DNA of 64,000 bases from Petrimonas mucosa (GTDB lineage Bacteria > Bacteroidota > Bacteroidia > Bacteroidales > Dysgonomonadaceae), in NCBI RefSeq assembly GCF_900095795.1, contig NZ_LT608328.1, forward strand, positions 2,039,001 through 2,103,000. Direction: 5' to 3'. Positions within the stretch are counted from its first letter, which is position 1; the number at the start of each line of letters is the position of its first letter. The translations under genes were made by a program, and so were the position numbers. The notes under the pieces are model-generated. The model made no database searches. It was not told the DNA's origin and was given only the letters and a program-made list of their open reading frames with translations. Positions 1-64,000 of this stretch are shown here, piece by piece.

Positions 1-1
1 G

Positions 2-367
2 GATGCCGACTACGAAGAGTTCAAACAGTATGTGAAGGGACGCGATTTTCAGTACGACCAGATGAGCAACCGTTCGTTGCAATCGTTGAAGGAGATCATG
101 GAGTTTGAGGGATATTTTTCAAATGCCTCGGAAGAGTTCAACGCTCTGAAGAAGAAGCTGCAACCCGATCTCGACCGGGATCTGGAGCTTTTCGGGAAGG
201 AGATCCGGAAGATGATCGAAACCGAGATCATGCAACGGTACTACTATAAGGAGGGGGTATTGATGTACGAGCTCCGCGACGATCCTGTACTGAAGAAAGC
301 CAGGGAGGTGCTGAAGAACAGGGAACTCTACGACCGGACACTCCAGCCCCAGCCGGAGAGAGCATAA
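2..367 (+). CDS. S41 family C-terminal processing protease, C-terminal fragment
   Basis: The open frame runs in from the left edge of the window, so only the last 121 codons are present and the in-frame GTG at 32 is not a real start. The fragment is a charged, helical tail that ends in a DDPVLKKAREVL segment. This kind of tail follows the protease domain in Bacteroidetes S41 (CtpA/Prc-like) peptidases, which are periplasmic serine proteases that trim other envelope proteins. The Ser-Lys catalytic centre and PDZ domain would lie upstream, outside the window. CapA follows after 16 bases on the same strand and is probably co-transcribed. The call rests on the tail alone. Confidence 0.7.
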   Translation, partial: DADYEEFKQYVKGRDFQYDQMSNRSLQSLKEIMEFEGYFSNASEEFNALKKKLQPDLDRDLELFGKEIRKMIETEIMQRYYYKEGVLMYELRDDPVLKKAREVLKNRELYDRTLQPQPERA

Positions 368-383
368 CATTACCGATATCTGT

Positions 384-1454
384 ATGGCCACCCGTTTGAC
401 AGCCATGATCCTGCTTCTGTTCCTGATTTTTCCGCTTTCTCAAGCCCAGGAGAAACAGGTAAGGCTGCTCTTTGCCGGTGATGCCATGCAGCATCTACCG
501 CAGATAGAAGCTGCCCGGACAGCGGAGGGGTACAGTTACGACTCCTGCTTCTATCTGCTGAAGGAGAGGGTCGAGTCGGCCGACATCGCCTGTCTCAACT
601 TCGAGACCACGTTGGCCGGTAAACCCTATACGGGATATCCGCTATTCAGCGCGCCCGATCAGTTCGCCATTGCACTGAAAGATGCCGGATTTGATCTCTT
701 TTTTCTGGCCAACAATCATATAGTCGACAAGGGCCAAAGAGGATTGGAGCGTACCATCAGGGTGTTAGACTCGATCGGGATAAAGCATACCGGAGTATTC
801 CGTTCGAAGGAGAGCCGGGGGTTGAACTACCCCCTGATGATCATTAGGAATGGTATCCGGATGGCCTTTCTGAACTATACCTACGACACCAACGGGCTTG
901 TGGTTGCACCGCCCAATATCGTAAACAGTATGGATACAGTGCAGATAAAGCGGGATCTCCGCCTGACGAGGCTATATTATCCCGATATGGTCATTGCCAA
1001 CATGCACTGGGGGAACGAGTACAGCACAACTCCCAGCCGCGAACAGCGTGACCTGGCCAGTTTTCTTGTCAGAAATGGAGTCTCTATCATTATCGGCAAC
1101 CATCCGCACGTGGTTCAGCCGATTGTCGCCAACCGCCGGGATGGAAATATCGAAAGCGTGGTTTACTATTCACTCGGCAACTTTATCTCCAATCAACAAA
1201 GGCCAAATACCGACGGCGGGGCAATAGCCGAGATTGTGATTGTGAAGGAGAACGAGAATAGCCCGGCCAGGATAGCCTCTTGCGATTATTCGCTGGTCTG
1301 GGTAAGGAAATTTAGTGAAGACGGGAGACTGAAATACAGGTTAATCCCTGTAGAGATAGATGAAAAGGAGGTTATTCCGGAAATGAGTCCGGATGAGTGG
1401 CAAAGAATGAGTGCCTTTGCCTCCGACATGAACCAACTCATAGGATCTTTTTAA
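384..1454 (+). CDS. CapA-family metallophosphatase (PGA_cap domain)
   Basis: 356 residues. An N-terminal hydrophobic signal (residues 5-21, ending in AQ) indicates export. The rest is a calcineurin-like fold of the CapA/PgsA type, with LLFAGD near residue 32, CLNFET, LANNH, MHWGNEY, GNHPHVVQP and YSLGNF motifs in the family order; the Asp, Asn and His residues form the two-metal site. CapA was first described in poly-gamma-glutamate capsule synthesis, but no capB or capC homologue is seen here, so a capsule role is not supported. A general periplasmic phosphoesterase is the safer reading. MgtC starts 2 bases after its stop codon. Confidence 0.88.
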   Translation: MATRLTAMILLLFLIFPLSQAQEKQVRLLFAGDAMQHLPQIEAARTAEGYSYDSCFYLLKERVESADIACLNFETTLAGKPYTGYPLFSAPDQFAIALKDAGFDLFFLANNHIVDKGQRGLERTIRVLDSIGIKHTGVFRSKESRGLNYPLMIIRNGIRMAFLNYTYDTNGLVVAPPNIVNSMDTVQIKRDLRLTRLYYPDMVIANMHWGNEYSTTPSREQRDLASFLVRNGVSIIIGNHPHVVQPIVANRRDGNIESVVYYSLGNFISNQQRPNTDGGAIAEIVIVKENENSPARIASCDYSLVWVRKFSEDGRLKYRLIPVEIDEKEVIPEMSPDEWQRMSAFASDMNQLIGSF

Positions 1455-1456
1455 TC

Positions 1457-1915
1457 ATGTCAACATTGGAGTTTGTTTTTCGCCTGCTGGCGGCTGTTGC
1501 TTCAGGTGGCGCAGTGGGACTTGAACGTCAGATCAACAACAAGAGTGCCGGATTCCGCACCAATACCCTGGTAGCAATGGGCGCATCTATCTATGTGCTG
1601 ATCAACGTGATTCTAACCCAAGATGGCGGCGATCCTACCCGGATAATCGGTCAGATCGTCACGGGAATCGGTTTTCTGGGAGCCGGTGTTATCCTTCACA
1701 AGGGTATAAATGTACAGGGACTTACCACCGCCGCCACCATATGGTGCAGCGCTGCCCTGGGGTCACTTGCGGGACTGGGCATGTACCTGGAGCTGCTGAT
1801 CTCCACGCTGTTGATCATCCTTATCAACACCACGTTCAAGAGGGCAGACCGGTGGTTTATGGGTGAAAAGAAGAAGAAGAAAACCAAAAACAGTGACGAT
1901 CATTCGTTGGAATGA
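1457..1915 (+). CDS. mgtC: MgtC/SapB family membrane protein
   Basis: 152 residues from the ATG at 1457; the frame is open further upstream but that part lies inside capA. It has about four to five hydrophobic segments, the MgtC signature GGAVGLERQ followed by AGFRTNTLV, and IGFLGAGVILH with TTAATIW. The C-terminus is a basic, lysine-rich tail. MgtC proteins sit in the inner membrane and are linked to magnesium limitation and, in some species, to inhibition of the F-type ATPase. The start chosen places it 2 bases after capA, suggesting one transcript. Its last 16 bases overlap the convergent DUF1460 gene. Confidence 0.9.
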   Translation: MSTLEFVFRLLAAVASGGAVGLERQINNKSAGFRTNTLVAMGASIYVLINVILTQDGGDPTRIIGQIVTGIGFLGAGVILHKGINVQGLTTAATIWCSAALGSLAGLGMYLELLISTLLIILINTTFKRADRWFMGEKKKKKTKNSDDHSLE

Positions 1916-2775
1916 TCTCCCAGCACCGGCATCACCATGATTCCGGTGCACGACTTCTGCCGTTCACAATAGTCGCTCAACGTCGTCTCGTCGATCACCA
2001 CTTTTTTCCTGGCGCTGGAGGCATGGATAAAGGTCAGCCTCCCCTCGCTCTTGTAGGCAAAAGCGGTATGCGACGTATCGAGACCCTCTACGGAGGTTGT
2101 GAAGGCGATCATGGCCATGTGCGGTATAGCATCCTTTTTTGACTCGATTTCGCCTTTGGGGAGGTAGTAGAACCCACCCCTGGCATTGATAGACTCTTCG
2201 ATCGCCCTGATCTTTCCCAGCATCTCATCATCTTTTTCCAGTGCGCGGTAGGCGGACCGGTGCGCGGTCATGAAATCGATCGGTTTCGTCTCGCGGATTC
2301 CACCCAACTGCCTGGCCGATTCCGACAGGATTCCCTTCCTGACGTTGTCGTACACCCAGTCGGAGGTATAGTGCAACCGGGAATCATACCCGCCGGCAAT
2401 TCCGTTCCGGTACCTGATCCGCTCTATCCTTGCAGCAAATTGATCGAACGAAAGGTCATCGGAAGCAGCTGTAAGGGCAAGGGCGATTACCGACTCCACA
2501 AAAGTGACGCAGTCCATCTCCCTCAGGTTGATCACTACCTTTTCGGTATTGTTCCTGTCCAGTGTCCCTCCGACATAAGGCGTGCCGAGAAAGTAAACGG
2601 CAGTATGGTGCAATATCATCTCCAGCGTTTGCGACCGGTAGGGAGCGATATATTTCGCATACCGCTCGAAAATCTCACGATCCTCCGCCTTGAAGTCGAC
2701 CGTCTGTGAAAAGGTGGTGACAAAGGGCAATGAGGCGAATAATATCAGTATAGGAAGGGTTGCTGCACGTTTCAT
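1900..2775 (-). CDS. DUF1460 family N-acetylmuramoyl-L-alanine amidase-like protein
   Basis: 291 residues with an N-terminal signal peptide (residues 3-23). The body matches the DUF1460 family, a circularly variant NlpC/P60-like cysteine peptidase fold active on peptidoglycan. MDCVTFVES supplies the catalytic Cys, and HMAMIAF and FIHASSARKKV contribute the His/Ser part. Known members cleave the bond between N-acetylmuramic acid and L-alanine in cell-wall recycling or remodelling. It starts 3 bases after the ung stop codon, so the two are probably co-transcribed. Location is likely periplasmic. Confidence 0.83.
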   Translation of the reverse strand: MKRAATLPILILFASLPFVTTFSQTVDFKAEDREIFERYAKYIAPYRSQTLEMILHHTAVYFLGTPYVGGTLDRNNTEKVVINLREMDCVTFVESVIALALTAASDDLSFDQFAARIERIRYRNGIAGGYDSRLHYTSDWVYDNVRKGILSESARQLGGIRETKPIDFMTAHRSAYRALEKDDEMLGKIRAIEESINARGGFYYLPKGEIESKKDAIPHMAMIAFTTSVEGLDTSHTAFAYKSEGRLTFIHASSARKKVVIDETTLSDYCERQKSCTGIMVMPVLGDHSNE

Positions 2776-2778
2776 AAG

Positions 2779-3441
2779 CTACCACTCGATAGGAGTAATG
2801 CCTTTTGATATCAAATAGGCGTTTGCTTTGCTAAAATGCTTGTTTCCAAAGAATCCACGGTGAGCAGACAATGGCGAAGGGTGTGGAGATTTCAATACAA
2901 GATGTCTATTCGTATCGACTGCCGCCCCTTTTTTCTGGGCATAGGCCCCCCAAAGGATAAAAACCAGATTTTCCCGCTCGGTGGCCAGGTGATGGATGAC
3001 GTTATCGGTAAACTCCTCCCACCCTTTATGCTGATGCGAACCGGCCTGATGGGCCCTGACGGTGAGCGTCGCATTCAGCAGGAGGACACCCTGCCTGCTC
3101 CACCTCTCCAGGTTACCCGATGTTGGAACCGGCCTGCCCAGGTCATCACGGATCTCCTTGTAGATATTGACGAGCGACGGGGGAATATCCACTCCGTCGT
3201 TGACCGAGAAACACAATCCATTGGCCTGGCCCGGTTCGTGATAGGGATCCTGACCTACAATGACCACTTTTACCTGATCAAACGGACATTGGTCGAATGC
3301 GTTGAAAATCAGCTTTGCCGGTGGATAGACTGTTCGTGTGGAATACTCCTGGCGGACAAAATCGGTCAGTGCCTTGAAATAGGGTTTTTCAAACTCGTTA
3401 CTTAACCGTTGTTTCCAGCTCTCTTCAATTTTTACATTCAT
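2779..3441 (-). CDS. ung: Uracil-DNA glycosylase (family 1)
   Basis: 220 residues, the normal length. GQDPYHEPGQANGLCFSV (residues 63-80) carries the catalytic Asp in the water-activating loop. A motif with HPSPLSAHRGFFG near residue 190 carries the catalytic His and the DNA-intercalating loop. The enzyme removes uracil from DNA to start base-excision repair in the cytoplasm. The translation start is the only good Met in frame. The gene is followed 3 bases later by the DUF1460 amidase. Confidence 0.97.
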   Translation of the reverse strand: MNVKIEESWKQRLSNEFEKPYFKALTDFVRQEYSTRTVYPPAKLIFNAFDQCPFDQVKVVIVGQDPYHEPGQANGLCFSVNDGVDIPPSLVNIYKEIRDDLGRPVPTSGNLERWSRQGVLLLNATLTVRAHQAGSHQHKGWEEFTDNVIHHLATERENLVFILWGAYAQKKGAAVDTNRHLVLKSPHPSPLSAHRGFFGNKHFSKANAYLISKGITPIEW

Positions 3442-3556
3442 AACGGTTCACTCGGGGATAGACTGCTGGAGCAGTCGGTTTTACTGAATAAACAAAAATA
3501 CAAAAAAAGCGATAGAAAGTGGAAATTTCGGGCGACAATAGAGCAGCAATTCTGGA

Positions 3557-4594
3557 CTAAATCAGAAAAATGTCGTTGTCGGCCGCCTCCTTCCGCATCT
3601 CTTTCGGCCAAATACTGGCCTGGATCTCCCCAATGTGCGCTTTGCGAAGGTAGTACATGCAGAGGCGTGACTGCCCGATTCCTCCTCCAATGGAGAGTGG
3701 CAGTTCACCGTTGATCAGCCGTTTATGGAAAAAGAGCTCCAGTTTTCCCTCCTCATTTTTGATCTTCAACTGCTTCAGCAACGCCTCCCGGTCTACACGG
3801 ATTCCCATTGAGGAGAGTTCCATCGCTCTTCCGAGTACCGAGTTCCAGACTAGCAGATCGCCGTTCAATCCCTCAAAACCCTCCTCGTTGAGCGTTGTCC
3901 AGTCGTCGTAATCGGCAGATCTGCCATCGTGGGGTTCCCCGTTGGACAACTTCCCGCCAATGCCGATGATGAATACGGCACCGCACGCTTTAGTGATGAC
4001 ATCCTCACGCTCCTTGGGGGAGAGATCGGGATATCGCTGCAACAGCTCTTCGGACGAGATAAAGGTGATCTCCCGCGGGAGTTCGGGTATCAACCGGGGA
4101 AAGGCTTCATGCACCAGATATTCGGTCCGGAGCATGGCGCTGTAGATTCGTCTCACAATATCCTTCAGGAAAGAGACCCGCCGCTCGCTCTCGTCGATAA
4201 CCAACTCCCAATCCCACTGGTCGACATATAATGAATGGAGATTGTCGAGCTCTTCGTCAGCCCGGATGGCATTCATATCGGTATAGATACCGTATCCCTT
4301 TTCAATTCCATAATCGGCCAGGGTCATCCGTTTCCATTTGGCCAGAGAGTGGACAATCTCGGCAACGGTATCGTTCATATCCTTGATGGGGAAACTGACC
4401 GGGCGCTCCACCCCGTTCAGATCGTCGTTGATACCGGTACCTTTTGCCACGAAAAGCGGTGCAGTAACACGGCGCAATCGAAGCTCCGATGCCAGATTCA
4501 GTTGGAAAAAATCCTTGATTTTCTTGATTCCCAGCTCCGTCTGTCTAAGGTTTAACAGGGGTTTGTATCCTTTTGGAATGATCAGATTTGACAT
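3557..4594 (-). CDS. asnA: Aspartate-ammonia ligase (asparagine synthetase A)
   Basis: 345 residues from the ATG that gives MSNLIIPKGYKPLL; a longer frame reaches 4624 but has no family support, and a promoter -7 element (CAAAGATA on the plus strand at 4624-4631) lies over it. AsnA makes asparagine from aspartate and ammonia using ATP. The fold is that of class II aminoacyl-tRNA synthetases, and RRVTAPLFV, the EWELV-like core and GGGIGQSRLCMYYL near the C-terminus are family motifs. The final part ends SIWPKEMRKE. It is probably monocistronic: ung starts 115 bases downstream after an AT-rich gap. Confidence 0.97.
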   Translation of the reverse strand: MSNLIIPKGYKPLLNLRQTELGIKKIKDFFQLNLASELRLRRVTAPLFVAKGTGINDDLNGVERPVSFPIKDMNDTVAEIVHSLAKWKRMTLADYGIEKGYGIYTDMNAIRADEELDNLHSLYVDQWDWELVIDESERRVSFLKDIVRRIYSAMLRTEYLVHEAFPRLIPELPREITFISSEELLQRYPDLSPKEREDVITKACGAVFIIGIGGKLSNGEPHDGRSADYDDWTTLNEEGFEGLNGDLLVWNSVLGRAMELSSMGIRVDREALLKQLKIKNEEGKLELFFHKRLINGELPLSIGGGIGQSRLCMYYLRKAHIGEIQASIWPKEMRKEAADNDIFLI

Positions 4595-4623
4595 TTTGTA
4601 TGGTTCATTGTTGTAATATTCCA

Positions 4624-4631
4624 CAAAGATA
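4624..4631 (-). promoter_or_regulatory. Promoter -7 element for asnA
   Basis: Reads TATCTTTG on the minus strand, an exact match to the Bacteroidetes -7 consensus TAnnTTTG. It is placed 30 bases upstream of the asnA ATG and would start transcription close to 4617. No convincing TTTG is seen at the -33 position. Confidence 0.55.
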
Positions 4632-4714
4632 CATCAAATATTCAATTTGTAAAATATTTTCCAAGCAAATATCCATTTTGATAATTTTGTCACGCAAACG
4701 GGAGCAAAAAAATA

Positions 4715-5626
4715 TTAAATTTCAAGTTTGCCTATTATTTCGCTGACTGAATTCAGCTTATGCCTCTTGAGATAGTCCTCAATACCATCGATCACCTTCA
4801 TCGAAATTGCGGGGTCGATAAAGTTATAGGTGCCGATCTGTATGGCTGTAGAGCCCGCCAGCATAAATTCAATGGCATCGGTAGCGCTTGAGATTCCTCC
4901 CATTCCGATAACCGGGATCTTTACGGCATTGTAGACCTGCCATACCATGCGCAGTGCGATCGGCTTGATGCATGGACCCGACAATCCCCCGGTCACCGTG
5001 GAGAGCCGGGGTCTTCTTCTCTCTGCATCGATGGCCATTCCCAGGAAGGTGTTTACCAGCGAGACCGAGTCGGCTCCTTCATCTTCAACCGCTCGGGCAA
5101 TCTCGGCAATATCGGTGACGTTGGGCGACAGTTTCACGATCAACGTTTTGGGATAGACATCCCGCACTGCCCTGGTCACCGCTGCGGCCGACCGGCAGGA
5201 GGTACCGAAAGCCATTCCGCCCTCTTTTACATTGGGGCAGGAGATGTTCAGTTCGATGGCGGGAACCTTCTCCAGGTCGACCAATTTTTGGGCACATTGC
5301 ACGTAATCTTCGAGGGTGGAACCCGATACGTTGACGACGATATGGGTATTGTAGTCCTTGATTCCGGGATAGATCTGCCCGACAAAGTAGTCCACCCCCC
5401 TGTTTTGCAGTCCGACGGAGTTGAGCATCCCGGAGGGGGTTTCGGCCATCCTCGGGTAATCGTTCCCCTCTCTGGGCTCCACCGTGGTCCCCTTCACAAA
5501 AATTGCTCCCAGCCGGTCCAGATCGACAAAATCGGCATATTCCACTCCGTAACCGAAAGTACCGGATGCCGTGGTCACGGGGTTTTGCAACTTCAGATTA
5601 CCTATCTTTACACTTAATCTATCCAT
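4715..5626 (-). CDS. pyrD: Dihydroorotate dehydrogenase B, catalytic subunit
   Basis: 303 residues, normal for class 1[12 protein letters not shown] holds the active-site Cys that acts as base. SGTFGYG near the N-terminus and the VIGMGGI and GSTAIQIGT segments bind FMN and phosphate in the TIM barrel. It oxidises dihydroorotate to orotate in pyrimidine synthesis and passes electrons to the PyrK subunit. Its start overlaps the end of pyrK by 13 bases, indicating translational coupling and a heterotetrameric partner. Confidence 0.96.
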
Positions 5627-6390
5627 GTGAGTTCATTGATGTTAAAGACGGGACCATCGGTACAGGCACAACGGTTTCCCCGGGTTGTCTTTTCTACGCA
5701 GCAGAGGCAGGCCCCAAAACCGCATGCCATAAGGTTTTCGAGCGATACTTCACAGCCGCTCCCGGTTGCATTTGCATAGCGGGCTACTTCCACCATCATC
5801 GGCTTGGGTCCGCACGTATAGATGAAATCAAATCTGTTCTCACGCAAGATGGAGTGGTCGGTCACATACCCTTTTTCCCCCAATGATCCATCTTCGGTGG
5901 TGCAGCTGACGCTCCCCAACGCCTCAAATTCGCTGAGTTGAAGAATATCTCTGCCGGTACGGCCACCCAGCAGAAATTGAGGGATAAACCCTTTTTCACT
6001 CAGCTTTTTACCCAGAAAAAGCAGGGGGGCCGTACCCACACCTCCACCCACAAGCAGATAGCTGCCCGCACGCTGGGGAATTGTAAAGGAGTTGCCGAGC
6101 GGGAAGACCAGATTGAGTTTCTGGCCGACGGCTGACTCGCATATTTTTCGGGTCCCTTCACCCACACGCTGTACCAGCAGCCAGATCTCATTCCTCTCCC
6201 TCGCTACGAAGTTGATAGATATGGGTCTACGGAGAAATATGGCGTTGGAATTGTCCACCAGCACCTGTACAAACTGCCCTGGAAGCATTTCAGGCAGCGG
6301 TTCGTTGTCGATCGGGGCAACCTTGATCAGGTTGTTCTGGTAGTTGAGCGATTCGTTTGAGCGGACTATGAAATCGAGTACTTTCATCAT
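5614..6390 (-). CDS. pyrK: Dihydroorotate dehydrogenase B, electron transfer subunit
   Basis: 258 residues. The N-terminal half is a ferredoxin-reductase-like FAD domain (FLRRPISI), the middle an NAD-binding domain ([15 protein letters not shown]). The C-terminus carries the four-Cys 2Fe-2S cluster site in [12 protein letters not shown] plus a following CAC. It moves electrons from dihydroorotate through FMN, 2Fe-2S and FAD to NAD+. Two adjacent ATGs (6390 and 6387) could start it. A TAAATTTG element on the minus strand at 6415-6408 is a fitting -7 promoter about 20 bases upstream. Confidence 0.95.
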
Positions 6391-6407
6391 GAAAACTTTA
6401 TCGGGTA

Positions 6408-6415
6408 CAAATTTA
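6408..6415 (-). promoter_or_regulatory. Promoter -7 element for pyrK-pyrD
   Basis: TAAATTTG on the minus strand fits TAnnTTTG and lies 18 bases upstream of the pyrK start. This leaves a very short 5' leader with no room for an attenuator. Confidence 0.45.
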
Positions 6416-6463
6416 CACTATATTTTTCAATTTTTGCCATCTGCCGCTACACGTTCTCTCATT

Positions 6464-7855
6464 TCATTTTCGGCTGCAGGTCAAATAAAAGAGGAGTCCG
6501 GCAAGCAGAAGTGCTACACCCAGTAATGCCCCGTTGCCGGTGTAGGAAAGGCTGGAGTAGAATAAATAACCGCAAACTATGATGAAGAGCAGCGGGGTTA
6601 CCGGATAGAGCGGAACGCTGAATGGTCTCGAATTATCGGGCCGCTTATGTCTCAATACAATCAGGGCCAACCCGATTGACATAAAGAAAAACCAGAATAC
6701 CGGCGCCGTAAAATCGACCATCGCTTCAAATCCGCTTCGAGTGAATGCCCCGAAGAGTATGAGCAACACCGCAACTGTCCCTTGCAGATAGAGGGCGTTC
6801 ACCGGTGCGGATCTTTTACCGCTCCATTCTCCTAAAAAGGCAAGCTGGTTGTAGTCCCTCCCCAGCGCATAACTGGATCTCGATCCGGTAAAAATTGTCG
6901 TATTGAGAGATGTCAGCGCCGACAAGGTCACCAACATTCCTATCAATATGACACCTTTATCGCCGAGGGTGACCTTCATCATCTCAACTCCGACGGCATC
7001 CGAAGCAGCCATGACTTTCAGTCCCAGCACCTTCAGAAATACCATATTGATCATGAGATAAAGCAGAGTGATGAAAAGAATGGCGGATACCAGGACCTTT
7101 ACAATGCTTTTGCTGCCCGACTTCAACTCGGATGAGATATTGGCAGCCTCATTCCACCCTCCAAAAGAGAGCAACACGAAGAGCAGTGCCAGACCGATCG
7201 ATGAAAATTCAGGTGTTGATTCCGCGGCCGGAATGGAGATAGGGAGTGAAGCGGACGGTAGAGAAAGTCCCACTGAAATTATGATTGCAATTCCGGTAAA
7301 CTGCAGTGCAGTAAGAAGTTTCTGGAGGGCTGTCCCCAGGTGAATGCCTGATACATTGACCAACGTAAGTATCACCACAACAGCTGTCGCGTAAATTGCT
7401 GCCGAAAAATCGCCGATCGGAAAGAGTCGTGCCATATAGTCGCCCGCAATATAGGCCAGCATTGCAATGGAACCGGTCTGGATAACCGTAATGCGGGACC
7501 AGGCATACAAAAAGGAGAATCCTCTGCCGAAGGCAGTTTTTAAAAAATAATATTCGCCTCCTCTGCTTGGAAAAGCCGTGCACAGTTCCGCATAACAGAG
7601 TGCACCGGTCAGAGAAACGATACCTCCAAAGCCCCACAGGCATAGTAACCAGAATTCGCCTGATACGTTTGCCGCAACAACCGAGGGTGTCCTGAAAATT
7701 CCTGCTCCTACCACAATGCCTATAATTAGCGCAACCGCATCAATGGTACGCAGCGGAGCTCCCGGGGTCCGAGAGGGCTCTATGCCTTTTCTGCCTCTAT
7801 CGATCTTCCGGCCTGCAGCAGCGCTGTTGCCTCTTCTTTCAAGGGTTGTATGCAT
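6464..7855 (-). CDS. APC-family amino acid permease
   Basis: 463 residues with about 12 hydrophobic helices after a basic, disordered N-terminus of some 37 residues. IGIVVGAGIFRTPS in the first helix is the unwound substrate-binding helix motif of the amino acid/polyamine/organocation superfamily, and FGGWNEAANISSE in helix 6 is typical of LAT-type transporters. It would import or exchange amino acids across the inner membrane. Substrate cannot be read from sequence. The true start may be an internal Met; none is clearly better, since the first 37 residues lack family similarity. Confidence 0.85.
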   Translation of the reverse strand: MHTTLERRGNSAAAGRKIDRGRKGIEPSRTPGAPLRTIDAVALIIGIVVGAGIFRTPSVVAANVSGEFWLLCLWGFGGIVSLTGALCYAELCTAFPSRGGEYYFLKTAFGRGFSFLYAWSRITVIQTGSIAMLAYIAGDYMARLFPIGDFSAAIYATAVVVILTLVNVSGIHLGTALQKLLTALQFTGIAIIISVGLSLPSASLPISIPAAESTPEFSSIGLALLFVLLSFGGWNEAANISSELKSGSKSIVKVLVSAILFITLLYLMINMVFLKVLGLKVMAASDAVGVEMMKVTLGDKGVILIGMLVTLSALTSLNTTIFTGSRSSYALGRDYNQLAFLGEWSGKRSAPVNALYLQGTVAVLLILFGAFTRSGFEAMVDFTAPVFWFFFMSIGLALIVLRHKRPDNSRPFSVPLYPVTPLLFIIVCGYLFYSSLSYTGNGALLGVALLLAGLLFYLTCSRK

Positions 7856-7930
7856 TGACCTACGTTTAGGGGTGATACCGCTAAAATCAAAGATACAAAT
7901 TCACCGGTTAGAAATTGCGAAAAGGCAGAT

Positions 7931-8389
7931 CTATTTAGCCGACTGGGGCAGGAAAGTCTCGAAGGTGTTGTCGTTATAATAGATGATTATTTGACTGATT
8001 TTTTTTTCACGATTTTCATTCACAACAACACTCTTTGTTTCAACTGGTTGAGTCCGTTTTTCCGCTTCAATAACTTCGGATGCTTCCTTTTTTTCAACAC
8101 GCAGCTCCTCCTGGTGTGATGGAGCGGGACTCTGGTGGAATAAATCGTGCTCTAACGGGATGGAGTTCACATCGAATCCCCTTTTATACATCTCCCCGGT
8201 GCCATTAATCAGCCATTCACTGTTGATGTATGGCATTTCCGACAATATCCTGGCCACCACATCCAGGCTGGGGTTATTTCTCCCGTTCAATATGTGAGAA
8301 ATATTGGCCCTGTTAATCTGTAACTTATCGGCAAATTTGGCCGGTGTCAGATTCTCATTCTCCATTATCTGTCTGATACGTTCTCTCAT
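7931..8389 (-). CDS. XRE-family helix-turn-helix regulator
   Basis: 152 residues. Residues 1-65 form a Cro/C1-type HTH with KFADKLQINRANISHILNGRNNPSLD as the recognition region. The middle is charged and probably disordered, and the last 20 residues (QIIIYYNDNTFETFLP) form a short conserved tail seen in Bacteroidales proteins of this type. Target genes are unknown. It faces a 900-base gap, so its promoter lies in that gap. No phage genes are nearby, so a prophage repressor is unlikely. Confidence 0.8.
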   Translation of the reverse strand: MRERIRQIMENENLTPAKFADKLQINRANISHILNGRNNPSLDVVARILSEMPYINSEWLINGTGEMYKRGFDVNSIPLEHDLFHQSPAPSHQEELRVEKKEASEVIEAEKRTQPVETKSVVVNENREKKISQIIIYYNDNTFETFLPQSAK

Positions 8390-8937
8390 GATGGAAGGAG
8401 ATCATAAAATGAATAAAAACGGGTATTCAAAGATGATACAAATGTATAAAACATTATTCACAATCAGAAACAAATTCAATATATCTTTGTAAACCACAAA
8501 AGTAAATTGCACTGTCAACAATTGTTCACGTAATGATTGCCAACATCTGTATCACCAGCTTAAATCGCGAATTAAAATATAGATATTTACTTCTTATTTA
8601 GTAGCTATATAACTGATATATATCTATTTAAATTATTGGCAATCCACTATTTTAACAAAAAAAGCCACTTATCTGACTCCGGCAACCTGCAAAGCTGATT
8701 AAATAGTTGAGATATTCAATATATATGCATGATATATAGACACATAAGTTATAAAATAATTAAGGAGTAAAAGTGTTAAATCCGATTATTAACAGATGTA
8801 TATAGATGCACTCCCCTTCAAAATATATTGTTGTTAACATTAATATCAATCCACCTATTCCTTCAGTATGTTACAATTGTTAATCGACTTTGAGACACAA
8901 TTGGGAGAATTTTTTCAACATTTATATATTTCTATGG
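8390..8937. other. AT-rich intergenic stretch upstream of the XRE gene
   Basis: About 550 bases, strongly AT-rich, with no convincing reading frame and no clear terminator. It holds the upstream region of the XRE regulator. Near its right end, a TTG at 8901 and TATATTTC at 8925-8932 are spaced like a Bacteroidetes promoter and point rightward into the GC-rich island. Confidence 0.4.
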
Positions 8938-9125
8938 GATGTTACACCCGATGGAAGCGTCTCGCTTCTGAAGAGTCTGGCCAGATGATATGGTGCTACG
9001 ATAAACGGGAAGATAAGACGAAGAGACGGGTATCGGTGGCTCAAACGGGAGTGTTAAACAGCGCGAGCAGCGAATAAAACTTGCCTGTGGGACGGGAACT
9101 GGATAAATATCCGCTTCCTGCGCAT
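8938..9125 (+). ncRNA. Candidate structured non-coding RNA (GC-rich island)
   Basis: This block is much richer in GC than the flanks. GGAAGCG (8953-8959) can pair either locally, with CGCTTC at 8963-8968 around a 3-base loop, or over long range with CGCTTCC at 9112-9118. TCTGGCCAGA (8976-8985) and the 12-base palindrome at 9101-9112 add hairpin potential. A promoter-like TTG - 21 bases - TATATTTC lies just upstream. A 69-codon frame at 8868-9077 shows no protein-like features. Family is not recognised, and a decayed element is possible. Confidence 0.35.
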
Positions 9126-9245
9126 TAAAAAAATGAATTATTTATTGAATGATAGTGAATTAATCCAAAAAATCAATGTTAAAAAAAGTGCCCGGAAAAA
9201 AATTTCCGGCTAAAAATGAGATTAACAGAGAAAAATGATTTAATT

Positions 9246-9287
9246 TGTGAAACAGTAAAACGAAAAATGTGAAACAGTAAAACGAAA
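9246..9287 (+). repeat. Tandem 20-base direct repeat before glutathione peroxidase
   Basis: Two identical 20-base copies (TGTGAAACAGTAAAACGAAA) sit at 9246-9265 and 9268-9287, with a period of 22. The second ends 3 bases before the gpx ATG. It could be a duplicated regulator site or a duplicated translation-initiation region; the sequence alone does not decide. Confidence 0.85.
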
Positions 9288-9290
9288 TAA

Positions 9291-9845
9291 ATGAAGAGAG
9301 GATTAGTTTCAATAATAATGCTCGCAGCGGTTGTCCTGTTTGCCACCGCACAGAGCAAGCAGAAGAACCTTTACGATTTTACCGTTACCGATATTGACGG
9401 AAAGAGGTGCAACCTCTCCCAGTTTAAAGGGAAAAAGGTGATGATCGTAAACGTTGCTTCAAAATGCGGACTCACGCCACAGTACGAATTGCTTCAGGAG
9501 TTGTACGACGAGTACAAGGACCGGGGATTGGTCATCATCGGATTTCCGGCAAACAATTTCAAGGGGCAGGAACCGGGCAGCAACAGCGAGATAAAGGAGT
9601 TTTGTACCCAGAATTACGGCGTCACATTTCCGATGATGGAGAAGATCAGCGTGGCTGGCAAGGATCAGGCCCCGATCTACAGATGGCTCACCAAAAAGTC
9701 TGAAAACGGGAAGATCGATCAGGAGGTCACCTGGAACTTCCAGAAATACCTGATTGATGAGAATGGAAACCTGGTGGATGTGGTGATGCCCAAGGAGAGC
9801 CCCAAAAGCGAGGCTATTATCAAGTGGTTGACGGCAAAGGATTAG
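9291..9845 (+). CDS. Glutathione peroxidase-like thiol peroxidase
   Basis: 184 residues with an N-terminal signal peptide (residues 1-20, ending in TAQS), so it is exported. NVASKCGLT holds the peroxidatic Cys in place of selenocysteine. FPANNF corresponds to the family FPCNQF motif but has Ala in place of Cys, and WNFQKYL carries the catalytic Trp/Asn. FCTQNYGVTFP contains a Cys that could act as the resolving residue, making it thioredoxin-dependent. It reduces hydroperoxides in the periplasm. Its last 4 bases overlap the convergent holA. Confidence 0.92.
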   Translation: MKRGLVSIIMLAAVVLFATAQSKQKNLYDFTVTDIDGKRCNLSQFKGKKVMIVNVASKCGLTPQYELLQELYDEYKDRGLVIIGFPANNFKGQEPGSNSEIKEFCTQNYGVTFPMMEKISVAGKDQAPIYRWLTKKSENGKIDQEVTWNFQKYLIDENGNLVDVVMPKESPKSEAIIKWLTAKD

Positions 9846-10858
9846 TGCATGATTTTGTAGACCAGCTCCTTGAGCAACTCGCCCGGTGTGGCGGAGGCGT
9901 TGTCGATTCCTTTCGATTTTCCGTCATAGATACGCAGGCATGTGATGATTTCCATTACTTTGACGGCATTGTAATTCCGTAGACCAGACATGTAATCGCG
10001 GGCGAAAAAGGATGATCTCAAATTGAGCGCCCTCATCACCTCCTGTTCATTTTTCTGCGGCAACCAGAAGCACTCCAGCAAGTTACTGAAATAGTTGAAG
10101 AGAACCGACAAGGTTACGACCGTGGGGTTCTCCTTGGGATTCTTATCGAAGTAATCTGTTATTTTACTGGCTTTTACAACATCTTTCTCAGCTATTGCTT
10201 TAAGTAGTTCGAAATTGTTGTAATCCTTGCTGATCCCAACATTTGTCTCTATCAGCTCCGAGGTGATCCTGCCGGACCCCTGCGGAAGCGAGACCTCCAA
10301 TTTTTGAAGTTGTTGAACCAGATTGCTGATGTCGTTACCCACATGATCGGTGATCATCTGCGCCGACTTCTCATCGATCTGGATCTTTTTTCCTGAAAAG
10401 TAGCTTTTGATAAAGGCTGGAATCTGGTTTTCATAAAGTTTTTTCGACTCGAACACCACCCCTCCGTTCTTCTCGATCTGCTTGATCACCGCCTTTCGCC
10501 GGTCCACTGTTCCATGCTTGTAGTTGATAACCAGTATGGTGCTCTTCAACGGATGCTTGACATAGGCCTCCAGCAGTTCAAACTTGCTGAGTTCCTGCGC
10601 CTCCTTTACAACGACAAGCTGATATTCCGACATCATCGGAAAACGTCGGGCGGCAGAGACGATCGTATTCACATCGGAATCGACACCGTAAAAAGTGAGC
10701 AGGTTAAAATCCTTCTCCGTCTCGGTCAATACTTTATCCAGCAACAGCTCCGTCAGCTGGTCGATAAAATAGGCCTCCTCGCCCATCAACAGGTAAACGG
10801 GAGCAAATTTGCGGTTGGAGATATCTTTTCTTAGCGAATCAAAGGTCACGTTACTCAT
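9842..10858 (-). CDS. holA: DNA polymerase III subunit delta
   Basis: 338 residues, the usual size for HolA. The N-terminal AAA+-like fold (VYLLMGEEAYFIDQ), a middle helical domain and a C-terminal collar domain are recognisable. HolA opens the beta sliding clamp as part of the clamp loader at the replication fork. The C-terminal YDGKSKGIDN and ELLKELVYKI segments match Bacteroidetes HolA. It stands alone between convergent gpx and upstream amn on the same strand. Confidence 0.9.
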   Translation of the reverse strand: MSNVTFDSLRKDISNRKFAPVYLLMGEEAYFIDQLTELLLDKVLTETEKDFNLLTFYGVDSDVNTIVSAARRFPMMSEYQLVVVKEAQELSKFELLEAYVKHPLKSTILVINYKHGTVDRRKAVIKQIEKNGGVVFESKKLYENQIPAFIKSYFSGKKIQIDEKSAQMITDHVGNDISNLVQQLQKLEVSLPQGSGRITSELIETNVGISKDYNNFELLKAIAEKDVVKASKITDYFDKNPKENPTVVTLSVLFNYFSNLLECFWLPQKNEQEVMRALNLRSSFFARDYMSGLRNYNAVKVMEIITCLRIYDGKSKGIDNASATPGELLKELVYKIMH

Positions 10859-10907
10859 TTCCAGATTTTTTTACTACAGAGGAATCGGTTCTTCCACCAC
10901 TTCCCAG

Positions 10908-11684
10908 CTACCAGTCAAACCGGAGATGCTTCACGGTCGACCCTCTGTTAATAAGTGTTGTGAGCGACTTGATACCGATCTTCACATGTTCTTCCACGAA
11001 ATTTTCGGTAATGAAACTGTCGCTCTTGTCGGTCTTCACTCCCGATGAGATCATGGGCTGATCGGAGACCAGCAGCAGGGCACCTGTGGGGATATGGTTG
11101 GCAAAACCGCAGGTGAATAGGGTTGCCGTTTCCATGTCAACCGCCATGACCCGCAGCTTTCTCAGGTAATTCTTGAACTCGTCGTCATACTCCCAGACAC
11201 GGCGGTTGGTAGTGTAAACCGTACCGGTCCAGTAATCGCGACCGAAATCGCGGATGTTGGAGGAGACGGCGCGCATCAGGCTGAAGGCCGGCAGCGACGG
11301 CACTTCCGGCGGAAGATAGTCGTTGGAGGTACCTTCACCACGAATGGCCGCGATGGGCAGGATATAATCGCCAAGTTCATTTTGGGCCTTTATGCCGCCG
11401 CATTTTCCCAGAAAGAGGACGGCCGTCGGGGAGATTGCACTCAGTAAATCCATGATGGTAGCGGCATTTGCACTCCCCATTCCAAAATTGATGATGGTAA
11501 CGCCATCGGACGATGCATTGGGCATATTGGCATCCAGTCCCAGGATGGGTACATTGAAATGGCTGGCAAATATTTCGACATACTTCTGAAAATTGGTCAG
11601 CAGAATAAACTTGGTAAAATCTTCCAACGAACGTTTGGTATAACGCGGAAGCCAATTTTCAACAATCTCTTGCTTGGTTCTCAT
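10908..11684 (-). CDS. amn: AMP nucleosidase
   Basis: 258 residues from the ATG giving MRTKQEIVENWLPRYT. A frame open to 11717 would put the start close to the likely transcription start, so the shorter form is chosen. It belongs to the purine nucleoside phosphorylase/UDP superfamily: INFGMGSANAATIMDLL, FLGKCGGI and AVDMETATLFT are the core motifs. It hydrolyses AMP to adenine and ribose 5-phosphate in the cytoplasm. This is the short Bacteroidetes-type protein without the long N-terminal domain of the E. coli enzyme. A TATCTTTG -7 element lies 38 bases upstream. Confidence 0.92.
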   Translation of the reverse strand: MRTKQEIVENWLPRYTKRSLEDFTKFILLTNFQKYVEIFASHFNVPILGLDANMPNASSDGVTIINFGMGSANAATIMDLLSAISPTAVLFLGKCGGIKAQNELGDYILPIAAIRGEGTSNDYLPPEVPSLPAFSLMRAVSSNIRDFGRDYWTGTVYTTNRRVWEYDDEFKNYLRKLRVMAVDMETATLFTCGFANHIPTGALLLVSDQPMISSGVKTDKSDSFITENFVEEHVKIGIKSLTTLINRGSTVKHLRFDW

Positions 11685-11721
11685 AATTGATTTACTTTTG
11701 TCAGTTCGCTTTCCCAATGAA

Positions 11722-11729
11722 CAAAGATA
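11722..11729 (-). promoter_or_regulatory. Promoter -7 element for amn
   Basis: TATCTTTG on the minus strand, exact TAnnTTTG match, with expected start of transcription near 11715. This argues for translation from 11684. The divergent HsdR-N gene begins only 4 bases away on the other strand. Confidence 0.5.
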
Positions 11730-11733
11730 ATAT

Positions 11734-12183
11734 ATGTATGCATTAAATTTGCCATCTTATGATGTGAAAATCCAAAAAAAGCCGGCAGGCCTGGAGATCT
11801 TTGACCCGTTACGCAGGAAGTATGTAGCCCTTACACCGGAAGAGTGGGTACGGCAACACTTTGTCAATTACCTGATCTCGGAGAAGGGGTATCCGGCTTC
11901 ATTGATGGCAAATGAGACGATGATCAGGTTGAACTCGCTCACCCGGCGCTGTGATACCGTCGTATATGACAATACCCTCCAGCCGTTGGTCATCTGTGAG
12001 TTCAAGCAACCCGACGTGGCTATCAGCCAGCAGGTTTTCGACCAGGTGGCAAGGTACAATATCGTATTGAAGGTGAGATACCTGATCGTATCGAACGGAT
12101 TGACACACTACTGCTGCAGGATGGACTACGAAACGATGTCGTTCGACTACCTGCAGGAGATCCCGGAGTACGGGCAATTATGA
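11734..12183 (+). CDS. Orphan type I restriction HsdR N-terminal nuclease-domain protein
   Basis: 149 residues that match only the N-terminal domain of type I restriction R subunits (HSDR_N_2). A PD-(D/E)XK-like active site is visible as CDTVVYD followed by VICEFKQP. There is no helicase domain and there are no hsdM or hsdS genes nearby, so this is not a restriction system on present evidence. Its length and position suggest the small stand-alone type common in Bacteroidales, function unknown. It ends with a 6-base convergent overlap with nfeD. Confidence 0.8.
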   Translation: MYALNLPSYDVKIQKKPAGLEIFDPLRRKYVALTPEEWVRQHFVNYLISEKGYPASLMANETMIRLNSLTRRCDTVVYDNTLQPLVICEFKQPDVAISQQVFDQVARYNIVLKVRYLIVSNGLTHYCCRMDYETMSFDYLQEIPEYGQL

Positions 12184-13572
12184 GTGCTCCCGCTTCGTTA
12201 CGTAAAGTTGGAAATTTTCATACCGCTTCACGATAACCTCCTCCCCCTTTTCGATAAATCCTTTCAGCGATACCGCATCGTAAAACTGATCCCCGATCTG
12301 TACTTTTCCGGAAGGGCGAAGCACGGTAGAGGCAACTCCCGACTGACCCACCAGCGTAAGTGGTTCCAGCGGTACGGAGACAAATCCCTCCTGATCGGAA
12401 ACCAGCGCCACCCGCCTGAAAATGCCCGGCTTGCCGATACGGCTCGACAGGTAGACGATCATTGCCAGCCCCATGCCTACCCCTGCGGTGACAATCATCA
12501 TGGCCCGGAACAACTGCCGGAGCGAAAGAGCGCTGAAGTCGAAACGGATGTTGCCCACCAGGGCAAGGATCAATGCGGCAAAAACGAGAATGATTCCCGC
12601 AATGCCGGTCACCCCGAATCCGGGGATCACAAAGAGCTCGAAGACGATCAGGATCAAGCCCAGCACGAAGAGCAGCACCTCCCAGTTTTGTGCGTAGCCG
12701 GTAAGGTAGAGTGGCGTGAAGTAGAGGATGGCGGCAGTCAGGGCAATCGCTGTGGGAAAACCGATTCCCGGCGTCTGCAGTTCGAAGTAGATGCCGCCGA
12801 TAATCAGCATGATCAATATCGCCTGCAGCACCCCGTTCATCAATACCCCCTTTATCTTGTCGTAAAGTGTCGGATTGTAGGTTTCAATGTTGTAATCGCT
12901 ATATCCCAGATACTGAACGGCGATCTGGTTGATATTCTCGGCAATCCCGTCGCAGTAACCCAACTCGATGGCTTGACTTGCCGTTAATGTGAGGATCTGG
13001 GTGGAGTCGGCAAATCCGGGTATCACAATCCGTTCGTCCACCATCGCTTCGGCAACTTTCGGATCACGTCTCCACTTCTCCAGGGTATCCCCCTCTTGGA
13101 CAAGCCTCTCCTTTCCGTGGCTTTCCGCAGTAGCTCGCATCATGCCTCGCATATAGGACTGGTACTTGTCGGGAGCCTTGGATCCATCCTGTCCGCTGAC
13201 CACAGTTGCCGCTCCGATCGAGGCCGACTGTCGCATGAATATGCTGTCGCATGCAATGGAGATAAGTGCCCCGGCAGAGGCGGCATTGTTGTCGATAAAG
13301 ACATAGACGGGAAGCTGGCAATTCAGAATGGCGGTTCGCATAGAGTCGGCCTCCACTACCGAACCGCCGTAGGTATTCATGTGAAGGAGAATGCAAGTCG
13401 CGTTTCGGTTTTTGGCCTGGTGCAGACCGTTCTGCAGGTAAACCCAGGTATTGCTTCCAATATTTTCCTGAATATTGATTTTATAGATCAAGGGTTTTGA
13501 TTGCTGCCCATAAAGGTTTGTGAAAATCAGAAGTAAAGAGAGAATGAAAATCTGCTTGATAGTTTTCATCAT
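12178..13572 (-). CDS. nfeD: NfeD family membrane serine protease (long form)
   Basis: 464 residues. A signal peptide is followed by a ClpP-like domain (residues about 30-210) with TYGGSVVEA and NNAASAGALIS, where the Ser is the expected nucleophile. Four to five transmembrane helices follow, then a C-terminal OB-fold domain of about 65 residues. Long NfeD proteins cut stomatin-like partners and are linked to membrane quality control; no stomatin gene is adjacent here. A TATCTTTG element at 13598-13591 provides a promoter 19 bases upstream. Confidence 0.9.
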   Translation of the reverse strand: MMKTIKQIFILSLLLIFTNLYGQQSKPLIYKINIQENIGSNTWVYLQNGLHQAKNRNATCILLHMNTYGGSVVEADSMRTAILNCQLPVYVFIDNNAASAGALISIACDSIFMRQSASIGAATVVSGQDGSKAPDKYQSYMRGMMRATAESHGKERLVQEGDTLEKWRRDPKVAEAMVDERIVIPGFADSTQILTLTASQAIELGYCDGIAENINQIAVQYLGYSDYNIETYNPTLYDKIKGVLMNGVLQAILIMLIIGGIYFELQTPGIGFPTAIALTAAILYFTPLYLTGYAQNWEVLLFVLGLILIVFELFVIPGFGVTGIAGIILVFAALILALVGNIRFDFSALSLRQLFRAMMIVTAGVGMGLAMIVYLSSRIGKPGIFRRVALVSDQEGFVSVPLEPLTLVGQSGVASTVLRPSGKVQIGDQFYDAVSLKGFIEKGEEVIVKRYENFQLYVTKREHS

Positions 13573-13590
13573 TCAAGGGGTTTGTTTATA

Positions 13591-13598
13591 CAAAGATA
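13591..13598 (-). promoter_or_regulatory. Promoter -7 element for nfeD
   Basis: TATCTTTG on the minus strand fits the -7 consensus exactly, just upstream of the nfeD start. It lies back to back with the folK promoter on the other strand. Confidence 0.45.
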
Positions 13599-13617
13599 GT
13601 TGTTTTTCACAACCTCA

Positions 13618-13648
13618 TTGTCATATTTAAAAAAAACGATTATATTTG
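13618..13648 (+). promoter_or_regulatory. Promoter for folK
   Basis: TTG at 13618-13620, 20 bases, then TATATTTG at 13641-13648. Both elements and the spacing fit the Bacteroidetes vegetative promoter. Transcription would begin near 13655, which supports ATG 13672 over earlier codons. Confidence 0.6.
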
Positions 13649-13671
13649 CTTTTTTAAAATTTAAATCTGCT

Positions 13672-14043
13672 ATGGTTAAAATCTTGGTCAGTTTAGGTTC
13701 AAATATCTACTCGAAACAAAACATTGACAGGGCTAGAAGAATGCTTGCATACTATTTCCCCGACGTTGTTTTTACCCAATCGATCATAACCACGGCAAGC
13801 GACGGGAAATACCCCTTCCCGTTCCGGAATGTGCTGGCTGTTTTTCACAGTGACCTGCCATTGGATGAGGTGATACAGAAGTTGAAAATGATTGAGTTTG
13901 CCATGGGACGGCAACCACGGGATAAAGATGCGGGGAAGGTCATCATCGACATCGATCTGCTCCAGTACGGCGACGAGATCGTTCGCCCGGACGACTACGA
14001 AAGAGCTTATGTACAGTCATTACTGACCCAACTGATCAGTTGA
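13672..14043 (+). CDS. folK: 2-amino-4-hydroxy-6-hydroxymethyldihydropteridine pyrophosphokinase
   Basis: 123 residues from the ATG giving MVKILVSLGSN. It shows the HPPK opening LVSLGSN, PFRNVLAV in the middle, and GKVIIDIDLLQYGDEIV with the magnesium-binding Asp pair. It transfers pyrophosphate from ATP to the pterin in folate synthesis. It is shorter than the roughly 160-residue E. coli enzyme and stops soon after the DIDLL motif, as do short Bacteroidetes homologues, so activity is likely but not certain. It is flanked by genes on the other strand and is monocistronic. Confidence 0.82.
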   Translation: MVKILVSLGSNIYSKQNIDRARRMLAYYFPDVVFTQSIITTASDGKYPFPFRNVLAVFHSDLPLDEVIQKLKMIEFAMGRQPRDKDAGKVIIDIDLLQYGDEIVRPDDYERAYVQSLLTQLIS

Positions 14044-14098
14044 TCGACACCGAAACCAGATCCCATCACACCTGCCGGCTCGCCGGTTGTTGATTTTT

Positions 14099-16306
14099 TC
14101 AATTCAATCTCGAAACAGATTTCACCCCTTTCACCGCTTTCAGTTTTTTAATCAGCTGCTCCAGCATCGAAGTGTTGGCCAGCATCACGGTGATATTGCC
14201 CTGAAACAGTCCGTCGTTAGAATCGATGGAGATGGACCGCATCTGTACGCCATCCTCCTTTGAGATGATCGACATCAGATTGGCCACGATATTGATCTGG
14301 TCGTTACCGATAATGCGCAAAACCGAGGTGTAGCTGGCCGTTCCGGATGATTTGCCCGACCAGCGGGCCTTCAATATCCGGTACCCGAACCTGGAGAATA
14401 GATCGTGTGCATTTGGGCAACTTGTCCGGTGAATCTTGATCCCTTGCGACGAGACAAAGCCGAAAATCTCATCGCCGTAAATGGGGTTGCAGCACTTGGC
14501 TAAACGGTAATCGACTCCAGTCAGGTTCTGGTCGATAATTAGCTCGTCGGCACCTCCGGTTATCTGCGAATGGGGCTTGAGTACAAAATTATCTGCACTC
14601 GTAGCAGAAGGCAACTCCCGCTGTTCCAACTCCTTGTTCCCCAATTCGAGGTAACGGTCGATCACCCAGTTCACCTCCAGCTTTTCAGCGGCGATATCGA
14701 TATAGAAATCGGTAACCGTCTTGTATTTCAACTTTTTTATCAACTGCATCAGCAGCGGATCATCCAGCTCGATCTTGCGATTTTTCATCCGCCGCAACAG
14801 CATCTCCTTGGCGATATCCACCTGTTTGCCCGCCTCCTCCTTGAGCAGCTGACGGATTCGGGTCTTTGCCTTGGCGGTAACGACATAATTGAGCCAGTCC
14901 TGTCTGGGTGATTGATGCGATGATGTGTTGATTTCGACCTGATCACCGCTGTTCAACACCTGTTTGATGGGCACATTCTTGCCGTTCACCTTCCCGGAGA
15001 CGCAGGTAGCTCCCAGTTTCGAGTGGATGGCAAAGGCAAAGTCGAGTACGGATGCCCCTTTGGGCAACTTGAAGAGATCGCCTTTTGGGGTGAAGACAAA
15101 GATCTCCTCGTCATAGAGGTCGAGTTTAAAATCGCCCAACTTCTCCTTGATATCGGCATCCTTGTTCTCGAGTGACTCCCGGATCGAAAGCAACCAGTCG
15201 TCGAGTGTCGACTCCTCCTTTATCCCCTTATATTTCCAGTGGGCGGCGAATCCCCGCTCGGCGATCTCGTCCATTCGCCGCGTCCGGATCTGCACCTCCA
15301 CCCATTTCGCGGCCGGTCCCATCACCGTGATGTGAAGCGACTCGTATCCGTTGCTCTTGGGAATGGAGAGCCAATCCTTCAACCGCTTGGGGTTGGGCTG
15401 ATACATATCGGTAACGATGGAGTAGACCTGCCAGCAATGTGTCTTTTCCAGTTGTGGCGGGGAATCGAGAATGATGCGTATGGCGAACAGGTCGTAGATA
15501 TTCTCGAATTCGATTTTCTGCTTTTTCAGCTTGTTGTTGATGGAGTGGATCGACTTGGTACGCCCCTTGATCTCATACTTCAGGTTTGTCTTGTCGAGCC
15601 GCTCCTTTAAAGGCTGGATAAACTCGGCAATGTACCTGTCGCGTGAACGTTTGGTTTCGTTGAGTTTACGGGCAATAAAATCGTAGGTATCCCTGTCGGT
15701 ATACTTCAGTGAAAGGTCTTCCAGTTCCGATTTTATGGTATACAAGCCGAGCCGGTGTGCCAGGGGAGCATAGAGGTAGGTAGATTCCACTGAGAGGTCG
15801 AGCCGTCTCTCCGGCGAGGCCCCTTTCGCTTCGCGCATCGATTGCAGCTGTTCTGCCAACAGTATGAAAACCACACGGATATCCTCCGCCAGGGATAGCA
15901 GCAGTTTGATGTAGTTCTCCGATTCAACGCGGGTCTTCTTTCCCGTCAGGTCATTCACCTTTTTCAGTCCCCGGAGGATCGATGCCACCTCTTCACCGAA
16001 GACACCCCTGATCTCGTCGATCGAAGCGTCTCCCCTGTTCACTGGTCTGAACAGCAATACTGCACAGACAACCGCCTGCATCAGCCCGATCTCGTCGACC
16101 AATATTGTCGCCGTCTTCATGTCGAACAGCAGCCCCTGCAGCAAATCCTCCAGATTCTCGTCGGCTGAACGTTGCAAGGAGTTCTTCCAGATCTTCTTCA
16201 GCAGGCTGGTATGCTCCATGCTCCAGTTCTGACGGAACAGGACATAAAGTTTCCGGTGCAATAAAATATAGTCATCTTTCATTCTGTCACCAATCTTCCG
16301 GTTCAC
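14099..16306 (-). CDS. RelA/SpoT family (p)ppGpp synthetase with degenerate hydrolase domain
   Basis: 735 residues: HD-like region (about 50-200), synthetase (about 245-360; GRTKSIHS, SNGYESLH), TGS domain (VFTPKGDLFKLPKG, near 405) and C-terminal ACT domain. In the HD region the metal ligands are gone: the expected HD dyad reads FR near residue 86, the ED pair is absent, and the later LADRLHNMR motif is LAEQLQSMR. It should therefore make but not degrade (p)ppGpp. The synthetase has an RLKD element, usually found in bifunctional enzymes, which suggests recent loss of hydrolysis. A second, bifunctional Rel elsewhere in the genome would be expected. Confidence 0.9.
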   Translation of the reverse strand: MNRKIGDRMKDDYILLHRKLYVLFRQNWSMEHTSLLKKIWKNSLQRSADENLEDLLQGLLFDMKTATILVDEIGLMQAVVCAVLLFRPVNRGDASIDEIRGVFGEEVASILRGLKKVNDLTGKKTRVESENYIKLLLSLAEDIRVVFILLAEQLQSMREAKGASPERRLDLSVESTYLYAPLAHRLGLYTIKSELEDLSLKYTDRDTYDFIARKLNETKRSRDRYIAEFIQPLKERLDKTNLKYEIKGRTKSIHSINNKLKKQKIEFENIYDLFAIRIILDSPPQLEKTHCWQVYSIVTDMYQPNPKRLKDWLSIPKSNGYESLHITVMGPAAKWVEVQIRTRRMDEIAERGFAAHWKYKGIKEESTLDDWLLSIRESLENKDADIKEKLGDFKLDLYDEEIFVFTPKGDLFKLPKGASVLDFAFAIHSKLGATCVSGKVNGKNVPIKQVLNSGDQVEINTSSHQSPRQDWLNYVVTAKAKTRIRQLLKEEAGKQVDIAKEMLLRRMKNRKIELDDPLLMQLIKKLKYKTVTDFYIDIAAEKLEVNWVIDRYLELGNKELEQRELPSATSADNFVLKPHSQITGGADELIIDQNLTGVDYRLAKCCNPIYGDEIFGFVSSQGIKIHRTSCPNAHDLFSRFGYRILKARWSGKSSGTASYTSVLRIIGNDQINIVANLMSIISKEDGVQMRSISIDSNDGLFQGNITVMLANTSMLEQLIKKLKAVKGVKSVSRLN

Positions 16307-16389
16307 AATGTAAAATTACAATTTTCCGAGAAAAAATGATGAATTTGTCGCCAAAGTTGTTGACCTTTCCCGATTAACGGTTTATTTAG

Positions 16390-16397
16390 TACATTTG
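16390..16397 (+). promoter_or_regulatory. Promoter -7 element for beta-mannosidase
   Basis: TACATTTG, exact TAnnTTTG match, 19 bases upstream of the ATG. A weak TTTC lies 21 bases further upstream. Confidence 0.5.
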
Positions 16398-16416
16398 TAT
16401 TTCTAAAAATAAGCAG

Positions 16417-18975
16417 ATGAAAAAATTATCAGTCGGCCTGCTGGCCCTGTTGCCAATATTTGGATTTGCACAGCGAAACAGTGAAACCGTCTCATTGAAT
16501 GATGGTTGGTTCTTCTCGCAAACCGGCAAGAATAGCTGGTATGAAGCTCAGGTACCCGGTTCGGTGCAACAAGAGCTTGTCCGTCATCAAATTTTGCCCG
16601 ACCCGTTCTACGGAACCAACGAAAAGCTGGTTCAATGGGTCGAGGATGAGAACTGGGACTTTAAAAAGAGTTTTACCGTCTCGTCAGAGCAACTGAGCTA
16701 TGACGATGCCCTAATCTTCTTCGAGGGCTTGGATACACAAGCCGACGTATTTCTGAACGGAACCCGTATCCTCCGTTCGGAGAACATGTTTGTCGGCCAT
16801 AAAATTTCGGTGAAGAGCATACTCAGGGAGGGAGAAAACAGCCTCTATATCCGTTTCTATTCACCTGTCCAGTCGCTTATGCCGGCACGGCTCACCGCAG
16901 GATACGACTACCCGGCCGGAAACGACCATCGCGAGGAGAAACTGAGCATCTACAACCGGAAAGCGCCCTATCAGTTCGGTTGGGACTGGGGCATCCGTAT
17001 CGCACAGATGGGTATCTGGAAGCCGGTTTCACTGGTATTTTACGACAAGGTCCGCATCGACGATCTCTACGTGAAGCAACAATCAGTTACGGAAGAGAAG
17101 GCAACGATCGAAAATGTTGTCGACCTTATTTCTGTCGCCGACGGGGCTGTTTCAGCGACCGTTACGGTTGAATACGGTACGGCGGGTGAAACTGTAAAGT
17201 CGGTGTCGAAGGAGGTGATCCTCCATCCGGGGGGCAACACTGTTTCGATTGGATTGCAGATTCCACATCCCAGAAGGTGGATGCCGACCGGGTGGGGCGA
17301 GCAGCACCTGTACGAATTTACCGCCACTGTGTCTATTGACAATAAGGTAGTTAGCAGTAAATCTGAAAGAATCGGTTTACGATCGGTCCGTCTGGTTCAG
17401 GAGCCGGATGAACATGGCAGATCATTCTACTTCGTGGTGAATGGCATCCCATTCTTTGCCAAAGGGGCCAACTACATTCCCGGTGAGATATTCATCTCGC
17501 AGCAGGACAACGAGTATTATGAAAAACTCTTCGACAATATTGAAGCGGCTAACATGAACTTTGTCCGTGTCTGGGGTGGTGGCATCTACGAAAACGATGA
17601 GTTTTACCGCCAGGCCGACGAGAGAGGGATTCTGGTGTGGCAGGATTTCATTTTCGGCTGCGTCCCCTACCCGTCCGACGATTGGTTCCTGGCCAATGTG
17701 AAAGAGGAGATCGTCTACAATATTAAAAGGCTGCGCAACCGGGCTTCCCTGGCCTTCTGGTGCGGCAACAACGAGGTGGAGGAAGGACTTCAGCACTGGG
17801 GCTGGGAGAAACAGTACCCAGCTGAGATCCACAAGAGCTGGTTAGGCGGTTACGACAAATTGTTCCGGTCACTCATCCCGGACCTGGTAAGGGAGTACGA
17901 CGGTACCCGCAGCTATATCCACGGCTCTCCCTACGATTCCAACTGGGGCAACCCCGAAACGTTCGCCTCGAGTGACGTGCACGATTGGGGACTCTGGTAC
18001 GGACACCTCCCGTTTGAACGGATGGCGGACCGGCTACCGCGCTTTGCCAGCGAATTCGGCTTCCAGTCTTTCCCCGAAATGAAAACCATCCGCTCTTTTG
18101 CTCCCGAAGATCAATGGAGCCTGGAGAGCGAAGTGATGAAAGTTCACCAGAAGGCATCAACGGGCAACTCGCTCATCAAGAAATATATGGAGATGTATTA
18201 TCACGAACCCCGGAATTTCGAAGATTTTGTCTATATCGGCCTGGTGATGCAGGGCAACGGCATGGAGGAGTCGGTTGAGGCGATGCGCCGTGGCCGCCCC
18301 TACTGCATGGGTGCACTCTATTGGCAGATCAACGACGACTGGCCGGTAGTCTCCTGGTCGAGCATCGACTATTATGGTAACTGGAAAGCGCAGCACTACC
18401 GGATGCGTGATGTGTTGGCCCCGCTGGCGCTGGGTGTGGAGCTCAAGGATAACCGGCTGAACTACTACACCTTGTCGGACTACCTTACCGACAGGAACAA
18501 CCTGCAGTTAACCGTGCAGGTGGTCGATTTCAACCGCGGCGTAGTGAAAGAGTTCCGGGAGAAGGTGGATGCGAAAGCCAACTCCAGTCAGGTGGTAAAG
18601 AGCTTCAACGCCAGTGAACTGGTACCGGAAGAAGAGAGGGCAAGCAGGATGATCCGTGCTTGGTTGAGCGACAGCAGCGGAAAAAGAGTCTCCACAAGGG
18701 ACTATTTCTTCCATTGGCCCAACAAGCTGAACCTGCCGGAGACCAAGGTGGAGACTTCGGTGAAATATGCCGATGGCAAATATACCGTCACGCTCAGAAG
18801 CAAAAAGCTGGCAAAGGATGTTTACGTAGAGATCCCCGTCATGGGAGCCAGGTTTTCCGATAACTTCGTCGACCTGATTCCGGGAGAGAAGAGGGTGATC
18901 GAGATTACCTCCCCGCTGCTGAAAGCATCTGAAAAGAGCCCCGTCACTGTAAAGCATATCAGAGAGACCTACTGA
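16417..18975 (+). CDS. Beta-mannosidase, glycoside hydrolase family 2
   Basis: 852 residues with a signal peptide (residues 1-18). The N-terminal jelly-roll, an immunoglobulin-like domain and a TIM barrel follow the GH2 order. CGNNEVEEG carries the acid/base Glu and RFASEFGFQSFP the nucleophile Glu. RVWGGGIYE and the W-rich segments mark it as the mannosidase branch. It should release mannose from the non-reducing ends of beta-mannosides, probably in the periplasm. The gene stands alone, without SusC/SusD partners, so it is not part of a visible polysaccharide utilisation locus. Serine dehydratase follows 17 bases downstream. Confidence 0.93.
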   Translation: MKKLSVGLLALLPIFGFAQRNSETVSLNDGWFFSQTGKNSWYEAQVPGSVQQELVRHQILPDPFYGTNEKLVQWVEDENWDFKKSFTVSSEQLSYDDALIFFEGLDTQADVFLNGTRILRSENMFVGHKISVKSILREGENSLYIRFYSPVQSLMPARLTAGYDYPAGNDHREEKLSIYNRKAPYQFGWDWGIRIAQMGIWKPVSLVFYDKVRIDDLYVKQQSVTEEKATIENVVDLISVADGAVSATVTVEYGTAGETVKSVSKEVILHPGGNTVSIGLQIPHPRRWMPTGWGEQHLYEFTATVSIDNKVVSSKSERIGLRSVRLVQEPDEHGRSFYFVVNGIPFFAKGANYIPGEIFISQQDNEYYEKLFDNIEAANMNFVRVWGGGIYENDEFYRQADERGILVWQDFIFGCVPYPSDDWFLANVKEEIVYNIKRLRNRASLAFWCGNNEVEEGLQHWGWEKQYPAEIHKSWLGGYDKLFRSLIPDLVREYDGTRSYIHGSPYDSNWGNPETFASSDVHDWGLWYGHLPFERMADRLPRFASEFGFQSFPEMKTIRSFAPEDQWSLESEVMKVHQKASTGNSLIKKYMEMYYHEPRNFEDFVYIGLVMQGNGMEESVEAMRRGRPYCMGALYWQINDDWPVVSWSSIDYYGNWKAQHYRMRDVLAPLALGVELKDNRLNYYTLSDYLTDRNNLQLTVQVVDFNRGVVKEFREKVDAKANSSQVVKSFNASELVPEEERASRMIRAWLSDSSGKRVSTRDYFFHWPNKLNLPETKVETSVKYADGKYTVTLRSKKLAKDVYVEIPVMGARFSDNFVDLIPGEKRVIEITSPLLKASEKSPVTVKHIRETY

Positions 18976-18992
18976 AAAAAAGTATACGCAAT

Positions 18993-20222
18993 ATGAAATC
19001 TTTAAAAGAGCTATACAGAATCGGCAACGGTCCCTCGAGCAGTCACACGATGGGACCCAAAAAGGCGGCAGAGATGTTTCTCGAAAGGGTGCCACAGGCT
19101 GCAAGATACGTGGTTACGCTCTACGGAAGCTTGGCGGCCACAGGAAAAGGACACTTGACCGACACCGCCATCCTGAAGGTGTTGGAGCCGCACGCACCCA
19201 CTACCGTGGAATGGTTACCCAGAACATTTCTGCCGTTTCATCCCAATGCGATGAAGCTTGAAGCATTCAGTGCGGTGGGGAGCCTTATCGACAGCTGGAC
19301 AGTCTACAGTATCGGCGGTGGTGCGTTGAGTGACGGCAACGCCATCGTGGGACTCAGCGAAGAGACCCAGAAGGATATCTATCCGATGACCACCATCTCC
19401 GAAATCCAGGCTTGGTGCGAACAGAACGGTAGAACCTACTGGGAATATGTCGAAATGCACGAGGATCCCGATATCTGGGACCATCTGTCTGAAGTATGGA
19501 GTGTGATGAAAGCGGCAGTAAGAAACGGCCTGGACAACGAAGGAGTATTGCCCGGCCCGCTGAATCTGCAGCGCAAGGCGGCCTCCTATTTTATCAAGGC
19601 TAAAGGCTACAAGGCTTCGCTTCAATCGCGTGGACTGGTATTTGCCTATGCACTGGCCGTCTCCGAAGAGAACGCTGCCGGCGGCAGGATTGTTACCGCA
19701 CCCACTTGCGGTTCATGTGGCGTACTGCCGGCCATCCTCTACCATCTGGAAGAGACCCGGAATTTCAGTGAAACACGCATCCTGAGGGCGCTGGCCACGG
19801 CCGGTCTGTTCGGTAACGTAGTGAAACAGAATGCATCGATATCGGGTGCCGAGGTGGGTTGTCAGGGAGAGGTGGGCGTGGCCTGTTCCATGGCGGCAGC
19901 CGCGGCTAGCCAGCTCTTTGGCGGCAGTACGGCACAGATCGAGTATGCAGCCGAGATGGGACTGGAACATCACCTGGGAATGACCTGCGACCCGGTTTGT
20001 GGCCTGGTGCAGGTTCCCTGTATCGAACGGAATGCATACGCAGCTGCCCGTGCACTCGACGCCAACCTCTACTCTTCGTTTACCGACGGCAGCCACCTGG
20101 TGTCGTTCGACCGTGTGGTGGCGGTGATGAAACAGACCGGCCATGACCTCCCCTCGCTCTACAAGGAGACCGGAGAGGGAGGATTGGCTAGAGATTGGGC
20201 TTATACATCTCCTGAGCGGTAA
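18993..20222 (+). CDS. sdaA: L-serine ammonia-lyase (iron-sulfur, single chain)
   Basis: 409 residues combining the beta and alpha parts of bacterial serine dehydratase. The start GNGPSSSHTMGP is the substrate-loop motif. Cys residues in TCGSCGVLP, GCQGEVG and CDPVCGLVQVPC bind the 4Fe-4S cluster that replaces PLP. It converts serine to pyruvate and ammonia. It follows the mannosidase by 17 bases and may be co-transcribed. Its last 35 bases overlap the convergent DUF1080 gene, so both C-terminal coding regions share DNA. Confidence 0.95.
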   Translation: MKSLKELYRIGNGPSSSHTMGPKKAAEMFLERVPQAARYVVTLYGSLAATGKGHLTDTAILKVLEPHAPTTVEWLPRTFLPFHPNAMKLEAFSAVGSLIDSWTVYSIGGGALSDGNAIVGLSEETQKDIYPMTTISEIQAWCEQNGRTYWEYVEMHEDPDIWDHLSEVWSVMKAAVRNGLDNEGVLPGPLNLQRKAASYFIKAKGYKASLQSRGLVFAYALAVSEENAAGGRIVTAPTCGSCGVLPAILYHLEETRNFSETRILRALATAGLFGNVVKQNASISGAEVGCQGEVGVACSMAAAAASQLFGGSTAQIEYAAEMGLEHHLGMTCDPVCGLVQVPCIERNAYAAARALDANLYSSFTDGSHLVSFDRVVAVMKQTGHDLPSLYKETGEGGLARDWAYTSPER

Positions 20223-21567
20223 TACCGCACTCTTTCATCATCTCGATGCAATATTCCAGCTTGCCAAAATCGGAGTTGGAGTTGTTGGTCCCGAACGTGA
20301 ACTTGAGTCCCGCGGCTTTGGCCTTCTGAATGAACGACTTGTTGGGGATTTTATACCTGTGGTTGATCTCCAGCACCTTATTGGTTCTCACCATGGCTTC
20401 GATCACCCTCTCCTGACGTTCATCCGTCCAGAACTCCTCATAACGGTCGTTCATCACATCAGGCAGGAAAGTGGGGTTTACATAGACATCCATCGGTTCA
20501 TCCATCACCTTTACAATATTCTCCACAATCAGGTCCATATACTCCTGTTCATTGTCGATAAATACCTCTTCCGGGATCCAGAGGCGGGTTCTGTTGCCTT
20601 TGCGGTCGGTAAAGGTCATCGCATCGGTAAATACGTAATTGAACAGGTTGCGAACCTCCGGCGAGAAGGTTGTCGGCCATTCGCGTCCCTCTCCCTGCAT
20701 AGCCTGAATAAAGGGTTCTCCCTTCATCCGTTCAAAATATTCCACCACCTCGGCATCGTTTTGGATGGGAAATCCGATACCGCAGTTGGGAGCCAGCGCA
20801 TAGTTGATACCGTACCGGCGTGATTGAGACTTGGCCAGCTCCAATGTCAGGTCCTCCTTCAGATGAACGTGATAATCGAGCACCGGAAAATTGGCCTGGT
20901 GCAACCTGATGATCCCGTCGGTCGATTCGTCGATCGCCTCGGCAAGCTGGTTGCTGATCAACGCCTTTTCGACCTTCAGCGGCGTCATCTCAACAGATCG
21001 TATCTCGATGACACCTTCGGTACCTTGAATGGAGATCGTGCCCTTGGAAAGGATTTGCGACCGGTTCTCCGGTGTGCGGTACGGTTGGGCGGGTTCGATA
21101 TACTCTACCAGCAACTGATCGTTGACTGCCACCTCGATCTTTTTACCCTCTACCCTTATACGCAGGTCGAACCACTCATTGTCATCAACAATCGATTTTA
21201 CAAGGTTTCTGACCGACAACAAACTTCCCGTTTTTGTCCACCACTCCGGGTGGTCCGTATCGTTATCGAGGGCAACGGCATAACCGCCATTACCGTTTTC
21301 ATCTGTATGAAAGCGAACCTCCCCCTTCCCCTTTTCCACCGTTCTTGCCGTTACTAGCAGTTCAAAATCGGTGAAGGTCGCGTTCTTCAAGGTCATCTTT
21401 CCGGCATCAGCCATGCCGATTACCGAATCGGAAAGGTTAACCGTCCCTTCTGTCAGCCAACCAGCCAGATTCCCCCCGTCGAAGAGGATCCTCTTCTTCT
21501 CCTGTTCTCCACAACCCGAAATGAGAAGGATGAGAACAGAGAGCAAGGATAACATCATTTTACCCAT
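20188..21567 (-). CDS. Lipoprotein fusing a DUF1080 domain to a PHP/amidohydrolase-like domain
   Basis: 459 residues. A lipobox ending in SGC (Cys 19) indicates lipid anchoring. Residues about 27-205 match the DUF1080 concanavalin-like domain (FDGGNLAGW, WFDLRIRVEGKKIEVAVN), known from 3-keto-disaccharide hydrolases. Residues about 225-459 form a metal-hydrolase-like domain that starts VLDYHVHLKED and ends with TFGTNNSNSDFGKLEY. Its second half may hydrolyse a phosphate or amide; which is unknown. The porin gene lies 28 bases upstream on the same strand, so uptake and processing of one substrate is plausible. Two fused domains of this kind are unusual. Confidence 0.75.
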   Translation of the reverse strand: MGKMMLSLLSVLILLISGCGEQEKKRILFDGGNLAGWLTEGTVNLSDSVIGMADAGKMTLKNATFTDFELLVTARTVEKGKGEVRFHTDENGNGGYAVALDNDTDHPEWWTKTGSLLSVRNLVKSIVDDNEWFDLRIRVEGKKIEVAVNDQLLVEYIEPAQPYRTPENRSQILSKGTISIQGTEGVIEIRSVEMTPLKVEKALISNQLAEAIDESTDGIIRLHQANFPVLDYHVHLKEDLTLELAKSQSRRYGINYALAPNCGIGFPIQNDAEVVEYFERMKGEPFIQAMQGEGREWPTTFSPEVRNLFNYVFTDAMTFTDRKGNRTRLWIPEEVFIDNEQEYMDLIVENIVKVMDEPMDVYVNPTFLPDVMNDRYEEFWTDERQERVIEAMVRTNKVLEINHRYKIPNKSFIQKAKAAGLKFTFGTNNSNSDFGKLEYCIEMMKECGITAQEMYKPNL

Positions 21568-21595
21568 AGCATTAATTTTTAAAAGATTATGATTT

Positions 21596-22603
21596 CTAGA
21601 AATTCAATAGCAGTTCAACTGTAAACTTGTTCGAATCCATCTCATCATTGAGATCCAGAAAATCGAGCGGGCGATTCATGAAATAGTGTTCGTAGTCGAA
21701 ACGGAGTATCGACGAGAAGATTTTCTTTGTAAGTCCAAAACCAAGGCCAACTGTCAACCGTCCCACGTCGTATCCCTTCTCGTCCGATTGTTCGTCGATG
21801 GCATCCCACCTGACCGCCGGCACGACACTCTTGAAAATATAGTTCTCATTCAATGGGAAGGCATAAGCGCCCTGCAGGTAATAGGCCGACAACTGTTCCC
21901 CGTCCACCGCTCTGTTGTCGCGCCTCATGAATTCTGTTTCAACCTTCCAGTTGTCACCCTGATAGCGCAGGTCGGCCCCATAAATGAAGTAATGGATTGT
22001 GGAGCTGTTGGGATAGTCGTAAAACTTGAATGTCGACCGTAACCCGGTCATGTTGCCCAGCTCGAGGCGGCCTCCGTACGACAGTTCGTTACGCCAGACC
22101 GGATCGTTGATCGTATTTCCGTTATAGGCCCCGAATTCGATGGAGACGGGAACTGTAGCCATGGCAAAATTGTAATCGGCCAGAAAACCGATATCACGGG
22201 TACCAATATAATATTTGCCGAGAAATGTCCGGTTGGCAAACATCAGGCTACCGGGCGAGATCGCGTAGGAGTTGAAGAGTGGAATGCCAATCTGTCCCAC
22301 GGAAAGAGACAACCCTTCAACAGGTTCGAACGAGCCATAGAGATCGAGTACCTTGAAGTTGCCGTTATCACTAAGTTCTACCTGTCCCCGGTATGAAACG
22401 AAGGGAGTGAAGTAACCCCGCACACCCAACCTGGAATTTCTGACTGAAAACCTGGAGTTCCCCGTCTCGGAGGCGTACTCAAATTTGTTCTTCATTGTTC
22501 CGTATACCTGGAAAGTCGGATAACGGACCGATGTGGTCTCCTGTGCTGCTACAAGCAGAAAAGGGAGCATGAAAATCGTAACGAATAGTTCTCTTTTTAA
22601 CAT
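21596..22603 (-). CDS. Outer-membrane porin, OprO/OprP (porin O/P) family
   Basis: 335 residues with a signal peptide (1-20) and alternating amphipathic strands typical of a beta barrel, ending in a strand with a terminal Phe (VELLLNF), the outer-membrane insertion signal. RNSRLGVRGYFTPFVSYRGQ and VGQIGIPLF resemble phosphate-selective porin O/P proteins. Ion preference cannot be inferred. It precedes the DUF1080 lipoprotein by 28 bases, so they are likely one operon. Confidence 0.8.
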   Translation of the reverse strand: MLKRELFVTIFMLPFLLVAAQETTSVRYPTFQVYGTMKNKFEYASETGNSRFSVRNSRLGVRGYFTPFVSYRGQVELSDNGNFKVLDLYGSFEPVEGLSLSVGQIGIPLFNSYAISPGSLMFANRTFLGKYYIGTRDIGFLADYNFAMATVPVSIEFGAYNGNTINDPVWRNELSYGGRLELGNMTGLRSTFKFYDYPNSSTIHYFIYGADLRYQGDNWKVETEFMRRDNRAVDGEQLSAYYLQGAYAFPLNENYIFKSVVPAVRWDAIDEQSDEKGYDVGRLTVGLGFGLTKKIFSSILRFDYEHYFMNRPLDFLDLNDEMDSNKFTVELLLNF

Positions 22604-22624
22604 GAATAAATTAACGTTTAAACT

Positions 22625-23164
22625 TTAATATCTGATTCCCGCCGTCTGAGCCTCCCTCTCGAGCATGCTCCGCTTGATCTCCGTTCCCCAGAAATAGCCG
22701 CCCAAACGACCATCGGAACGGACTACACGGTGGCAGGGAATGATGCAAGATACGGGATTATTCCCGATAGCCGATCCTACCGCCCGAACTGCCTTCGGTT
22801 TACCAATGGCTTGGGCTACCGCCTTGTAGGATGAGACCTCGCCGACAGGTATCTGCAGCAGCGCATTCCAGACACTCAACTGAAAACCGGTTCCCGCAAC
22901 GTGGAGCGTAAGGTCCGAAGCATCACCCTTTTCGAGATGGTTCAACACATGCTGATGCAGTGGAAGATACTTTTCCTGCACTGTCGCGCCACCATATCGC
23001 TTTTTCAGATCGTTCAGCACCTTCTCCCTTTCACCGAAACCCACATAGCAGACCCCAATCGAGGTGGAGGCAATAACTGCCTGGCCATAGCCGGTTGTAT
23101 GAAGGGAATAGCTGATCACTTCACCACTCAGCTCCTTTTTGTTCATCGGAATAATTGTAACCAT
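22625..23164 (-). CDS. ogt: Methylated-DNA-protein-cysteine methyltransferase
   Basis: 179 residues (or 173 if it starts at the MNKKEL Met at 23146). IPCHRVV contains the acceptor Cys that takes the alkyl group from O6-alkylguanine, and a helix-turn-helix with VSSYKAVAQAIGKPKAVRAVG precedes it. The enzyme is used once per repair event. Length and the absence of an AraC domain fit Ogt rather than Ada. It sits between apbE and the porin; spacing of 61 and 21 bases allows read-through. Confidence 0.93.
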   Translation of the reverse strand: MVTIIPMNKKELSGEVISYSLHTTGYGQAVIASTSIGVCYVGFGEREKVLNDLKKRYGGATVQEKYLPLHQHVLNHLEKGDASDLTLHVAGTGFQLSVWNALLQIPVGEVSSYKAVAQAIGKPKAVRAVGSAIGNNPVSCIIPCHRVVRSDGRLGGYFWGTEIKRSMLEREAQTAGIRY

Positions 23165-23225
23165 ATAGCGGTTTTACATTTGCAACCCACTGGGTGCTTG
23201 TTTTCTAAAAAAGCAAATTTTCGGA

Positions 23226-24239
23226 TTAATCGGCAAAAAACTGTTCGAACCCCTCGGAATAGGCAATGTCGAGGGTGCTGTCTGCTTTCACATAAATGAA
23301 ATAGTAGTGCAATCCGGGGATCTTGCTGGCGATCTCTTTCGACTTTTCCAGTCCCGAAGCCATGAATGCCGTGGCGTAGGCATCGGCGGTCATGCAATCA
23401 TCGGCAATCACGGTTGCTCCCAGGATATCCTGTTCCGACGGGTAACCGGTCTGTGGATCGATGGTGTGGGCATACTTCCGCCCTTCCTTCACATAGTAGT
23501 TACGATAATTTCCCGATGTGGCCAACGCCTTGTCGCAAAGCGACAGGATGGTCTGAAGTTCATGCTGCAATCCGGTATTGTCGTCAATCGGCCTGTCCAC
23601 CCCGATGCGCCAACATACCCCTTTGTCGTTCACCCCTTTGGCCACTATTTCACCTCCGATCTCAACCATATAGTTTTCAACGCCGTAGCTATCCAGTAAC
23701 CGGGCAACCAGATCGCATGAGTAGCCCTTTGCAATGGCAGAGGTGTTTAATTGTACCCTCGGATCTGACTTGACCACATTGCCTTCATTGTCGATCCATA
23801 TCTTCTCATAGCCTACAAACTGCTTCAGGCTGTCGATAATTTCCGGCGTAACCTTATCGATGTTCTTGAACCCGAATCCCCAAGCATCGATAAGGGGTGA
23901 AGCGGTAATGTCGAATTTGCCTTCACTTACCCTCGACACCTCCATCGCCTTGGAGAAAACCTCCATAAAGAGCGGGTCGGGTTTCACCGGGAGATTGTTG
24001 TTTATGTTGGTAATCACCGTATTCTCCCTGAAGGGGTTCAGGGAGTGTTCAAATCGCTCCAGTTCTGCCAGGATCTCATTTTCCAGCGACTCTCCATAGG
24101 CATATTTGATGTGGTAGGAGGTATGGAAGATCTCGCCACTGTTATGGTGGTATGAGTAGTTACCGCCCTTCCGTGCCGATTGGCATGAAGTGAGCAGCAG
24201 CAGGAGGATCACTCCTGAAAATATTTTTCCTAAACCCAT
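23226..24239 (-). CDS. apbE: FAD:protein FMN transferase (ApbE) lipoprotein
   Basis: 337 residues. The leader ends LLLTSC (Cys 19), so it is a lipoprotein. The ApbE core is present: AWGFGFKN, AIAKGYSCDLVARLLD, VEIGGEIVAKG and a magnesium-binding TADAYATAFMASG. It attaches FMN to threonine in partners such as NqrB/NqrC and RnfG. No nqr or rnf gene is in this window. Its start overlaps the end of the nitroreductase gene by 10 bases. Confidence 0.93.
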   Translation of the reverse strand: MGLGKIFSGVILLLLLTSCQSARKGGNYSYHHNSGEIFHTSYHIKYAYGESLENEILAELERFEHSLNPFRENTVITNINNNLPVKPDPLFMEVFSKAMEVSRVSEGKFDITASPLIDAWGFGFKNIDKVTPEIIDSLKQFVGYEKIWIDNEGNVVKSDPRVQLNTSAIAKGYSCDLVARLLDSYGVENYMVEIGGEIVAKGVNDKGVCWRIGVDRPIDDNTGLQHELQTILSLCDKALATSGNYRNYYVKEGRKYAHTIDPQTGYPSEQDILGATVIADDCMTADAYATAFMASGLEKSKEIASKIPGLHYYFIYVKADSTLDIAYSEGFEQFFAD

Positions 24240-24748
24240 ATGGTAATCTCGTTTAACGCTTTTCTTTTCTTCTCTCCCGCTGGAGCCACCTCTTCGGTTT
24301 GCGGATAACCGACGGGCAGCAACGCAATCGGTTCAACCCCCTCGTCGAGAGACAATTTCTCTTTTATGACATCTGGATTGAAATTGCAGACCCAGCAGGT
24401 CCCCAATCCAAGATCAGTGATTTTCAACACCATATGTTCAACTGCAATTGCTATGTCGATATCGAGGTGATCCTTGCCGTCAACCTGACGTTTCCACGAT
24501 TGCCGATGGTCGCCGCACGCCAGAATGTAGAGTGGCGCACTGTTGAACCACTCCCTCGGGTAGCTTTCCCGTATGGCCCGCTTGGCCTCTTCAGAGGCGC
24601 AGACATAAAACTTCCAGGGTTGGAAGTTTACCGCCGACGGAGCTAAACGTGCACTTTCAATTATCGACTCAATAATATCAGGTTCAATAGGTTGACTCTT
24701 GAATTTTCGAACCGATCTGCGCGAATGGATAATCTCGTCGAGTTTCAT
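24230..24748 (-). CDS. Nitroreductase family flavoprotein
   Basis: 172 residues, short form. RRSVRKFKSQPI at the N-terminus binds FMN phosphate, SAVNFQPWKFYV follows, and GLGTCWVCNFN near residue 120 completes the flavin site. It should reduce nitro compounds or quinone-like substrates with NAD(P)H; the physiological substrate is unknown. The gene is the third of a tight operon, 12 bases after the glycosyltransferase and overlapping apbE. Confidence 0.88.
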   Translation of the reverse strand: MKLDEIIHSRRSVRKFKSQPIEPDIIESIIESARLAPSAVNFQPWKFYVCASEEAKRAIRESYPREWFNSAPLYILACGDHRQSWKRQVDGKDHLDIDIAIAVEHMVLKITDLGLGTCWVCNFNPDVIKEKLSLDEGVEPIALLPVGYPQTEEVAPAGEKKRKALNEITIWV

Positions 24749-24760
24749 CTCATATCTCTT

Positions 24761-25711
24761 TTAAAACTCCTCTTCAATCCTGTAGTTGTTCCGGTCCGGT
24801 GAATTGCGGGAGATCAGCTCCCCCAAAAAACCGGTAAGGAAAAGCAATGTGCCCAGAATCATCATCGTGAGGGAGATGAAGAAGTAGGGCGACTCGGTCA
24901 CCAGCCGGTAAGGATTGCCTACATGCATATCGTAGAGTTTGGTGGCTCCCACCACGATGGCGGCCACAAAACCTAGAATGAAGACAATGCTGCCCAGGAG
25001 TCCGAAGAAGTGCATCGGCTTTTTGCCGAACTTATTCAGGAACCAGATGGTGAGCAGATCGAGATAGCCGTTCACGAAGCGGTTGGCACCGAACTTGCTT
25101 TTTCCATATTTGCGGGCCTGATGGTGTACCTCTTTCTCGCCAATGCGCTTAAAGCCGGCATCCTTTGCCAGGATGGGAATGTAGCGGTGCATATCGTTAT
25201 AGACCTCGATGCTTTGGGCCAATGAACGTTTATAGGCCTTGAGCCCGCAATTGAAGTCGTGTAGCTTGATGCCCGACACCCTCCTTGCCGTGGCGTTAAA
25301 AAGTTTCGACGGCAGGTTCTTGGTCAGCTTGGCATCGTAACGCTTCCGCTTCCAGCCCGAAACCAGGTCGTAATTCTCCTCCTTGATCATCCGGTAGAGT
25401 TCGGGAATCTCGTTGGGGCTATCCTGCAGGTCGGCATCCATTGTGATCACCACATCACCTTTCACTTTCCGGAAAGCACAGTGCAGGGCCGGCGATTTGC
25501 CGTAGTTTCGCTGAAACTTTATCGCCTTCACCCGATCAGACTGCTCCCTGAATCGGGTAATCACCTCCCAGGAGCGATCGGTACTTCCATCGTCAACAAA
25601 GATGATTTCGTACGAAAACCGGTTCTCTTCCATTACCCGCCTGATCCACGCATAAAGTTCAGGCAGCGATTCTTCCTCGTTGTAGAGGGGAATTACGACA
25701 GAAATATCCAT
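24761..25711 (-). CDS. Membrane-anchored family 2 glycosyltransferase (DPM1/ArnC-like)
   Basis: 316 residues from the ATG giving MDISVVIPLYNEEESLP, which falls 1 base after the DUF4199 stop codon; the longer frame lacks family similarity. The GT-A domain shows FVDDGSTD, TMDADLQDSP and a QXXRW-related HHQARKYGKS. Two C-terminal transmembrane helices (about 230-300) anchor it. Such enzymes move a sugar to polyprenyl phosphate at the inner membrane. Acceptor and sugar are not determined by the sequence. Confidence 0.9.
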   Translation of the reverse strand: MDISVVIPLYNEEESLPELYAWIRRVMEENRFSYEIIFVDDGSTDRSWEVITRFREQSDRVKAIKFQRNYGKSPALHCAFRKVKGDVVITMDADLQDSPNEIPELYRMIKEENYDLVSGWKRKRYDAKLTKNLPSKLFNATARRVSGIKLHDFNCGLKAYKRSLAQSIEVYNDMHRYIPILAKDAGFKRIGEKEVHHQARKYGKSKFGANRFVNGYLDLLTIWFLNKFGKKPMHFFGLLGSIVFILGFVAAIVVGATKLYDMHVGNPYRLVTESPYFFISLTMMILGTLLFLTGFLGELISRNSPDRNNYRIEEEF

Positions 25712-25712
25712 A

Positions 25713-26243
25713 TCAATACGGTCTACGTTTAATGGGTTGGTACCTGCGGACAAGCGGCACAAGCAGCAGCGAGAGAATCATGCCGATCAGAACATCGGTC
25801 ATGATCACATTGCTGAAGATATAATTTACGGTACTCGGCAACGGCTGTGCCTCCAGCGATTCAGCCACCCGTTCGTTCAAATTCATCATCTTTACGGTCT
25901 CGATCATTGTCTCGTAGAGCTTGCCGACATATGCCTGGTCGATCCATGTGATATGAATGAAGACAATGACTGCTTCCAGAAGCGAGGCAAAAAAGAAGAG
26001 CAGGATGCCAAACCGAACACCGTGCCAGTATCCCAGATTATTACCCGTTACAAAGGTTTTGTACTTGAACAGAAAGTAAAAAAGGAGAAGCGGCGTACCC
26101 AGGGTCAGCAATGACCCGAACAGATTCAATGCCGGAATGCGCGTCGCACCCATCACAAAAAGATACTTCAATATCCAGAACAGACCCAAAAAAACACCAC
26201 CATACATGGCGTAGTTCATCAACTGACTTTTATCTTCCTGCAT
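25713..26243 (-). CDS. DUF4199 domain membrane protein
   Basis: 176 residues with four hydrophobic helices; the family is found mainly in Bacteroidetes and has no assigned function. An amphipathic middle (YVGKLYETMIETVKMMNL) separates helices 3 and 4. It comes first in an operon followed by a polyprenyl-phosphate-type glycosyltransferase with a 1-base gap, a common Bacteroidetes pairing that hints at a partner role in envelope glycan assembly. Confidence 0.75.
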   Translation of the reverse strand: MQEDKSQLMNYAMYGGVFLGLFWILKYLFVMGATRIPALNLFGSLLTLGTPLLLFYFLFKYKTFVTGNNLGYWHGVRFGILLFFFASLLEAVIVFIHITWIDQAYVGKLYETMIETVKMMNLNERVAESLEAQPLPSTVNYIFSNVIMTDVLIGMILSLLLVPLVRRYQPIKRRPY

Positions 26244-26386
26244 AAATGACTTTTTAACCTACAAAAGTAACTAAAAAAAGTCAGAAGTGGAGACCTGAAC
26301 TTTCAGAGTGCTTGCCATCTCGCCCTTTTATTGATCTTTTTTTTTACAAATTGCACCTATTTAACAAAAAATACCGACAATTGAGT

Positions 26387-26394
26387 TACCTTTG
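26387..26394 (+). promoter_or_regulatory. Promoter -7 element for uraA
   Basis: TACCTTTG, exact TAnnTTTG match, 30 bases before the ATG. The -33 position shows no clear TTTG. Confidence 0.5.
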
Positions 26395-26424
26395 CTTGAA
26401 TTTTAAAAAAATGGATTTTTTAAC

Positions 26425-27633
26425 ATGGAAAATGTAAAACCGCTCACTCCCCTATCCAAAAGTGTGGTTGGGGTTCAGTTTCTCTTTGTGGCATTCGGCG
26501 CCACGGTATTAGTTCCCCTTTTGGTTGGCTTGGATCCCTCCACGGCACTGTTCACTGCAGGTATCGGGACACTGCTCTTTCATCTGGTAACAAAAGGGAT
26601 GGTTCCAATCTTTCTGGGCAGTAGTTTTGCTTTCATTGCCCCGATAATCAAAGCCACCGAGCTTTATGGACTGGCTGGGACCCTCTCCGGACTGGTAGCT
26701 GTCGGTGCCGTCTATTTCCTGATGAGTGCACTTGTCAGGTGGCAGGGAATAAAGATCATACAACGGCTCTTTCCCCCTGTAGTTATCGGCCCCGTCATCA
26801 TGCTGATCGGGTTGTCGCTTTCAGGGACAGGCGTAAACATGGCGTCCGAGGATTGGTTGCTGGCCATTATTGCTCTTGTTACGGCCATTATCGTCAGCAT
26901 GTTTGCCAAAGGGTTATTGAAACTGATCCCGATCTTCAGCGGAATCATTGTGGGATATGTAGCCGCACTTCTTATGGGGAAGATCGATTTTACACCGGTT
27001 CTTGAGGCACCCTGGTTCAGTTTGCCGCAGTTTGTCACACCTCAATTTTCATGGCAGGCCATTCTCTTTATGGCTCCGGTAGCCATTGCTCCGGTAATCG
27101 AGCACGTCGGGGATGTATATGCGGTGAGCCAGGTGGCGGAAAAGGATTTCGTGAAAAAGCCGGGACTTCACCGTACAATGCTGGGTGACGGTATCGCCTG
27201 TAGCGTTGCCGGATTAATTGGAGGTCCTCCGGTTACCACCTATTCTGAAGTCACCGGTGCAATGGTGCTGACCAAAGTTACCGACCCTGCCGTGATCCGT
27301 ATTTCGGCAGTTACCGGTATTCTCTTCTCCCTGATCGGAAAGGTCAGCTTTTTACTTAAAACCATACCCAATGCCGTACTGGGGGGGATCATGCTGTTGC
27401 TGTTCGGCATGATTGCAGCTACAGGTGTCAACAACATGATTAGCAACAAGACCGACATGAGTGTTACACGCAACCTGATCATTGTATCGCTTGTGCTGAC
27501 CACGGGAATTGGCGGTGCAATCTTGAAGATTGGCAATTTCACTTTTGCCGGTATCGGGTTGGCAGCTATGGTGGGCGTAGTGCTGAACCTGATCTTGCCC
27601 GAGCAGAAAAGGGAGAAATCGGCCGAGGCCTGA
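26425..27633 (+). CDS. uraA: Uracil/xanthine permease, NCS2 family
   Basis: 402 residues with about 14 hydrophobic segments. VGVQFLFVAFGATVLVPLL opens the fold and GGPPVTTYSEVTGAMVLTKV is the conserved substrate-proton region of uracil transporters. It imports uracil by proton symport across the inner membrane. Substrate assignment to uracil is by overall similarity. A promoter lies upstream and a very strong terminator follows, so the gene is transcribed alone. Confidence 0.9.
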   Translation: MENVKPLTPLSKSVVGVQFLFVAFGATVLVPLLVGLDPSTALFTAGIGTLLFHLVTKGMVPIFLGSSFAFIAPIIKATELYGLAGTLSGLVAVGAVYFLMSALVRWQGIKIIQRLFPPVVIGPVIMLIGLSLSGTGVNMASEDWLLAIIALVTAIIVSMFAKGLLKLIPIFSGIIVGYVAALLMGKIDFTPVLEAPWFSLPQFVTPQFSWQAILFMAPVAIAPVIEHVGDVYAVSQVAEKDFVKKPGLHRTMLGDGIACSVAGLIGGPPVTTYSEVTGAMVLTKVTDPAVIRISAVTGILFSLIGKVSFLLKTIPNAVLGGIMLLLFGMIAATGVNNMISNKTDMSVTRNLIIVSLVLTTGIGGAILKIGNFTFAGIGLAAMVGVVLNLILPEQKREKSAEA

Positions 27634-27653
27634 TAATATCTTCCTGCCCAGTT

Positions 27654-27715
27654 CCTCCCATGCGTTTCGCCACTGTAATATGTAATATGCAGACGTGACG
27701 CATGGGAGGTTTTTT
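27654..27715 (+). terminator. Strong intrinsic terminator after uraA
   Basis: A perfect 12-base-pair stem, CCTCCCATGCGT (27654-27665) with ACGCATGGGAGG (27698-27709), followed by TTTTTT at 27710-27715. The T-tract reaches the stop codon of the convergent Gfo/Idh gene. Confidence 0.92.
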
Positions 27716-28695
27716 CACTCCATCCTACCCAGTATCATGTCCATCGCCCGGTTGGCACGCAATGCGGAACGAAAATCGCTCACGGGGTAAGGCCCCTTGC
27801 CGTTCAGGTAGTTCACAATGCTTTGAATCAGATAAAACTGGATATTGTCGGGATTCTCCTCCACAAAGATCTTCTCTCCAGAGACACCATTCAAGACGAT
27901 GGGTGTAAAATGAAAGGTAGAAAAGCGGATTGAACCTTTCGAACCCAAAATCTCGATCGTATCGGTACGTTCTTTCACGGGAGCTGCAAACTCCCAATGG
28001 CCACGGCCCTTTACCCCCGAGCTGTGCAACCACCTGCCATCTACCGTATCTTCCACATCGTACAGTCCGGCCCTGTTTGCGGTTGTTCCGTGCGCTTCAG
28101 TGATCTCGCCGAAAATAAAGTCGAGATAATCCAGCTGATGCGAAGCCAGGTCGTAGAAATAGCCTGCACCCGACAGCTCCCTCTTTACCCGCCATGACAG
28201 GGTCTCCCTGTTCAGATCGGATGGATAGGGAGGAATGACAAACTCGATTCTCACTTCACTCGCCACCCCTATCTCGCCACTCTCCAGCAACTGCCTTACC
28301 CGCAGAAAATAGGGCAATGTCCGGCGGTAGTAGGCCACAAAACAGGGGACGCCGGTCTCTTCCGCCACTCTTGCCATGGCCATGCAAGCTTCAGATGAAG
28401 CGGCCATCGGTTTTTCGACATAGACCGGTTTTCCCGCCTTCATCGATGCCACGGCATATTCGTCATGCGATCCGGGCGGCGTGGCGATATAGACCGCATC
28501 CACCGAGGGATCATTGATCAATGCGTAGGCATCGGAATACCATCTGGCTATCTTGTGCCGTGTTGCATAATCCTGGGCCAGAGCGGCATCCCGACGCATC
28601 ACTGCTACGATATCCGACTCCTCGACCTTACGGAAAGCCGGGCCGCTTTTCTTTTCCGTCACGTTGCCGCAACCGATGAATCCCCAATGAATCAT
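27715..28695 (-). CDS. Gfo/Idh/MocA family oxidoreductase (cytoplasmic)
   Basis: 326 residues without a signal peptide. GFIGCGNVTEKKSGP is the Rossmann NAD(P) loop, and EKPMAASSEACM carries the conserved Lys-Pro. A C-terminal alpha/beta domain has YFYDLASHQLDYLDF with the catalytic His region. It oxidises or reduces a sugar or polyol, substrate unknown. It starts 3 bases after the ccsBA stop codon, so it is co-transcribed with a cytochrome maturation gene, an odd pairing. Confidence 0.88.
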   Translation of the reverse strand: MIHWGFIGCGNVTEKKSGPAFRKVEESDIVAVMRRDAALAQDYATRHKIARWYSDAYALINDPSVDAVYIATPPGSHDEYAVASMKAGKPVYVEKPMAASSEACMAMARVAEETGVPCFVAYYRRTLPYFLRVRQLLESGEIGVASEVRIEFVIPPYPSDLNRETLSWRVKRELSGAGYFYDLASHQLDYLDFIFGEITEAHGTTANRAGLYDVEDTVDGRWLHSSGVKGRGHWEFAAPVKERTDTIEILGSKGSIRFSTFHFTPIVLNGVSGEKIFVEENPDNIQFYLIQSIVNYLNGKGPYPVSDFRSALRANRAMDMILGRME

Positions 28696-28698
28696 ACC

Positions 28699-31140
28699 TT
28701 AAATTGTCTTGTTTTCTTCAACTTTACTGTTCATTTTTCGATATCCTCTGAAGGAGATCGTGGCCAAAGCGATTATTCCGGCCAGGGCCGCATAGAGGTA
28801 ACCGAAGGTCTCCGCTACCCCCTCATTCTCCCCGTAGGAGTGCAATCCGCTCAGGAGGTAGTTTACCCCCCAGAATGTCATCAGCACCGAGGCAAACGCC
28901 AATACCGATGCAAGATTGAAAAACCAGTCGTTCTTCAGCCTCTTCACCAGGTGGGTATGGGTAACCACGGTATAACAGACAACCGTAATGAGTGCCCAGG
29001 TCTCCTTGGGATCCCAGCTCCAGTAACGCCCCCACGATTCGTTGGCCCAGATGGCTCCCAGGAAGGTGCCGACGGTCATCAGTGCCAGCCCCACCAGCAA
29101 CGACATGTTATTGATAATGGTCAGTTCCCTGATAAGGAGTTGCTGTTTACGTTTTCTCACCATGCACATCATCAGCATGTTGGTCAGCCCCAGCAACAGG
29201 CTGATCCCGAAGAAGCCATAGGCTGCTACGGTCACCGCCACATGAAACATGAGCCAGGGAGATTTCAGTACGGGCACCAGTGTGGTGATCTGCGGTTCCA
29301 TCCAGCTCAGGCTGGAAACAAAGAGGATAATGCCACCGAAGAGGGTTGCCGTAGCCAGGGTGAGGTCGTTGCGCCGGCCAAAGACAAGGCCTGCCAGCAA
29401 TGTCGCCCAGGCAACATAGACCATCGTTTCGTACGAATTGCTCCAGGGTGCGTAACCCGATATATACCCACGCATGGCCATCCCGTAGCCGTGATAAAGG
29501 AATAGCAGTACTACTCCCAAACCGAGTAACTTGAAGAGCACTCTTGTCCACGTTACCTCTCTGAAGAGCCGTAAAAAGGCCACAACAAGCAGCAGAAATC
29601 CCAACAGGAGGTATCCGTTGCGGGCTTTGTCAAAAAAATGCTGACTGTTGTATCGGATCTCCGCCTCAATCTTCTTCGGATTGATCAGTTCGCTCCGGTC
29701 TCCCTTTCGTTGAAAGCCGGCAATTGAATCGAGCAATGCCTGTGGCTGTTGCCAATCTCCATTTTCGAGTGAGCGGCGCACTTCCGACAGGTAACTGGAA
29801 AAGATGGTGGAGACGAAGAGGGAGTCGTTGTCGGTAAAAGGCAACAAATCATCGCCCGGAGCATACCAGTCATGTCCGGTCTCATTCTCATTCGGAAAGA
29901 TTGCCATCAGTTTATGGTTCAGCAGGAGGAAAAGGATGTTCACCTTTTCGTCGAGCTTGATGATATCCTTGTCCAATTCGTTGCGCTGCGACTCCGGTTT
30001 GTGGTAGGCCTCGTTTACATGGGCAAGCAGCTTGTAGTTGCCCTCCGGATCAAAGAGCTGTGCATAGGCAAGATCCCCTTCCGGCAACCCTAGCATCCTG
30101 GCCAGCTCTTCGTTAGAATTGGCAATAAGGGGCACCTGCATCCAGATTTGCGGCATGGTGAGCAATCCCAACAGGAACTGGTCGGAATCAAGATCGCCGA
30201 TACGGTTCTGCTTGTGTACCTTTCTCAGCAGATCGGACGAGAAGGTGTTCATCGGCATGATCCGTCCACCGAACTGGACCGGCAACTTGCCGAATTGTGC
30301 CGCATGTTCCGTCGGGACTGCATTTCGCTGTAAGGCCTGCATGACTGCAGATGTACCCTTGTCCTGTGCACTCGTGCCGATGGTCAGCATCGTGAAGATG
30401 GCTGTCAACATCGCCGTACGTCTCAACTCGTTCAACTGGCGGTTCAGTTTTCTCAAGCGTGAATTTGGAGTGACAAACATCAGGAGAAACCCTGTAATCA
30501 ACAGAAAGTAGCCTGCGTAGGTAATGTTGCGCCCAGCCACATCCTTGTTGACAGATAAAACCGTGCCCTGTTCATCCTCGTCGTACGAAGCCTGGAAAAA
30601 TCGGTATCCGTCGAGATCGAGTACATTGTTCATGAAGACTCGGGCTTCACGCACCTCCCCGTCGATATGAATCCTCAAATCGCTTTCGTAAGAAGAGGGA
30701 CTCGAGGAGCCGGGATACCTGATCAGACTGAACCGGACAAGCTCCAGTTTAAAGGGTAGCTCCTCCTTGAAGACCCCTTTCGACGTATGCATGACCATTA
30801 GATTGCTCGTCTCTCCCTCGCGCAGGTGGATTGTTCCCTCTTTTCCAAAGAGATGTGTTGTCAAAGCCCCTGCAAGGATAACAACAAGTGCGGCATGGAT
30901 GACGGTAAGCGCCCACCGTCCCCTTTTGGCATACCGGTGATCGATAAATATCAAAACGAAATTTACCACCAGCAGGAACTGTATAAAGAAGAAAACGGGA
31001 GAGTAATAGATAATCATCTTGGCCGCTTCGGTGGTCATCACCTCTTCAACAAAGGTAGCCAGCGCCATCAGGAAGGCGTAAATCAGCAGCAGGACCAGTG
31101 TGGTTTTATAGGATGCGAGAAGTTGTCTTAAATTTTCCAT
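28699..31140 (-). CDS. ccsBA: Fused ResB-CcsA cytochrome c synthetase (System II)
   Basis: 813 residues. The N-terminal part (about 1-230) is ResB-like with three or four helices; a periplasmic stretch of about 250 residues follows. The C-terminal part (about 510-790) is CcsA-like, with the haem-handling WWD-type motif in WANESWGRYWSWDPKETW and nearby His residues. It exports haem and attaches it to CXXCH motifs. The tetraheme protein at 33697-35289 is a ready client. A structured leader precedes it and a Gfo/Idh gene follows after 3 bases. Confidence 0.93.
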   Translation of the reverse strand: MENLRQLLASYKTTLVLLLIYAFLMALATFVEEVMTTEAAKMIIYYSPVFFFIQFLLVVNFVLIFIDHRYAKRGRWALTVIHAALVVILAGALTTHLFGKEGTIHLREGETSNLMVMHTSKGVFKEELPFKLELVRFSLIRYPGSSSPSSYESDLRIHIDGEVREARVFMNNVLDLDGYRFFQASYDEDEQGTVLSVNKDVAGRNITYAGYFLLITGFLLMFVTPNSRLRKLNRQLNELRRTAMLTAIFTMLTIGTSAQDKGTSAVMQALQRNAVPTEHAAQFGKLPVQFGGRIMPMNTFSSDLLRKVHKQNRIGDLDSDQFLLGLLTMPQIWMQVPLIANSNEELARMLGLPEGDLAYAQLFDPEGNYKLLAHVNEAYHKPESQRNELDKDIIKLDEKVNILFLLLNHKLMAIFPNENETGHDWYAPGDDLLPFTDNDSLFVSTIFSSYLSEVRRSLENGDWQQPQALLDSIAGFQRKGDRSELINPKKIEAEIRYNSQHFFDKARNGYLLLGFLLLVVAFLRLFREVTWTRVLFKLLGLGVVLLFLYHGYGMAMRGYISGYAPWSNSYETMVYVAWATLLAGLVFGRRNDLTLATATLFGGIILFVSSLSWMEPQITTLVPVLKSPWLMFHVAVTVAAYGFFGISLLLGLTNMLMMCMVRKRKQQLLIRELTIINNMSLLVGLALMTVGTFLGAIWANESWGRYWSWDPKETWALITVVCYTVVTHTHLVKRLKNDWFFNLASVLAFASVLMTFWGVNYLLSGLHSYGENEGVAETFGYLYAALAGIIALATISFRGYRKMNSKVEENKTI

Positions 31141-31248
31141 ATTTATTTGATATTGAAAAACCGGTACCGCGGCACTTCACCTGGATGGTGCCCTTAACGG
31201 CCGGAGAGCCGGAGTGACGTTGTCACTCCCCTAGCCCGCACAAAAATA
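31141..31248 (-). promoter_or_regulatory. Structured 5' leader of ccsBA with promoter and terminator-like hairpin
   Basis: On the minus strand a TATTTTTG -7 element (31248-31241) starts a leader of about 95 bases. A perfect 8-bp hairpin comes first (31211-31218 with 31222-31229, 3-base loop). A second structure pairs 31201-31204 with 31161-31164 and 31198-31200 with 31167-31169, enclosing GGCAC/GTGCC (31171-31175, 31188-31192), and ends in five U about 15 bases before the ATG. This order, stem then terminator then gene, suggests control by transcription termination; a separate short RNA is an alternative. Confidence 0.45.
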
Positions 31249-31283
31249 TAAAAATAAGCGGTTGAACCACTATATAAAACGAT

Positions 31284-31317
31284 AAAAATCCCCGAAACGG
31301 ATGCTCCGGGGATTTTC
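31284..31317 (-). terminator. Intrinsic terminator of the cytochrome/Gfo/isomerase operon
   Basis: AAAATCCCCG (31285-31294) pairs with CGGGGATTTT (31307-31316) in a 10-bp stem; read on the minus strand it ends in a run of T. It lies about 40 bases after the isomerase stop codon and separates this operon from ccsBA. Confidence 0.85.
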
Positions 31318-31356
31318 AATATCAGCTAAATGTTTCTGATTGATCACATTTCCATA

Positions 31357-32280
31357 TCATGCCTCTTTCCATTGTTTTCTCAACAACTCGAGTGCTGCCG
31401 GGACAACCACCTTCCGGTCGCCCTGGCAACCACATTCAAAGCTGACATATTTATTGTAACCGATCATCTTCAAACCTTTGAATCCGCTTACATAATTATC
31501 GGCCTCACCATCTTCACCAGGCATGCTGCGCCGTTTACGGCTGGCCATATGTACATGCTGCAGGTACTTGCCGGCAGAGAGGAAAGCGGCCATATCGCAG
31601 GTCTCCTCCCAAGTCATGTGCCAGAAGTCGCCCAGGCAGGTTACTCCGGGATTGTTGATGTCACGGCAGATCGAAGCTGCATCGGCAACTTGACGGAGAT
31701 AGAAAGCCTCTTTGCGGTTCAGCGGCTCCAGAATTACGGTTGTTCCGTGCTTTTGGGCAATGTTGCCCATCTCGTTGAACTGTTCGCAGAGGAAGTCACG
31801 GGTCTCCTGGGTATGCGGCATGACCGGTACCTGCGAGTTGAATGCCGGTACAATGATAACGCCCGTTGAACCAAGTTCACCCGCCAGGATAATCAACTCT
31901 TCCATCGTATCGCGACACTTCTTGCGAATTGCCGGATCGGTGGAGAGAATAAATCCCTCAAAACCGGCGCAGATGGCACTCACACCGATATTCCGACCCT
32001 TCAACGCCTCCTTGAACTCCTTCATCCGACCCTTCAAACCCTTACCATGGGGTTCGAAACCCACTACGCCATGTTCTTCCATAAAGTCGAACTTCTCGTT
32101 TAAGGTTGCCCCGGGGGCGGTACCTTCCTGAAACGAGATCTTGAGCTCAGCCTTGATTGGATAAGTTGGCGGAGCTCCTGCCGGAAGCTCCCCTGCAGAG
32201 GCGGCCAGGGTGTTACCCAAACCTACCGCGGCAGCGCCGGCAAGTGATGATTTGATGAATTTTCTTCTGTCGATCGTCAT
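31357..32280 (-). CDS. Tat-exported sugar phosphate isomerase/epimerase family protein
   Basis: 307 residues. The leader has a twin-arginine motif, DRRKFIKSS, with an AXA-like cleavage near residue 28, so it is folded in the cytoplasm and exported. The TIM barrel of the xylose-isomerase-like family follows; VILEPLNR, CLGDFWHM, QHVHMASR and SFECGCQG give the Glu-Asp-His-Glu metal site. Such proteins act as isomerases, epimerases or, in keto-sugar pathways, as lyases. It is the third gene of an operon after an exported Gfo/Idh, 14 bases apart. Confidence 0.87.
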   Translation of the reverse strand: MTIDRRKFIKSSLAGAAAVGLGNTLAASAGELPAGAPPTYPIKAELKISFQEGTAPGATLNEKFDFMEEHGVVGFEPHGKGLKGRMKEFKEALKGRNIGVSAICAGFEGFILSTDPAIRKKCRDTMEELIILAGELGSTGVIIVPAFNSQVPVMPHTQETRDFLCEQFNEMGNIAQKHGTTVILEPLNRKEAFYLRQVADAASICRDINNPGVTCLGDFWHMTWEETCDMAAFLSAGKYLQHVHMASRKRRSMPGEDGEADNYVSGFKGLKMIGYNKYVSFECGCQGDRKVVVPAALELLRKQWKEA

Positions 32281-32294
32281 GATGATTTATACTT

Positions 32295-33671
32295 TTACTT
32301 TTTGTTATCGCTTCCCGGTACAGGCACAGTAAATCGGCTCATGTCCATCTTGCCGATGTTCAGGTCGGCCGGGGTATAATCCAGCTGAGCGGCGGCGATG
32401 GCATCCCAGGTTGTCTCCTGGCCGGTGTAGGCTGCTTCGCGTCCCATGATGGCGCCCAGGTTGGAGATCGCCGTTTCGGAGGCCTGCTCGATGGGGGTAT
32501 TCTTCCGGATACAGTTGATCAGGTTCACATGCTCCAGCGTGTAGGGGTCGGTCTGCTTGAAGTTGGCCTTCTCCGCCTCGCCGTCATACTGCCAGATCAC
32601 GTTGCCTGCCAGGTCCCTGATCACGTGTCCGCCCTGGCTGGTCCATGATCCTTTCGTCCCCTGGATGAACTCGCTCACGTTGTTGGCGCATCCGTCGATC
32701 TGGCGGCACATGCTGTGCAGGTGTATGCCGTTCTCCATGGTGAAGTCGACGCTGAAGTTGTCGTACTGGTCGCCCGTCACGCGGCGCTGGCGCGAACCGA
32801 AGGCCACCGCCTTCACCGGCTTCAGACCGCTGAACCAGGTGAACACGTCGATGTTGTGCACGTGCTGTTCCACGATATGGTCGCCCGAAAGCCATTTCCA
32901 GTTCACCCAGTCGCGGACCATGAATTCGAAATCGCTCCATCCCGGTTGGCGTTCACGGTACCAGAGCATGCTCTGGTTCCAGTAGACGACACCGCCGGTG
33001 ATCTCGCCGATAAGGCCGTTCATGATCTGCTTGTAGGACTCCACATAGGCACGCTGGTGGTGACGCTGTGTCCCCGTAACCACGCAGAGGTTCTTGGCCT
33101 GGGCCTGCTTGGCGGCAGCCACCACCGTGCGGTAGCCGACCGAGTCGACGCAGATCGGTTTTTCCAGGAAGCAGTGCTTGCCCTGCTCAACAGCATACTT
33201 GAAGTGCTCTGCACGGAAGAAGGGGGGCGTACAGTCGATCAGGATGTCGATCCCGCTGTCGATCACCTGCTTGTAGGCATCCAGCCCCACAAACCGCCTG
33301 TCGGCCGGAATGTCGATGTTCTTTTCAGCCTTAAGCTTGTCGGCCAGGCCGTTCACCTTGTCCTCAAAAACATCGCCCAGGGCTACGATCGTAACGCCGT
33401 TGGCCGCATTCAGGAAGTTGATGGCGGCACCCGATCCCCTGCCTCCGCATCCCACGACGCCGGCTTTCAGTTCCTTGCCGTCGGAGGCCAGATCCACCAG
33501 TTCCGGTACATAGTAGCTTCCCGGTTCCTTCAGGGGGGTTGTCGCATCCTTCTTGCCACTACTGCATGAGCTTAGAAAACCGGTCGTGCCGGTACCGATC
33601 ATGCCTGCTGCTCCGGCCACCGCCGAAGTCTTAAGAAATCCCCTTCTTGTCAAATTGTTTTCTCTTTTCAT
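32295..33671 (-). CDS. Tat-exported Gfo/Idh/MocA oxidoreductase lipoprotein
   Basis: 458 residues. The leader has TRRGFLKTSAVAG, a strong Tat motif, and then FLSSC, a probable lipobox, so it is likely anchored on the periplasmic side with cofactor already bound. AGVVGCGGRGSGAAIN is the Rossmann loop and EKPICVDS the conserved Lys-Pro motif; VEQHVHNIDVFTWF follows in the catalytic domain. Exported relatives hold NAD(P) tightly and cycle it internally. It lies between a tetraheme membrane protein (25 bases upstream) and a sugar isomerase, which suggests periplasmic carbohydrate oxidation. Confidence 0.88.
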   Translation of the reverse strand: MKRENNLTRRGFLKTSAVAGAAGMIGTGTTGFLSSCSSGKKDATTPLKEPGSYYVPELVDLASDGKELKAGVVGCGGRGSGAAINFLNAANGVTIVALGDVFEDKVNGLADKLKAEKNIDIPADRRFVGLDAYKQVIDSGIDILIDCTPPFFRAEHFKYAVEQGKHCFLEKPICVDSVGYRTVVAAAKQAQAKNLCVVTGTQRHHQRAYVESYKQIMNGLIGEITGGVVYWNQSMLWYRERQPGWSDFEFMVRDWVNWKWLSGDHIVEQHVHNIDVFTWFSGLKPVKAVAFGSRQRRVTGDQYDNFSVDFTMENGIHLHSMCRQIDGCANNVSEFIQGTKGSWTSQGGHVIRDLAGNVIWQYDGEAEKANFKQTDPYTLEHVNLINCIRKNTPIEQASETAISNLGAIMGREAAYTGQETTWDAIAAAQLDYTPADLNIGKMDMSRFTVPVPGSDNKK

Positions 33672-33696
33672 ATCGTTTAATCTGTTTTAGAAATGT

Positions 33697-35289
33697 TTAT
33701 TTTGCAATCAATGAACTGTCGGGCTCACACACCACCCTGAAGCCGATACCCTTGATGTCGGAGTACCACCAGATGCTTTTGGGTTGTTGCGGGTCGGTCT
33801 TCAACCAGTCATCATGCCTGGTATGGCTACGGGCAGCAACCCGGAGGTCGGCAGCATCCGACAGGTAATTTCCGCCTCTTACTACCCACTCCTCACCTTC
33901 AGTAACCAGCGGATCCCTGGTTGTTCCGCTTCTTTTTCCATAAGCAGCCTCATCATACTTGTCGGCACAGTACTCCATAACATTCCCAAGCATGTTCTTC
34001 AATCCGAAGGGGTTGGGTTTCACCATGGAGGGTTCCTGCGTACGGTTATCACTGTTCTTGCTGTAGATGACAAAGGCGCTTATGCTGTCTGTTTTTGCCG
34101 GGAAGAATTTCCGCATAAAGCCCGTATCGGAAAAATCCTTGGGATTTCCTGCAAAGAAATAGGGTGTCTGTGTACCTCCCCGTGCCGCATACTCCCATTC
34201 AGCCTCAGTGGGCAGGCGATATTTCTTGCCTGTCTTGTGTGACAGCCACTGGCAGAATGTTTCGGCAGCGTAGTGGGTCATCGTGATAGCGGGCCTGTCA
34301 CCCGAACCCCAACCCTGATCGGGGTATCCGAACGGAGGCGTTGGACCGGAGATAGCATCCACTCCCATCGCCTTCAGGTTGTTTTCATAAACCACTTCGG
34401 GCGGTGTCCTCCCTTCGCTCATTGTGCTGGCATAGAATGCCCAATACTGGTCCCAAGTGGTTTCAACCTCCGCCATGAAGAAGGGACTCACCGCCACCTC
34501 ATGCTGGGGGGCTTCGTCCGGCTTGTGGAAGGGCTCCTTGGGTGTGCTGCCCATCATGAATGTTCCTCCGGGTATCGCCTTCATATTGAAAGAAATGGCC
34601 GTACCTGGAATCTGCTCCGTATAGTCTTCAAATGCGGTAACGGTAGCCGGTTCCTTATAGAAGAGGCTGGAATCTACCACAGCACTCACATTCATCCCGG
34701 GTATTCCCACCATCTGTCCATGAACATAGTTCGGATTGTAGTGTCCTACATCGAGATGGCAACTGATGCATTGAAGGTCCAATTTCTCATGATTCTCATC
34801 ATAATACATGTGCGCGGTAATGCCATCGTCGGTTATTCCCTGCGGAAAGAGGTTCTGATGACACTTGACGCAAGAGGCGTTCGGAATATATTTTACTGCA
34901 TGCTCCAGTTCAGATTTTTTGTCCCAGTCGAAATCGGCACTGTCCTTGGTCAGATATCCCCAAAGGTCGCGGATGCCCAAAGAGGCCTTGGCTGTATAGT
35001 GAGCCCACGTATCATCCTTTGGAGGCAGGTGGCAGTCCACACAGTTGACCATCACCCCACTCCCGTTGTTCACGTGAACGGAGAGCTTCCAGCTCTCCTC
35101 GGCATGAGGATGAACATGGCACATCATGCACGATTCATTGGTAGAGAAATAGACCGAAGTCTGGTACAGTGTACCGATAAAGGTTATACCGATAACTATG
35201 CCCAATAACAGAATAAAACCTTTGCGTTGATGAATTTTTTTTCGGCTGTTTCTGTGTCGATCACCATAGATGTTTTTAGATTTAGCCAT
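33697..35289 (-). CDS. Membrane tetraheme cytochrome c (NapC/NirT-like) fused to an FGE/SUMF1-like domain
   Basis: 530 residues. One transmembrane helix (24-44) is followed by four CXXCH haem motifs: CMMCH 54-58, CVDCH 83-87, CVKCH 140-144 and CISCH 174-178. From about residue 238 a formylglycine-generating-enzyme-like domain begins (IPGGTFMMGS, YRLPTEAEWEYAARGG, LGNVMEYCADKY, WVVRGGNYLSD). The paired catalytic Cys of true FGE enzymes are absent here (RGGNYLSDAADLRVAARS), so sulfatase activation is unlikely. The N-terminus resembles quinol-oxidising NapC/NirT cytochromes that feed periplasmic partners. It is first in an operon with the Tat-exported Gfo/Idh and isomerase. Confidence 0.88.
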   Translation of the reverse strand: MAKSKNIYGDRHRNSRKKIHQRKGFILLLGIVIGITFIGTLYQTSVYFSTNESCMMCHVHPHAEESWKLSVHVNNGSGVMVNCVDCHLPPKDDTWAHYTAKASLGIRDLWGYLTKDSADFDWDKKSELEHAVKYIPNASCVKCHQNLFPQGITDDGITAHMYYDENHEKLDLQCISCHLDVGHYNPNYVHGQMVGIPGMNVSAVVDSSLFYKEPATVTAFEDYTEQIPGTAISFNMKAIPGGTFMMGSTPKEPFHKPDEAPQHEVAVSPFFMAEVETTWDQYWAFYASTMSEGRTPPEVVYENNLKAMGVDAISGPTPPFGYPDQGWGSGDRPAITMTHYAAETFCQWLSHKTGKKYRLPTEAEWEYAARGGTQTPYFFAGNPKDFSDTGFMRKFFPAKTDSISAFVIYSKNSDNRTQEPSMVKPNPFGLKNMLGNVMEYCADKYDEAAYGKRSGTTRDPLVTEGEEWVVRGGNYLSDAADLRVAARSHTRHDDWLKTDPQQPKSIWWYSDIKGIGFRVVCEPDSSLIAK

Positions 35290-35368
35290 CTATCTATTAA
35301 TTAGTTAATTGAAAGTTTAATTGTTGTTTTAAAATTGTGTATAGAAAAAAACGAAAAAGTTTTGCTTG

Positions 35369-35376
35369 CAAATATA
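35369..35376 (-). promoter_or_regulatory. Promoter -7 element for the cytochrome/Gfo/isomerase operon
   Basis: TATATTTG on the minus strand fits TAnnTTTG and would start transcription near 35362, about 70 bases before the ATG. It lies 64 bases from the IS30 end, so the core promoter survived the insertion. Confidence 0.5.
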
Positions 35377-35448
35377 TGAAATTTTAATGGTTTACCGCTT
35401 TTATTTGCATAAAAAAGCAGTTGGGCAGAGTCAAGCAGCAAGTGCAAT

Positions 35449-36408
35449 TTACATTAATTGTTTGTAAAACTCAACTTTGGGTGTGTTAAAGTCCAATTTT
35501 TTCCTCGGTCTTTCATTCAGCCTGTGCTGTATCCGCTTCAATCTGTCGGGTGGATAGTCCTTGAAGGACGCCCCCTTGGGGATGTATTGCCGGATGAGCT
35601 TGTTCGCGTTTTCGATCGATCCTTTTTGCCATGCCGAATAGGGGTCGGTGAAGTACACCGGGGCTTCCAGCATCTCCGTGATCCGTTCGTGCGCCGCGAA
35701 CTCCAAGCCGTTGTCCGTGGTGATCGTCCTTATCACGTCCTTGTAGGGTAGCAACATGCGGCACAGCACCTTGGCCAACCCTTTCGAGTCCCTTCCGCGG
35801 GGCAGTTCCCCGATCATCACGAGGTTCGTCTTCCTTTCCGTCACCGTCAGTATCGCCTCCGACTGGTCGGCCCCTATCATCGTGTCCATCTCGAAGTCGC
35901 CGAAGCGCTTCCCGTCGGCCTCCACGGGCCTTTCCCGGATGCTCCTGCGGTTGGGGATGTCTCTAACGGAGCCCACCGGTCTCTTGCGGTGCTTGAGCCT
36001 GTGATGGCAATGCTTGTAAAGGTCGCCCCCGGCCTTCTTGTCCTCCCGGATCCACTTGTAGATGGTCTCGTGGGAGACCCGGATATTCTCCTTCTTTCTC
36101 AGGTGTCCGCTGATTTGCCCGGGCGACCAGTCCTTGCGCACGAGCCGGATCACCTTTTGTTTGATCCATTCCGGGGTGGCCCGGTTGCCGGGCAGGCGTT
36201 CCCTTCTCTCCATCGCCATCTCGTGGGCCAGTCGCCACGAGTAGCCCCCGCGCTTGTCCTTGTTGCGCTGCAACTCCCTGGACACCGCTGAAGGACTGAC
36301 ACCTATCAAGCTCGCGATCGTCCGCTGGGTGTCACCGTTTTCTAAACCTAAATAAATCGCGTACCTTTGTTCTGAAGTTAACTGTTTGTATTTTTTCATA
36401 AGCAACAT
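35449..36408 (-). CDS. IS30-family transposase
   Basis: 319 residues, full length. An N-terminal HTH (TQRTIASLIGVSPSAVSRELQRN) binds the inverted repeats. The DDE domain has all three acids: FEMDTMIG, TTDNGLEF and SIENANKLIRQYIPKG, the last being the IS30 signature. Start could be 36408 or the Met three codons in (36399). It cuts and joins the element ends and tends to prefer symmetric target sites. No frameshift is present, so it should be functional. Confidence 0.96.
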   Translation of the reverse strand: MLLMKKYKQLTSEQRYAIYLGLENGDTQRTIASLIGVSPSAVSRELQRNKDKRGGYSWRLAHEMAMERRERLPGNRATPEWIKQKVIRLVRKDWSPGQISGHLRKKENIRVSHETIYKWIREDKKAGGDLYKHCHHRLKHRKRPVGSVRDIPNRRSIRERPVEADGKRFGDFEMDTMIGADQSEAILTVTERKTNLVMIGELPRGRDSKGLAKVLCRMLLPYKDVIRTITTDNGLEFAAHERITEMLEAPVYFTDPYSAWQKGSIENANKLIRQYIPKGASFKDYPPDRLKRIQHRLNERPRKKLDFNTPKVEFYKQLM

Positions 36409-36421
36409 AATAGTTAATTTT

Positions 36422-36449
36422 AGGGAGACTTCGGTCTCCTTTTTCTTTT
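36422..36449 (+). terminator. Terminator-type hairpin upstream of the transposase
   Basis: GGAGAC (36424-36429) TTCG GTCTCC (36434-36439), extended by two weaker pairs, followed by a T-rich run to 36449 on the plus strand. On the minus strand the hairpin sits 15 bases before the transposase start and would fold in any transcript reading in from outside, shielding transposase expression. Confidence 0.7.
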
Positions 36450-36470
36450 ATGTTGCTGTCCGACTCTCTT

Positions 36471-36490
36471 CGGGGGCTTGCGCGCCCCCG
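36471..36490. repeat. GC-rich perfect hairpin inside the IS
   Basis: CGGGGGC (36471-36477) and GCCCCCG (36484-36490) pair around a 6-base loop. It lies between the right inverted repeat and the transposase start; it may be part of the same read-through block as the terminator-type hairpin. Confidence 0.8.
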
Positions 36491-36571
36491 GCCGTTAGGC
36501 AAACCCCCCCGGTGTTTTTCATGATTGTTGTGAAGAATCATTTCAAAAAACAACACGTGGATGTTGCACTT

Positions 36572-36586
36572 CTAAGTTGAACTTAG
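36572..36586. repeat. 15-base palindrome directly next to the IS30 right end
   Basis: CTAAGTT-G-AACTTAG, a perfect palindrome with a 1-base centre that abuts the predicted IS end. IS30-type elements favour palindromic targets, so this could be the target or a regulatory site; left of the IS there is no matching copy. Confidence 0.6.
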
Positions 36587-36818
36587 GTTGTCAGCAACAG
36601 GACCGACAAAAAATGGGGTTCCTGATCCCGGTGAAGCGTGTGAAAAGTCAAAAAAAGGAAACAAATAGTGAAAGATGTTTTTCAATATGATAAAGTTTAG
36701 TAAATTTGTGATGGATTGGATACTCTTATTATAATTATTAACAATTATCCACACTGAATCTTAATAAACAATCCGTGGAGTTGATTGTTTTTATAACGAC
36801 ATAAAAAAAGATATTGTA

Positions 36819-38474
36819 ATGAATCAGAACTCTTTTCTTGGATTAATCGAGCAAAGTATACGAAATCATTGGGATCTACCTGCAATGAGCGACCTTCAGG
36901 GCAAAACTTTCTATTACAAGGATTTTGCCCGTGAGATAGACAAGTTGCACGAATTTTTCAAAACCGCCGGCGTTCAACGTGGAGACAAGATTGCCATCTG
37001 CGGTAAAAATTCAACCCATTGGGCCATCACCTTTTTCGCCACACTCTCATATGGAGCGGTAGCGGTAAGCATTTTGCACGAATTTGAGCGGGAGAGTGTC
37101 CAATATATCGTGGATCATTCCGATTCCAAGATGTTTTTCGTGGATGAATCGATCTGGAAGACAATCGATGAGACCAAAATTCCCAATACTGAAACTGTAT
37201 TTTCTCTCGACGACTTCTCTCTGTTGAAGGTGACTTCCAAAGAGCTCAAGCTATTTGTAGCCAACTCATTTTCATATTTTGACAAGAAGTATGAGAAAGG
37301 GTTCTTCGTCAACGATATTGCTTTCAGGACCGACAAGCCGGAAGAGCTGGCCGTTATCAACTACACCTCTGGAACGACCAGCAGTCCGAAGGGAGTGATG
37401 CTCCCTTACCGCAGTTTGTGGTCGAATACGAAGTTTGCCAACGATAACCTCGGTTTTATCTACCCGGGAGACAACATCATCTGCATGTTGCCCATGGCTC
37501 ATGCGTACGGTCTTGCCTTCGAGGTTCTCAACGCCATATCATTGGGCTGCCACATCCATTTTCTGGGGAAAACTCCTTCACCGAAAGTATTGCTTGAGGC
37601 GTTTGCAAGGACAAAACCGAAACTGGTACTGGCCGTTCCGCTCATCATCGAGAAGATTGTCGTCAAGAATGTCTTTCCGAAATTGCGGCAGGGAGCGGCC
37701 AAGACACTTGTTAAAGTACCCCTGTTGAATATCGCCGTTTACCGCAAGGTGAGAAAATCACTCATTGATGTTTTCGGTGGAAACCTGGTCGAGGTGGTGA
37801 TTGGCGGTGCTGCCCTCAATGCGGATGTGGAGAAATTCCTGCGCAGGATAAAGTTTCCCTATACGGTTGGATACGGTATGACGGAATGCGGACCGCTTAT
37901 CTCCTACTCTTTCTGGAAAGAGTTCAAGGAGCGCTCCTGCGGAAAGGTGGTTGACAGGATGGAGGTCAGGATCGATTCGGAAGATCCCCAGCAGATTGTC
38001 GGCGAGATACAGACCAGGGGGATGAACGTGATGCTCGGTTATTACAAGAACGAGGAGGCTACCAAGGCGACCTTTACGGAGGATGGTTGGCTTAAGACGG
38101 GCGACCTGGGCATTCTGGACAAGGAGAACGTGATCTATATCAGGGGCCGTAACAAAAATATGATTCTTGGTCCTTCTGGACAGAACATCTATCCCGAAGA
38201 GATCGAGGACAAGCTGAATAACTCGCCCTATATCCTGGAGTCGCTGGCCACGGAGGAGAACGGAAAGATTGTAGCCCTGATTGTTCCCGACACCGAGGTG
38301 ATGAATGCCGAAAAGATCACACCTGAGCAGTATCAGGCTCTTTTCGAAAAGGAGATTAAGGAGATAAATACCAAATTGCCCAATTACAGCAAGATAGCTT
38401 CATTCAGGCTCAGGACGGAAGAGTTTGAAAAGACACCCAAGCGAAGTATCAGGCGATTTAAGTACCAGCAGTGA
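36819..38474 (+). CDS. AMP-binding acyl-CoA synthetase (long-chain fatty acid type)
   Basis: 551 residues. INYTSGTTSSPKGVMLPYRS is the P-loop-like AMP-binding motif; GYGMTECGPLIS, DGWLKTGDLGILD and a C-terminal KTPKRSIRRF with the catalytic Lys region complete the family order. It activates a fatty acid with ATP and CoA. It has no transmembrane segment and is likely peripheral at the inner membrane. It starts 248 bases right of the IS; the gap holds the palindrome and AT-rich sequence and no gene. The convergent Nudix gene ends 4 bases after it. Confidence 0.9.
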   Translation: MNQNSFLGLIEQSIRNHWDLPAMSDLQGKTFYYKDFAREIDKLHEFFKTAGVQRGDKIAICGKNSTHWAITFFATLSYGAVAVSILHEFERESVQYIVDHSDSKMFFVDESIWKTIDETKIPNTETVFSLDDFSLLKVTSKELKLFVANSFSYFDKKYEKGFFVNDIAFRTDKPEELAVINYTSGTTSSPKGVMLPYRSLWSNTKFANDNLGFIYPGDNIICMLPMAHAYGLAFEVLNAISLGCHIHFLGKTPSPKVLLEAFARTKPKLVLAVPLIIEKIVVKNVFPKLRQGAAKTLVKVPLLNIAVYRKVRKSLIDVFGGNLVEVVIGGAALNADVEKFLRRIKFPYTVGYGMTECGPLISYSFWKEFKERSCGKVVDRMEVRIDSEDPQQIVGEIQTRGMNVMLGYYKNEEATKATFTEDGWLKTGDLGILDKENVIYIRGRNKNMILGPSGQNIYPEEIEDKLNNSPYILESLATEENGKIVALIVPDTEVMNAEKITPEQYQALFEKEIKEINTKLPNYSKIASFRLRTEEFEKTPKRSIRRFKYQQ

Positions 38475-38478
38475 TGAT

Positions 38479-39171
38479 TCAGAGGGAGAACCTGTTCCCC
38501 GATGCGATAAACTCGTCGTACTTCTGCCGGTTGAAGGTATAGTAGAATGCTCCTCTTTTGGAGGAGGATTTGTCTTTAATCTCCAGCCTGTCGAGTATTC
38601 CCATTGCGGCAATCTTCTTCCGGAAATTACGTTTGTCTACCGGCATCTGGTAAATGGCCTCCCAGAGGTCTTGCAGTGACGGGAGTGTGAATTTTCCCTC
38701 GAAGAATTCAAAAATGATGGGCTGGAGGGAGACTTTAAACCTCAGCAACTGTAATGCGTCGTCCACCATGCGGTTATGGTCGAAGACTAGGCGTGGCAGC
38801 TGATGAATATTCACCCACTTGGCATCGAAGGCGCTGGCCAGCGTCGTATCGAACTCCTCCAGCCGTACCAATGCATAGTAGGCCACCGAAACTACCCGGT
38901 CGCCCGGATCCCGTTCAACTTCACCGTAGGCTCCTACCTGTTCCATGTAAATCCCCTTTTGACGGGTATAACGGAACAGCACCTTCTCTGCGGCTTTGTC
39001 GAGGCTTTCGTTCTCATCCATGAAGCCGCCCATCAGTGACCATTCACCCTTGTTGGGTTCAACCGGCCTGCGGGTCAACAGAATACTCAGTTCCTGGTTC
39101 TTGAATCCAAAGATGATGCAATCAACAGCAACAAGAAATTTCGCATCGTGTGGGTAAAATCCGGCAGGCAT
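38479..39171 (-). CDS. Nudix-type sugar regulator (NrtR/AraR-like), catalytically degenerate
   Basis: 230 residues. Residues 10-140 are a Nudix fold; residues 150-225 are a winged-helix-like domain (PVDKRNFRKKIAAMGILDRLE). In the Nudix box the leading Gly and first Glu remain but the REXXEE core is KVLFRY, so hydrolysis should be lost and the fold probably senses a ligand. Nudix-type regulators of this build control arabinose and NAD genes in Bacteroidetes. It lies downstream of galM-gluP-galK, which makes galactose genes the likely target; that is inference. Confidence 0.82.
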   Translation of the reverse strand: MPAGFYPHDAKFLVAVDCIIFGFKNQELSILLTRRPVEPNKGEWSLMGGFMDENESLDKAAEKVLFRYTRQKGIYMEQVGAYGEVERDPGDRVVSVAYYALVRLEEFDTTLASAFDAKWVNIHQLPRLVFDHNRMVDDALQLLRFKVSLQPIIFEFFEGKFTLPSLQDLWEAIYQMPVDKRNFRKKIAAMGILDRLEIKDKSSSKRGAFYYTFNRQKYDEFIASGNRFSL

Positions 39172-39174
39172 AAT

Positions 39175-39201
39175 ATTAGATATTAATTAGATATTAATTA
39201 G
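39175..39201. repeat. 11-base direct repeat upstream of the Nudix regulator
   Basis: The unit ATTAGATATTA occurs twice (39175-39185 and 39186-39196) plus a partial third copy, directly before the regulator start. It is AT-rich and may be a regulatory site for the gene itself. Confidence 0.75.
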
Positions 39202-39215
39202 GGTTCCAGATGCGG

Positions 39216-39237
39216 GGGGCGGTCAACTAACCGCCCC
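39216..39237 (-). terminator. Hairpin after galK
   Basis: GGGGCGGT (39216-39223) pairs perfectly with ACCGCCCC (39230-39237) around a 6-base loop, 19 bases after the galK stop codon on the minus strand. It has no T-tract, so termination may be partial and the Nudix regulator may get some read-through. Confidence 0.55.
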
Positions 39238-39255
39238 TCTCCACCTGTTTTTATG

Positions 39256-40404
39256 TTAAAGTTTACGTGCACCGTCGCTGATAACGACATCGTACACCTT
39301 GGGCTCATGCCCGAATTTATCCTTGAATTGACGTTTGGCGTCAGCGATGAACGAGTCGTACAGTTCATCCTTTACAAGATTGATGGTACAACCTCCGAAG
39401 CCGCCTCCCATGACACGGGAACCTGTGACTCCATGCTCCCTGGCCACACCATTCAGGAAGTCTAGCTCTTCGCAGCTCACTTCATAGAGCTTGCTCATTC
39501 CGTGATGCGTCTCATACATTTTCGCACCTACAGTTTCGTAATCACCACGTTCCAATGCATCGCTCACCTCCCTTACACGTTGGGTCTCCTCGATCACATA
39601 TTTGGCCCGCATGTAATCCTCTTCCGAAATCTCCTGCTTCACCTCGTCGAGCATCTCCATCGTAGCATCACGGAGAAACTTCACCTCGGGATGACGTTTG
39701 GCGATGGTGGCAGCGGCATGTTCGCACGACTCCCGCCGTTTGTTATAGGCCGATGAGGCCAGCTCATGCTTTACGACGGTGTCGAGCAACACCAGTTTAT
39801 ACCCTTCGGGATTGAATGGAAAGTACTGGTATTCCATCGACTTGGTATCGAGACGGATCAGATGGCCTTTCTTGCCGAAAAGCGATGCAAACTGGTCCAT
39901 GATGCCACATTTCACCCCCACATAGTTGTGCTCGGTGGACTGTCCGATCCGTGCCAGCTCGAAGGTATCGATTCCCAGATTGAGCATATCGTTCAGCGCG
40001 AAAGCGTAGGTGCTTTCCAGCGCCGCAGAGGAGGACATCCCTGCACCCAGCGGCACATCGCCGGCGAAGACAGTGTCGAATCCTGCAACTTTTCCGCCCC
40101 GTTTGACGATCTCGCGGCACACCCCGAAGATATATTTTGCCCACCCTTCCTTGGGCAAATCCTCCTCATTGAGGCCGAATTCCGAACATTCGTTCAGATC
40201 GATGGCGTAAGCCCGTACCTTATCAGTTCCATTTAACCGGATCGCTGCAACCATCCCCTTGTCGATGGCGCCAGGGAATACAAAACTCCCGTTATAATCG
40301 GTATGTTCACCTATAAGGTTTACGCGTCCGGGAGACGCGTAAACTTCAGGTGTATCGTTACCAAATTTTTCTTGATAGACTTTTAAAACCTGTTCTTTAG
40401 TCAT
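39256..40404 (-). CDS. galK: Galactokinase
   Basis: 382 residues from the ATG giving MTKEQVLKVYQEKFG; a frame up to 40434 lacks family support. GRVNLIGEHTDYNGS binds galactose, GAGMSSSAALE is the GHMP-kinase ATP loop, and MGGGFGGCTINLV is the third GHMP motif. It phosphorylates galactose at C1, the first step of the Leloir pathway. It is third in the galM-gluP-galK operon, 64 bases after gluP. Confidence 0.97.
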   Translation of the reverse strand: MTKEQVLKVYQEKFGNDTPEVYASPGRVNLIGEHTDYNGSFVFPGAIDKGMVAAIRLNGTDKVRAYAIDLNECSEFGLNEEDLPKEGWAKYIFGVCREIVKRGGKVAGFDTVFAGDVPLGAGMSSSAALESTYAFALNDMLNLGIDTFELARIGQSTEHNYVGVKCGIMDQFASLFGKKGHLIRLDTKSMEYQYFPFNPEGYKLVLLDTVVKHELASSAYNKRRESCEHAAATIAKRHPEVKFLRDATMEMLDEVKQEISEEDYMRAKYVIEETQRVREVSDALERGDYETVGAKMYETHHGMSKLYEVSCEELDFLNGVAREHGVTGSRVMGGGFGGCTINLVKDELYDSFIADAKRQFKDKFGHEPKVYDVVISDGARKL

Positions 40405-40468
40405 GTTATTACAACTATTTAATTGTTTCTTCACTGCCCGGAAAACCGGACGTCATCGCCGAAGAGAA

Positions 40469-41770
40469 TTACTCTTCGGTAGAGATATTCTTGTTTACAT
40501 TCTTCGATCCGATCAATGCATAGTACAAGAGATAGGCGAGACCGGCGAAGATTACCCAATAGCTTACCAGGTAGTTGTTGCCGGCATCTGCAACGGCACC
40601 CTGGATAGCAGGCAAGATTCCGCCACCGCATACCAGTGTCATGAAGATACCGGAAGCGGCCGGGGTGAATTTGCCCAACCCCTCGACAGCAAGGTTGAAG
40701 ATGCTTCCCCACATGATTGAGGTGCAGAGGCCAATGATTACGAGGAACATGGCATTAATGGGCACCTGCGCCATGCCAAAGGAGAGGGCTCCGGTAGCGG
40801 AAGTCTGGAGAGCAGGGATGGCCACCTGAGTAGTGGTGGGCGAGAAGATGGCAGCCAGCACGAGAATCAGCCCCACCGTAGATACACTGGCAAGCATGGT
40901 TTTGCTGGAGATCTTGCTGCCCAGCGAAGCACCCAGCAGACGGCCCACCAACATCAGGAACCAGTAGGTACCTGCAACAAATCCGGCCGTAGTCTTACCA
41001 ACCGGGGTGTCGGAAAGCCAGAGAATCAAGATGCCGGGAGTTCCCACTTCAACACCTACATAGAGGAAGATGGCGATGGCACCCAGAATGAAATGTTTGA
41101 ATTTCAGGGCGCCGCTCATCAGCTTCTTTAACGGCTCCTTGGTGGTTGTAGCATGAGGTTCGGGAATGTTTACAATCAGCATCACAAAGAAGACCAGTGC
41201 AAAGACACCCATTGCGATGTACATTACCGGGAATACGTCCTTGATGTTTGCTTTTGCAGCTTCACCAATCAGAATACCTACAAAAGCAGGAGTAAAGGTA
41301 GCCATCACGGAGTTGAACGATCCGCCAACCTGAATAAGCTGGTTACCCTTGTTTCCTCCTCCTCCCAACGTGTTCAACATGGGGTTGACCACCGTATTGA
41401 GCAGACACATGGAGAAACCGGCAACAAAAGCACCAAGCAGATAGACACCAAATGCGCTTGTATGCGAGGCGTGACCGGAGAGAAACTGGATAAATACGCC
41501 CAAAAACCCAATTGCAATCGCAATCAGCGCAGTTTTCTTATAGCCCACGCGCTGCAGAAGGATTCCACCGGGGATACCCATGACGGCATAAGCGATGAAG
41601 TTTGCCATATTACCCAACAATCCCTGGAAGTTGGAGGCGCCGAACTGTTCTTTCAATACTTGTCCCATCGGTGCTGCCAGATTGGTTACGAATGAGATCA
41701 TTCCAAACAGTGCGATCATCATGATAATGGGCACTATCCGGTTGCTTTTCTGATTAGTTGTTGTATTCAT
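40469..41770 (-). CDS. gluP: Glucose/galactose MFS transporter (GluP type)
   Basis: 433 residues from the ATG giving MNTTTNQKSN; the longer frame adds a non-matching leader. There are about 12 hydrophobic segments. The FHS-type family (fucose/galactose/glucose) is indicated by AVMGIPGGILLQRVGYKKTAL between helices 2 and 3 and FSMCLLNTVVNPMLNTLGG in helix 4. It imports galactose or glucose with protons or sodium. It lies between galM and galK, spaced 50 and 64 bases. Confidence 0.92.
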   Translation of the reverse strand: MNTTTNQKSNRIVPIIMMIALFGMISFVTNLAAPMGQVLKEQFGASNFQGLLGNMANFIAYAVMGIPGGILLQRVGYKKTALIAIAIGFLGVFIQFLSGHASHTSAFGVYLLGAFVAGFSMCLLNTVVNPMLNTLGGGGNKGNQLIQVGGSFNSVMATFTPAFVGILIGEAAKANIKDVFPVMYIAMGVFALVFFVMLIVNIPEPHATTTKEPLKKLMSGALKFKHFILGAIAIFLYVGVEVGTPGILILWLSDTPVGKTTAGFVAGTYWFLMLVGRLLGASLGSKISSKTMLASVSTVGLILVLAAIFSPTTTQVAIPALQTSATGALSFGMAQVPINAMFLVIIGLCTSIMWGSIFNLAVEGLGKFTPAASGIFMTLVCGGGILPAIQGAVADAGNNYLVSYWVIFAGLAYLLYYALIGSKNVNKNISTEE

Positions 41771-41820
41771 ACTTGTTGATATTATTAAAAATGTTAATCT
41801 ATTTTTGAACAATCTCGTTT

Positions 41821-42894
41821 TTATGTGGAGAATTTATATGTTGTCCTTGATTGGAATCTCTCTCCCGCTCTTAGTACCACCGAAGGATATCCGGGTTTGT
41901 TGATGCTGTCCGGATAGTGCTGCGTTTCGAAACAGACGGCGGAACGTTCGGGATAGCGGTGTCCCTTTTTTGCAGTGAATCGCCCGGTCATCCAGTTTCC
42001 GGTATAAACCTGCATACCAGGTTCCGTGGTGTAGATCTCCATCCGGATACCGGTTTTTGGGGACTCGCAGAGGCCTGCATAGCTATATTCATCTTCACGC
42101 TGCTTGTTCAGCACGAAGGTGTGGTCATACCCCCTGCCGAAACGGAGCTGCTCGAAATCATCGTTGATCCGTTCACCAATGGCGTGTGGAGTTGTAAAAT
42201 CCATGGGGGTACCTTTTACCGGTTCGGCCTCACCGTAAGGAATGGCTGTTTCATCGGTAGGCAGGTAGAAATCGGCATTCAGTGTCAGCTGATGATCACC
42301 GATATAGGGATCCCCTTCACCCGAAAGGTTGAAGTAGGAGTGGTTGGTGAGATTCAAGATGGTGGTTTTGTCGGTCACCGCCCGGTATGATATATCGAGT
42401 GCATTGTCGTCAGTAAGCGTATAGGTAACGTATACATCCAGGTTTCCGGGAAATCCCTCCTCTCCGTCGGGCGACAGATAGTGCAGCTCAATGCTGTTTT
42501 CCGACACTTTTACCACGTCCCAGACAACCGCATTGAATCCTTTAATGCCACCATGGAGCGAGTTGGGCCCGTTATTGACTGCAAGGGTATACTCTTTCCC
42601 CTCCAAAGTAAACTTGCCCCGGGCGATCCGGTTGGCCGTCCTGCCGCAAACAGCCCCGAAATAGGGCTCTTCCGATGCAATATATTCATCGATTGAGGCA
42701 TGGCCCAATACAACATCGATCAAGTTCCCATTTTTATCGGGAACCATCAGTGAAACAATCTTCGCACCGTAATTTGTGATGGTGATTTCACTTCCCCTTT
42801 CATTGGCAAGAACGTATAAGCCGGTTTGCTGTCCTTCGAACTCTTTAACGAACGCGCTTGATAGCAAACCGGACTTGCTATACATATGATCCAT
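41821..42894 (-). CDS. galM: Aldose 1-epimerase (mutarotase)
   Basis: 357 residues, cytoplasmic by lack of a leader. NRIARGKFTLEGKEYTLAVNNGPNSLHGG carries the substrate-binding Asn/Arg; LTNHSYFNLSGEGDP has the catalytic His; MQVYTGNW and FETQHYPDSIN hold the Glu base region. It interconverts alpha and beta galactose so that galK gets its substrate. First gene of the galactose operon; two operator-like palindromes lie 56-115 bases upstream. Confidence 0.95.
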   Translation of the reverse strand: MDHMYSKSGLLSSAFVKEFEGQQTGLYVLANERGSEITITNYGAKIVSLMVPDKNGNLIDVVLGHASIDEYIASEEPYFGAVCGRTANRIARGKFTLEGKEYTLAVNNGPNSLHGGIKGFNAVVWDVVKVSENSIELHYLSPDGEEGFPGNLDVYVTYTLTDDNALDISYRAVTDKTTILNLTNHSYFNLSGEGDPYIGDHQLTLNADFYLPTDETAIPYGEAEPVKGTPMDFTTPHAIGERINDDFEQLRFGRGYDHTFVLNKQREDEYSYAGLCESPKTGIRMEIYTTEPGMQVYTGNWMTGRFTAKKGHRYPERSAVCFETQHYPDSINKPGYPSVVLRAGERFQSRTTYKFST

Positions 42895-42949
42895 GTTTTT
42901 TAGGTTTTAAATATAAGATTTGATGAAGATTGGACTTTCTTTCAAAATT

Positions 42950-43009
42950 GGTGTAAAAATAACACATTTTTGACTCATTAGGTAAAAAAGGCGATGTGTT
43001 ATAAAACAT
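42950..43009. promoter_or_regulatory. Two palindromic operator-like sites upstream of galM
   Basis: Site 2 (42994-43009) is a 16-base palindrome with one mismatch pair, ATGTGTTATAAAACAT. Site 1 (42951-42965) reads GTGTTATTTTTACAC on the minus strand, and both share GTGTTAT followed by ACA. In addition TAACACAT (42960-42967) and ATGTGTTA (42994-43001) form an exact 8-base inverted repeat 26 bases apart. They fit a dimeric regulator bound at two places, perhaps looping. Confidence 0.5.
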
Positions 43010-43093
43010 ATTTTTTGACATAAATTTTATTTTTTGAAATATACCTTAACGACAATTGAATACAATACCCTGACAATTGATGGGTTAACCGTA

Positions 43094-44392
43094 TCAAACC
43101 TCTTTCCCTCCATTTGCATTTTTGGTAACCATCACCTTGTCGATTTTGTGCCCGTCCACATCCACCACTTCAAATGTGGTGTTTTCGTAAGTGAAGAGGT
43201 CGCCCACCTGCGGAATCTTATTGATGTTGGACAATACAAAACCGGCTACCGTTGAGTAGTCGATCTCCTCAAAATCGATGATAAAGTCGTCGATAAAGTG
43301 GGTCAGCACTTCAATGGGAGCCTCGCCATTGATCAATGCGGAATTTTCATTGCGCATGAATATGTCGGGCTCTTCAGATTCATTCTCGTCGGGAATCGAT
43401 CCAACCAGATTCTCAATGATGTCGTGAAGCGTGATGATACCATCGAGGCTGCCGTATTCATCCACAACAACCGCAAAGTACATATGGTGTTGACGGAACT
43501 GCTCCAGCACCTTTCGTGCACGCAGGGTAGCAGGAATGATAAGCGGCTCCTGGACTATCGCCTGGATATTGATATCACGTTGACGGTAAAGTTCCGAAAA
43601 GAGCTCCTTCATGGTTATGATACCCACAAACTCGTCGAGTGTCTTGTTGCAGGCGAGTACCCTCCCGTGCCGGGTATGCAGCAGATCGTCGATCACCGCG
43701 CTCTTCTCCTTCGAAATATCCACCCACTCCACATCGGTGCGGTGGGTCATCAGGTGGCGGGCACGTTTGTTGGAAAAGTAGAAGACCTGCTCATGGATGA
43801 TATTCTCCTCCTTTTCGATAACTCCCTCCTTTGATGCGGTTTTCAACATTGCCCTGAGCTCCATTTCCGAAACCACGTCATCCTTGGGTTTCAGTCCGAT
43901 CAGCTTGTTGACCAGGCTGGTAGAGAAGGCCAGGAAGGTGACAAAGGGATAAAAGACGACACTGATGGCATGCATGGGCCTGGAAACGGCCATCGCCACC
44001 TTCTCGGCATGGTTCAAGGCAACTGTCTTGGGAACCAGCTCGCCGACAACGATCGAGAGATAGGTGATACCTACCACCACCACTATCATGGAGATGGTCT
44101 CCGCATATGGCCCGCTCCAGGCAAACTGATCGAAAAATGGGGTCAGGTAGACCGAAAGCGTCACACCCCCATAGGCACCGTTAACGATTCCGATGAGTGT
44201 GATCCCAACCTGTACCGAAGAGAGAAAACTGTCGGGGTCGGATTGCAATTTCAATGCCCTCTCCGCCCCCCTGTTCCCTCTCCTCCTTTCCGTCTCCAGC
44301 TTGGTCTTTTTTGCCGATACCACGGCAATTTCAGACATGGCAAAGAAGCCGTTGAGGATGATCAGAAAGAGTATGATCAGCAGGTCAATCAT
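43094..44392 (-). CDS. CNNM/CorC-type transporter with CBS domains (hemolysin family)
   Basis: 432 residues. An N-terminal CNNM membrane domain has three to four helices (residues 1-160), two CBS domains follow (about 200-330, with MTHRTDVEWVDI and GSLDGIITLHDIIENLVG), and a C-terminal CorC/HlyC domain ends near residue 425. Known relatives export magnesium or cobalt. Despite the old name it is not a shown toxin. It starts 6 bases after the nucleotidyltransferase stop codon, so they share a transcript. Confidence 0.9.
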   Translation of the reverse strand: MIDLLIILFLIILNGFFAMSEIAVVSAKKTKLETERRRGNRGAERALKLQSDPDSFLSSVQVGITLIGIVNGAYGGVTLSVYLTPFFDQFAWSGPYAETISMIVVVVGITYLSIVVGELVPKTVALNHAEKVAMAVSRPMHAISVVFYPFVTFLAFSTSLVNKLIGLKPKDDVVSEMELRAMLKTASKEGVIEKEENIIHEQVFYFSNKRARHLMTHRTDVEWVDISKEKSAVIDDLLHTRHGRVLACNKTLDEFVGIITMKELFSELYRQRDINIQAIVQEPLIIPATLRARKVLEQFRQHHMYFAVVVDEYGSLDGIITLHDIIENLVGSIPDENESEEPDIFMRNENSALINGEAPIEVLTHFIDDFIIDFEEIDYSTVAGFVLSNINKIPQVGDLFTYENTTFEVVDVDGHKIDKVMVTKNANGGKEV

Positions 44393-44398
44393 GTTTGT

Positions 44399-45301
44399 CT
44401 ACCACAATGGCGACGGATAGGTTCCCTGATTTACAAGTTGCTGCAGCTTATCGACCACCCCGGGGCGATCTTCCGCATAAGTGACACCAAACCATCTTGA
44501 TGGCGTATCCAGCACCTTCACCTTGGACACTCCGTTAACGATAAGGTGGTTGACCAGTAACGGAATAAAATACTCCGCTTTTATATTTCCGGCATTCTCT
44601 TTGAGGAACTGCACGAAATAGTTGTCCGAATGGTTGAAATAGTCGGGAGTAAACCCCCACATATTCATCGAAACCGGCGTATTGTCGTCGATCGCCACCC
44701 ATTTGCCATCTTCATCGCAATAGCAAACTGCACCGTCGATGCGTTTAACCTGAGTACGCTCCACAACCCCTGTCAGGTTTCCCGACTCATCGGTTTCACA
44801 AACGCCACGGGCAACCGTACCACTTTCGGAAAGCGTGTTCCCTACCCGATACCCGACCATGCAGTAGCTGTTCTCCGAATTTGACAATCCCTTCAGGTAG
44901 TCGGCCAATATGGCATAACTTTCGCGACCGTAGAAATCATCGGCATTGATTACTGCGAACGGTTCACGGATCACATCCCTGCCCATCATCACCGCATGGT
45001 TGGTACCCCAGGGTTTCACACGGCCTTCGGGCACGGTAAATCCTTCAGGAAGCGCGTCAAGCTCCTGAAAAACGAGCTCTACGGGAATCAGCTTCTCATA
45101 CTTCCTGACAATCTTTTCCCTGAAATCCTCTTCAAACGTTTTCCGTATGACAAAGACAAGTTTTCCGAATCCGGCATGCACCGCATCATAGATAGAATAA
45201 TCCATGATGGTTTCACCGCTTGGCCCCACACCGTCTAACTGCTTCAAGCCACCGTAACGGCTGCCCATTCCGGCGGCCAATACAAATAATGTTGGTTTCA
45301 T
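44399..45301 (-). CDS. Sugar-1-phosphate nucleotidyltransferase family protein
   Basis: 300 residues. LAAGMGSRYGGLKQLDGVGPSGETIMDYSIYD is the nucleotide-binding start of the NTP-transferase fold, and INADDFYGRESYAIL supplies the metal-binding Asp. The family makes NDP-sugars from sugar phosphates and NTP; this subfamily, common in Bacteroidetes, has no assigned sugar. Start and length fit. It is the first gene of a pair with the CNNM protein. Confidence 0.85.
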   Translation of the reverse strand: MKPTLFVLAAGMGSRYGGLKQLDGVGPSGETIMDYSIYDAVHAGFGKLVFVIRKTFEEDFREKIVRKYEKLIPVELVFQELDALPEGFTVPEGRVKPWGTNHAVMMGRDVIREPFAVINADDFYGRESYAILADYLKGLSNSENSYCMVGYRVGNTLSESGTVARGVCETDESGNLTGVVERTQVKRIDGAVCYCDEDGKWVAIDDNTPVSMNMWGFTPDYFNHSDNYFVQFLKENAGNIKAEYFIPLLVNHLIVNGVSKVKVLDTPSRWFGVTYAEDRPGVVDKLQQLVNQGTYPSPLW

Positions 45302-45390
45302 TGACGAAAGTAAAATTGTTTAATTTATGATTTACAAATTTACGTAAAAAAGATGGATGAAAACGGAAAGCGTGAAAAAAGATTACATAT

Positions 45391-45428
45391 AAAAAGCCGG
45401 TTGTCCGCCTTGAAGCTCGACAACCGGC
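45391..45428 (-). terminator. Intrinsic terminator of the tetR-fabG-rluA operon
   Basis: GCCGGTTGTC (45396-45405) pairs perfectly with GACAACCGGC (45419-45428), a 10-bp stem with a 13-base loop. On the minus strand it is followed by five T, 23 bases after the rluA stop codon. Confidence 0.92.
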
Positions 45429-45450
45429 AATAGTGATCTGGACCTTTATC

Positions 45451-46140
45451 TCATCCCTGCTCGGCAAGTGCTGCGTCCGAAAGTACTTTCCACAACTGGT
45501 CATCGGGAGTTGGGGCGGTAACCTCGATCTTCAACTTCGAAACCGGATGAATAAATGATATCTTCCTTGAGTGGAGACTGATGCTTCCATCTGGATTGGA
45601 CCGTTCTGCACCATATTTCACATCTCCCCTGATCGGACTTCCAATCTTCGACAACTGGCACCGGATCTGATGATGCCGGCCCGTCTCGAGATCCACCTCC
45701 AGCAGGTTGTAATTCTGCGACCGCGCGATTACCTTGTAGTGCAGTACCGATCTCTTCGTGTTGGGCTTCTCTACGTCGTATGCCCTAGATTTATTGGTAC
45801 GCTCGTTCTTTATAAGGTAATGCGTCAGCGTAGCCTCGATCTTTTCAGGAAGATTCTTTACAACTGCCCAGTAGGTTTTTTTGATCTCGTTTTTTTTGAA
45901 CATCTCGTTCAAGCGGGTCAAAGCCTTGCTCGTTTTGGCAAAGACCACAATTCCGCTTGTCGGCCTGTCCAGACGATGCGTTACTCCGCAGAAAACATTC
46001 CCGGGCTTGTTGTACTTCACTTTCAGATACTCCTTTACCGCTTCCGAAAGTGGTTTATCCCCGGTCTTGTCGCTCTGCACAATTTCACCCGGGGCCTTGT
46101 TGACTATTATGATGTGGTTATCTTCGTATAGGACCGTCAT
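45451..46140 (-). CDS. RluA-family pseudouridine synthase
   Basis: 229 residues from the ATG giving MTVLYEDNHIIIVNKAPG, 5 bases after the fabG stop codon; a longer frame to 46167 runs into fabG. CGVTHRLDRPTSGIVVFAKT has the catalytic Asp in HRLDRPTSG. GRHHQIRCQLS is the second core motif. It isomerises uridine to pseudouridine in rRNA or tRNA. There is no N-terminal S4 domain, so it is a short RluA type; exact target unknown. A terminator follows. Confidence 0.92.
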   Translation of the reverse strand: MTVLYEDNHIIIVNKAPGEIVQSDKTGDKPLSEAVKEYLKVKYNKPGNVFCGVTHRLDRPTSGIVVFAKTSKALTRLNEMFKKNEIKKTYWAVVKNLPEKIEATLTHYLIKNERTNKSRAYDVEKPNTKRSVLHYKVIARSQNYNLLEVDLETGRHHQIRCQLSKIGSPIRGDVKYGAERSNPDGSISLHSRKISFIHPVSKLKIEVTAPTPDDQLWKVLSDAALAEQG

Positions 46141-46145
46141 CTTTT

Positions 46146-46892
46146 TTACATGTTCATTCCCCCGCACACGTGAATTACCTGTCCAGTCACGTAGGAAGAG
46201 AGTTCAGATGCAAGATAGAGAGCCGTGTTGGCAACATCATCGGGTGTGCCGCCACGGCGTAACGGAATCTGTTTTGCCCACTCGTTGCGGACCTCCTCCG
46301 AGAGAGCGGCGGTCATGTCGGTAATGATGAAACCGGGAGCAATGGCATTTACCCGGATACCCCTCGAACCGACCTCTTTCGCCATCGATTTGGTCAAACC
46401 GATCATCCCTGCCTTGGAGGCCGAATAGTTCGACTGACCGGCGTTACCGGACACCCCTACGACCGAACTCATATTGATGATGCTTCCCGTTTTCTGACGC
46501 ATCATCACCGGAGTGACGGCATGGATGAAGTTGAACGCCGATTTCAGGTTCACATTGATCACGGCATCCCACTGCTGTTCCGTCATCCGCATCATCAGTC
46601 CGTCTTTGGTGATTCCGGCATTGTTCACCAATATATCGATTCGCCCGAAGTCATTCAGAATCGACTCCACCACACTGTGTGTCTCGTCGAAATTTGCAGC
46701 ATTGGATGCATATCCCTTGCATTTCACGCCCAAAGCGGCAATCTCCTGTTCGGTTGCCTTTCCGGCATCATCAATGTTAAGATCGGTGAAAGCAATGTTT
46801 GCTCCTTCCGAAGCATATTTCAATGCAATGGCCTTTCCGATACCGCGAGCCGCACCGGTAATGAGCGCTGTTTTTCCTTCTAATAATTTCAT
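46146..46892 (-). CDS. fabG: 3-oxoacyl-[acyl-carrier-protein] reductase
   Basis: 248 residues. TGAARGIGKAIA is the NADPH loop, NNAGITKDGL and NMSSVVGVSGNAGQSNYSASKAG carry the Asn-Ser-Tyr-Lys set, and VNAIAPGFIITDM follows. It reduces 3-ketoacyl-ACP in fatty acid elongation. It lies 40 bases after tetR, so a fatty-acid-related regulator is possible. rluA follows 5 bases downstream. Confidence 0.95.
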   Translation of the reverse strand: MKLLEGKTALITGAARGIGKAIALKYASEGANIAFTDLNIDDAGKATEQEIAALGVKCKGYASNAANFDETHSVVESILNDFGRIDILVNNAGITKDGLMMRMTEQQWDAVINVNLKSAFNFIHAVTPVMMRQKTGSIINMSSVVGVSGNAGQSNYSASKAGMIGLTKSMAKEVGSRGIRVNAIAPGFIITDMTAALSEEVRNEWAKQIPLRRGGTPDDVANTALYLASELSSYVTGQVIHVCGGMNM

Positions 46893-46932
46893 ATTAAATA
46901 AATTATGGATTGTTTATAATAATTGCCGTTGA

Positions 46933-47523
46933 CTATCTTTTGTTTAATCCCTCAAATATCAGGTTATATACTATCTCTCTATCCTCCTGCCTGTCGAGCC
47001 TCAGGTTGAGTACCCCACGAATAACAGGCACTTCCAGCCCTTTAAGCGCAAAATGGAGGATCTCTGCCGTCCTGGGGATATCGGCGACCGCAAATATCTC
47101 CGATTTTACACCGTCGTCAAGAATTGACTCCAGGTAGTGGATCTCCTTCTTGTCAAACTCCTTGCGAACATTCTCCACCAACCAAATATCCCGGAAGAAG
47201 TCGGCCCGCAGTGTTCCGTTGCGTGTAACGACCTCCTTGATGACATTCAGCCTGGAAAAGGTGAAGATCATCAACTTGTCGTCGGCCGGCAAATCCCGCC
47301 TGATCACATCCTCCAGCGATGCATAGAGCTTTTCGAGTTCCGACCCGATCACCGCCTTGTAGATATCCTTCTTGTTTTTAAAATAGGTGTAAAGTGTTCT
47401 GCGCCCATATCCCGATGCTTCTGCAATCTCGTTCATAGTGGTCCCGTCCACCCCTTTTTTTGCAAAAAGCTGTCTGGCTATCTCAATGAGGTTCCGTTTA
47501 GTTTTGGGTATTGCAGCACTCAT
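46933..47523 (-). CDS. TetR/AcrR family repressor
   Basis: 196 residues. Residues 8-55 form the TetR HTH, with TMNEIAEASGYGRRTLYTYFKNKKDIYKAV; the remainder is a variable ligand domain of about 140 residues. A perfect inverted repeat overlaps its promoter, so it probably represses itself and, through read-through, fabG and rluA. The ligand is unknown; an acyl-CoA or acyl-ACP is plausible from the neighbour fabG. Confidence 0.88.
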   Translation of the reverse strand: MSAAIPKTKRNLIEIARQLFAKKGVDGTTMNEIAEASGYGRRTLYTYFKNKKDIYKAVIGSELEKLYASLEDVIRRDLPADDKLMIFTFSRLNVIKEVVTRNGTLRADFFRDIWLVENVRKEFDKKEIHYLESILDDGVKSEIFAVADIPRTAEILHFALKGLEVPVIRGVLNLRLDRQEDREIVYNLIFEGLNKR

Positions 47524-47526
47524 ATA

Positions 47527-47557
47527 TGCACAATTCTTATACGTTTGTGCAAAAATA
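47527..47557 (-). promoter_or_regulatory. TetR autoregulatory operator and -7 element
   Basis: TGCACAA (47527-47533) and TTGTGCA (47545-47551) form a perfect inverted repeat with an 11-base spacer. It overlaps a TATTTTTG -7 element (minus strand, 47557-47550) and ends 3 bases from the tetR start, the classic position for self-repression. Confidence 0.65.
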
Positions 47558-47639
47558 ACACAAAGTTTCTTAGAAATGAAATGATCGGCAAATAAAATTT
47601 TCCTGCAGTCGCACCATCCGCCATTAAACTATCATTTTA

Positions 47640-47670
47640 TTTGCTTAATAAAAAAATAATCATACTTTTG
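47640..47670 (+). promoter_or_regulatory. Promoter for trpB2
   Basis: TTTG at 47640-47643, 19 bases, then TACTTTTG at 47663-47670, matching the Bacteroidetes -33 and -7 elements exactly. Transcription should start near 47676, about 90 bases before the gene. Confidence 0.7.
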
Positions 47671-47680
47671 CATATCAAAA

Positions 47681-47739
47681 CCGACTTTCAGAATCGGGAT
47701 GATACTACTGCCTGACCTTATGGCTCCAGGCTTTTTTTT
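47681..47739 (+). promoter_or_regulatory. Attenuator-like leader of trpB2
   Basis: The leader has a small hairpin CCGA (47681-47684) with TCGG (47694-47697), then GCCTG (47710-47714) with CAGGC (47727-47731) plus an inner CC/GG pair, followed by eight T (47732-47739). This intrinsic terminator lies between the promoter and the gene start, so it must be read through for expression. A 21-codon frame (47699-47764) runs across it but has no Trp codon, so classic Trp-codon attenuation is not supported. Confidence 0.6.
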
Positions 47740-47767
47740 CGCATCCAGAAAATCAATTAGATAACCG

Positions 47768-49117
47768 ATGAAAACAAAGAAATTCTTATTACCCGAAAAA
47801 GAGATCCCCACGCATTGGTACAATGTGGTGGCAGATATGCAAAACAAACCGCAACGGTTGATACACCCCCAGACAAAGGAGCCATTGAAACCGGAAGACC
47901 TCTACCCCTTGTTTGCAGAAGAGCTTGCCCGTCAGGAGTTCAATGAGACCGACAGGTGGATTGAGATTCCCGAAGAGGTGCGCGACAAGTACAAGATATA
48001 CCGTCCATCGCCGCTGGTAAGGGCCTACGGCCTGGAAAAGGCGCTGGATACGCCTGCCCATATCTATTTCAAGAACGAGAGTGTCAGCCCCGTAGGGTCG
48101 CACAAGCTCAACTCGGCCCTTCCACAGGTCTATTACAACAAGATCGACGGCACAACCAACCTCACCACCGAGACCGGTGCCGGACAATGGGGAACTGCCT
48201 TGGCATTCGCCGGGAAGGCCTTCGGGCTGGAGATTGCGGTATACATGGTCAAGATCAGCTACGAACAGAAACCTTACCGGCGTTCGCTGATGCAGACCTG
48301 GGGTGCGCAGGTGATTGCCTCGCCTAGCATGTCCACCAAGTCGGGTAGAAAGGTACTGACGGAGCGTCCCAACTACCAGGGAAGCCTGGGGACTGCCATT
48401 TCGGAGGCGATAGAACTGGCGATGCAGACACCCAACTGCAAATATGCGCTGGGCAGTGTATTGAACCATGTATCGCTACATCAGACCATTATCGGACTGG
48501 AAGCAGAAAAACAGATGGAGATGGCTGAAGAGTATCCCGACATTATCATCGGGTGTTTTGGCGGCGGATCCAACTTCTCCGGAATCTCCTTCCCATTCCT
48601 GCGTCACGTCATAAAAGGGGAGAAAAGCATGAGGTTCATTGCCGCAGAACCGGCCTCCTGTCCCAAGCTCACCCGGGGTAAATTCAGATACGATTTCGGC
48701 GATGAAGCCGGTTTTACGCCGCTTATCCCGATGTATACGCTTGGGCACAACTTCTCACCTGCCAACATCCATGCCGGAGGATTGCGTTACCATGGTGCCG
48801 GAAGCATCGTCAGCCAGCTGAAGAAGGAGAACCTGATCGAGGCGGTAGCCATTCCGCAACTGGAGACCTTTGAAGCCGGCGTTCTTTTTGCCCGGACAGA
48901 GGGCATCATCCCGGCGCCCGAATCGACACACGCCATTGCGGCAGCCATCCGTGAGGCAAATAGGGCAAAGGAGGAAGGGAAACCGAAGGTGATCCTCTTC
49001 AACCTGTCGGGTCATGGATTGGTGGATATGAGCGCATACGATCAATACCTGGCGGGCGACCTGAAGAACTACGAAATTCCGGAAGGGGAGATCGAGAAAA
49101 ACCTGCAGGAAGAATAA
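47768..49117 (+). CDS. trpB: Tryptophan synthase beta chain-like protein, TrpB2 type
   Basis: 449 residues, longer at the N-terminus than TrpB1. PVGSHKLNSALPQ contains the PLP Lys, TETGAGQWGTALAFAG is the catalytic Glu region, and GCFGGGSNFSG binds PLP phosphate. TrpB2 enzymes act alone, often without TrpA, to join indole and serine; none of the other trp genes is nearby. It may salvage indole. It follows a promoter and an attenuator-like terminator; a 6S-like RNA gene follows on the same strand. Confidence 0.93.
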   Translation: MKTKKFLLPEKEIPTHWYNVVADMQNKPQRLIHPQTKEPLKPEDLYPLFAEELARQEFNETDRWIEIPEEVRDKYKIYRPSPLVRAYGLEKALDTPAHIYFKNESVSPVGSHKLNSALPQVYYNKIDGTTNLTTETGAGQWGTALAFAGKAFGLEIAVYMVKISYEQKPYRRSLMQTWGAQVIASPSMSTKSGRKVLTERPNYQGSLGTAISEAIELAMQTPNCKYALGSVLNHVSLHQTIIGLEAEKQMEMAEEYPDIIIGCFGGGSNFSGISFPFLRHVIKGEKSMRFIAAEPASCPKLTRGKFRYDFGDEAGFTPLIPMYTLGHNFSPANIHAGGLRYHGAGSIVSQLKKENLIEAVAIPQLETFEAGVLFARTEGIIPAPESTHAIAAAIREANRAKEEGKPKVILFNLSGHGLVDMSAYDQYLAGDLKNYEIPEGEIEKNLQEE

Positions 49118-49158
49118 AATGTCCGGAGGAGGTCCTGGTGAAAAAAAAGCGGAAAAAA

Positions 49159-49190
49159 TTTGCCTGTTACACTTCTCTTTTGTATCTTTG
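49159..49190 (+). promoter_or_regulatory. Promoter for the 6S-like RNA
   Basis: TTTG at 49159-49162, 20 bases, then TATCTTTG at 49183-49190; both elements and spacing match the consensus. Expected transcription start is near 49196. Confidence 0.7.
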
Positions 49191-49195
49191 ACATA

Positions 49196-49446
49196 GAAAA
49201 ATGAATGAGTATTGCCGCATTGGTCGATTGGGAAACTCATCAATTACATTTTTCAAACCGAGACTCGTTTTTGGTATTAATGGCGGGCCGCAACCTTCGG
49301 GTTTCCGATTTATCGGAACAGCGGATTACAAAGATACCGAGACACTCAAATCCTGTCATAAGGAGTTTCGACTTTTTCCACCGATGCGGCTTCCTATAGA
49401 AAGCAGATTTGCAAAACGATCCGATCAATTTGCAGTCTGCTTTTTT
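49196..49446 (+). ncRNA. ssrS: Rod-shaped RNA, candidate 6S RNA
   Basis: A perfect 11-bp stem closes the rod: GCCGCATTGGT (49214-49224) with ACCGATGCGGC (49380-49390). Next inward is GAAACTC (49232-49238) with GAGTTTC (49363-49369). A large asymmetric bubble follows (49239-49270 against 49341-49362, the right strand able to form its own small hairpin), then 49271-49278 with 49333-49340, CCGC (49288-49291) with GCGG (49321-49324), and a tip TTCCGA/TCGGAA (49303-49318). A closed rod of about 177 nt with a central bubble is the 6S RNA plan, which in other bacteria traps RNA polymerase. Another Bacteroidales ncRNA or a chromate-transporter leader is the alternative. A 105-codon frame across it is not protein-like. 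Confidence 0.55.
49401..49446 (+). terminator. Intrinsic terminator of the 6S-like RNA
   Basis: AAGCAGA (49401-49407) pairs with TCTGCTT (49436-49442), and TGCAAA (49410-49415) with TTTGCA (49429-49434); the run of T spans 49441-49446. It lies 69 bases before the first chromate transporter start, so the RNA is probably separate from that mRNA. Confidence 0.85.
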
Positions 49447-49514
49447 CAATTTGCCCCTGTTAGCACGCCAGGCCACGGCAGGGGTCTCTCCGGGTCTGAT
49501 GATCAACAACCGCT

Positions 49515-50075
49515 ATGATATCTATTTACAAGCAATATTGGGAACTCTTTCTGGTTTTTTTTAAAATCGGCGCATTTACCTTTGGTGGCGGATACGCCAT
49601 GGTTCCATTGATTCGCAACGAGGTGGTGGAGAAAAAAAAGTGGCTCGACGGAGATGCATTTATGGATATGCTTGCAGTTGCCCAGTCGATGCCGGGACCG
49701 ATCGCACTCAACACCTCCCTCTTTGTGGGCAACAAGAGGCTGGGATTCAAGGGGAGTCTCTTTTCGGGACTGGGAATCATCCTGCCGTCGTTTCTGGTCA
49801 TTCTGCTCATCGCCTTCTTCTTTACGCAGTTCAAGGATAATCCCATTGTGGAACGCATTTTCAAGGGCATCCGTCCGGCAGTGGTGGCACTGATAGCGGC
49901 ACCATTGCTGGGGTTGGGAAAATCGGCAGGAATCACGGCGAAAAAGCTCTGGATTCCGTTAGCAGTAGCTCTTGCGGTATGGCTCGCAGGCCTCTCTCCC
50001 GTTTATGTGGTGCTGGCAGCCATTCTTCTTGGAATAGTGCAGTTCGCATATCTCAAACGAAAAATGAAGGGGTGA
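49515..50075 (+). CDS. chrA: Chromate transporter, single-domain CHR protein (first of pair)
   Basis: 186 residues with about six hydrophobic segments. FGGGYAMVPLIRNEV and QSMPGPIALNTSLFVG are the CHR-family motifs, here in one copy, so it must pair with the next gene. Such pairs export chromate or, without chromate, may carry sulfate-like anions. The second subunit starts 3 bases after its stop codon. Upstream lies the 6S-like RNA and its terminator. Confidence 0.9.
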   Translation: MISIYKQYWELFLVFFKIGAFTFGGGYAMVPLIRNEVVEKKKWLDGDAFMDMLAVAQSMPGPIALNTSLFVGNKRLGFKGSLFSGLGIILPSFLVILLIAFFFTQFKDNPIVERIFKGIRPAVVALIAAPLLGLGKSAGITAKKLWIPLAVALAVWLAGLSPVYVVLAAILLGIVQFAYLKRKMKG

Positions 50076-50078
50076 CCG

Positions 50079-50636
50079 ATGGAACTGTTTGATCTCTACC
50101 TGGCGCTTTTCCTCGCCTTTCTCAAGATAGGGCTTTTCGGCTTTGGTGGCGGATATGCCATGCTACCCCTCATTCAACATGAGGTGGTGGAGACCCATAA
50201 CTGGATCACGGTGGCCGACTTTACAGACATTGTCGCCATCTCCCAGACCACTCCGGGCCCCATCGCCTTCAATTCGGCCACCTATATCGGTTATACTGCC
50301 GTCACCGAGATGGGGTTTAGCTCCTTTCAAGGCATCTTCGGATCGGCTGTCTGTACATTGGCAGTCAGCATCCCCTCGCTGATCATCATGACGGTTGTCT
50401 GCGCCTTTTTCGCCAGGCTGAACAACAATCCATGGATGCGCGCCTCGCTGTCGATCCTCAAGCCGGCAGTGATCGGACTGATCGCGGCTGCCGCCCTGAT
50501 GCTGGTCAACCGGTACAACTTCGTCGATTATAAAAGCTGGATAATTTTCGGAGCGGTCTTTCTGGCCTCCTACAAGAAGGTGGATCCCATCCTGCTGATC
50601 CTGTTCTCCGGGGTGGCCGGCCTGATACTGTACTGA
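50079..50636 (+). CDS. Chromate transporter, single-domain CHR protein (second of pair)
   Basis: 185 residues, repeating the CHR motifs as FGGGYAMLPLIQHEV and QTTPGPIAFNSATYIG. With the first protein it forms the two halves that are fused in longer ChrA proteins. The last 67 bases overlap the convergent GNAT gene, so each reads through the other's end. Confidence 0.9.
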   Translation: MELFDLYLALFLAFLKIGLFGFGGGYAMLPLIQHEVVETHNWITVADFTDIVAISQTTPGPIAFNSATYIGYTAVTEMGFSSFQGIFGSAVCTLAVSIPSLIIMTVVCAFFARLNNNPWMRASLSILKPAVIGLIAAAALMLVNRYNFVDYKSWIIFGAVFLASYKKVDPILLILFSGVAGLILY

Positions 50637-51109
50637 TAGGCAAGCCGTTCGGCGCCGTTTTCCAGGTAGATGATGCCGCAATAGCTAAATCCGATCTTGT
50701 TCAGGATATGCTGCATCACCCTGTTGTCGCGATGGGTATCGATCCGGATGTTGCCGCACTGCTCCAGGCACCAGGCGATGCAGGCCTGCGCAACACCCTT
50801 CCGTTTTCCGGACGAGGCGATCCGGTGAATAACCCCGTACGGGGCATCGTCGAGCCACGCTCCATCAAAGATCTCAAGGTAAGTGGGCTCCTCGCCCACC
50901 CTGAAATAAAATGTCCCGACAATTCCGTTATCCCCGTCGAGACAAACGTAACTCCTTTCCGAAGCAATATCTTCCAACAGGAGCTCCTCTTTCGGGTATC
51001 CATCCACCCACTGTCCCCCATTGCCGGTCTCCACCATGAAACGGCGTGCGGTCTCATAGATCTGCAACAGTTGCGGCAGATCATCGATCTGTGTAGGACG
51101 GATCCTCAT
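50570..51109 (-). CDS. GNAT-family N-acetyltransferase
   Basis: 179 residues from the ATG giving MRIRPTQIDDLPQLLQIYE, 2 bases after the topA stop codon; the longer frame to 51208 runs inside topA and lacks similarity. ASSGKRKGVAQACIAWCLEQ is the acetyl-CoA-binding loop, and IRIDTHRDNRVMQHILNKIGF completes the fold. Substrate unknown. It is probably expressed with topA. The last 67 coding bases overlap the chromate transporter on the other strand. Confidence 0.85.
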   Translation of the reverse strand: MRIRPTQIDDLPQLLQIYETARRFMVETGNGGQWVDGYPKEELLLEDIASERSYVCLDGDNGIVGTFYFRVGEEPTYLEIFDGAWLDDAPYGVIHRIASSGKRKGVAQACIAWCLEQCGNIRIDTHRDNRVMQHILNKIGFSYCGIIYLENGAERLAYQYSIRPATPENRISRMGSTFL

Positions 51110-51111
51110 CT

Positions 51112-53469
51112 CTATTTTTTCGTTTTCTTGGCCGCAGTTTTCGACCCTTTTCTGGCACTCCCCTTCGGGGTGTCGGCACTCGTCGTTCCCTCGATAATCT
51201 GCCGGCACTGCTCAAGCGTCAACTCTTCCGGCTTCTGTGATTTTGGAATCTTGTAATTTTTCTTCCGATAGGCGATATAGGGGCCATACCGTCCGTTCAA
51301 CACCTGCACTTCAGGATCTTCGGTAAAGGTCTTGATCACCTTCTCGCGGTCCTTCTGCTCCTTTGCCTCGATCAGCTCGATCGCCTCCTCGGCGGTAATT
51401 TCCAAAGGATCGACTCCCTTGGGTAACGAAACAAACTTGTTGTCGTGACGGATATAAGGACCGAAGCGGCCAACGCCGACAACCATCTCCTTGTCGCGGA
51501 ACGTACCGAGTGAACGGGGCAGATCGAACAGCCGGAGCGCCTCTTCCAATGTTATGGTTTCGATCGACTGTGTTTTCTGCAGTGAAGCGAACAGCGGCTT
51601 CTCCTCTTCATCGGGAGTACCCACCTGTACCAACGGACCGTAACGGCCGATTTTTACCGAGACCTGACGTCCCGACTTGGGGTCGGTTCCCAATACCCGC
51701 TCACCCGCCTTATGCTCCATCCTCATCTCCATCGTCTCTTCCACAATCGGATGGAATTCTTTATAAAAATCCTTTATTGCACTGTTCCACTGCTGTTTAC
51801 CTTCGGCAATGGTGTCAAAATCCTTTTCTACGTTTGCAGTGAAATGGTAATCCACAATCTTCGGGAAATACTCCACCAGAAAGTCGTTGACCACTATTCC
51901 GATATCGGTGGGCACCAGCTTGTTCTTGTCGGTCCCTACCGTCTCCTTCTTGTCGGTGTCCTTGATCTTCCCATTCTTAAGTGTAAGGATATTGTAGACC
52001 CTTTCAACACCCTCCACGGTTTTCTTTTCGACATATTCCCGGTTCTGGATGGTGGAGATGGTGGGTGCATAGGTAGATGGACGCCCGATGCCCAACTCTT
52101 CCATTTTCCGTACCAGTGAAGCCTCGGTGTATCTGGGGGGCCGTTGCGTGAATCGCTCGGTTGCGGTCGTTTCCCGCATCGACAACTGTTCGTTCACCTT
52201 CATCGGAGGCAGCAGCCCCTCTTCATTTTCGCCGTTCTCTTCGTCGGTCCCTTCGAGGTAGACACGCAGGAACCCGTCGAATTTGATCACCTCTCCCGTG
52301 GCAATGAATTTTCCGTCGGCATTGGAGATATCGATGGTAGCCACCGTCTTCTCCAGTTCGGCATCCGCCATCTGCGAAGCGATGGTCCGTTTCCAGATCA
52401 GGTCGTACAACCGCTTCTCCTGTGCGGTGTCGCCCGCTTCATGCTCGTTGATATAGGTAGGCCGTATAGCTTCGTGAGCCTCTTGCGCTCCTTTAGATTT
52501 GGTGGTATATTTTCTGATTTTCAGATAGTTTTCTCCATACTGATCCAAAATTTCCGCTTTGGCGGTATTGATGGCCAGGGAGGAGAGATTGACCGAGTCC
52601 GTTCTCATATAGGTGATCCTTCCCGATTCATAGAGGCGTTGTGCCACCATCATCGTCTGGGCTACCGAGAAGCCGAGCTTCCGTGAGGCCTCCTGTTGCA
52701 AGGTGGAGGTGGTGAAAGGGGGTGCCGGTGATTTCCGTGCCGGTTTGATGGAGATATCCTCCACGCTGAAAACTGAGGTTTTCAGTTTTTCCAGCAGTGC
52801 CAGCGCCTCCTCCTTTGTTTTCAGCCGTTTGTTGTACTCGGCTTTCACCTCGTATTGCTGCCCGTTTTCCTCTTTGGTAAAGATAGCTACCACCCGATAG
52901 GCAGCCTCAGATTGGAAATTCTGGATCTCCCGTTCCCGCTCGACAATAAGACGTACGGCGACCGACTGTACCCTTCCTGCCGAAAGTGCCGGTTTAATCT
53001 TGCGCCACAAAACGGGCGACAGTTCAAAGCCGACTATCCTGTCCAGCACGCGTCGTGCCTGCTGGGCATCGACCAGGTTCCGGTTTATCTCCCGTGGATT
53101 CTTTACTGCTTCCTGAATGGCCGGCTTGGTGATTTCATGAAAGACAATCCGTTTGGTATCCTTGTTCTTCAGGTCCAGCACATCATAGAGGTGCCAGGAG
53201 ATGGCCTCTCCTTCACGGTCCTCATCGGAAGCGAGCCAAACGGTTTCCGCACGTTGAGCAGCAGCTTTCAGCTCCGAGACCACCTTTTTCTTGTCGGCTG
53301 GAATCTCGTAAATGGGTTCGAAATTGTTCTCCAAATCAATACTGAAATCTTTCTTCTTGAGATCCCGGATATGCCCGTAGCTGGACATCACTTTAAAATC
53401 GCTGCCCAGGAATTTCTCAATTGTTTTTGCCTTTGCAGGCGACTCAACGATTACCAGATTTTTTGCCAT
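51112..53469 (-). CDS. topA: DNA topoisomerase I
   Basis: 785 residues. The Toprim domain starts VIVESPAKAKTIEKFLG, and GRITYMRTDSVNL carries the active-site Tyr. The C-terminus has three GRYGPY-type repeats (GRYGPLVQVG, GRFGPYIRHD, GRYGPYIAYRKK) in place of the zinc-ribbon motifs of E. coli TopA, then a Lys-rich tail. It relaxes negative supercoils. Its stop codon is 2 bases from the GNAT start on the same strand. Confidence 0.96.
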   Translation of the reverse strand: MAKNLVIVESPAKAKTIEKFLGSDFKVMSSYGHIRDLKKKDFSIDLENNFEPIYEIPADKKKVVSELKAAAQRAETVWLASDEDREGEAISWHLYDVLDLKNKDTKRIVFHEITKPAIQEAVKNPREINRNLVDAQQARRVLDRIVGFELSPVLWRKIKPALSAGRVQSVAVRLIVEREREIQNFQSEAAYRVVAIFTKEENGQQYEVKAEYNKRLKTKEEALALLEKLKTSVFSVEDISIKPARKSPAPPFTTSTLQQEASRKLGFSVAQTMMVAQRLYESGRITYMRTDSVNLSSLAINTAKAEILDQYGENYLKIRKYTTKSKGAQEAHEAIRPTYINEHEAGDTAQEKRLYDLIWKRTIASQMADAELEKTVATIDISNADGKFIATGEVIKFDGFLRVYLEGTDEENGENEEGLLPPMKVNEQLSMRETTATERFTQRPPRYTEASLVRKMEELGIGRPSTYAPTISTIQNREYVEKKTVEGVERVYNILTLKNGKIKDTDKKETVGTDKNKLVPTDIGIVVNDFLVEYFPKIVDYHFTANVEKDFDTIAEGKQQWNSAIKDFYKEFHPIVEETMEMRMEHKAGERVLGTDPKSGRQVSVKIGRYGPLVQVGTPDEEEKPLFASLQKTQSIETITLEEALRLFDLPRSLGTFRDKEMVVGVGRFGPYIRHDNKFVSLPKGVDPLEITAEEAIELIEAKEQKDREKVIKTFTEDPEVQVLNGRYGPYIAYRKKNYKIPKSQKPEELTLEQCRQIIEGTTSADTPKGSARKGSKTAAKKTKK

Positions 53470-53554
53470 TCATCTTGTTTTATTCTCCCATCGGGATATT
53501 TCACTTCATTTTCGGGAGCAAAAGTAGTAATTTTGCATCAGCAAAAAGAATTTT

Positions 53555-54154
53555 TCACCCTTTTTCGATTTTTACGCCGTAAATTCGCGAAAGGATATCG
53601 TATAACCGCTGGAATTCCGATTTCCGGATGCGGAGTTTCATCGTGCAGCTCTCCTTAAAATCCTGCTCCCAAGTCACATTCTCGAATTGCTTCAGGACAC
53701 GCATCACATCGTTGAGCAGGAGATAACCGAATTGAATGGTCAGGGTACTCTCCACCGTACGTTCAACGATCTGCGCATGGCTGATGGCATCTTCGGCCGC
53801 CTCCCTGTAGGCCTTGATCAGCCCGCTTGTACCCAGGAGCGTTCCGCCAAAATAGCGGACGACGATAATCAACACGTTGGTAAGCCCGTACGAATTTATC
53901 TGTCCCAAGATCGGTTTCCCCGCAGTACCGGAAGGCTCCCCGTCGTCGTTTGACCGGTACTCCTCACGCTCGGGACCCAGCATATATGCCCAGCAGACAT
54001 GCCGTGCATCGTAATATCTCTTGCGATGCTCCTCCACAATCCTCTTGACCTCCCCAGGTGATTCCACGTGAAAAACAAACGAAAAGAACTTGCTCTTCTT
54101 TTCGGTAATATAACCTTCGGCCGCCTGTTCGATCGTTTTATAGGTGTCTTGCAT
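53555..54154 (-). CDS. yigZ: YigZ/IMPACT family protein
   Basis: 199 residues from the ATG giving MQDTYKTIEQAAEGY; an upstream in-frame Met at 54202 lies inside a terminator region and is rejected. The N-terminal UPF0029 domain shows DARHVCWAYMLGP, DDGEPSGTAGKPIL and VVRYFGGTLLG; the C-terminal DUF1949 part folds like elongation-factor domain V. Function in bacteria is not settled; a translation-linked role is suggested from eukaryotic IMPACT. It lies between topA and nrdJ on the same strand, behind a terminator. Confidence 0.9.
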   Translation of the reverse strand: MQDTYKTIEQAAEGYITEKKSKFFSFVFHVESPGEVKRIVEEHRKRYYDARHVCWAYMLGPEREEYRSNDDGEPSGTAGKPILGQINSYGLTNVLIIVVRYFGGTLLGTSGLIKAYREAAEDAISHAQIVERTVESTLTIQFGYLLLNDVMRVLKQFENVTWEQDFKESCTMKLRIRKSEFQRLYDILSRIYGVKIEKG

Positions 54155-54179
54155 AAGACAAAAGTAATAAATTACCATC

Positions 54180-54210
54180 AAAAAAGCGATACCGGTTGGC
54201 ATCGCTCTTT
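54180..54210 (-). terminator. Intrinsic terminator after nrdJ
   Basis: GCGAT (54186-54190) pairs with ATCGC (54201-54205), with inner CC/GG around a 4-base loop. On the minus strand six T follow, about 35 bases beyond the nrdJ stop codon. Confidence 0.8.
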
Positions 54211-54241
54211 TGGTTTTGTAAAACGCCAGACGTTTACCGGA

Positions 54242-56791
54242 CTATCCGCACTTCGAAGCTCCGCAGTTGCGGCACTTGAGACACCCCTCCTCGAAGACCA
54301 GCGACTCTACTCCGCAGACGGGGCACTTCTGACCCTTGGCTTCGGTTTCGTTGGGCAGATAACGCTTCAACGCACGCTCCACACCGTTCTTCCAGGTGTT
54401 GATGGTCTCGCTGTCCAGCTCGAGGCCCGACACCAGCTTGATCACCTGGTCGATCGGCATACCGTAGCGCAACACGCCCGAAATCAGTTTGGCGTAATTC
54501 CAGTATTCGGGATTGAACTTTCCGTCCAGTCCTTCGATGGTCACTTTGTAGCCCTTGCGGTTCTGGAACTGGAAGTCGTAATGTTTACGTCCGTCGCTGT
54601 CGTACGCCTTGATGATCTTTCCTGAGGTGACATTCTTGGGCAGAATAATGCCATCGTCCTCGTCGTTGAGACCGGTAAAGATCTCGTAGGGCCTGCCGTT
54701 GAGCAGTCCGATGAAGGCTATCCACTTCTCCTTGTTGTTCTGGAACTTGATCACATCGGCATCCAGCTCGGTCGGACGGGAGGTGACCACCGGTGGCAGC
54801 TCGTAACAATCCTCGTTGTTGTTTCTCTTCTCCTCCTCCTTATTGTCATTTGTGATCAGCACGCCAGAACGGGAGCCGTCGCGATAGACCGTACACCCTT
54901 TACAGCCACTCTTCCATGCCTCCATGTAGAGTTCGCCCACAAGTTCCTCGGTCACGTCTGAGGGCAGATTGATGGTCACACTGATGCTGTGATCCACCCA
55001 TTTCTGCACACGCCCCTGCATTCGCACCTTCATGAGCCAGTCCACATCGTTTGAGGTAGCCTTGTAGTATGGTGATTTTGCCACCAGCTCATCGATCTCC
55101 TCGTTGGTATATTTCTTCGTGGTAGGATAGCCGTTCGCCACCATCCAGTCCACAAACTTGTGGTGGAAAACCACATACTCTTCCCAGGAATCGCCGTTTT
55201 CATCTACAAAGTCGATCTTCACATCCTTGTCGCTGGGATTTACCTTGCGCCGACGTTTGTATACCGGCATGAAGACTGGCTCGATACCCGAGGTGGTTTG
55301 CGACATCAGACTGGTTGTCCCCGTTGGAGCAATCGTCAGACAGGCAATGTTGCGACGGCCATATTTCACCATCTTCTCGTAGAGTTTGGGATCTTCGTTC
55401 TTCAACCTGTTGATGAACGGATTGTTCTTCTCCCTCTCGGCATCGTATACTTCAAACGCTCCGCGCTCTTTCGCCAACTCCACCGAAGAGGCATATGCAT
55501 TGAGTGCCACCACCTTGTGTACCTTTTCCGAGAAATCGTTACCCTCTTCAGATCCGTAACGGATTCCTAGGGCGGCCAGCATATCGCCTTCGGCAGTAAT
55601 GCCTACTCCTGTACGGCGGCCCTCGAGCGTCTTCCTGCGAATCTTCTCCCACAGGTGGCGTTCGGCCGACTTCACCTCTTCCGATTCGGGATCGCTGTCG
55701 ATCTTCTCCAGGATCTGGTCGATCTTCTCCGACTCCAGGTCGATGATGTCGTCCATGATGCGCTGTGCCAGGCGGACATGTTTTGCGAAAAGATCAAAAT
55801 CGAAATAGGCATCCTTTTTGAACGGATTCACCACGTATGAGTAGAGGTTGATTGCCAGCAGACGGCAACTGTCGTAAGGACACAGCGGGATTTCACCGCA
55901 GGGGTTGGTCGATACCGTCTGGAAACCCAGATCGGCATAACAATCGGGAACCGATTCACGGATGATCGTATCCCAGAAGAGTACGCCAGGTTCAGCCGAA
56001 CGCCAGGCGTTGTGTACGATCTTCTCCCAGAGCTTTTTGGCATCGATATCCTTGACATACTTCGGTTTATCCGAGTCGATGGGGTACTGCTGACGGTAAA
56101 CCGTGCCCTCCTTGACCGCCTTCATGAAGTCATCGTCGATCTTAACCGATATATTGGCTCCGGTAACTTTTCCCTGTTCCAGCTTTGCGTCGATAAAGTC
56201 CTCCGCATCGGGGTGCTTGATGGAGACACTCAACATCAGTGCCCCGCGCCTGCCATCCTGAGCCACCTCACGGGTGGAGTTGGAGTAGCGCTCCATAAAG
56301 GGAACCAGCCCCGTGGAGGTTAGCGCGGAATTCTTTACGGGTGAACCCTTGGGACGGATGTGAGACAGGTCGTGTCCCACTCCGCCGCGCCGCTTCATCA
56401 ACTGGACCTGCTCCTCGTCGATACGGATGATCGCCCCGTATGAATCGGCGTTTTTACCCATACCTATCACAAAGCAGTTCGAGAGAGATGCTACCTGGAA
56501 CTCATTCCCGATCCCAGTCATTGGACTGCCCTGAGGAATGATATACCTGAAACGGTCAAACAGATCAAACAGTTCCTTCTCGCTCAACGGATTGGCATAC
56601 TTCCTTTCAATTCTGCCCACTTCGTTGGCCAGTCGCCAATGCATATCCTCGGGTGTTTTCTCGTAGATCCTGCCCTCACTGTCCTTCAAGGCGTACTTGC
56701 TGACCCAAACCTTTGCAGCAAGTTCGTCTCCTTTAAAATACTCCAACGTTGCACTATAGGCCTCGTCGAAAGTATAAATCTTTTTTCTCAT
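54242..56791 (-). CDS. nrdJ: Adenosylcobalamin-dependent ribonucleotide reductase (class II)
   Basis: 849 residues. SNCFVIG, NPCGEIPLCPYDSC and APTGTTSLMSQTTSG are the catalytic barrel motifs, with Cys residues for the thiyl radical and disulfide. The C-terminus has two CXXC pairs (CPVCGVES, CLKCRNCG) that act as a zinc-type or reductant-shuttling tail. It makes deoxynucleotides from ribonucleotides without oxygen or iron, needing vitamin B12. No B12 riboswitch motif is visible upstream. A terminator lies after it, and a 456-base gap upstream. Confidence 0.93.
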   Translation of the reverse strand: MRKKIYTFDEAYSATLEYFKGDELAAKVWVSKYALKDSEGRIYEKTPEDMHWRLANEVGRIERKYANPLSEKELFDLFDRFRYIIPQGSPMTGIGNEFQVASLSNCFVIGMGKNADSYGAIIRIDEEQVQLMKRRGGVGHDLSHIRPKGSPVKNSALTSTGLVPFMERYSNSTREVAQDGRRGALMLSVSIKHPDAEDFIDAKLEQGKVTGANISVKIDDDFMKAVKEGTVYRQQYPIDSDKPKYVKDIDAKKLWEKIVHNAWRSAEPGVLFWDTIIRESVPDCYADLGFQTVSTNPCGEIPLCPYDSCRLLAINLYSYVVNPFKKDAYFDFDLFAKHVRLAQRIMDDIIDLESEKIDQILEKIDSDPESEEVKSAERHLWEKIRRKTLEGRRTGVGITAEGDMLAALGIRYGSEEGNDFSEKVHKVVALNAYASSVELAKERGAFEVYDAEREKNNPFINRLKNEDPKLYEKMVKYGRRNIACLTIAPTGTTSLMSQTTSGIEPVFMPVYKRRRKVNPSDKDVKIDFVDENGDSWEEYVVFHHKFVDWMVANGYPTTKKYTNEEIDELVAKSPYYKATSNDVDWLMKVRMQGRVQKWVDHSISVTINLPSDVTEELVGELYMEAWKSGCKGCTVYRDGSRSGVLITNDNKEEEKRNNNEDCYELPPVVTSRPTELDADVIKFQNNKEKWIAFIGLLNGRPYEIFTGLNDEDDGIILPKNVTSGKIIKAYDSDGRKHYDFQFQNRKGYKVTIEGLDGKFNPEYWNYAKLISGVLRYGMPIDQVIKLVSGLELDSETINTWKNGVERALKRYLPNETEAKGQKCPVCGVESLVFEEGCLKCRNCGASKCG

Positions 56792-57247
56792 TTATTTACC
56801 TTTTTGACCAATTAATTCTACTAACTATTCCCACGCATGAAACATCTCCTCTCATGCAATTTTTTCATAGTCTAAATTTGGAACTACAAGTTTAAGAAAT
56901 GTTTCAGAGTTAACAATAAAAAACAAATAAAAGTTTTCAACAAAATAAAAAGTTTTCCAAAATATTTTTTAATTGATTTATTGTCAAGATGTTATGTTTT
57001 TACCGGGTCGAAAAAGTTTTCCATTTTGTTGAACTACCATACATATCAGTAACTTACACGATAAAAAAACCGATCAATCTGCCTGCAGAAACCGAGCCAG
57101 AAATGAAAGAGATCGGCAGCGTTCTCGATTAAGTTTACAGGAGTAATTGAGGGATGAAGAAGGATGTTGAGGAAAAGGGTCAGAATAACAAATAAAATCA
57201 TTACTTTTGCAACCTGATTTATCCACTTTATAATTACAGAACCGATA
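56792..57247. other. AT-rich gap between divergent nrdJ and speA
   Basis: It has no reading frame of protein character. GCATGA (56835-56840) and TCATGC (56852-56857) form a hairpin in the nrdJ leader, and its loop on the minus strand holds GAGGAGATG. CCGATC (57070-57075) and GATCGG (57111-57116) pair with a wide 35-base loop followed, on the minus strand, by seven T, a weak terminator candidate. A B12 riboswitch was sought and not seen. Confidence 0.5.
57202..57209 (+). promoter_or_regulatory. Promoter -7 element for speA
   Basis: TACTTTTG, exact TAnnTTTG match, 38 bases before the ATG. No matching -33 element seen. Confidence 0.5.
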
Positions 57248-59149
57248 ATGAGAAAATGGCGCATTGAGGATTCGGAAGAACTGTACAATATTGACGGTTG
57301 GGGAAACGGATACTTCTCAATTAATGAAAAGGGGAACGTGCAGGTAACTCCCCGCAAATCGTCGGGAGGGGCTGTTGATTTGAATGATCTGATGCGTGAG
57401 CTCTATCTCCGCGACGTTTCAGCTCCCGTTCTGGTACGGTTTCCGCAAATTCTGGACAACCGGATCGAAAAGATCTCGACCTGTTTTGAGATTGCAGCAA
57501 AAGAGTATGGCTATGCCTCGCAGAATTACATTGTCTATCCCATCAAGGTTAACCAGATGCGTCAGGTGGTTGAAGAGATCGTGACGTACGGGAAACGGTT
57601 CAACATAGGTCTTGAGGCTGGCTCCAAACCTGAACTCCATGCTGTTCTTGCCATCAACACCAGCGAGAACTCCATCATCATCTGCAATGGCTATAAGGAT
57701 GAAAGCTACATCGAACTGGCCTTGCTGGCGAAAAAGATGGGGAAAGAGGTTTTTATCGTGATTGAGAAGCTGAATGAACTTGAACTTACCATTGAGATAT
57801 CCAAGCGACTGAAAGTCAAGCCCAACATCGGTATCCGTATCAAGCTAGCCAGTTCCGGAAGCGGGAAATGGGAAGAGTCGGGCGGCGATGGAAGCAAGTT
57901 CGGATTGAACTCCAGCGAACTGCTCGTGGCACTCGATCTGCTCAAGAAGCACAAGATGACCGACTGTTTCCGGTTGATCCATTTCCATATCGGTAGCCAG
58001 ATCACAAAGATACGCCGAGTGAAGACCGCCTTGCGGGAAGCATCGCAGTTCTATGTCCAGCTTCACCTGCTGGGATTCAACGTGGAGTTTGTGGATATCG
58101 GCGGCGGACTGGGCGTCGATTACGATGGAACACGATCTTCATACAGCGAGAACAGTATCAACTACTCCATCCAGGAGTATGTGAACGACTCGATCTTCTC
58201 GTTTGTGGATGCTGCAAACAAGAATGAGATACCACACCCCAAAATCATTACCGAATCGGGTCGGGCTCTCACGGCACACCATTCGGTACTTATCTTCGAG
58301 GTGCTCGAGACGGCCACACTCCCCGAATGGAAAGAGGATGTGGAGATCCAGGAGAATGACCATGAGCTGGTAAAAGAGCTGTACAAGATCTGGGACAACC
58401 TCACTCAGACGCGAATGTTGGAGGCGTGGCACGATGCACAGCAGATCCGCGAGGAGTCGCTAGACCTCTTCAGCCTTGGATTGCTCGACCTGAAGACCAG
58501 GGCACAGGTGGAACAGCTCTATTTCTCGATTATCCGGGAGATCAACATCACCATCAACCGGTCGAAACATGCACCTGAAGAGCTTCGCCAGCTCTCGTCG
58601 CTGCTGCCCGACAAATATTTCTGTAATTTTTCGTTGTTCCAGTCTCTGCCCGACTCGTGGGCAATCGACCAGGTATTTCCCATCATCCCCATTCACCGGC
58701 TGGACGAAAAGCCGGAGAGGACGGCTACCCTACAGGATATCACCTGCGATTCCGACGGAAAGATTGCCAGTTACACGGCACAGGGCGGCTTCCATCGATC
58801 GTTCATCCCGGTCCATACGCTCAAAAAAAACGAGCCCTACTACATCGGGGTATTCCTGGTGGGAGCATACCAGGAGATATTGGGCGACCTGCACAACCTG
58901 TTTGGTGACACCAATGTCGTTCACGTCGTGACGGATGAAAACAGCGGATACAAAATCGAGCAGGTAATCGACGGCGAGACAGTTGCCGAAGTGCTGGAAT
59001 ATGCACAGTACAACGCCAAGAAGCTGGTTCGTACGGTTGAGACGTGGGTAATGAGTTCGGTGAAGAAGGGTCAAATATCGGTGGAAGAGGGAAAAGAGTT
59101 CCTGTCGAACTACCGTTCAGGACTGTACGGATATACCTATCTGGAGTAA
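57248..59149 (+). CDS. speA: Biosynthetic arginine decarboxylase
   Basis: 633 residues, the size of SpeA. YPIKVNQ has the PLP Lys, IHFHIGSQI and DIGGGLGVDYDG lie in the alanine-racemase-like barrel, and the C-terminal beta domain has FSLFQSLPDSWAIDQVFPI. It turns arginine into agmatine, the first step to putrescine. nspC, later in the polyamine pathway, lies 1 kb downstream on the opposite strand. The short convergent gap to nadD (11 bases) shows no hairpin. Confidence 0.95.
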   Translation: MRKWRIEDSEELYNIDGWGNGYFSINEKGNVQVTPRKSSGGAVDLNDLMRELYLRDVSAPVLVRFPQILDNRIEKISTCFEIAAKEYGYASQNYIVYPIKVNQMRQVVEEIVTYGKRFNIGLEAGSKPELHAVLAINTSENSIIICNGYKDESYIELALLAKKMGKEVFIVIEKLNELELTIEISKRLKVKPNIGIRIKLASSGSGKWEESGGDGSKFGLNSSELLVALDLLKKHKMTDCFRLIHFHIGSQITKIRRVKTALREASQFYVQLHLLGFNVEFVDIGGGLGVDYDGTRSSYSENSINYSIQEYVNDSIFSFVDAANKNEIPHPKIITESGRALTAHHSVLIFEVLETATLPEWKEDVEIQENDHELVKELYKIWDNLTQTRMLEAWHDAQQIREESLDLFSLGLLDLKTRAQVEQLYFSIIREINITINRSKHAPEELRQLSSLLPDKYFCNFSLFQSLPDSWAIDQVFPIIPIHRLDEKPERTATLQDITCDSDGKIASYTAQGGFHRSFIPVHTLKKNEPYYIGVFLVGAYQEILGDLHNLFGDTNVVHVVTDENSGYKIEQVIDGETVAEVLEYAQYNAKKLVRTVETWVMSSVKKGQISVEEGKEFLSNYRSGLYGYTYLE

Positions 59150-59160
59150 ACAATCCTCCA

Positions 59161-59745
59161 TCACCGGTAGAGTCCGTTGGACAAGATATAATCATACACC
59201 TGTGCGGGCAGAAATGCCCGCATGTTTTTTCCCATCCGTATGCTCTCACGGATGAATGTTGAAGAGATCTCCACTATAGGGGCGTCTATCAACTGTACAT
59301 TCTCCGGAAGCGGCCTGTCTGCTCCCACCTCCTCTCCCGGTCGGGGATAGATCAGGATCCTGAACTCCTCTATCAACCGTTGGTGCTCTTTCCACCGGGG
59401 GAATTTCCTCCAGTTATCGCTGCCAATAACAAGCGTGAACTCCACATCCGGGTTCTCACTCCTTAATCTTGTCAACGTATCGATGGTATAGGAAGGCTTC
59501 GGCATGCAGAACTCGATATCCGAAACCAGCAGGCGGTCGAACTCCTCTACCGCCAGTCTCGCCATCTCCAGCCTGATCTTCTCATCCAGCAGGCTGTCTG
59601 CCTCTTTAATTGGATTATGCGGGGAGACCACGAGCCAGATCTCGTCGAGACTGGTAAACTCCAAAAGATAGTTTGCCAGTATCAAGTGGCCTGTATGAAC
59701 CGGATTAAAGGAGCCTGAAAAGATGCCGACCTGCTTTTTCTTCAT
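59161..59745 (-). CDS. nadD: Nicotinate-nucleotide adenylyltransferase
   Basis: 194 residues from the ATG giving MKKKQVGIFSGSFNPVHTGHL; a TTG/ATG extension to 59757 adds only four residues. FNPVHTGHL is the HXGH nucleotidyl transfer motif, FVIGSDNW-type residues read LVIGSDNWRKF, and ISSTFIRESI is the C-terminal ISSTXXR motif. It makes nicotinate adenine dinucleotide for NAD synthesis. The 81-residue GlsB-like gene lies 29 bases upstream on the same strand. Confidence 0.94.
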   Translation of the reverse strand: MKKKQVGIFSGSFNPVHTGHLILANYLLEFTSLDEIWLVVSPHNPIKEADSLLDEKIRLEMARLAVEEFDRLLVSDIEFCMPKPSYTIDTLTRLRSENPDVEFTLVIGSDNWRKFPRWKEHQRLIEEFRILIYPRPGEEVGADRPLPENVQLIDAPIVEISSTFIRESIRMGKNMRAFLPAQVYDYILSNGLYR

Positions 59746-59774
59746 CAAACTGATCACTTATGCTGTCAGTGGAA

Positions 59775-60020
59775 CTACTTCCGTTTCAAGAGGGAAATTA
59801 TCCAAAGCAGAAGAATTGCTCCTACCAATGCGGTTATCAGGCTTCCGATCAATCCATTGCCCACGCCTATTCCCAGCAGGTCGAAGACCCAGCCGCCGAT
59901 AAGTGCGCCGATAACGCCTACTACGATATTCATCAGCAACCCGAAGCCGCCTCCACGCATAATGTTTCCCGCGAGCCAGCCCGATACTGCTCCGACGATG
60001 ATAAACCACAACCAACTCAT
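59775..60020 (-). CDS. GlsB/YeaQ/YmgE family stress-associated membrane protein
   Basis: 81 residues from the ATG giving MSWLWFIIVGAVSGWLAG; a TTG two codons earlier is possible. Three hydrophobic helices with the family motifs GWLAGNIMRGGG, NIVVGVIGALIGGWV and GLIGSLITALVGAILLLWI. Related small proteins are induced by stress in several bacteria, function not known. It precedes nadD by 29 bases. Confidence 0.88.
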   Translation of the reverse strand: MSWLWFIIVGAVSGWLAGNIMRGGGFGLLMNIVVGVIGALIGGWVFDLLGIGVGNGLIGSLITALVGAILLLWIISLLKRK

Positions 60021-60140
60021 AAGCAACAGTTTTTAGTTAATGATATATTGTATCGACAAGACGATCCCATCAACAACTAAACAGAAAAATGTGGCTATTT
60101 GTTTAATCTGTGCAACTATTTTACCTGATCGGTCAGAATA

Positions 60141-61283
60141 TTAACTCATCCGGTTTTTATAATCCTCATAACCGAATCGCCGGTAGAGTAGAAACTCGTT
60201 CTCCTTTGTCCAGAGTCCGATAGAGGGATGCGACACTCCGTTGAACATGGTGGTCTTTACGATGGTGTAATGGATCATATCCTCGAACACCACCTTATCC
60301 CCCACCTTCAGCGGTTCATCGAACGACCAGTCGCCCATGAAATCGCCGCTCAGACAACTGTTTCCGCCCATCCGGTAGGTCGGCTTCCCGGGTACCGGTT
60401 CATGGTACGCCCCACGGATTCTCGGCTTGTAGGGCATTTCGAGACAATCGGGCATATGACAGGCGAAGGAGACGTTAAGCATGGCGGTCAGGATGCCGTC
60501 GTTCTCCACGATGTCTGCCACATCCGCCACCAATACTCCGGTCTGCCAGGTGAACGCACTGCCGGGCTCGAGGATAATCTCCAGGTTGGGATACTTCTCC
60601 CTGAAACGGAGCAGCAACCCGATCAGGTGCTCCACATCGTAATCCTTGTGAGTCATCAGATGTCCTCCCCCCAGGTTCAGCCACTCCACCCGGGTCAGAA
60701 AGTGCCCGAATTTCTGCTCCACAACCTCCAGGGTCTTTTCGAGGTCGTAGGAGTTGCTTTCACACAGGTTGTGAAGATGGAGGCCGGTAACTCCCTCCGG
60801 CAGGGTATTCCCCATGTTTTTTGCCGTAACACCGAGACGTGAACCGGGCATGCTGGGATTGTAGAGGTCGGTCTCCACTACTGAAAATTCCGGGTTGATA
60901 CGGATTCCGCATTTGATTGTTCCGGGTGAAGCCATCACTTGCGGATAAAACCGATGAAACTGGGCCAGCGAATTGAAAGTGATATGGCTGCTGTATTTCA
61001 GAAAGTGCGGAAAATCGGCATCGGTATAGGATGGTGCATAGGTGTGGGCAGGGCTCCCCATCTCTTCGAAAGCCAGTTGTGCCTCCGCCACCGAACTTGC
61101 CGTGGAGTGGGCAATGTACTCCCTTACGATGGGAAATGACTTCCAGAGGGCAAACGCCTTGAATGCAAGTATGACGGTCACCCCCGCCCGCTCTTCTACC
61201 GATTTTATCAGTTGCAGGTTGTTGCGCAGCAACTGCTCTTCCATCACATAGCATGGGGAAGGAATTTTACTGAGATCGATCAT
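60141..61283 (-). CDS. nspC: Carboxynorspermidine/carboxyspermidine decarboxylase
   Basis: 380 residues from the ATG giving MIDLSKIPSPCYVMEE; the promoter element TAGATTTG (61312-61305) lies too close to allow the earlier codon at 61307. ILAFKAFALWKSFP has the PLP Lys, WLNLGGGHL and EPGSAFTWQTG are barrel motifs. It decarboxylates carboxyspermidine to spermidine in the pathway used by gut Bacteroidetes instead of S-adenosylmethionine-based synthesis. The dehydrogenase partner is not in this window. Confidence 0.93.
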   Translation of the reverse strand: MIDLSKIPSPCYVMEEQLLRNNLQLIKSVEERAGVTVILAFKAFALWKSFPIVREYIAHSTASSVAEAQLAFEEMGSPAHTYAPSYTDADFPHFLKYSSHITFNSLAQFHRFYPQVMASPGTIKCGIRINPEFSVVETDLYNPSMPGSRLGVTAKNMGNTLPEGVTGLHLHNLCESNSYDLEKTLEVVEQKFGHFLTRVEWLNLGGGHLMTHKDYDVEHLIGLLLRFREKYPNLEIILEPGSAFTWQTGVLVADVADIVENDGILTAMLNVSFACHMPDCLEMPYKPRIRGAYHEPVPGKPTYRMGGNSCLSGDFMGDWSFDEPLKVGDKVVFEDMIHYTIVKTTMFNGVSHPSIGLWTKENEFLLYRRFGYEDYKNRMS

Positions 61284-61304
61284 CTGTTTACTGTTTACAA
61301 AACG

Positions 61305-61312
61305 CAAATCTA
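61305..61312 (-). promoter_or_regulatory. Promoter -7 element for nspC
   Basis: TAGATTTG on the minus strand fits TAnnTTTG, 21 bases before the chosen ATG. Confidence 0.5.
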
Positions 61313-61379
61313 CAAAAAAATCGGCGAACAGAAGCCTGGCACACGAAAAAGAGTCTCCCAGTAAAGGTCCGGCAGAACC

Positions 61380-63968
61380 TTAGTTCCTGAAATAGACATT
61401 CTCGTCTATAGCGTCGATCACAATCGGCCTGGAGTTGTCCACCTTGCCTGAGAGGATATCCTTCGACAACTGGTTCAGCACCTTCCGCTGAATGACCCGT
61501 TTCACAGGACGTGCCCCGAACTCGGGATCGTAGCCCGCTTCCGCGATGCTCTCTACCGCCTCATCGGTATACTCCAGCGTAATGCTGTTGCCGGCAAGCA
61601 TCTTTTTCACCCCATCCAGCTGGATGCGGACGATCTGTTTGATCTCCTCCTGTTTGAGCGGGGCAAACATGATGATGTCGTCGATCCGGTTCAGGAACTC
61701 GGGACGGATGGTCTGCTTCAGCATGCTCAACACCAGGTTCCTGGTGTTCTCCACAACCTCCTCGCGGTTCCGTTCGGTCAGCTTCTCGAAGTTCTCCCGG
61801 ATCAGGGCTGAACCCATATTGGAGGTCATGATGATGATGGTGTTCTTGAAGTTCACCACCCTCCCCTTGTTGTCGGTCAGACGGCCATCATCCAGTACCT
61901 GCAGCAGGATGTTGAAGACATCCGGATGAGCCTTTTCGATCTCGTCGAACAGTACCACTGAATAGGGTTTTCTCCGGATCGCCTCGGTCAGCTGTCCACC
62001 CTCGTCATACCCGACATATCCGGGAGGTGCCCCGATCAGCCGGGTTGCACTGAACTTCTCCTGATACTCGCTCATGTCGATACGGGTCATCATGTTCTCG
62101 TCGTCGAACAGGTAGTCGGCCAGCGCCTTTGCCAGCTCGGTCTTACCCACCCCGGTCGTCCCCAGAAAGATGAACGAGCCGATTGGCCGTTTCGGATCAT
62201 TCAATCCGGCACGGTTACGGCGCACGGCATCGGCAACAGCTGTAATGGCCTCTTCCTGTCCAACAACCCGCTTATGCAACTCCTCCTCCAGGTGAAGCAG
62301 CTTCTCCCGTTCGCTCTGCAGCATCCGGGTCACCGGGATTCCAGTCCAACGCGAAACCACGCCGGCGATATCTTCAGCATCCACCTCCTCCTTGATCATG
62401 GCACTGTCGCCCTGTGTTTCATGCAACCGGTTCTTCAGTTCTTCAATCTCGGCCTCCTTTTCCTTGATCTTTCCATACCGCAGTTCGGCAACCTTTCCGT
62501 AGTCTCCTTCACGCTCGGCCTTTTCTGCCTGGAACTTGGCATCCTCTATGTCGATCTTGTTCTGCTGAATACGGTTGATCAGCTCCTTCTCCGATTGCCA
62601 CCGTGCTTTCAGCACACTCTCCTCTTCGCGAAGGTTCTCAATCTGCCTGGTGAGCATCTCCTCCTTTGCCGTATCGTTTTCGCGACGGATCGCTTCACGT
62701 TCGATCTCCAACTGCTTGATACGGCGCATGATCTCATCCAGTTCATACGGTACCGAGTCTACCTCCATCCGCAACTTGGCAGCAGCCTCGTCCATCAGGT
62801 CGATCGCCTTGTCCGGCAGGAACCGGTCGGTAATATACCGGTGCGACAACTGTACCGCCGCGATGATCGCCTCATCCTTGATTCTCACCTTGTGGTGGTT
62901 TTCATACCGCTCCTTCAAACCACGGAGTATGGAGATGCTGTCAGGCTCGGACGGTTCATCCACCATCACGGTCTGGAAACGTCGTTCAAGAGCCTTGTCC
63001 TTCTCGAAATATTTCTGGTATTCGTCGAGCGTGGTGGCACCTATCGCACGCAACTCACCCCTGGCCAACGCAGGCTTCAGGATGTTTGCGGCATCCATGG
63101 CTCCTTCGCTTTTTCCAGCCCCTACAAGGGTATGAATCTCGTCGATAAAGAGAATAACTTCCCCATCGGCTTTCACCACCTCGTTCACTACCGATTTCAA
63201 CCGCTCTTCGAACTCCCCCTTATATTTGGCACCGGCAATGAGGGCTCCCATATCGAGTGAATAGATCTCCTTGCTTTTGAGGTTCTCGGGTACGTCTCCC
63301 CGAACGATACGGTGTGCGATACCCTCGGCGATGGCGGTCTTTCCCGTTCCCGGTTCGCCGATAAGAATGGGGTTATTCTTGGTGCGGCGGCTCAGGATCT
63401 GGAGTACACGGCGAATCTCCTCATCACGGCCGATCACAGGGTCGAGTTTGCCGTTCCTGGCCCTGTCGTTCAGGTTAACGGCGTATTTCCCCAGGGATTG
63501 ATAGGTGTCCTCTGCCGACGGGCTGGTCACCTTCTCGCCTTTGCGCAACTCCCTGATTGCAGTCTCAAGCCCGTTCTGCGAGATTCCGGCATTTTTCATC
63601 AATTGCGATGCACCGTTCTTCTCGCTGATCATCGCCAGTAAAAGATGTTCCAGCGCCACAAACTGGTCGCCCATCCTGTTCGCAACATCCACAGAATGCT
63701 GGAAGACCGCATTGGTCTCCCGACTCAACATCGGATCTCCACCCGAAACACGCGGATAGGATTCGATCTCCCTATTCAATGCTGTCTCCAGGTTTCTCAC
63801 GTTCACGCCAAGTTTCTGAAACAGAAAGCCGGTAACGTTTTCACCAACCAGCATTACAGCTTTTAGCAGGTGCGCAGGCTCAATCATCTGCTGATTGTTG
63901 GCCTGAGCCAGTTCGATGGCCTTTTGCACTGCCTCCTGCGACTTGATTGTAAAGTTATTGAAGTTCAT
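61380..63968 (-). CDS. clpB: ATP-dependent disaggregase ClpB
   Basis: 862 residues, full length. Clp-N repeats (residues 1-145), first AAA+ domain with GEPGTGKTA, a long coiled-coil middle domain (about 400-525), and a second AAA+ domain with [19 protein letters not shown]. The coiled-coil distinguishes it from ClpA/ClpC. It pulls proteins out of aggregates together with DnaK. The region upstream is cut by the window edge, so its heat-shock control cannot be judged. Confidence 0.97.
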
Positions 63969-64000
63969 ATGTTGTATATTTATTTGTTCTATATAATGGG

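Follow-up and report, generated by a model that had tools for sequence, protein, structure and literature searches.

An FGE-like domain fused to a NapC-type tetraheme cytochrome beside Tat-exported sugar enzymes in Petrimonas mucosa: a possible extracytoplasmic sugar redox module

Introduction

How could a nicotinamide-dependent sugar enzyme renew its cofactor outside the cytoplasm? This problem, which extracytoplasmic enzymes of the kind have to face, is raised by a three-gene operon in a stretch of 64,000 nucleotides of Petrimonas mucosa DNA, the whole of which is called the window here. In this operon one polypeptide joins an FGE-like domain and a quinone-type cytochrome, beside a Gfo/Idh partner, so that cofactor renewal and the electron route of an FGE-like protein both become testable on a single operon.

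LacABC is a flavoprotein with a cytochrome subunit, whereas the operon studied here combines a nicotinamide-type enzyme with a NapC-FGE fusion. In an excerpt of PMC9007349, the LacABC-type periplasmic 3-dehydrogenases of Caulobacter and Pedobacter represent membrane-bound periplasmic sugar oxidation. The Bacteroides 3-ketoglycoside enzymes (BT_2158/BT_2159, PF06439) resemble the present locus in that partner enzymes accompany a Gfo/Idh protein, frequently with SusC/SusD-like genes around them, but the operon contains no PF06439 gene. A PF06439 protein is present elsewhere in the window. Neither the NapC-FGE fusion nor the FGE-like/Gfo-Idh pair was named in the titles and abstract openings that the literature queries covered, some of these queries being weak on the slashed term "Gfo/Idh/MocA".

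Results

Organization of the operon

The genes CYT, GFO and ISO (Table 1) are co-directional and separated by spacers of 25 bases (CYT-GFO) and 14 bases (GFO-ISO), in agreement with the three-gene operon proposed by a first-pass annotation of this DNA. The protein types and export signals that it had assigned, namely a NapC-FGE fusion, a Tat lipoprotein of the Gfo/Idh type and an isomerase with a Tat-type signal, were also borne out by Pfam. It had further enclosed the unit between one promoter and one terminator, of which the terminator stood and the promoter is plausible only. The hairpin after ISO has a fold z-score of -3.6 and the longest stem among the terminator-like sites in the region, where 9 such sites were found and 9.7 were expected from shuffles. 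Upstream of CYT, a promoter was predicted from TATATTTG, 87 bases from the CYT start, which matches TAnnTTTG, a motif that we take to be the Bacteroidetes -7 element and not specific by itself. This promoter is only plausible, because the window is rich in boxes of this type (50 counted, 27.8 expected).

Table 1. Positions of the operon, its domains and its neighbours in the window
Feature	Position	Strand	Basis or remark
Whole three-gene unit	31357..35376	-	
CYT	33697..35289	-	ORF list; 530 aa
NapC/NirT N-terminal domain of CYT	34729..35229	-	PF03264, 93 bits, residues 21-187
FGE-like (SUMF1/EgtB/PvdO) domain of CYT	33817..34578	-	PF03781, 130.9 bits, residues 238-491
GFO	32295..33671	-	ORF list; 458 aa
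ISO	31357..32280	-	ORF list; 307 aa
TATATTTG, candidate -7 promoter box of the operon	35369..35376	-	TAnnTTTG motif
Intrinsic terminator 3' of ISO	31283..31318	-	16-pair hairpin and T tail
TATTTTTG upstream of ccsBA	31241..31248		
ccsBA, fused ResB-CcsA cytochrome c maturation protein	28699..31140	-	Pfam; 813 aa
GFO2, Gfo/Idh protein without signal match, after ccsBA	27715..28695	-	Pfam
ApbE-type FMN transferase	23226..24239	-	Only PF02424 match reported in the genome

Beyond this terminator lies ccsBA, which is probably a separate transcription unit, because the terminator intervenes and the gene has its own upstream TATTTTTG. The first-pass annotation had drawn on ccsBA being next door; it is indeed adjacent here, but among the relatives it follows ISO in only 27 of the 62 loci long enough to show it. 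Membership of ccsBA in the operon was thus rejected, and the gene is most plausibly a neighbour serving haem maturation. GFO2 is kept in many of the ccsBA-bearing loci.

Conservation of the gene order and of the FGE-like/GFO pair

Could this gene order be peculiar to one strain, a finding that the first-pass annotation had named as counting against it? In 80 kept relatives, counted over the loci with room for the neighbour, CYT is followed by GFO in 74/74 and by GFO and then ISO in 66/67, which is conservation well past chance. The gene set occurs in gut and sludge bacteria, including gut genera such as Parabacteroides; Parabacteroides goldsteinii and Proteiniphilum acetatigenes are two species with this order.

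A wider survey covered 395 Bacteroidota genomes with thresholds of E <= 1e-40 for the FGE-like domain and E <= 1e-60 for GFO, and its counts, like all others given here, are raw, that is, uncorrected for kinship among genomes. GFO was found in 64 of them, with an FGE-like gene directly upstream of it in 57. FGE-like matches occur in 37 genomes, every one of which also holds GFO, and GFO occurs in 27 of the 358 genomes without a match at this threshold; a more divergent FGE-like gene lies directly upstream of GFO in 25 of these 27. The conserved core is the FGE-like domain with GFO, and the cytochrome stands outside it. That the FGE-like domain is the conserved partner of GFO had been missed earlier. 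We consider it very probable that the two act in one process. For genomes in which the two genes lie apart (G309/G431, G242/G194), the FGE-like tree agrees with the GFO tree; this was set aside as a sign of coupling, since the genomes in question belong to the same families (f37, f31), which points to shared descent.

In most genomes the FGE-like partner of GFO is a separate protein. In the tree, all fused FGE domains group together on a single branch (SH-aLRT 96), and, as read from this tree, the tetraheme domain is the addition of one fusion event.

The tetraheme part of CYT

In CYT a tetraheme domain of the NapC/NrfH type is joined to an FGE/PvdO-like domain, and the protein is predicted to be membrane-anchored. 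In common with NrfH and NapC-NirT (TIGR03153, PF03264), it has the matching domain and four CxxCH motifs (residues 54, 83, 140 and 174) after a single hydrophobic N-terminal helix seen in the sequence, and the four motifs are kept in 33/33 aligned CYT sequences, window included. CxxCHxM at haem 1 is typical of NrfH, and the NrfH of P. mucosa itself has CVNCHVM there, whereas the first motif of CYT is CxxCHVH, as in all 33 aligned sequences (window included); a separate set of 10 fusions, also with the window, has CxxCHxH. CYT differs from NrfH in its FGE-like fusion as well, in the lack of a terminal reductase in the operon, where the Pfam scan found no nrfA partner gene, and in its score against the NrfH model TIGR03153 (68.8 bits, below the equivalog cut-off of 134.2). 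The AlphaFold model of CYT (mean pLDDT 45.6) is unusable and supports none of the claims made here.

Could CYT then serve some other periplasmic reductase, e.g., NrfA, as a general quinol dehydrogenase, with co-transcription beside sugar enzymes being a matter of locus history? Its NrfH-like score and the presence of NrfA in 16 of the 30 fused genomes are consistent with such a role, which is nevertheless very improbable: the search returned no strong NrfA match in the other 14 (two of them with matches of 21-24 bits), nine of which have a completeness of 90% or more and a contamination of 5% or less, an nrfHA-like pair sits elsewhere in the P. mucosa genome, and the FGE-GFO pairing extends far beyond the genomes with the fusion. 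The idea of a second NrfH was rejected on the first two of these grounds. With a strong NrfA match lacking from 14 of the 30, CYT is more than the partner of NrfA.

The distribution of oxidases bears on another role. COX1-family matches of at least 450 bits occur in 34/34 genomes with the stand-alone protein versus 1/30 fused genomes (G018, 87% complete), two other fused genomes having matches of 416 and 397 bits, so that 27 of the 30 are without a strong haem-copper oxidase match; phylogeny confounds both the oxidase and the fusion pattern. Proteins of the NapC/NrfH type usually take electrons from quinol and deliver them to periplasmic reductases, and the operon could accordingly encode a dedicated terminal reductase, in which electrons would pass from menaquinol through the tetraheme and FGE-like domains to an organic oxidant supplied by GFO and ISO, either a keto-sugar or some other compound, as an anaerobic respiration of a sugar derivative. 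The concentration of the fusions where strong oxidase matches are absent fits such a respiration, but Pfam found none of the known terminal reductase folds in the operon, and reduction of a keto-sugar by menaquinol should be unfavourable or marginal. We regard this explanation as unlikely.

The FGE-like domain

The FGE-like domain belongs to the PF03781 fold family, with PDB matches to 6s07 and others, and is followed by a DPQxPKSxWW motif at CYT residues 499-508. It has this fold in common with the formylglycine-generating enzyme (FGE/SUMF1), but not the cysteine pair, a loss that the first-pass annotation had overlooked. The two cysteines of 6s07, which we take to be the catalytic pair of FGE, align to Ser and a gap in CYT, and no such pair occurs in the 33 rows (10 fused, window included, and 23 stand-alone) of an alignment read by eye. 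FGE-type catalysis by this domain is unlikely, because the cysteines have been lost, and an active FGE for sulfatase maturation was rejected on this ground.

Among named oxidoreductase models, that of PvdO scores best, both for CYT and for those stand-alone relatives that were scanned (133 bits at most); on CYT the PvdO model NF051459 reaches 80.6 bits, far under its 500-bit equivalog cut-off. The top NCBIfam match of the FGE-like part of CYT is GldK/PorK, a structural T9SS lipoprotein, with 93.2 bits, and the domain may be non-catalytic, because GldK/PorK outscores PvdO for CYT. In the excerpted text of PMC6206403, PvdO is a putative periplasmic oxidoreductase that may require an electron transport system, and its electron route is described as so far not clarified. 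CYT differs from PvdO, a periplasmic FGE-like protein of pyoverdine maturation, in being linked to a Gfo/Idh protein instead of a siderophore and in carrying its own cytochrome. In addition, a NirV-type role as nitrite-reductase companion was considered for the FGE-like genes of loci L150 and L152 and rejected, the Pfam content of L150 being PSCyt1/DUF1549/DUF1553/DUF1501; no joint mention of NirV and FGE was found in the literature search.

ApbE near GFO

The FMN transferase ApbE lies within 3 kb of GFO in 38/64 GFO genomes or, counted per copy, near 39 of 110 copies, versus about 0.4 expected by chance. No ApbE within 3 kb of GFO was found among the matches listed for the 14 fused genomes checked, and in several genomes ApbE stands beside a second GFO copy and the FGE-linked copy is without it. 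The ApbE gene of this window, 8.2 kb from the GFO-CYT pair, is a possible partner of that pair. According to an excerpt of PMC8238504, [ST]GA[ST] is the motif for flavinylation by ApbE. Neither CYT nor ISO contains this motif, and in GFO there is just SGAA, in the Rossmann loop; GFO or CYT as an ApbE substrate by motif was rejected, since the SGAA/TGAA match is the nucleotide-binding loop. No flavin site bridging the hydride carrier and the one-electron haems was seen.

GFO and ISO

GFO is a Gfo/Idh oxidoreductase with a twin-arginine (Tat) signal, also matched by Pfam, and a lipobox-like SSC at C36. It contains a PF01408 Rossmann domain with EKP (170-172) and a C-terminal domain, as in the Gfo/Idh/MocA superfamily, and both EKP and E268/H272 are invariant columns in 26 aligned sequences. 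Its predicted model (mean pLDDT 72.8, moderate), used solely for fold class, matches many Gfo/Idh structures, including glucose-fructose oxidoreductase and aldose-aldose oxidoreductase.

ISO is a xylose-isomerase-like TIM barrel (PF01261, 104.5 bits), whose Tat match falls just short of the Pfam cut-off (21.7 vs 22.7). It is an orthologue of PDB 3KWS (3kws_A, E=7e-149 over 264 aa, 498 bits), which is named merely a putative sugar isomerase; ISO differs in bearing the Tat-type signal. A distant relative is 6WN6, a YcjR-type 3-keto-D-glucoside 4-epimerase (83 bits). Candidate metal ligands E185, D218, H244 and E282 make up an E-D-H-E site, their roles being assumed by likeness to ketose 3-epimerases.

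The first-pass annotation had connected these enzymes with the breakdown of 3-keto-glycosides, a connection that GFO did not sustain: it does not belong to the BT_2158 family of glycoside 3-dehydrogenases (NF058561, 26 bits vs a cut-off of 750) and has no match to the BT_2159 family. Because GFO lies outside the BT_2158 family, 3-keto chemistry by this enzyme is only a superfamily-level guess.

Is an electron outlet needed at all? Some Gfo/Idh enzymes, glucose-fructose oxidoreductase among them, regenerate the cofactor within their own catalytic cycle, and therefore an outlet may be unnecessary. GFO with a tightly bound cofactor might then run a closed cycle, with ISO acting on its product, the FGE-like domain serving as a non-catalytic sugar- or protein-binding scaffold, and the cytochrome merely anchoring that domain or having an unrelated electron partner. 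The structural matches of the GFO model and the GldK/PorK match of CYT are in keeping with such a cycle, as are GFO copies without CYT or FGE. For example, a second GFO in P. mucosa, also missed earlier, is 99.5% identical (1360 bp) and lies in a GH97/SusC-SusD-like locus with no cytochrome, two further GFO-family paralogues (46%) have neither FGE-like nor CYT neighbours, and FGE-less members appear in several branches of the GFO-family tree. However, a closed cycle would leave unexplained both the four haem motifs kept in every aligned sequence and the ApbE genes beside GFO, and we find it rather doubtful.

Discussion

We put at about even the chance that the operon encodes a sugar redox module working outside the cytoplasm, with an electron outlet in the tetraheme domain. 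GFO, exported by Tat in folded form with a nicotinamide cofactor, would oxidise or reduce a ring carbon of a sugar, and ISO would isomerise, epimerise or eliminate the resulting keto-sugar. The FGE/PvdO-like domain, as the recurrent partner of GFO, would most likely carry out a second redox step, either renewal of the cofactor or oxidation or reduction of an intermediate. In presumably oxygen-respiring Bacteroidota, the free FGE-like protein would use another redox outlet (ApbE-linked flavin or O2), and in anaerobes of the Bacteroidales type a single fusion to a tetraheme quinol/quinone oxidoreductase like NapC or NrfH would let the domain exchange electrons with the menaquinone pool.

The redox link is supported indirectly by the FGE-like/GFO pairing (57/64), by the one NapC fusion mostly without a strong oxidase and by ApbE beside GFO. 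Weighing against the module are the near-identical GFO copy that has no cytochrome, the loss of the FGE cysteines, the higher score of GldK/PorK, internal cofactor recycling in related enzymes, the lack of a flavin bridge and the ApbE genes that stand beside second GFO copies. We lean slightly towards the view that the tetraheme domain carries electrons for the FGE-like/GFO process, through putative transfer from the haems to the partner. Only tentatively do we suggest the broader reading, an undescribed and widespread periplasmic pair of a cysteine-less FGE/PvdO-like oxidoreductase and a Tat-exported Gfo/Idh enzyme, which would use O2 or a flavin carrier in aerobes and, owing to one gene fusion, a tetraheme menaquinone oxidoreductase in anaerobes.

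If true, no earlier FGE-like enzyme would have had a respiratory chain of its own built in, and sugar respiration would take place outside the cytoplasm. The module may let cells swap electrons between sugars and the respiratory chain there, which would bring respiration into the way anaerobic Bacteroidota use polysaccharides.

Operon Genes and Their Conservation

ORF calling and Pfam bore out the three genes that the first-pass annotation had delimited in this genome of 3.72 Mb (a single contig), namely CYT (tetraheme domain fused to an FGE-like domain), GFO (an exported Gfo/Idh protein) and ISO (a sugar isomerase-like protein). CYT has four CxxCH motifs, the first of which is CxxCHxH in every aligned fusion compared with CxxCHxM in this genome's NrfH, which suggests that haem 1 has a different axial ligand. 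The FGE cysteine pair is absent from the FGE-like domain of CYT as aligned to known FGE. The predicted GFO model has the Gfo/Idh fold, and its EKP and the E268/H272 pair are invariant across all 26 sequences aligned, the window's among them. In a PDB sequence search, ISO is an orthologue of 3KWS (E = 7e-149), and its second match is 6WN6, a 3-keto-D-glucoside 4-epimerase (83 bits). Since the spacings of its candidate metal ligands E185, D218, H244 and E282 presumably resemble those of ketose 3-epimerases, ISO should be an active metal enzyme.

The three-gene order, for which a search of other genomes had been proposed, recurs widely. Among the best 80 of 457 relatives of CYT kept from a contig scan, GFO directly follows CYT in all 74 loci with at least 700 bases beyond CYT, and GFO then ISO follow in 66 of the 67 with at least 3000 (the exception is L099); the genera include Petrimonas, Proteiniphilum, Fermentimonas, Seramator, Parabacteroides, Dysgonomonas and Tannerella. 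Within the same 80, the cytochrome c maturation gene ccsBA lies downstream in 27 of 62 loci with room. A gene with a weak match to RIC, a model for iron-sulfur repair (46.6 bits, cut-off 204.7), follows ISO in 34 of the loci, mostly of Parabacteroides, and a LuxR-type regulator comes next in 32 of them.

Many copies of the operon are in a glycan-use setting, because SusD, SusC-like, GH2 beta-galactosidase or GFO3 (a third, signal-less Gfo/Idh) genes precede CYT in 29 of the 62 loci, among those 80, that have over 4 kb of sequence on that side (SusD, GH2 and Gfo/Idh by domain scan, SusC-like by position and sequence). This block is missing at the window's copy, where a transposase gene borders the promoter-like box of the operon on its upstream side; GFO3 sits at that position in two same-genus genomes. 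Further upstream, putative genes named by eye suggest a galactose locus. Elsewhere in the window, a protein with a 3-keto-disaccharide hydrolase domain is encoded about 10 kb from the operon.

Locations of the operon genes, their surroundings and related loci
Feature	Location	Strand	Description
CYT	window 33697-35289	-	530 aa
GFO	window 32295-33671	-	458 aa
ISO	window 31357-32280	-	307 aa
ccsBA	window 28699-31140	-	fused ResB-CcsA
Transposase	window 35449-36408		HTH_38 and rve matches; IS30-type is a putative label
Galactose-related genes	window 38479-41812	-	sugar transporter-like, galactokinase-like, NUDIX-type regulator-like
Lipoprotein-like protein	window 20188-21567		N-terminal PF06439; C-terminal half without match
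GFO duplicate, first copy	window 32312-33671
GFO duplicate, second copy	G000:C1:452921-454280 (L220:8921-10280)
RIC-like gene (example)	L074:9964-11265
FGE-like locus	L150:9559-17861		YceI-like, PSCyt1/DUF1549/DUF1553/DUF1501 genes
FGE-like locus	L152:9498-12117		YceI-like gene, ApbE
GFO-family array	L268:1-7000 (G017:C127)		four tandem GFO-family genes (first cut by contig end), unlabelled ORF, ISO

The FGE-like/GFO Pair Across the Phylum

In 395 genomes of the phylum, the CYT query (E <= 1e-40) matched 37, with a near full-length match in only three (the window's genome, G407 and G405) and a match confined to or around the FGE-like part in the other 34; in the 23 of these 34 genomes whose surroundings were inspected, the FGE-like protein has no NapC match. 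The GFO alignment query (E <= 1e-60) matched 64 genomes, including all 37 matched by CYT versus 27 of the 358 others (Fisher 5.6e-35, uncorrected for relatedness); in 25 of those 27, the gene immediately preceding GFO is also FGE-like, though more divergent. FGE-like and GFO genes are thus paired in the same order and strand in 57 of the 64 genomes, and in any orientation in 59; no FGE-like neighbour was found in G074, G194, G218, G309 and G431. GFO is directly 3' in 26 of 30 genomes with the fused protein (the four misses are contig ends) and in 29 of 34 with a stand-alone FGE-like protein. The conserved core reaches wider than the cytochrome. Several tree branches hold GFO-family members without FGE, so this pairing can disappear or arise again. 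No cytochrome match occurs in the GFO-family array of L268, which spans 7 kb on a contig of 11.6 kb.

The ten sampled fused FGE domains form one branch (SH-aLRT 96), from which a single origin of the fusion is deduced. A COX1-family match of at least 450 bits is present in 34/34 stand-alone genomes versus 1/30 fused ones (G018, 87% complete), although fusion and lineage are confounded here, because nearly all fused genomes belong to the window's order. Lesser matches occur in G405 (416 bits) and G050 (397 bits), while the other 27 have no match above about 220 bits, and any weaker ones may represent nitric oxide reductases or other branches. The reading that CYT simply serves NrfA is rejected, since a search of the 30 fused genomes gave no strong NrfA match for 14; nine of these 14 have a completeness of 90% or more and a contamination of 5% or less, and G405 and G057 show weak matches of 24 and 21 bits. 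Moreover, NrfA is encoded separately in this genome, beside a NapC-family gene.

Neither the fusion nor the pair was named among the open PMC papers listed in the searches, which is a weak sign of novelty because slashed names may escape the search and subscription papers were mostly outside it.

ApbE Near GFO

ApbE is an FMN transferase of extracytosolic electron transfer according to excerpts of PMC8238504. Of the 64 GFO genomes, 38 have it less than 3 kb from a GFO copy, including 19 of the 34 stand-alone genomes. This applies to 39 of 110 GFO copies, against a chance expectation of about 0.4 if a 4.3 Mb genome has two ApbE genes. Coordinates were compared for 14 of the 30 fused genomes, and none of the matches listed for these comes as close as 3 kb, some matches of G006, G009, G013 and G030 being outside those listed. 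In several genomes the GFO copy that ApbE flanks is a second one and not that paired with FGE, so ApbE is linked to GFO as a family. The single ApbE among the matches listed for the window's genome is 8.2 kb from the GFO-CYT pair, and in three same-genus genomes the distance is 7-9 kb. Neither CYT nor ISO contains the ApbE target motif, and the match in GFO was rejected as its nucleotide-binding loop.

Same-subfamily FGE-like proteins at L150 and L152 represent another setting linked to haem and flavin; at L152 there are also putative haem-motif ORFs of comparable length.

Possible Role of the FGE-like Domain

An exported Gfo/Idh enzyme has either to regenerate its nicotinamide cofactor within itself or to pass the electrons to another carrier. 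By model scores, the named oxidoreductase most similar to the FGE-like domain is PvdO; the portions of PMC6206403 consulted describe it as required for a periplasmic oxidation, inactive once purified and possibly in need of an electron transport system. Based on this need and this relation, we propose that the FGE-like domain would be the redox partner of GFO.

Against this proposal, GFO has a second copy in the genome with 99.5% identity over 1360 bp, close to the full reading frame. That copy adjoins GFO3, and its locus contains GH97 and SusC/SusD-like genes but no CYT. Consequently, this GFO may not depend on the cytochrome, or it may share the single CYT in trans. The near-identity is read as recent duplication or gene conversion, and same-genus G002 also holds two copies with equal scores. 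Two further GFO paralogues (46%) in the genome have no FGE-like neighbours. Moreover, the structural lipoprotein GldK/PorK outscores PvdO for CYT (93.2 versus 80.6 bits), so the FGE-like domain may have no catalytic role. GFO might then recycle a tightly bound cofactor in a closed cycle, with the cytochrome only as an anchor or with an unrelated electron partner of its own, which we regard as a less likely but viable alternative.

The pairing itself is an observation. In the proposed redox partnership, catalysis by the FGE-like domain, the cofactor, the substrate, and the electron path and its direction are all putative. The fused tetraheme domain would connect the FGE-like domain to menaquinone in anaerobes, and another acceptor would be used in aerobes.
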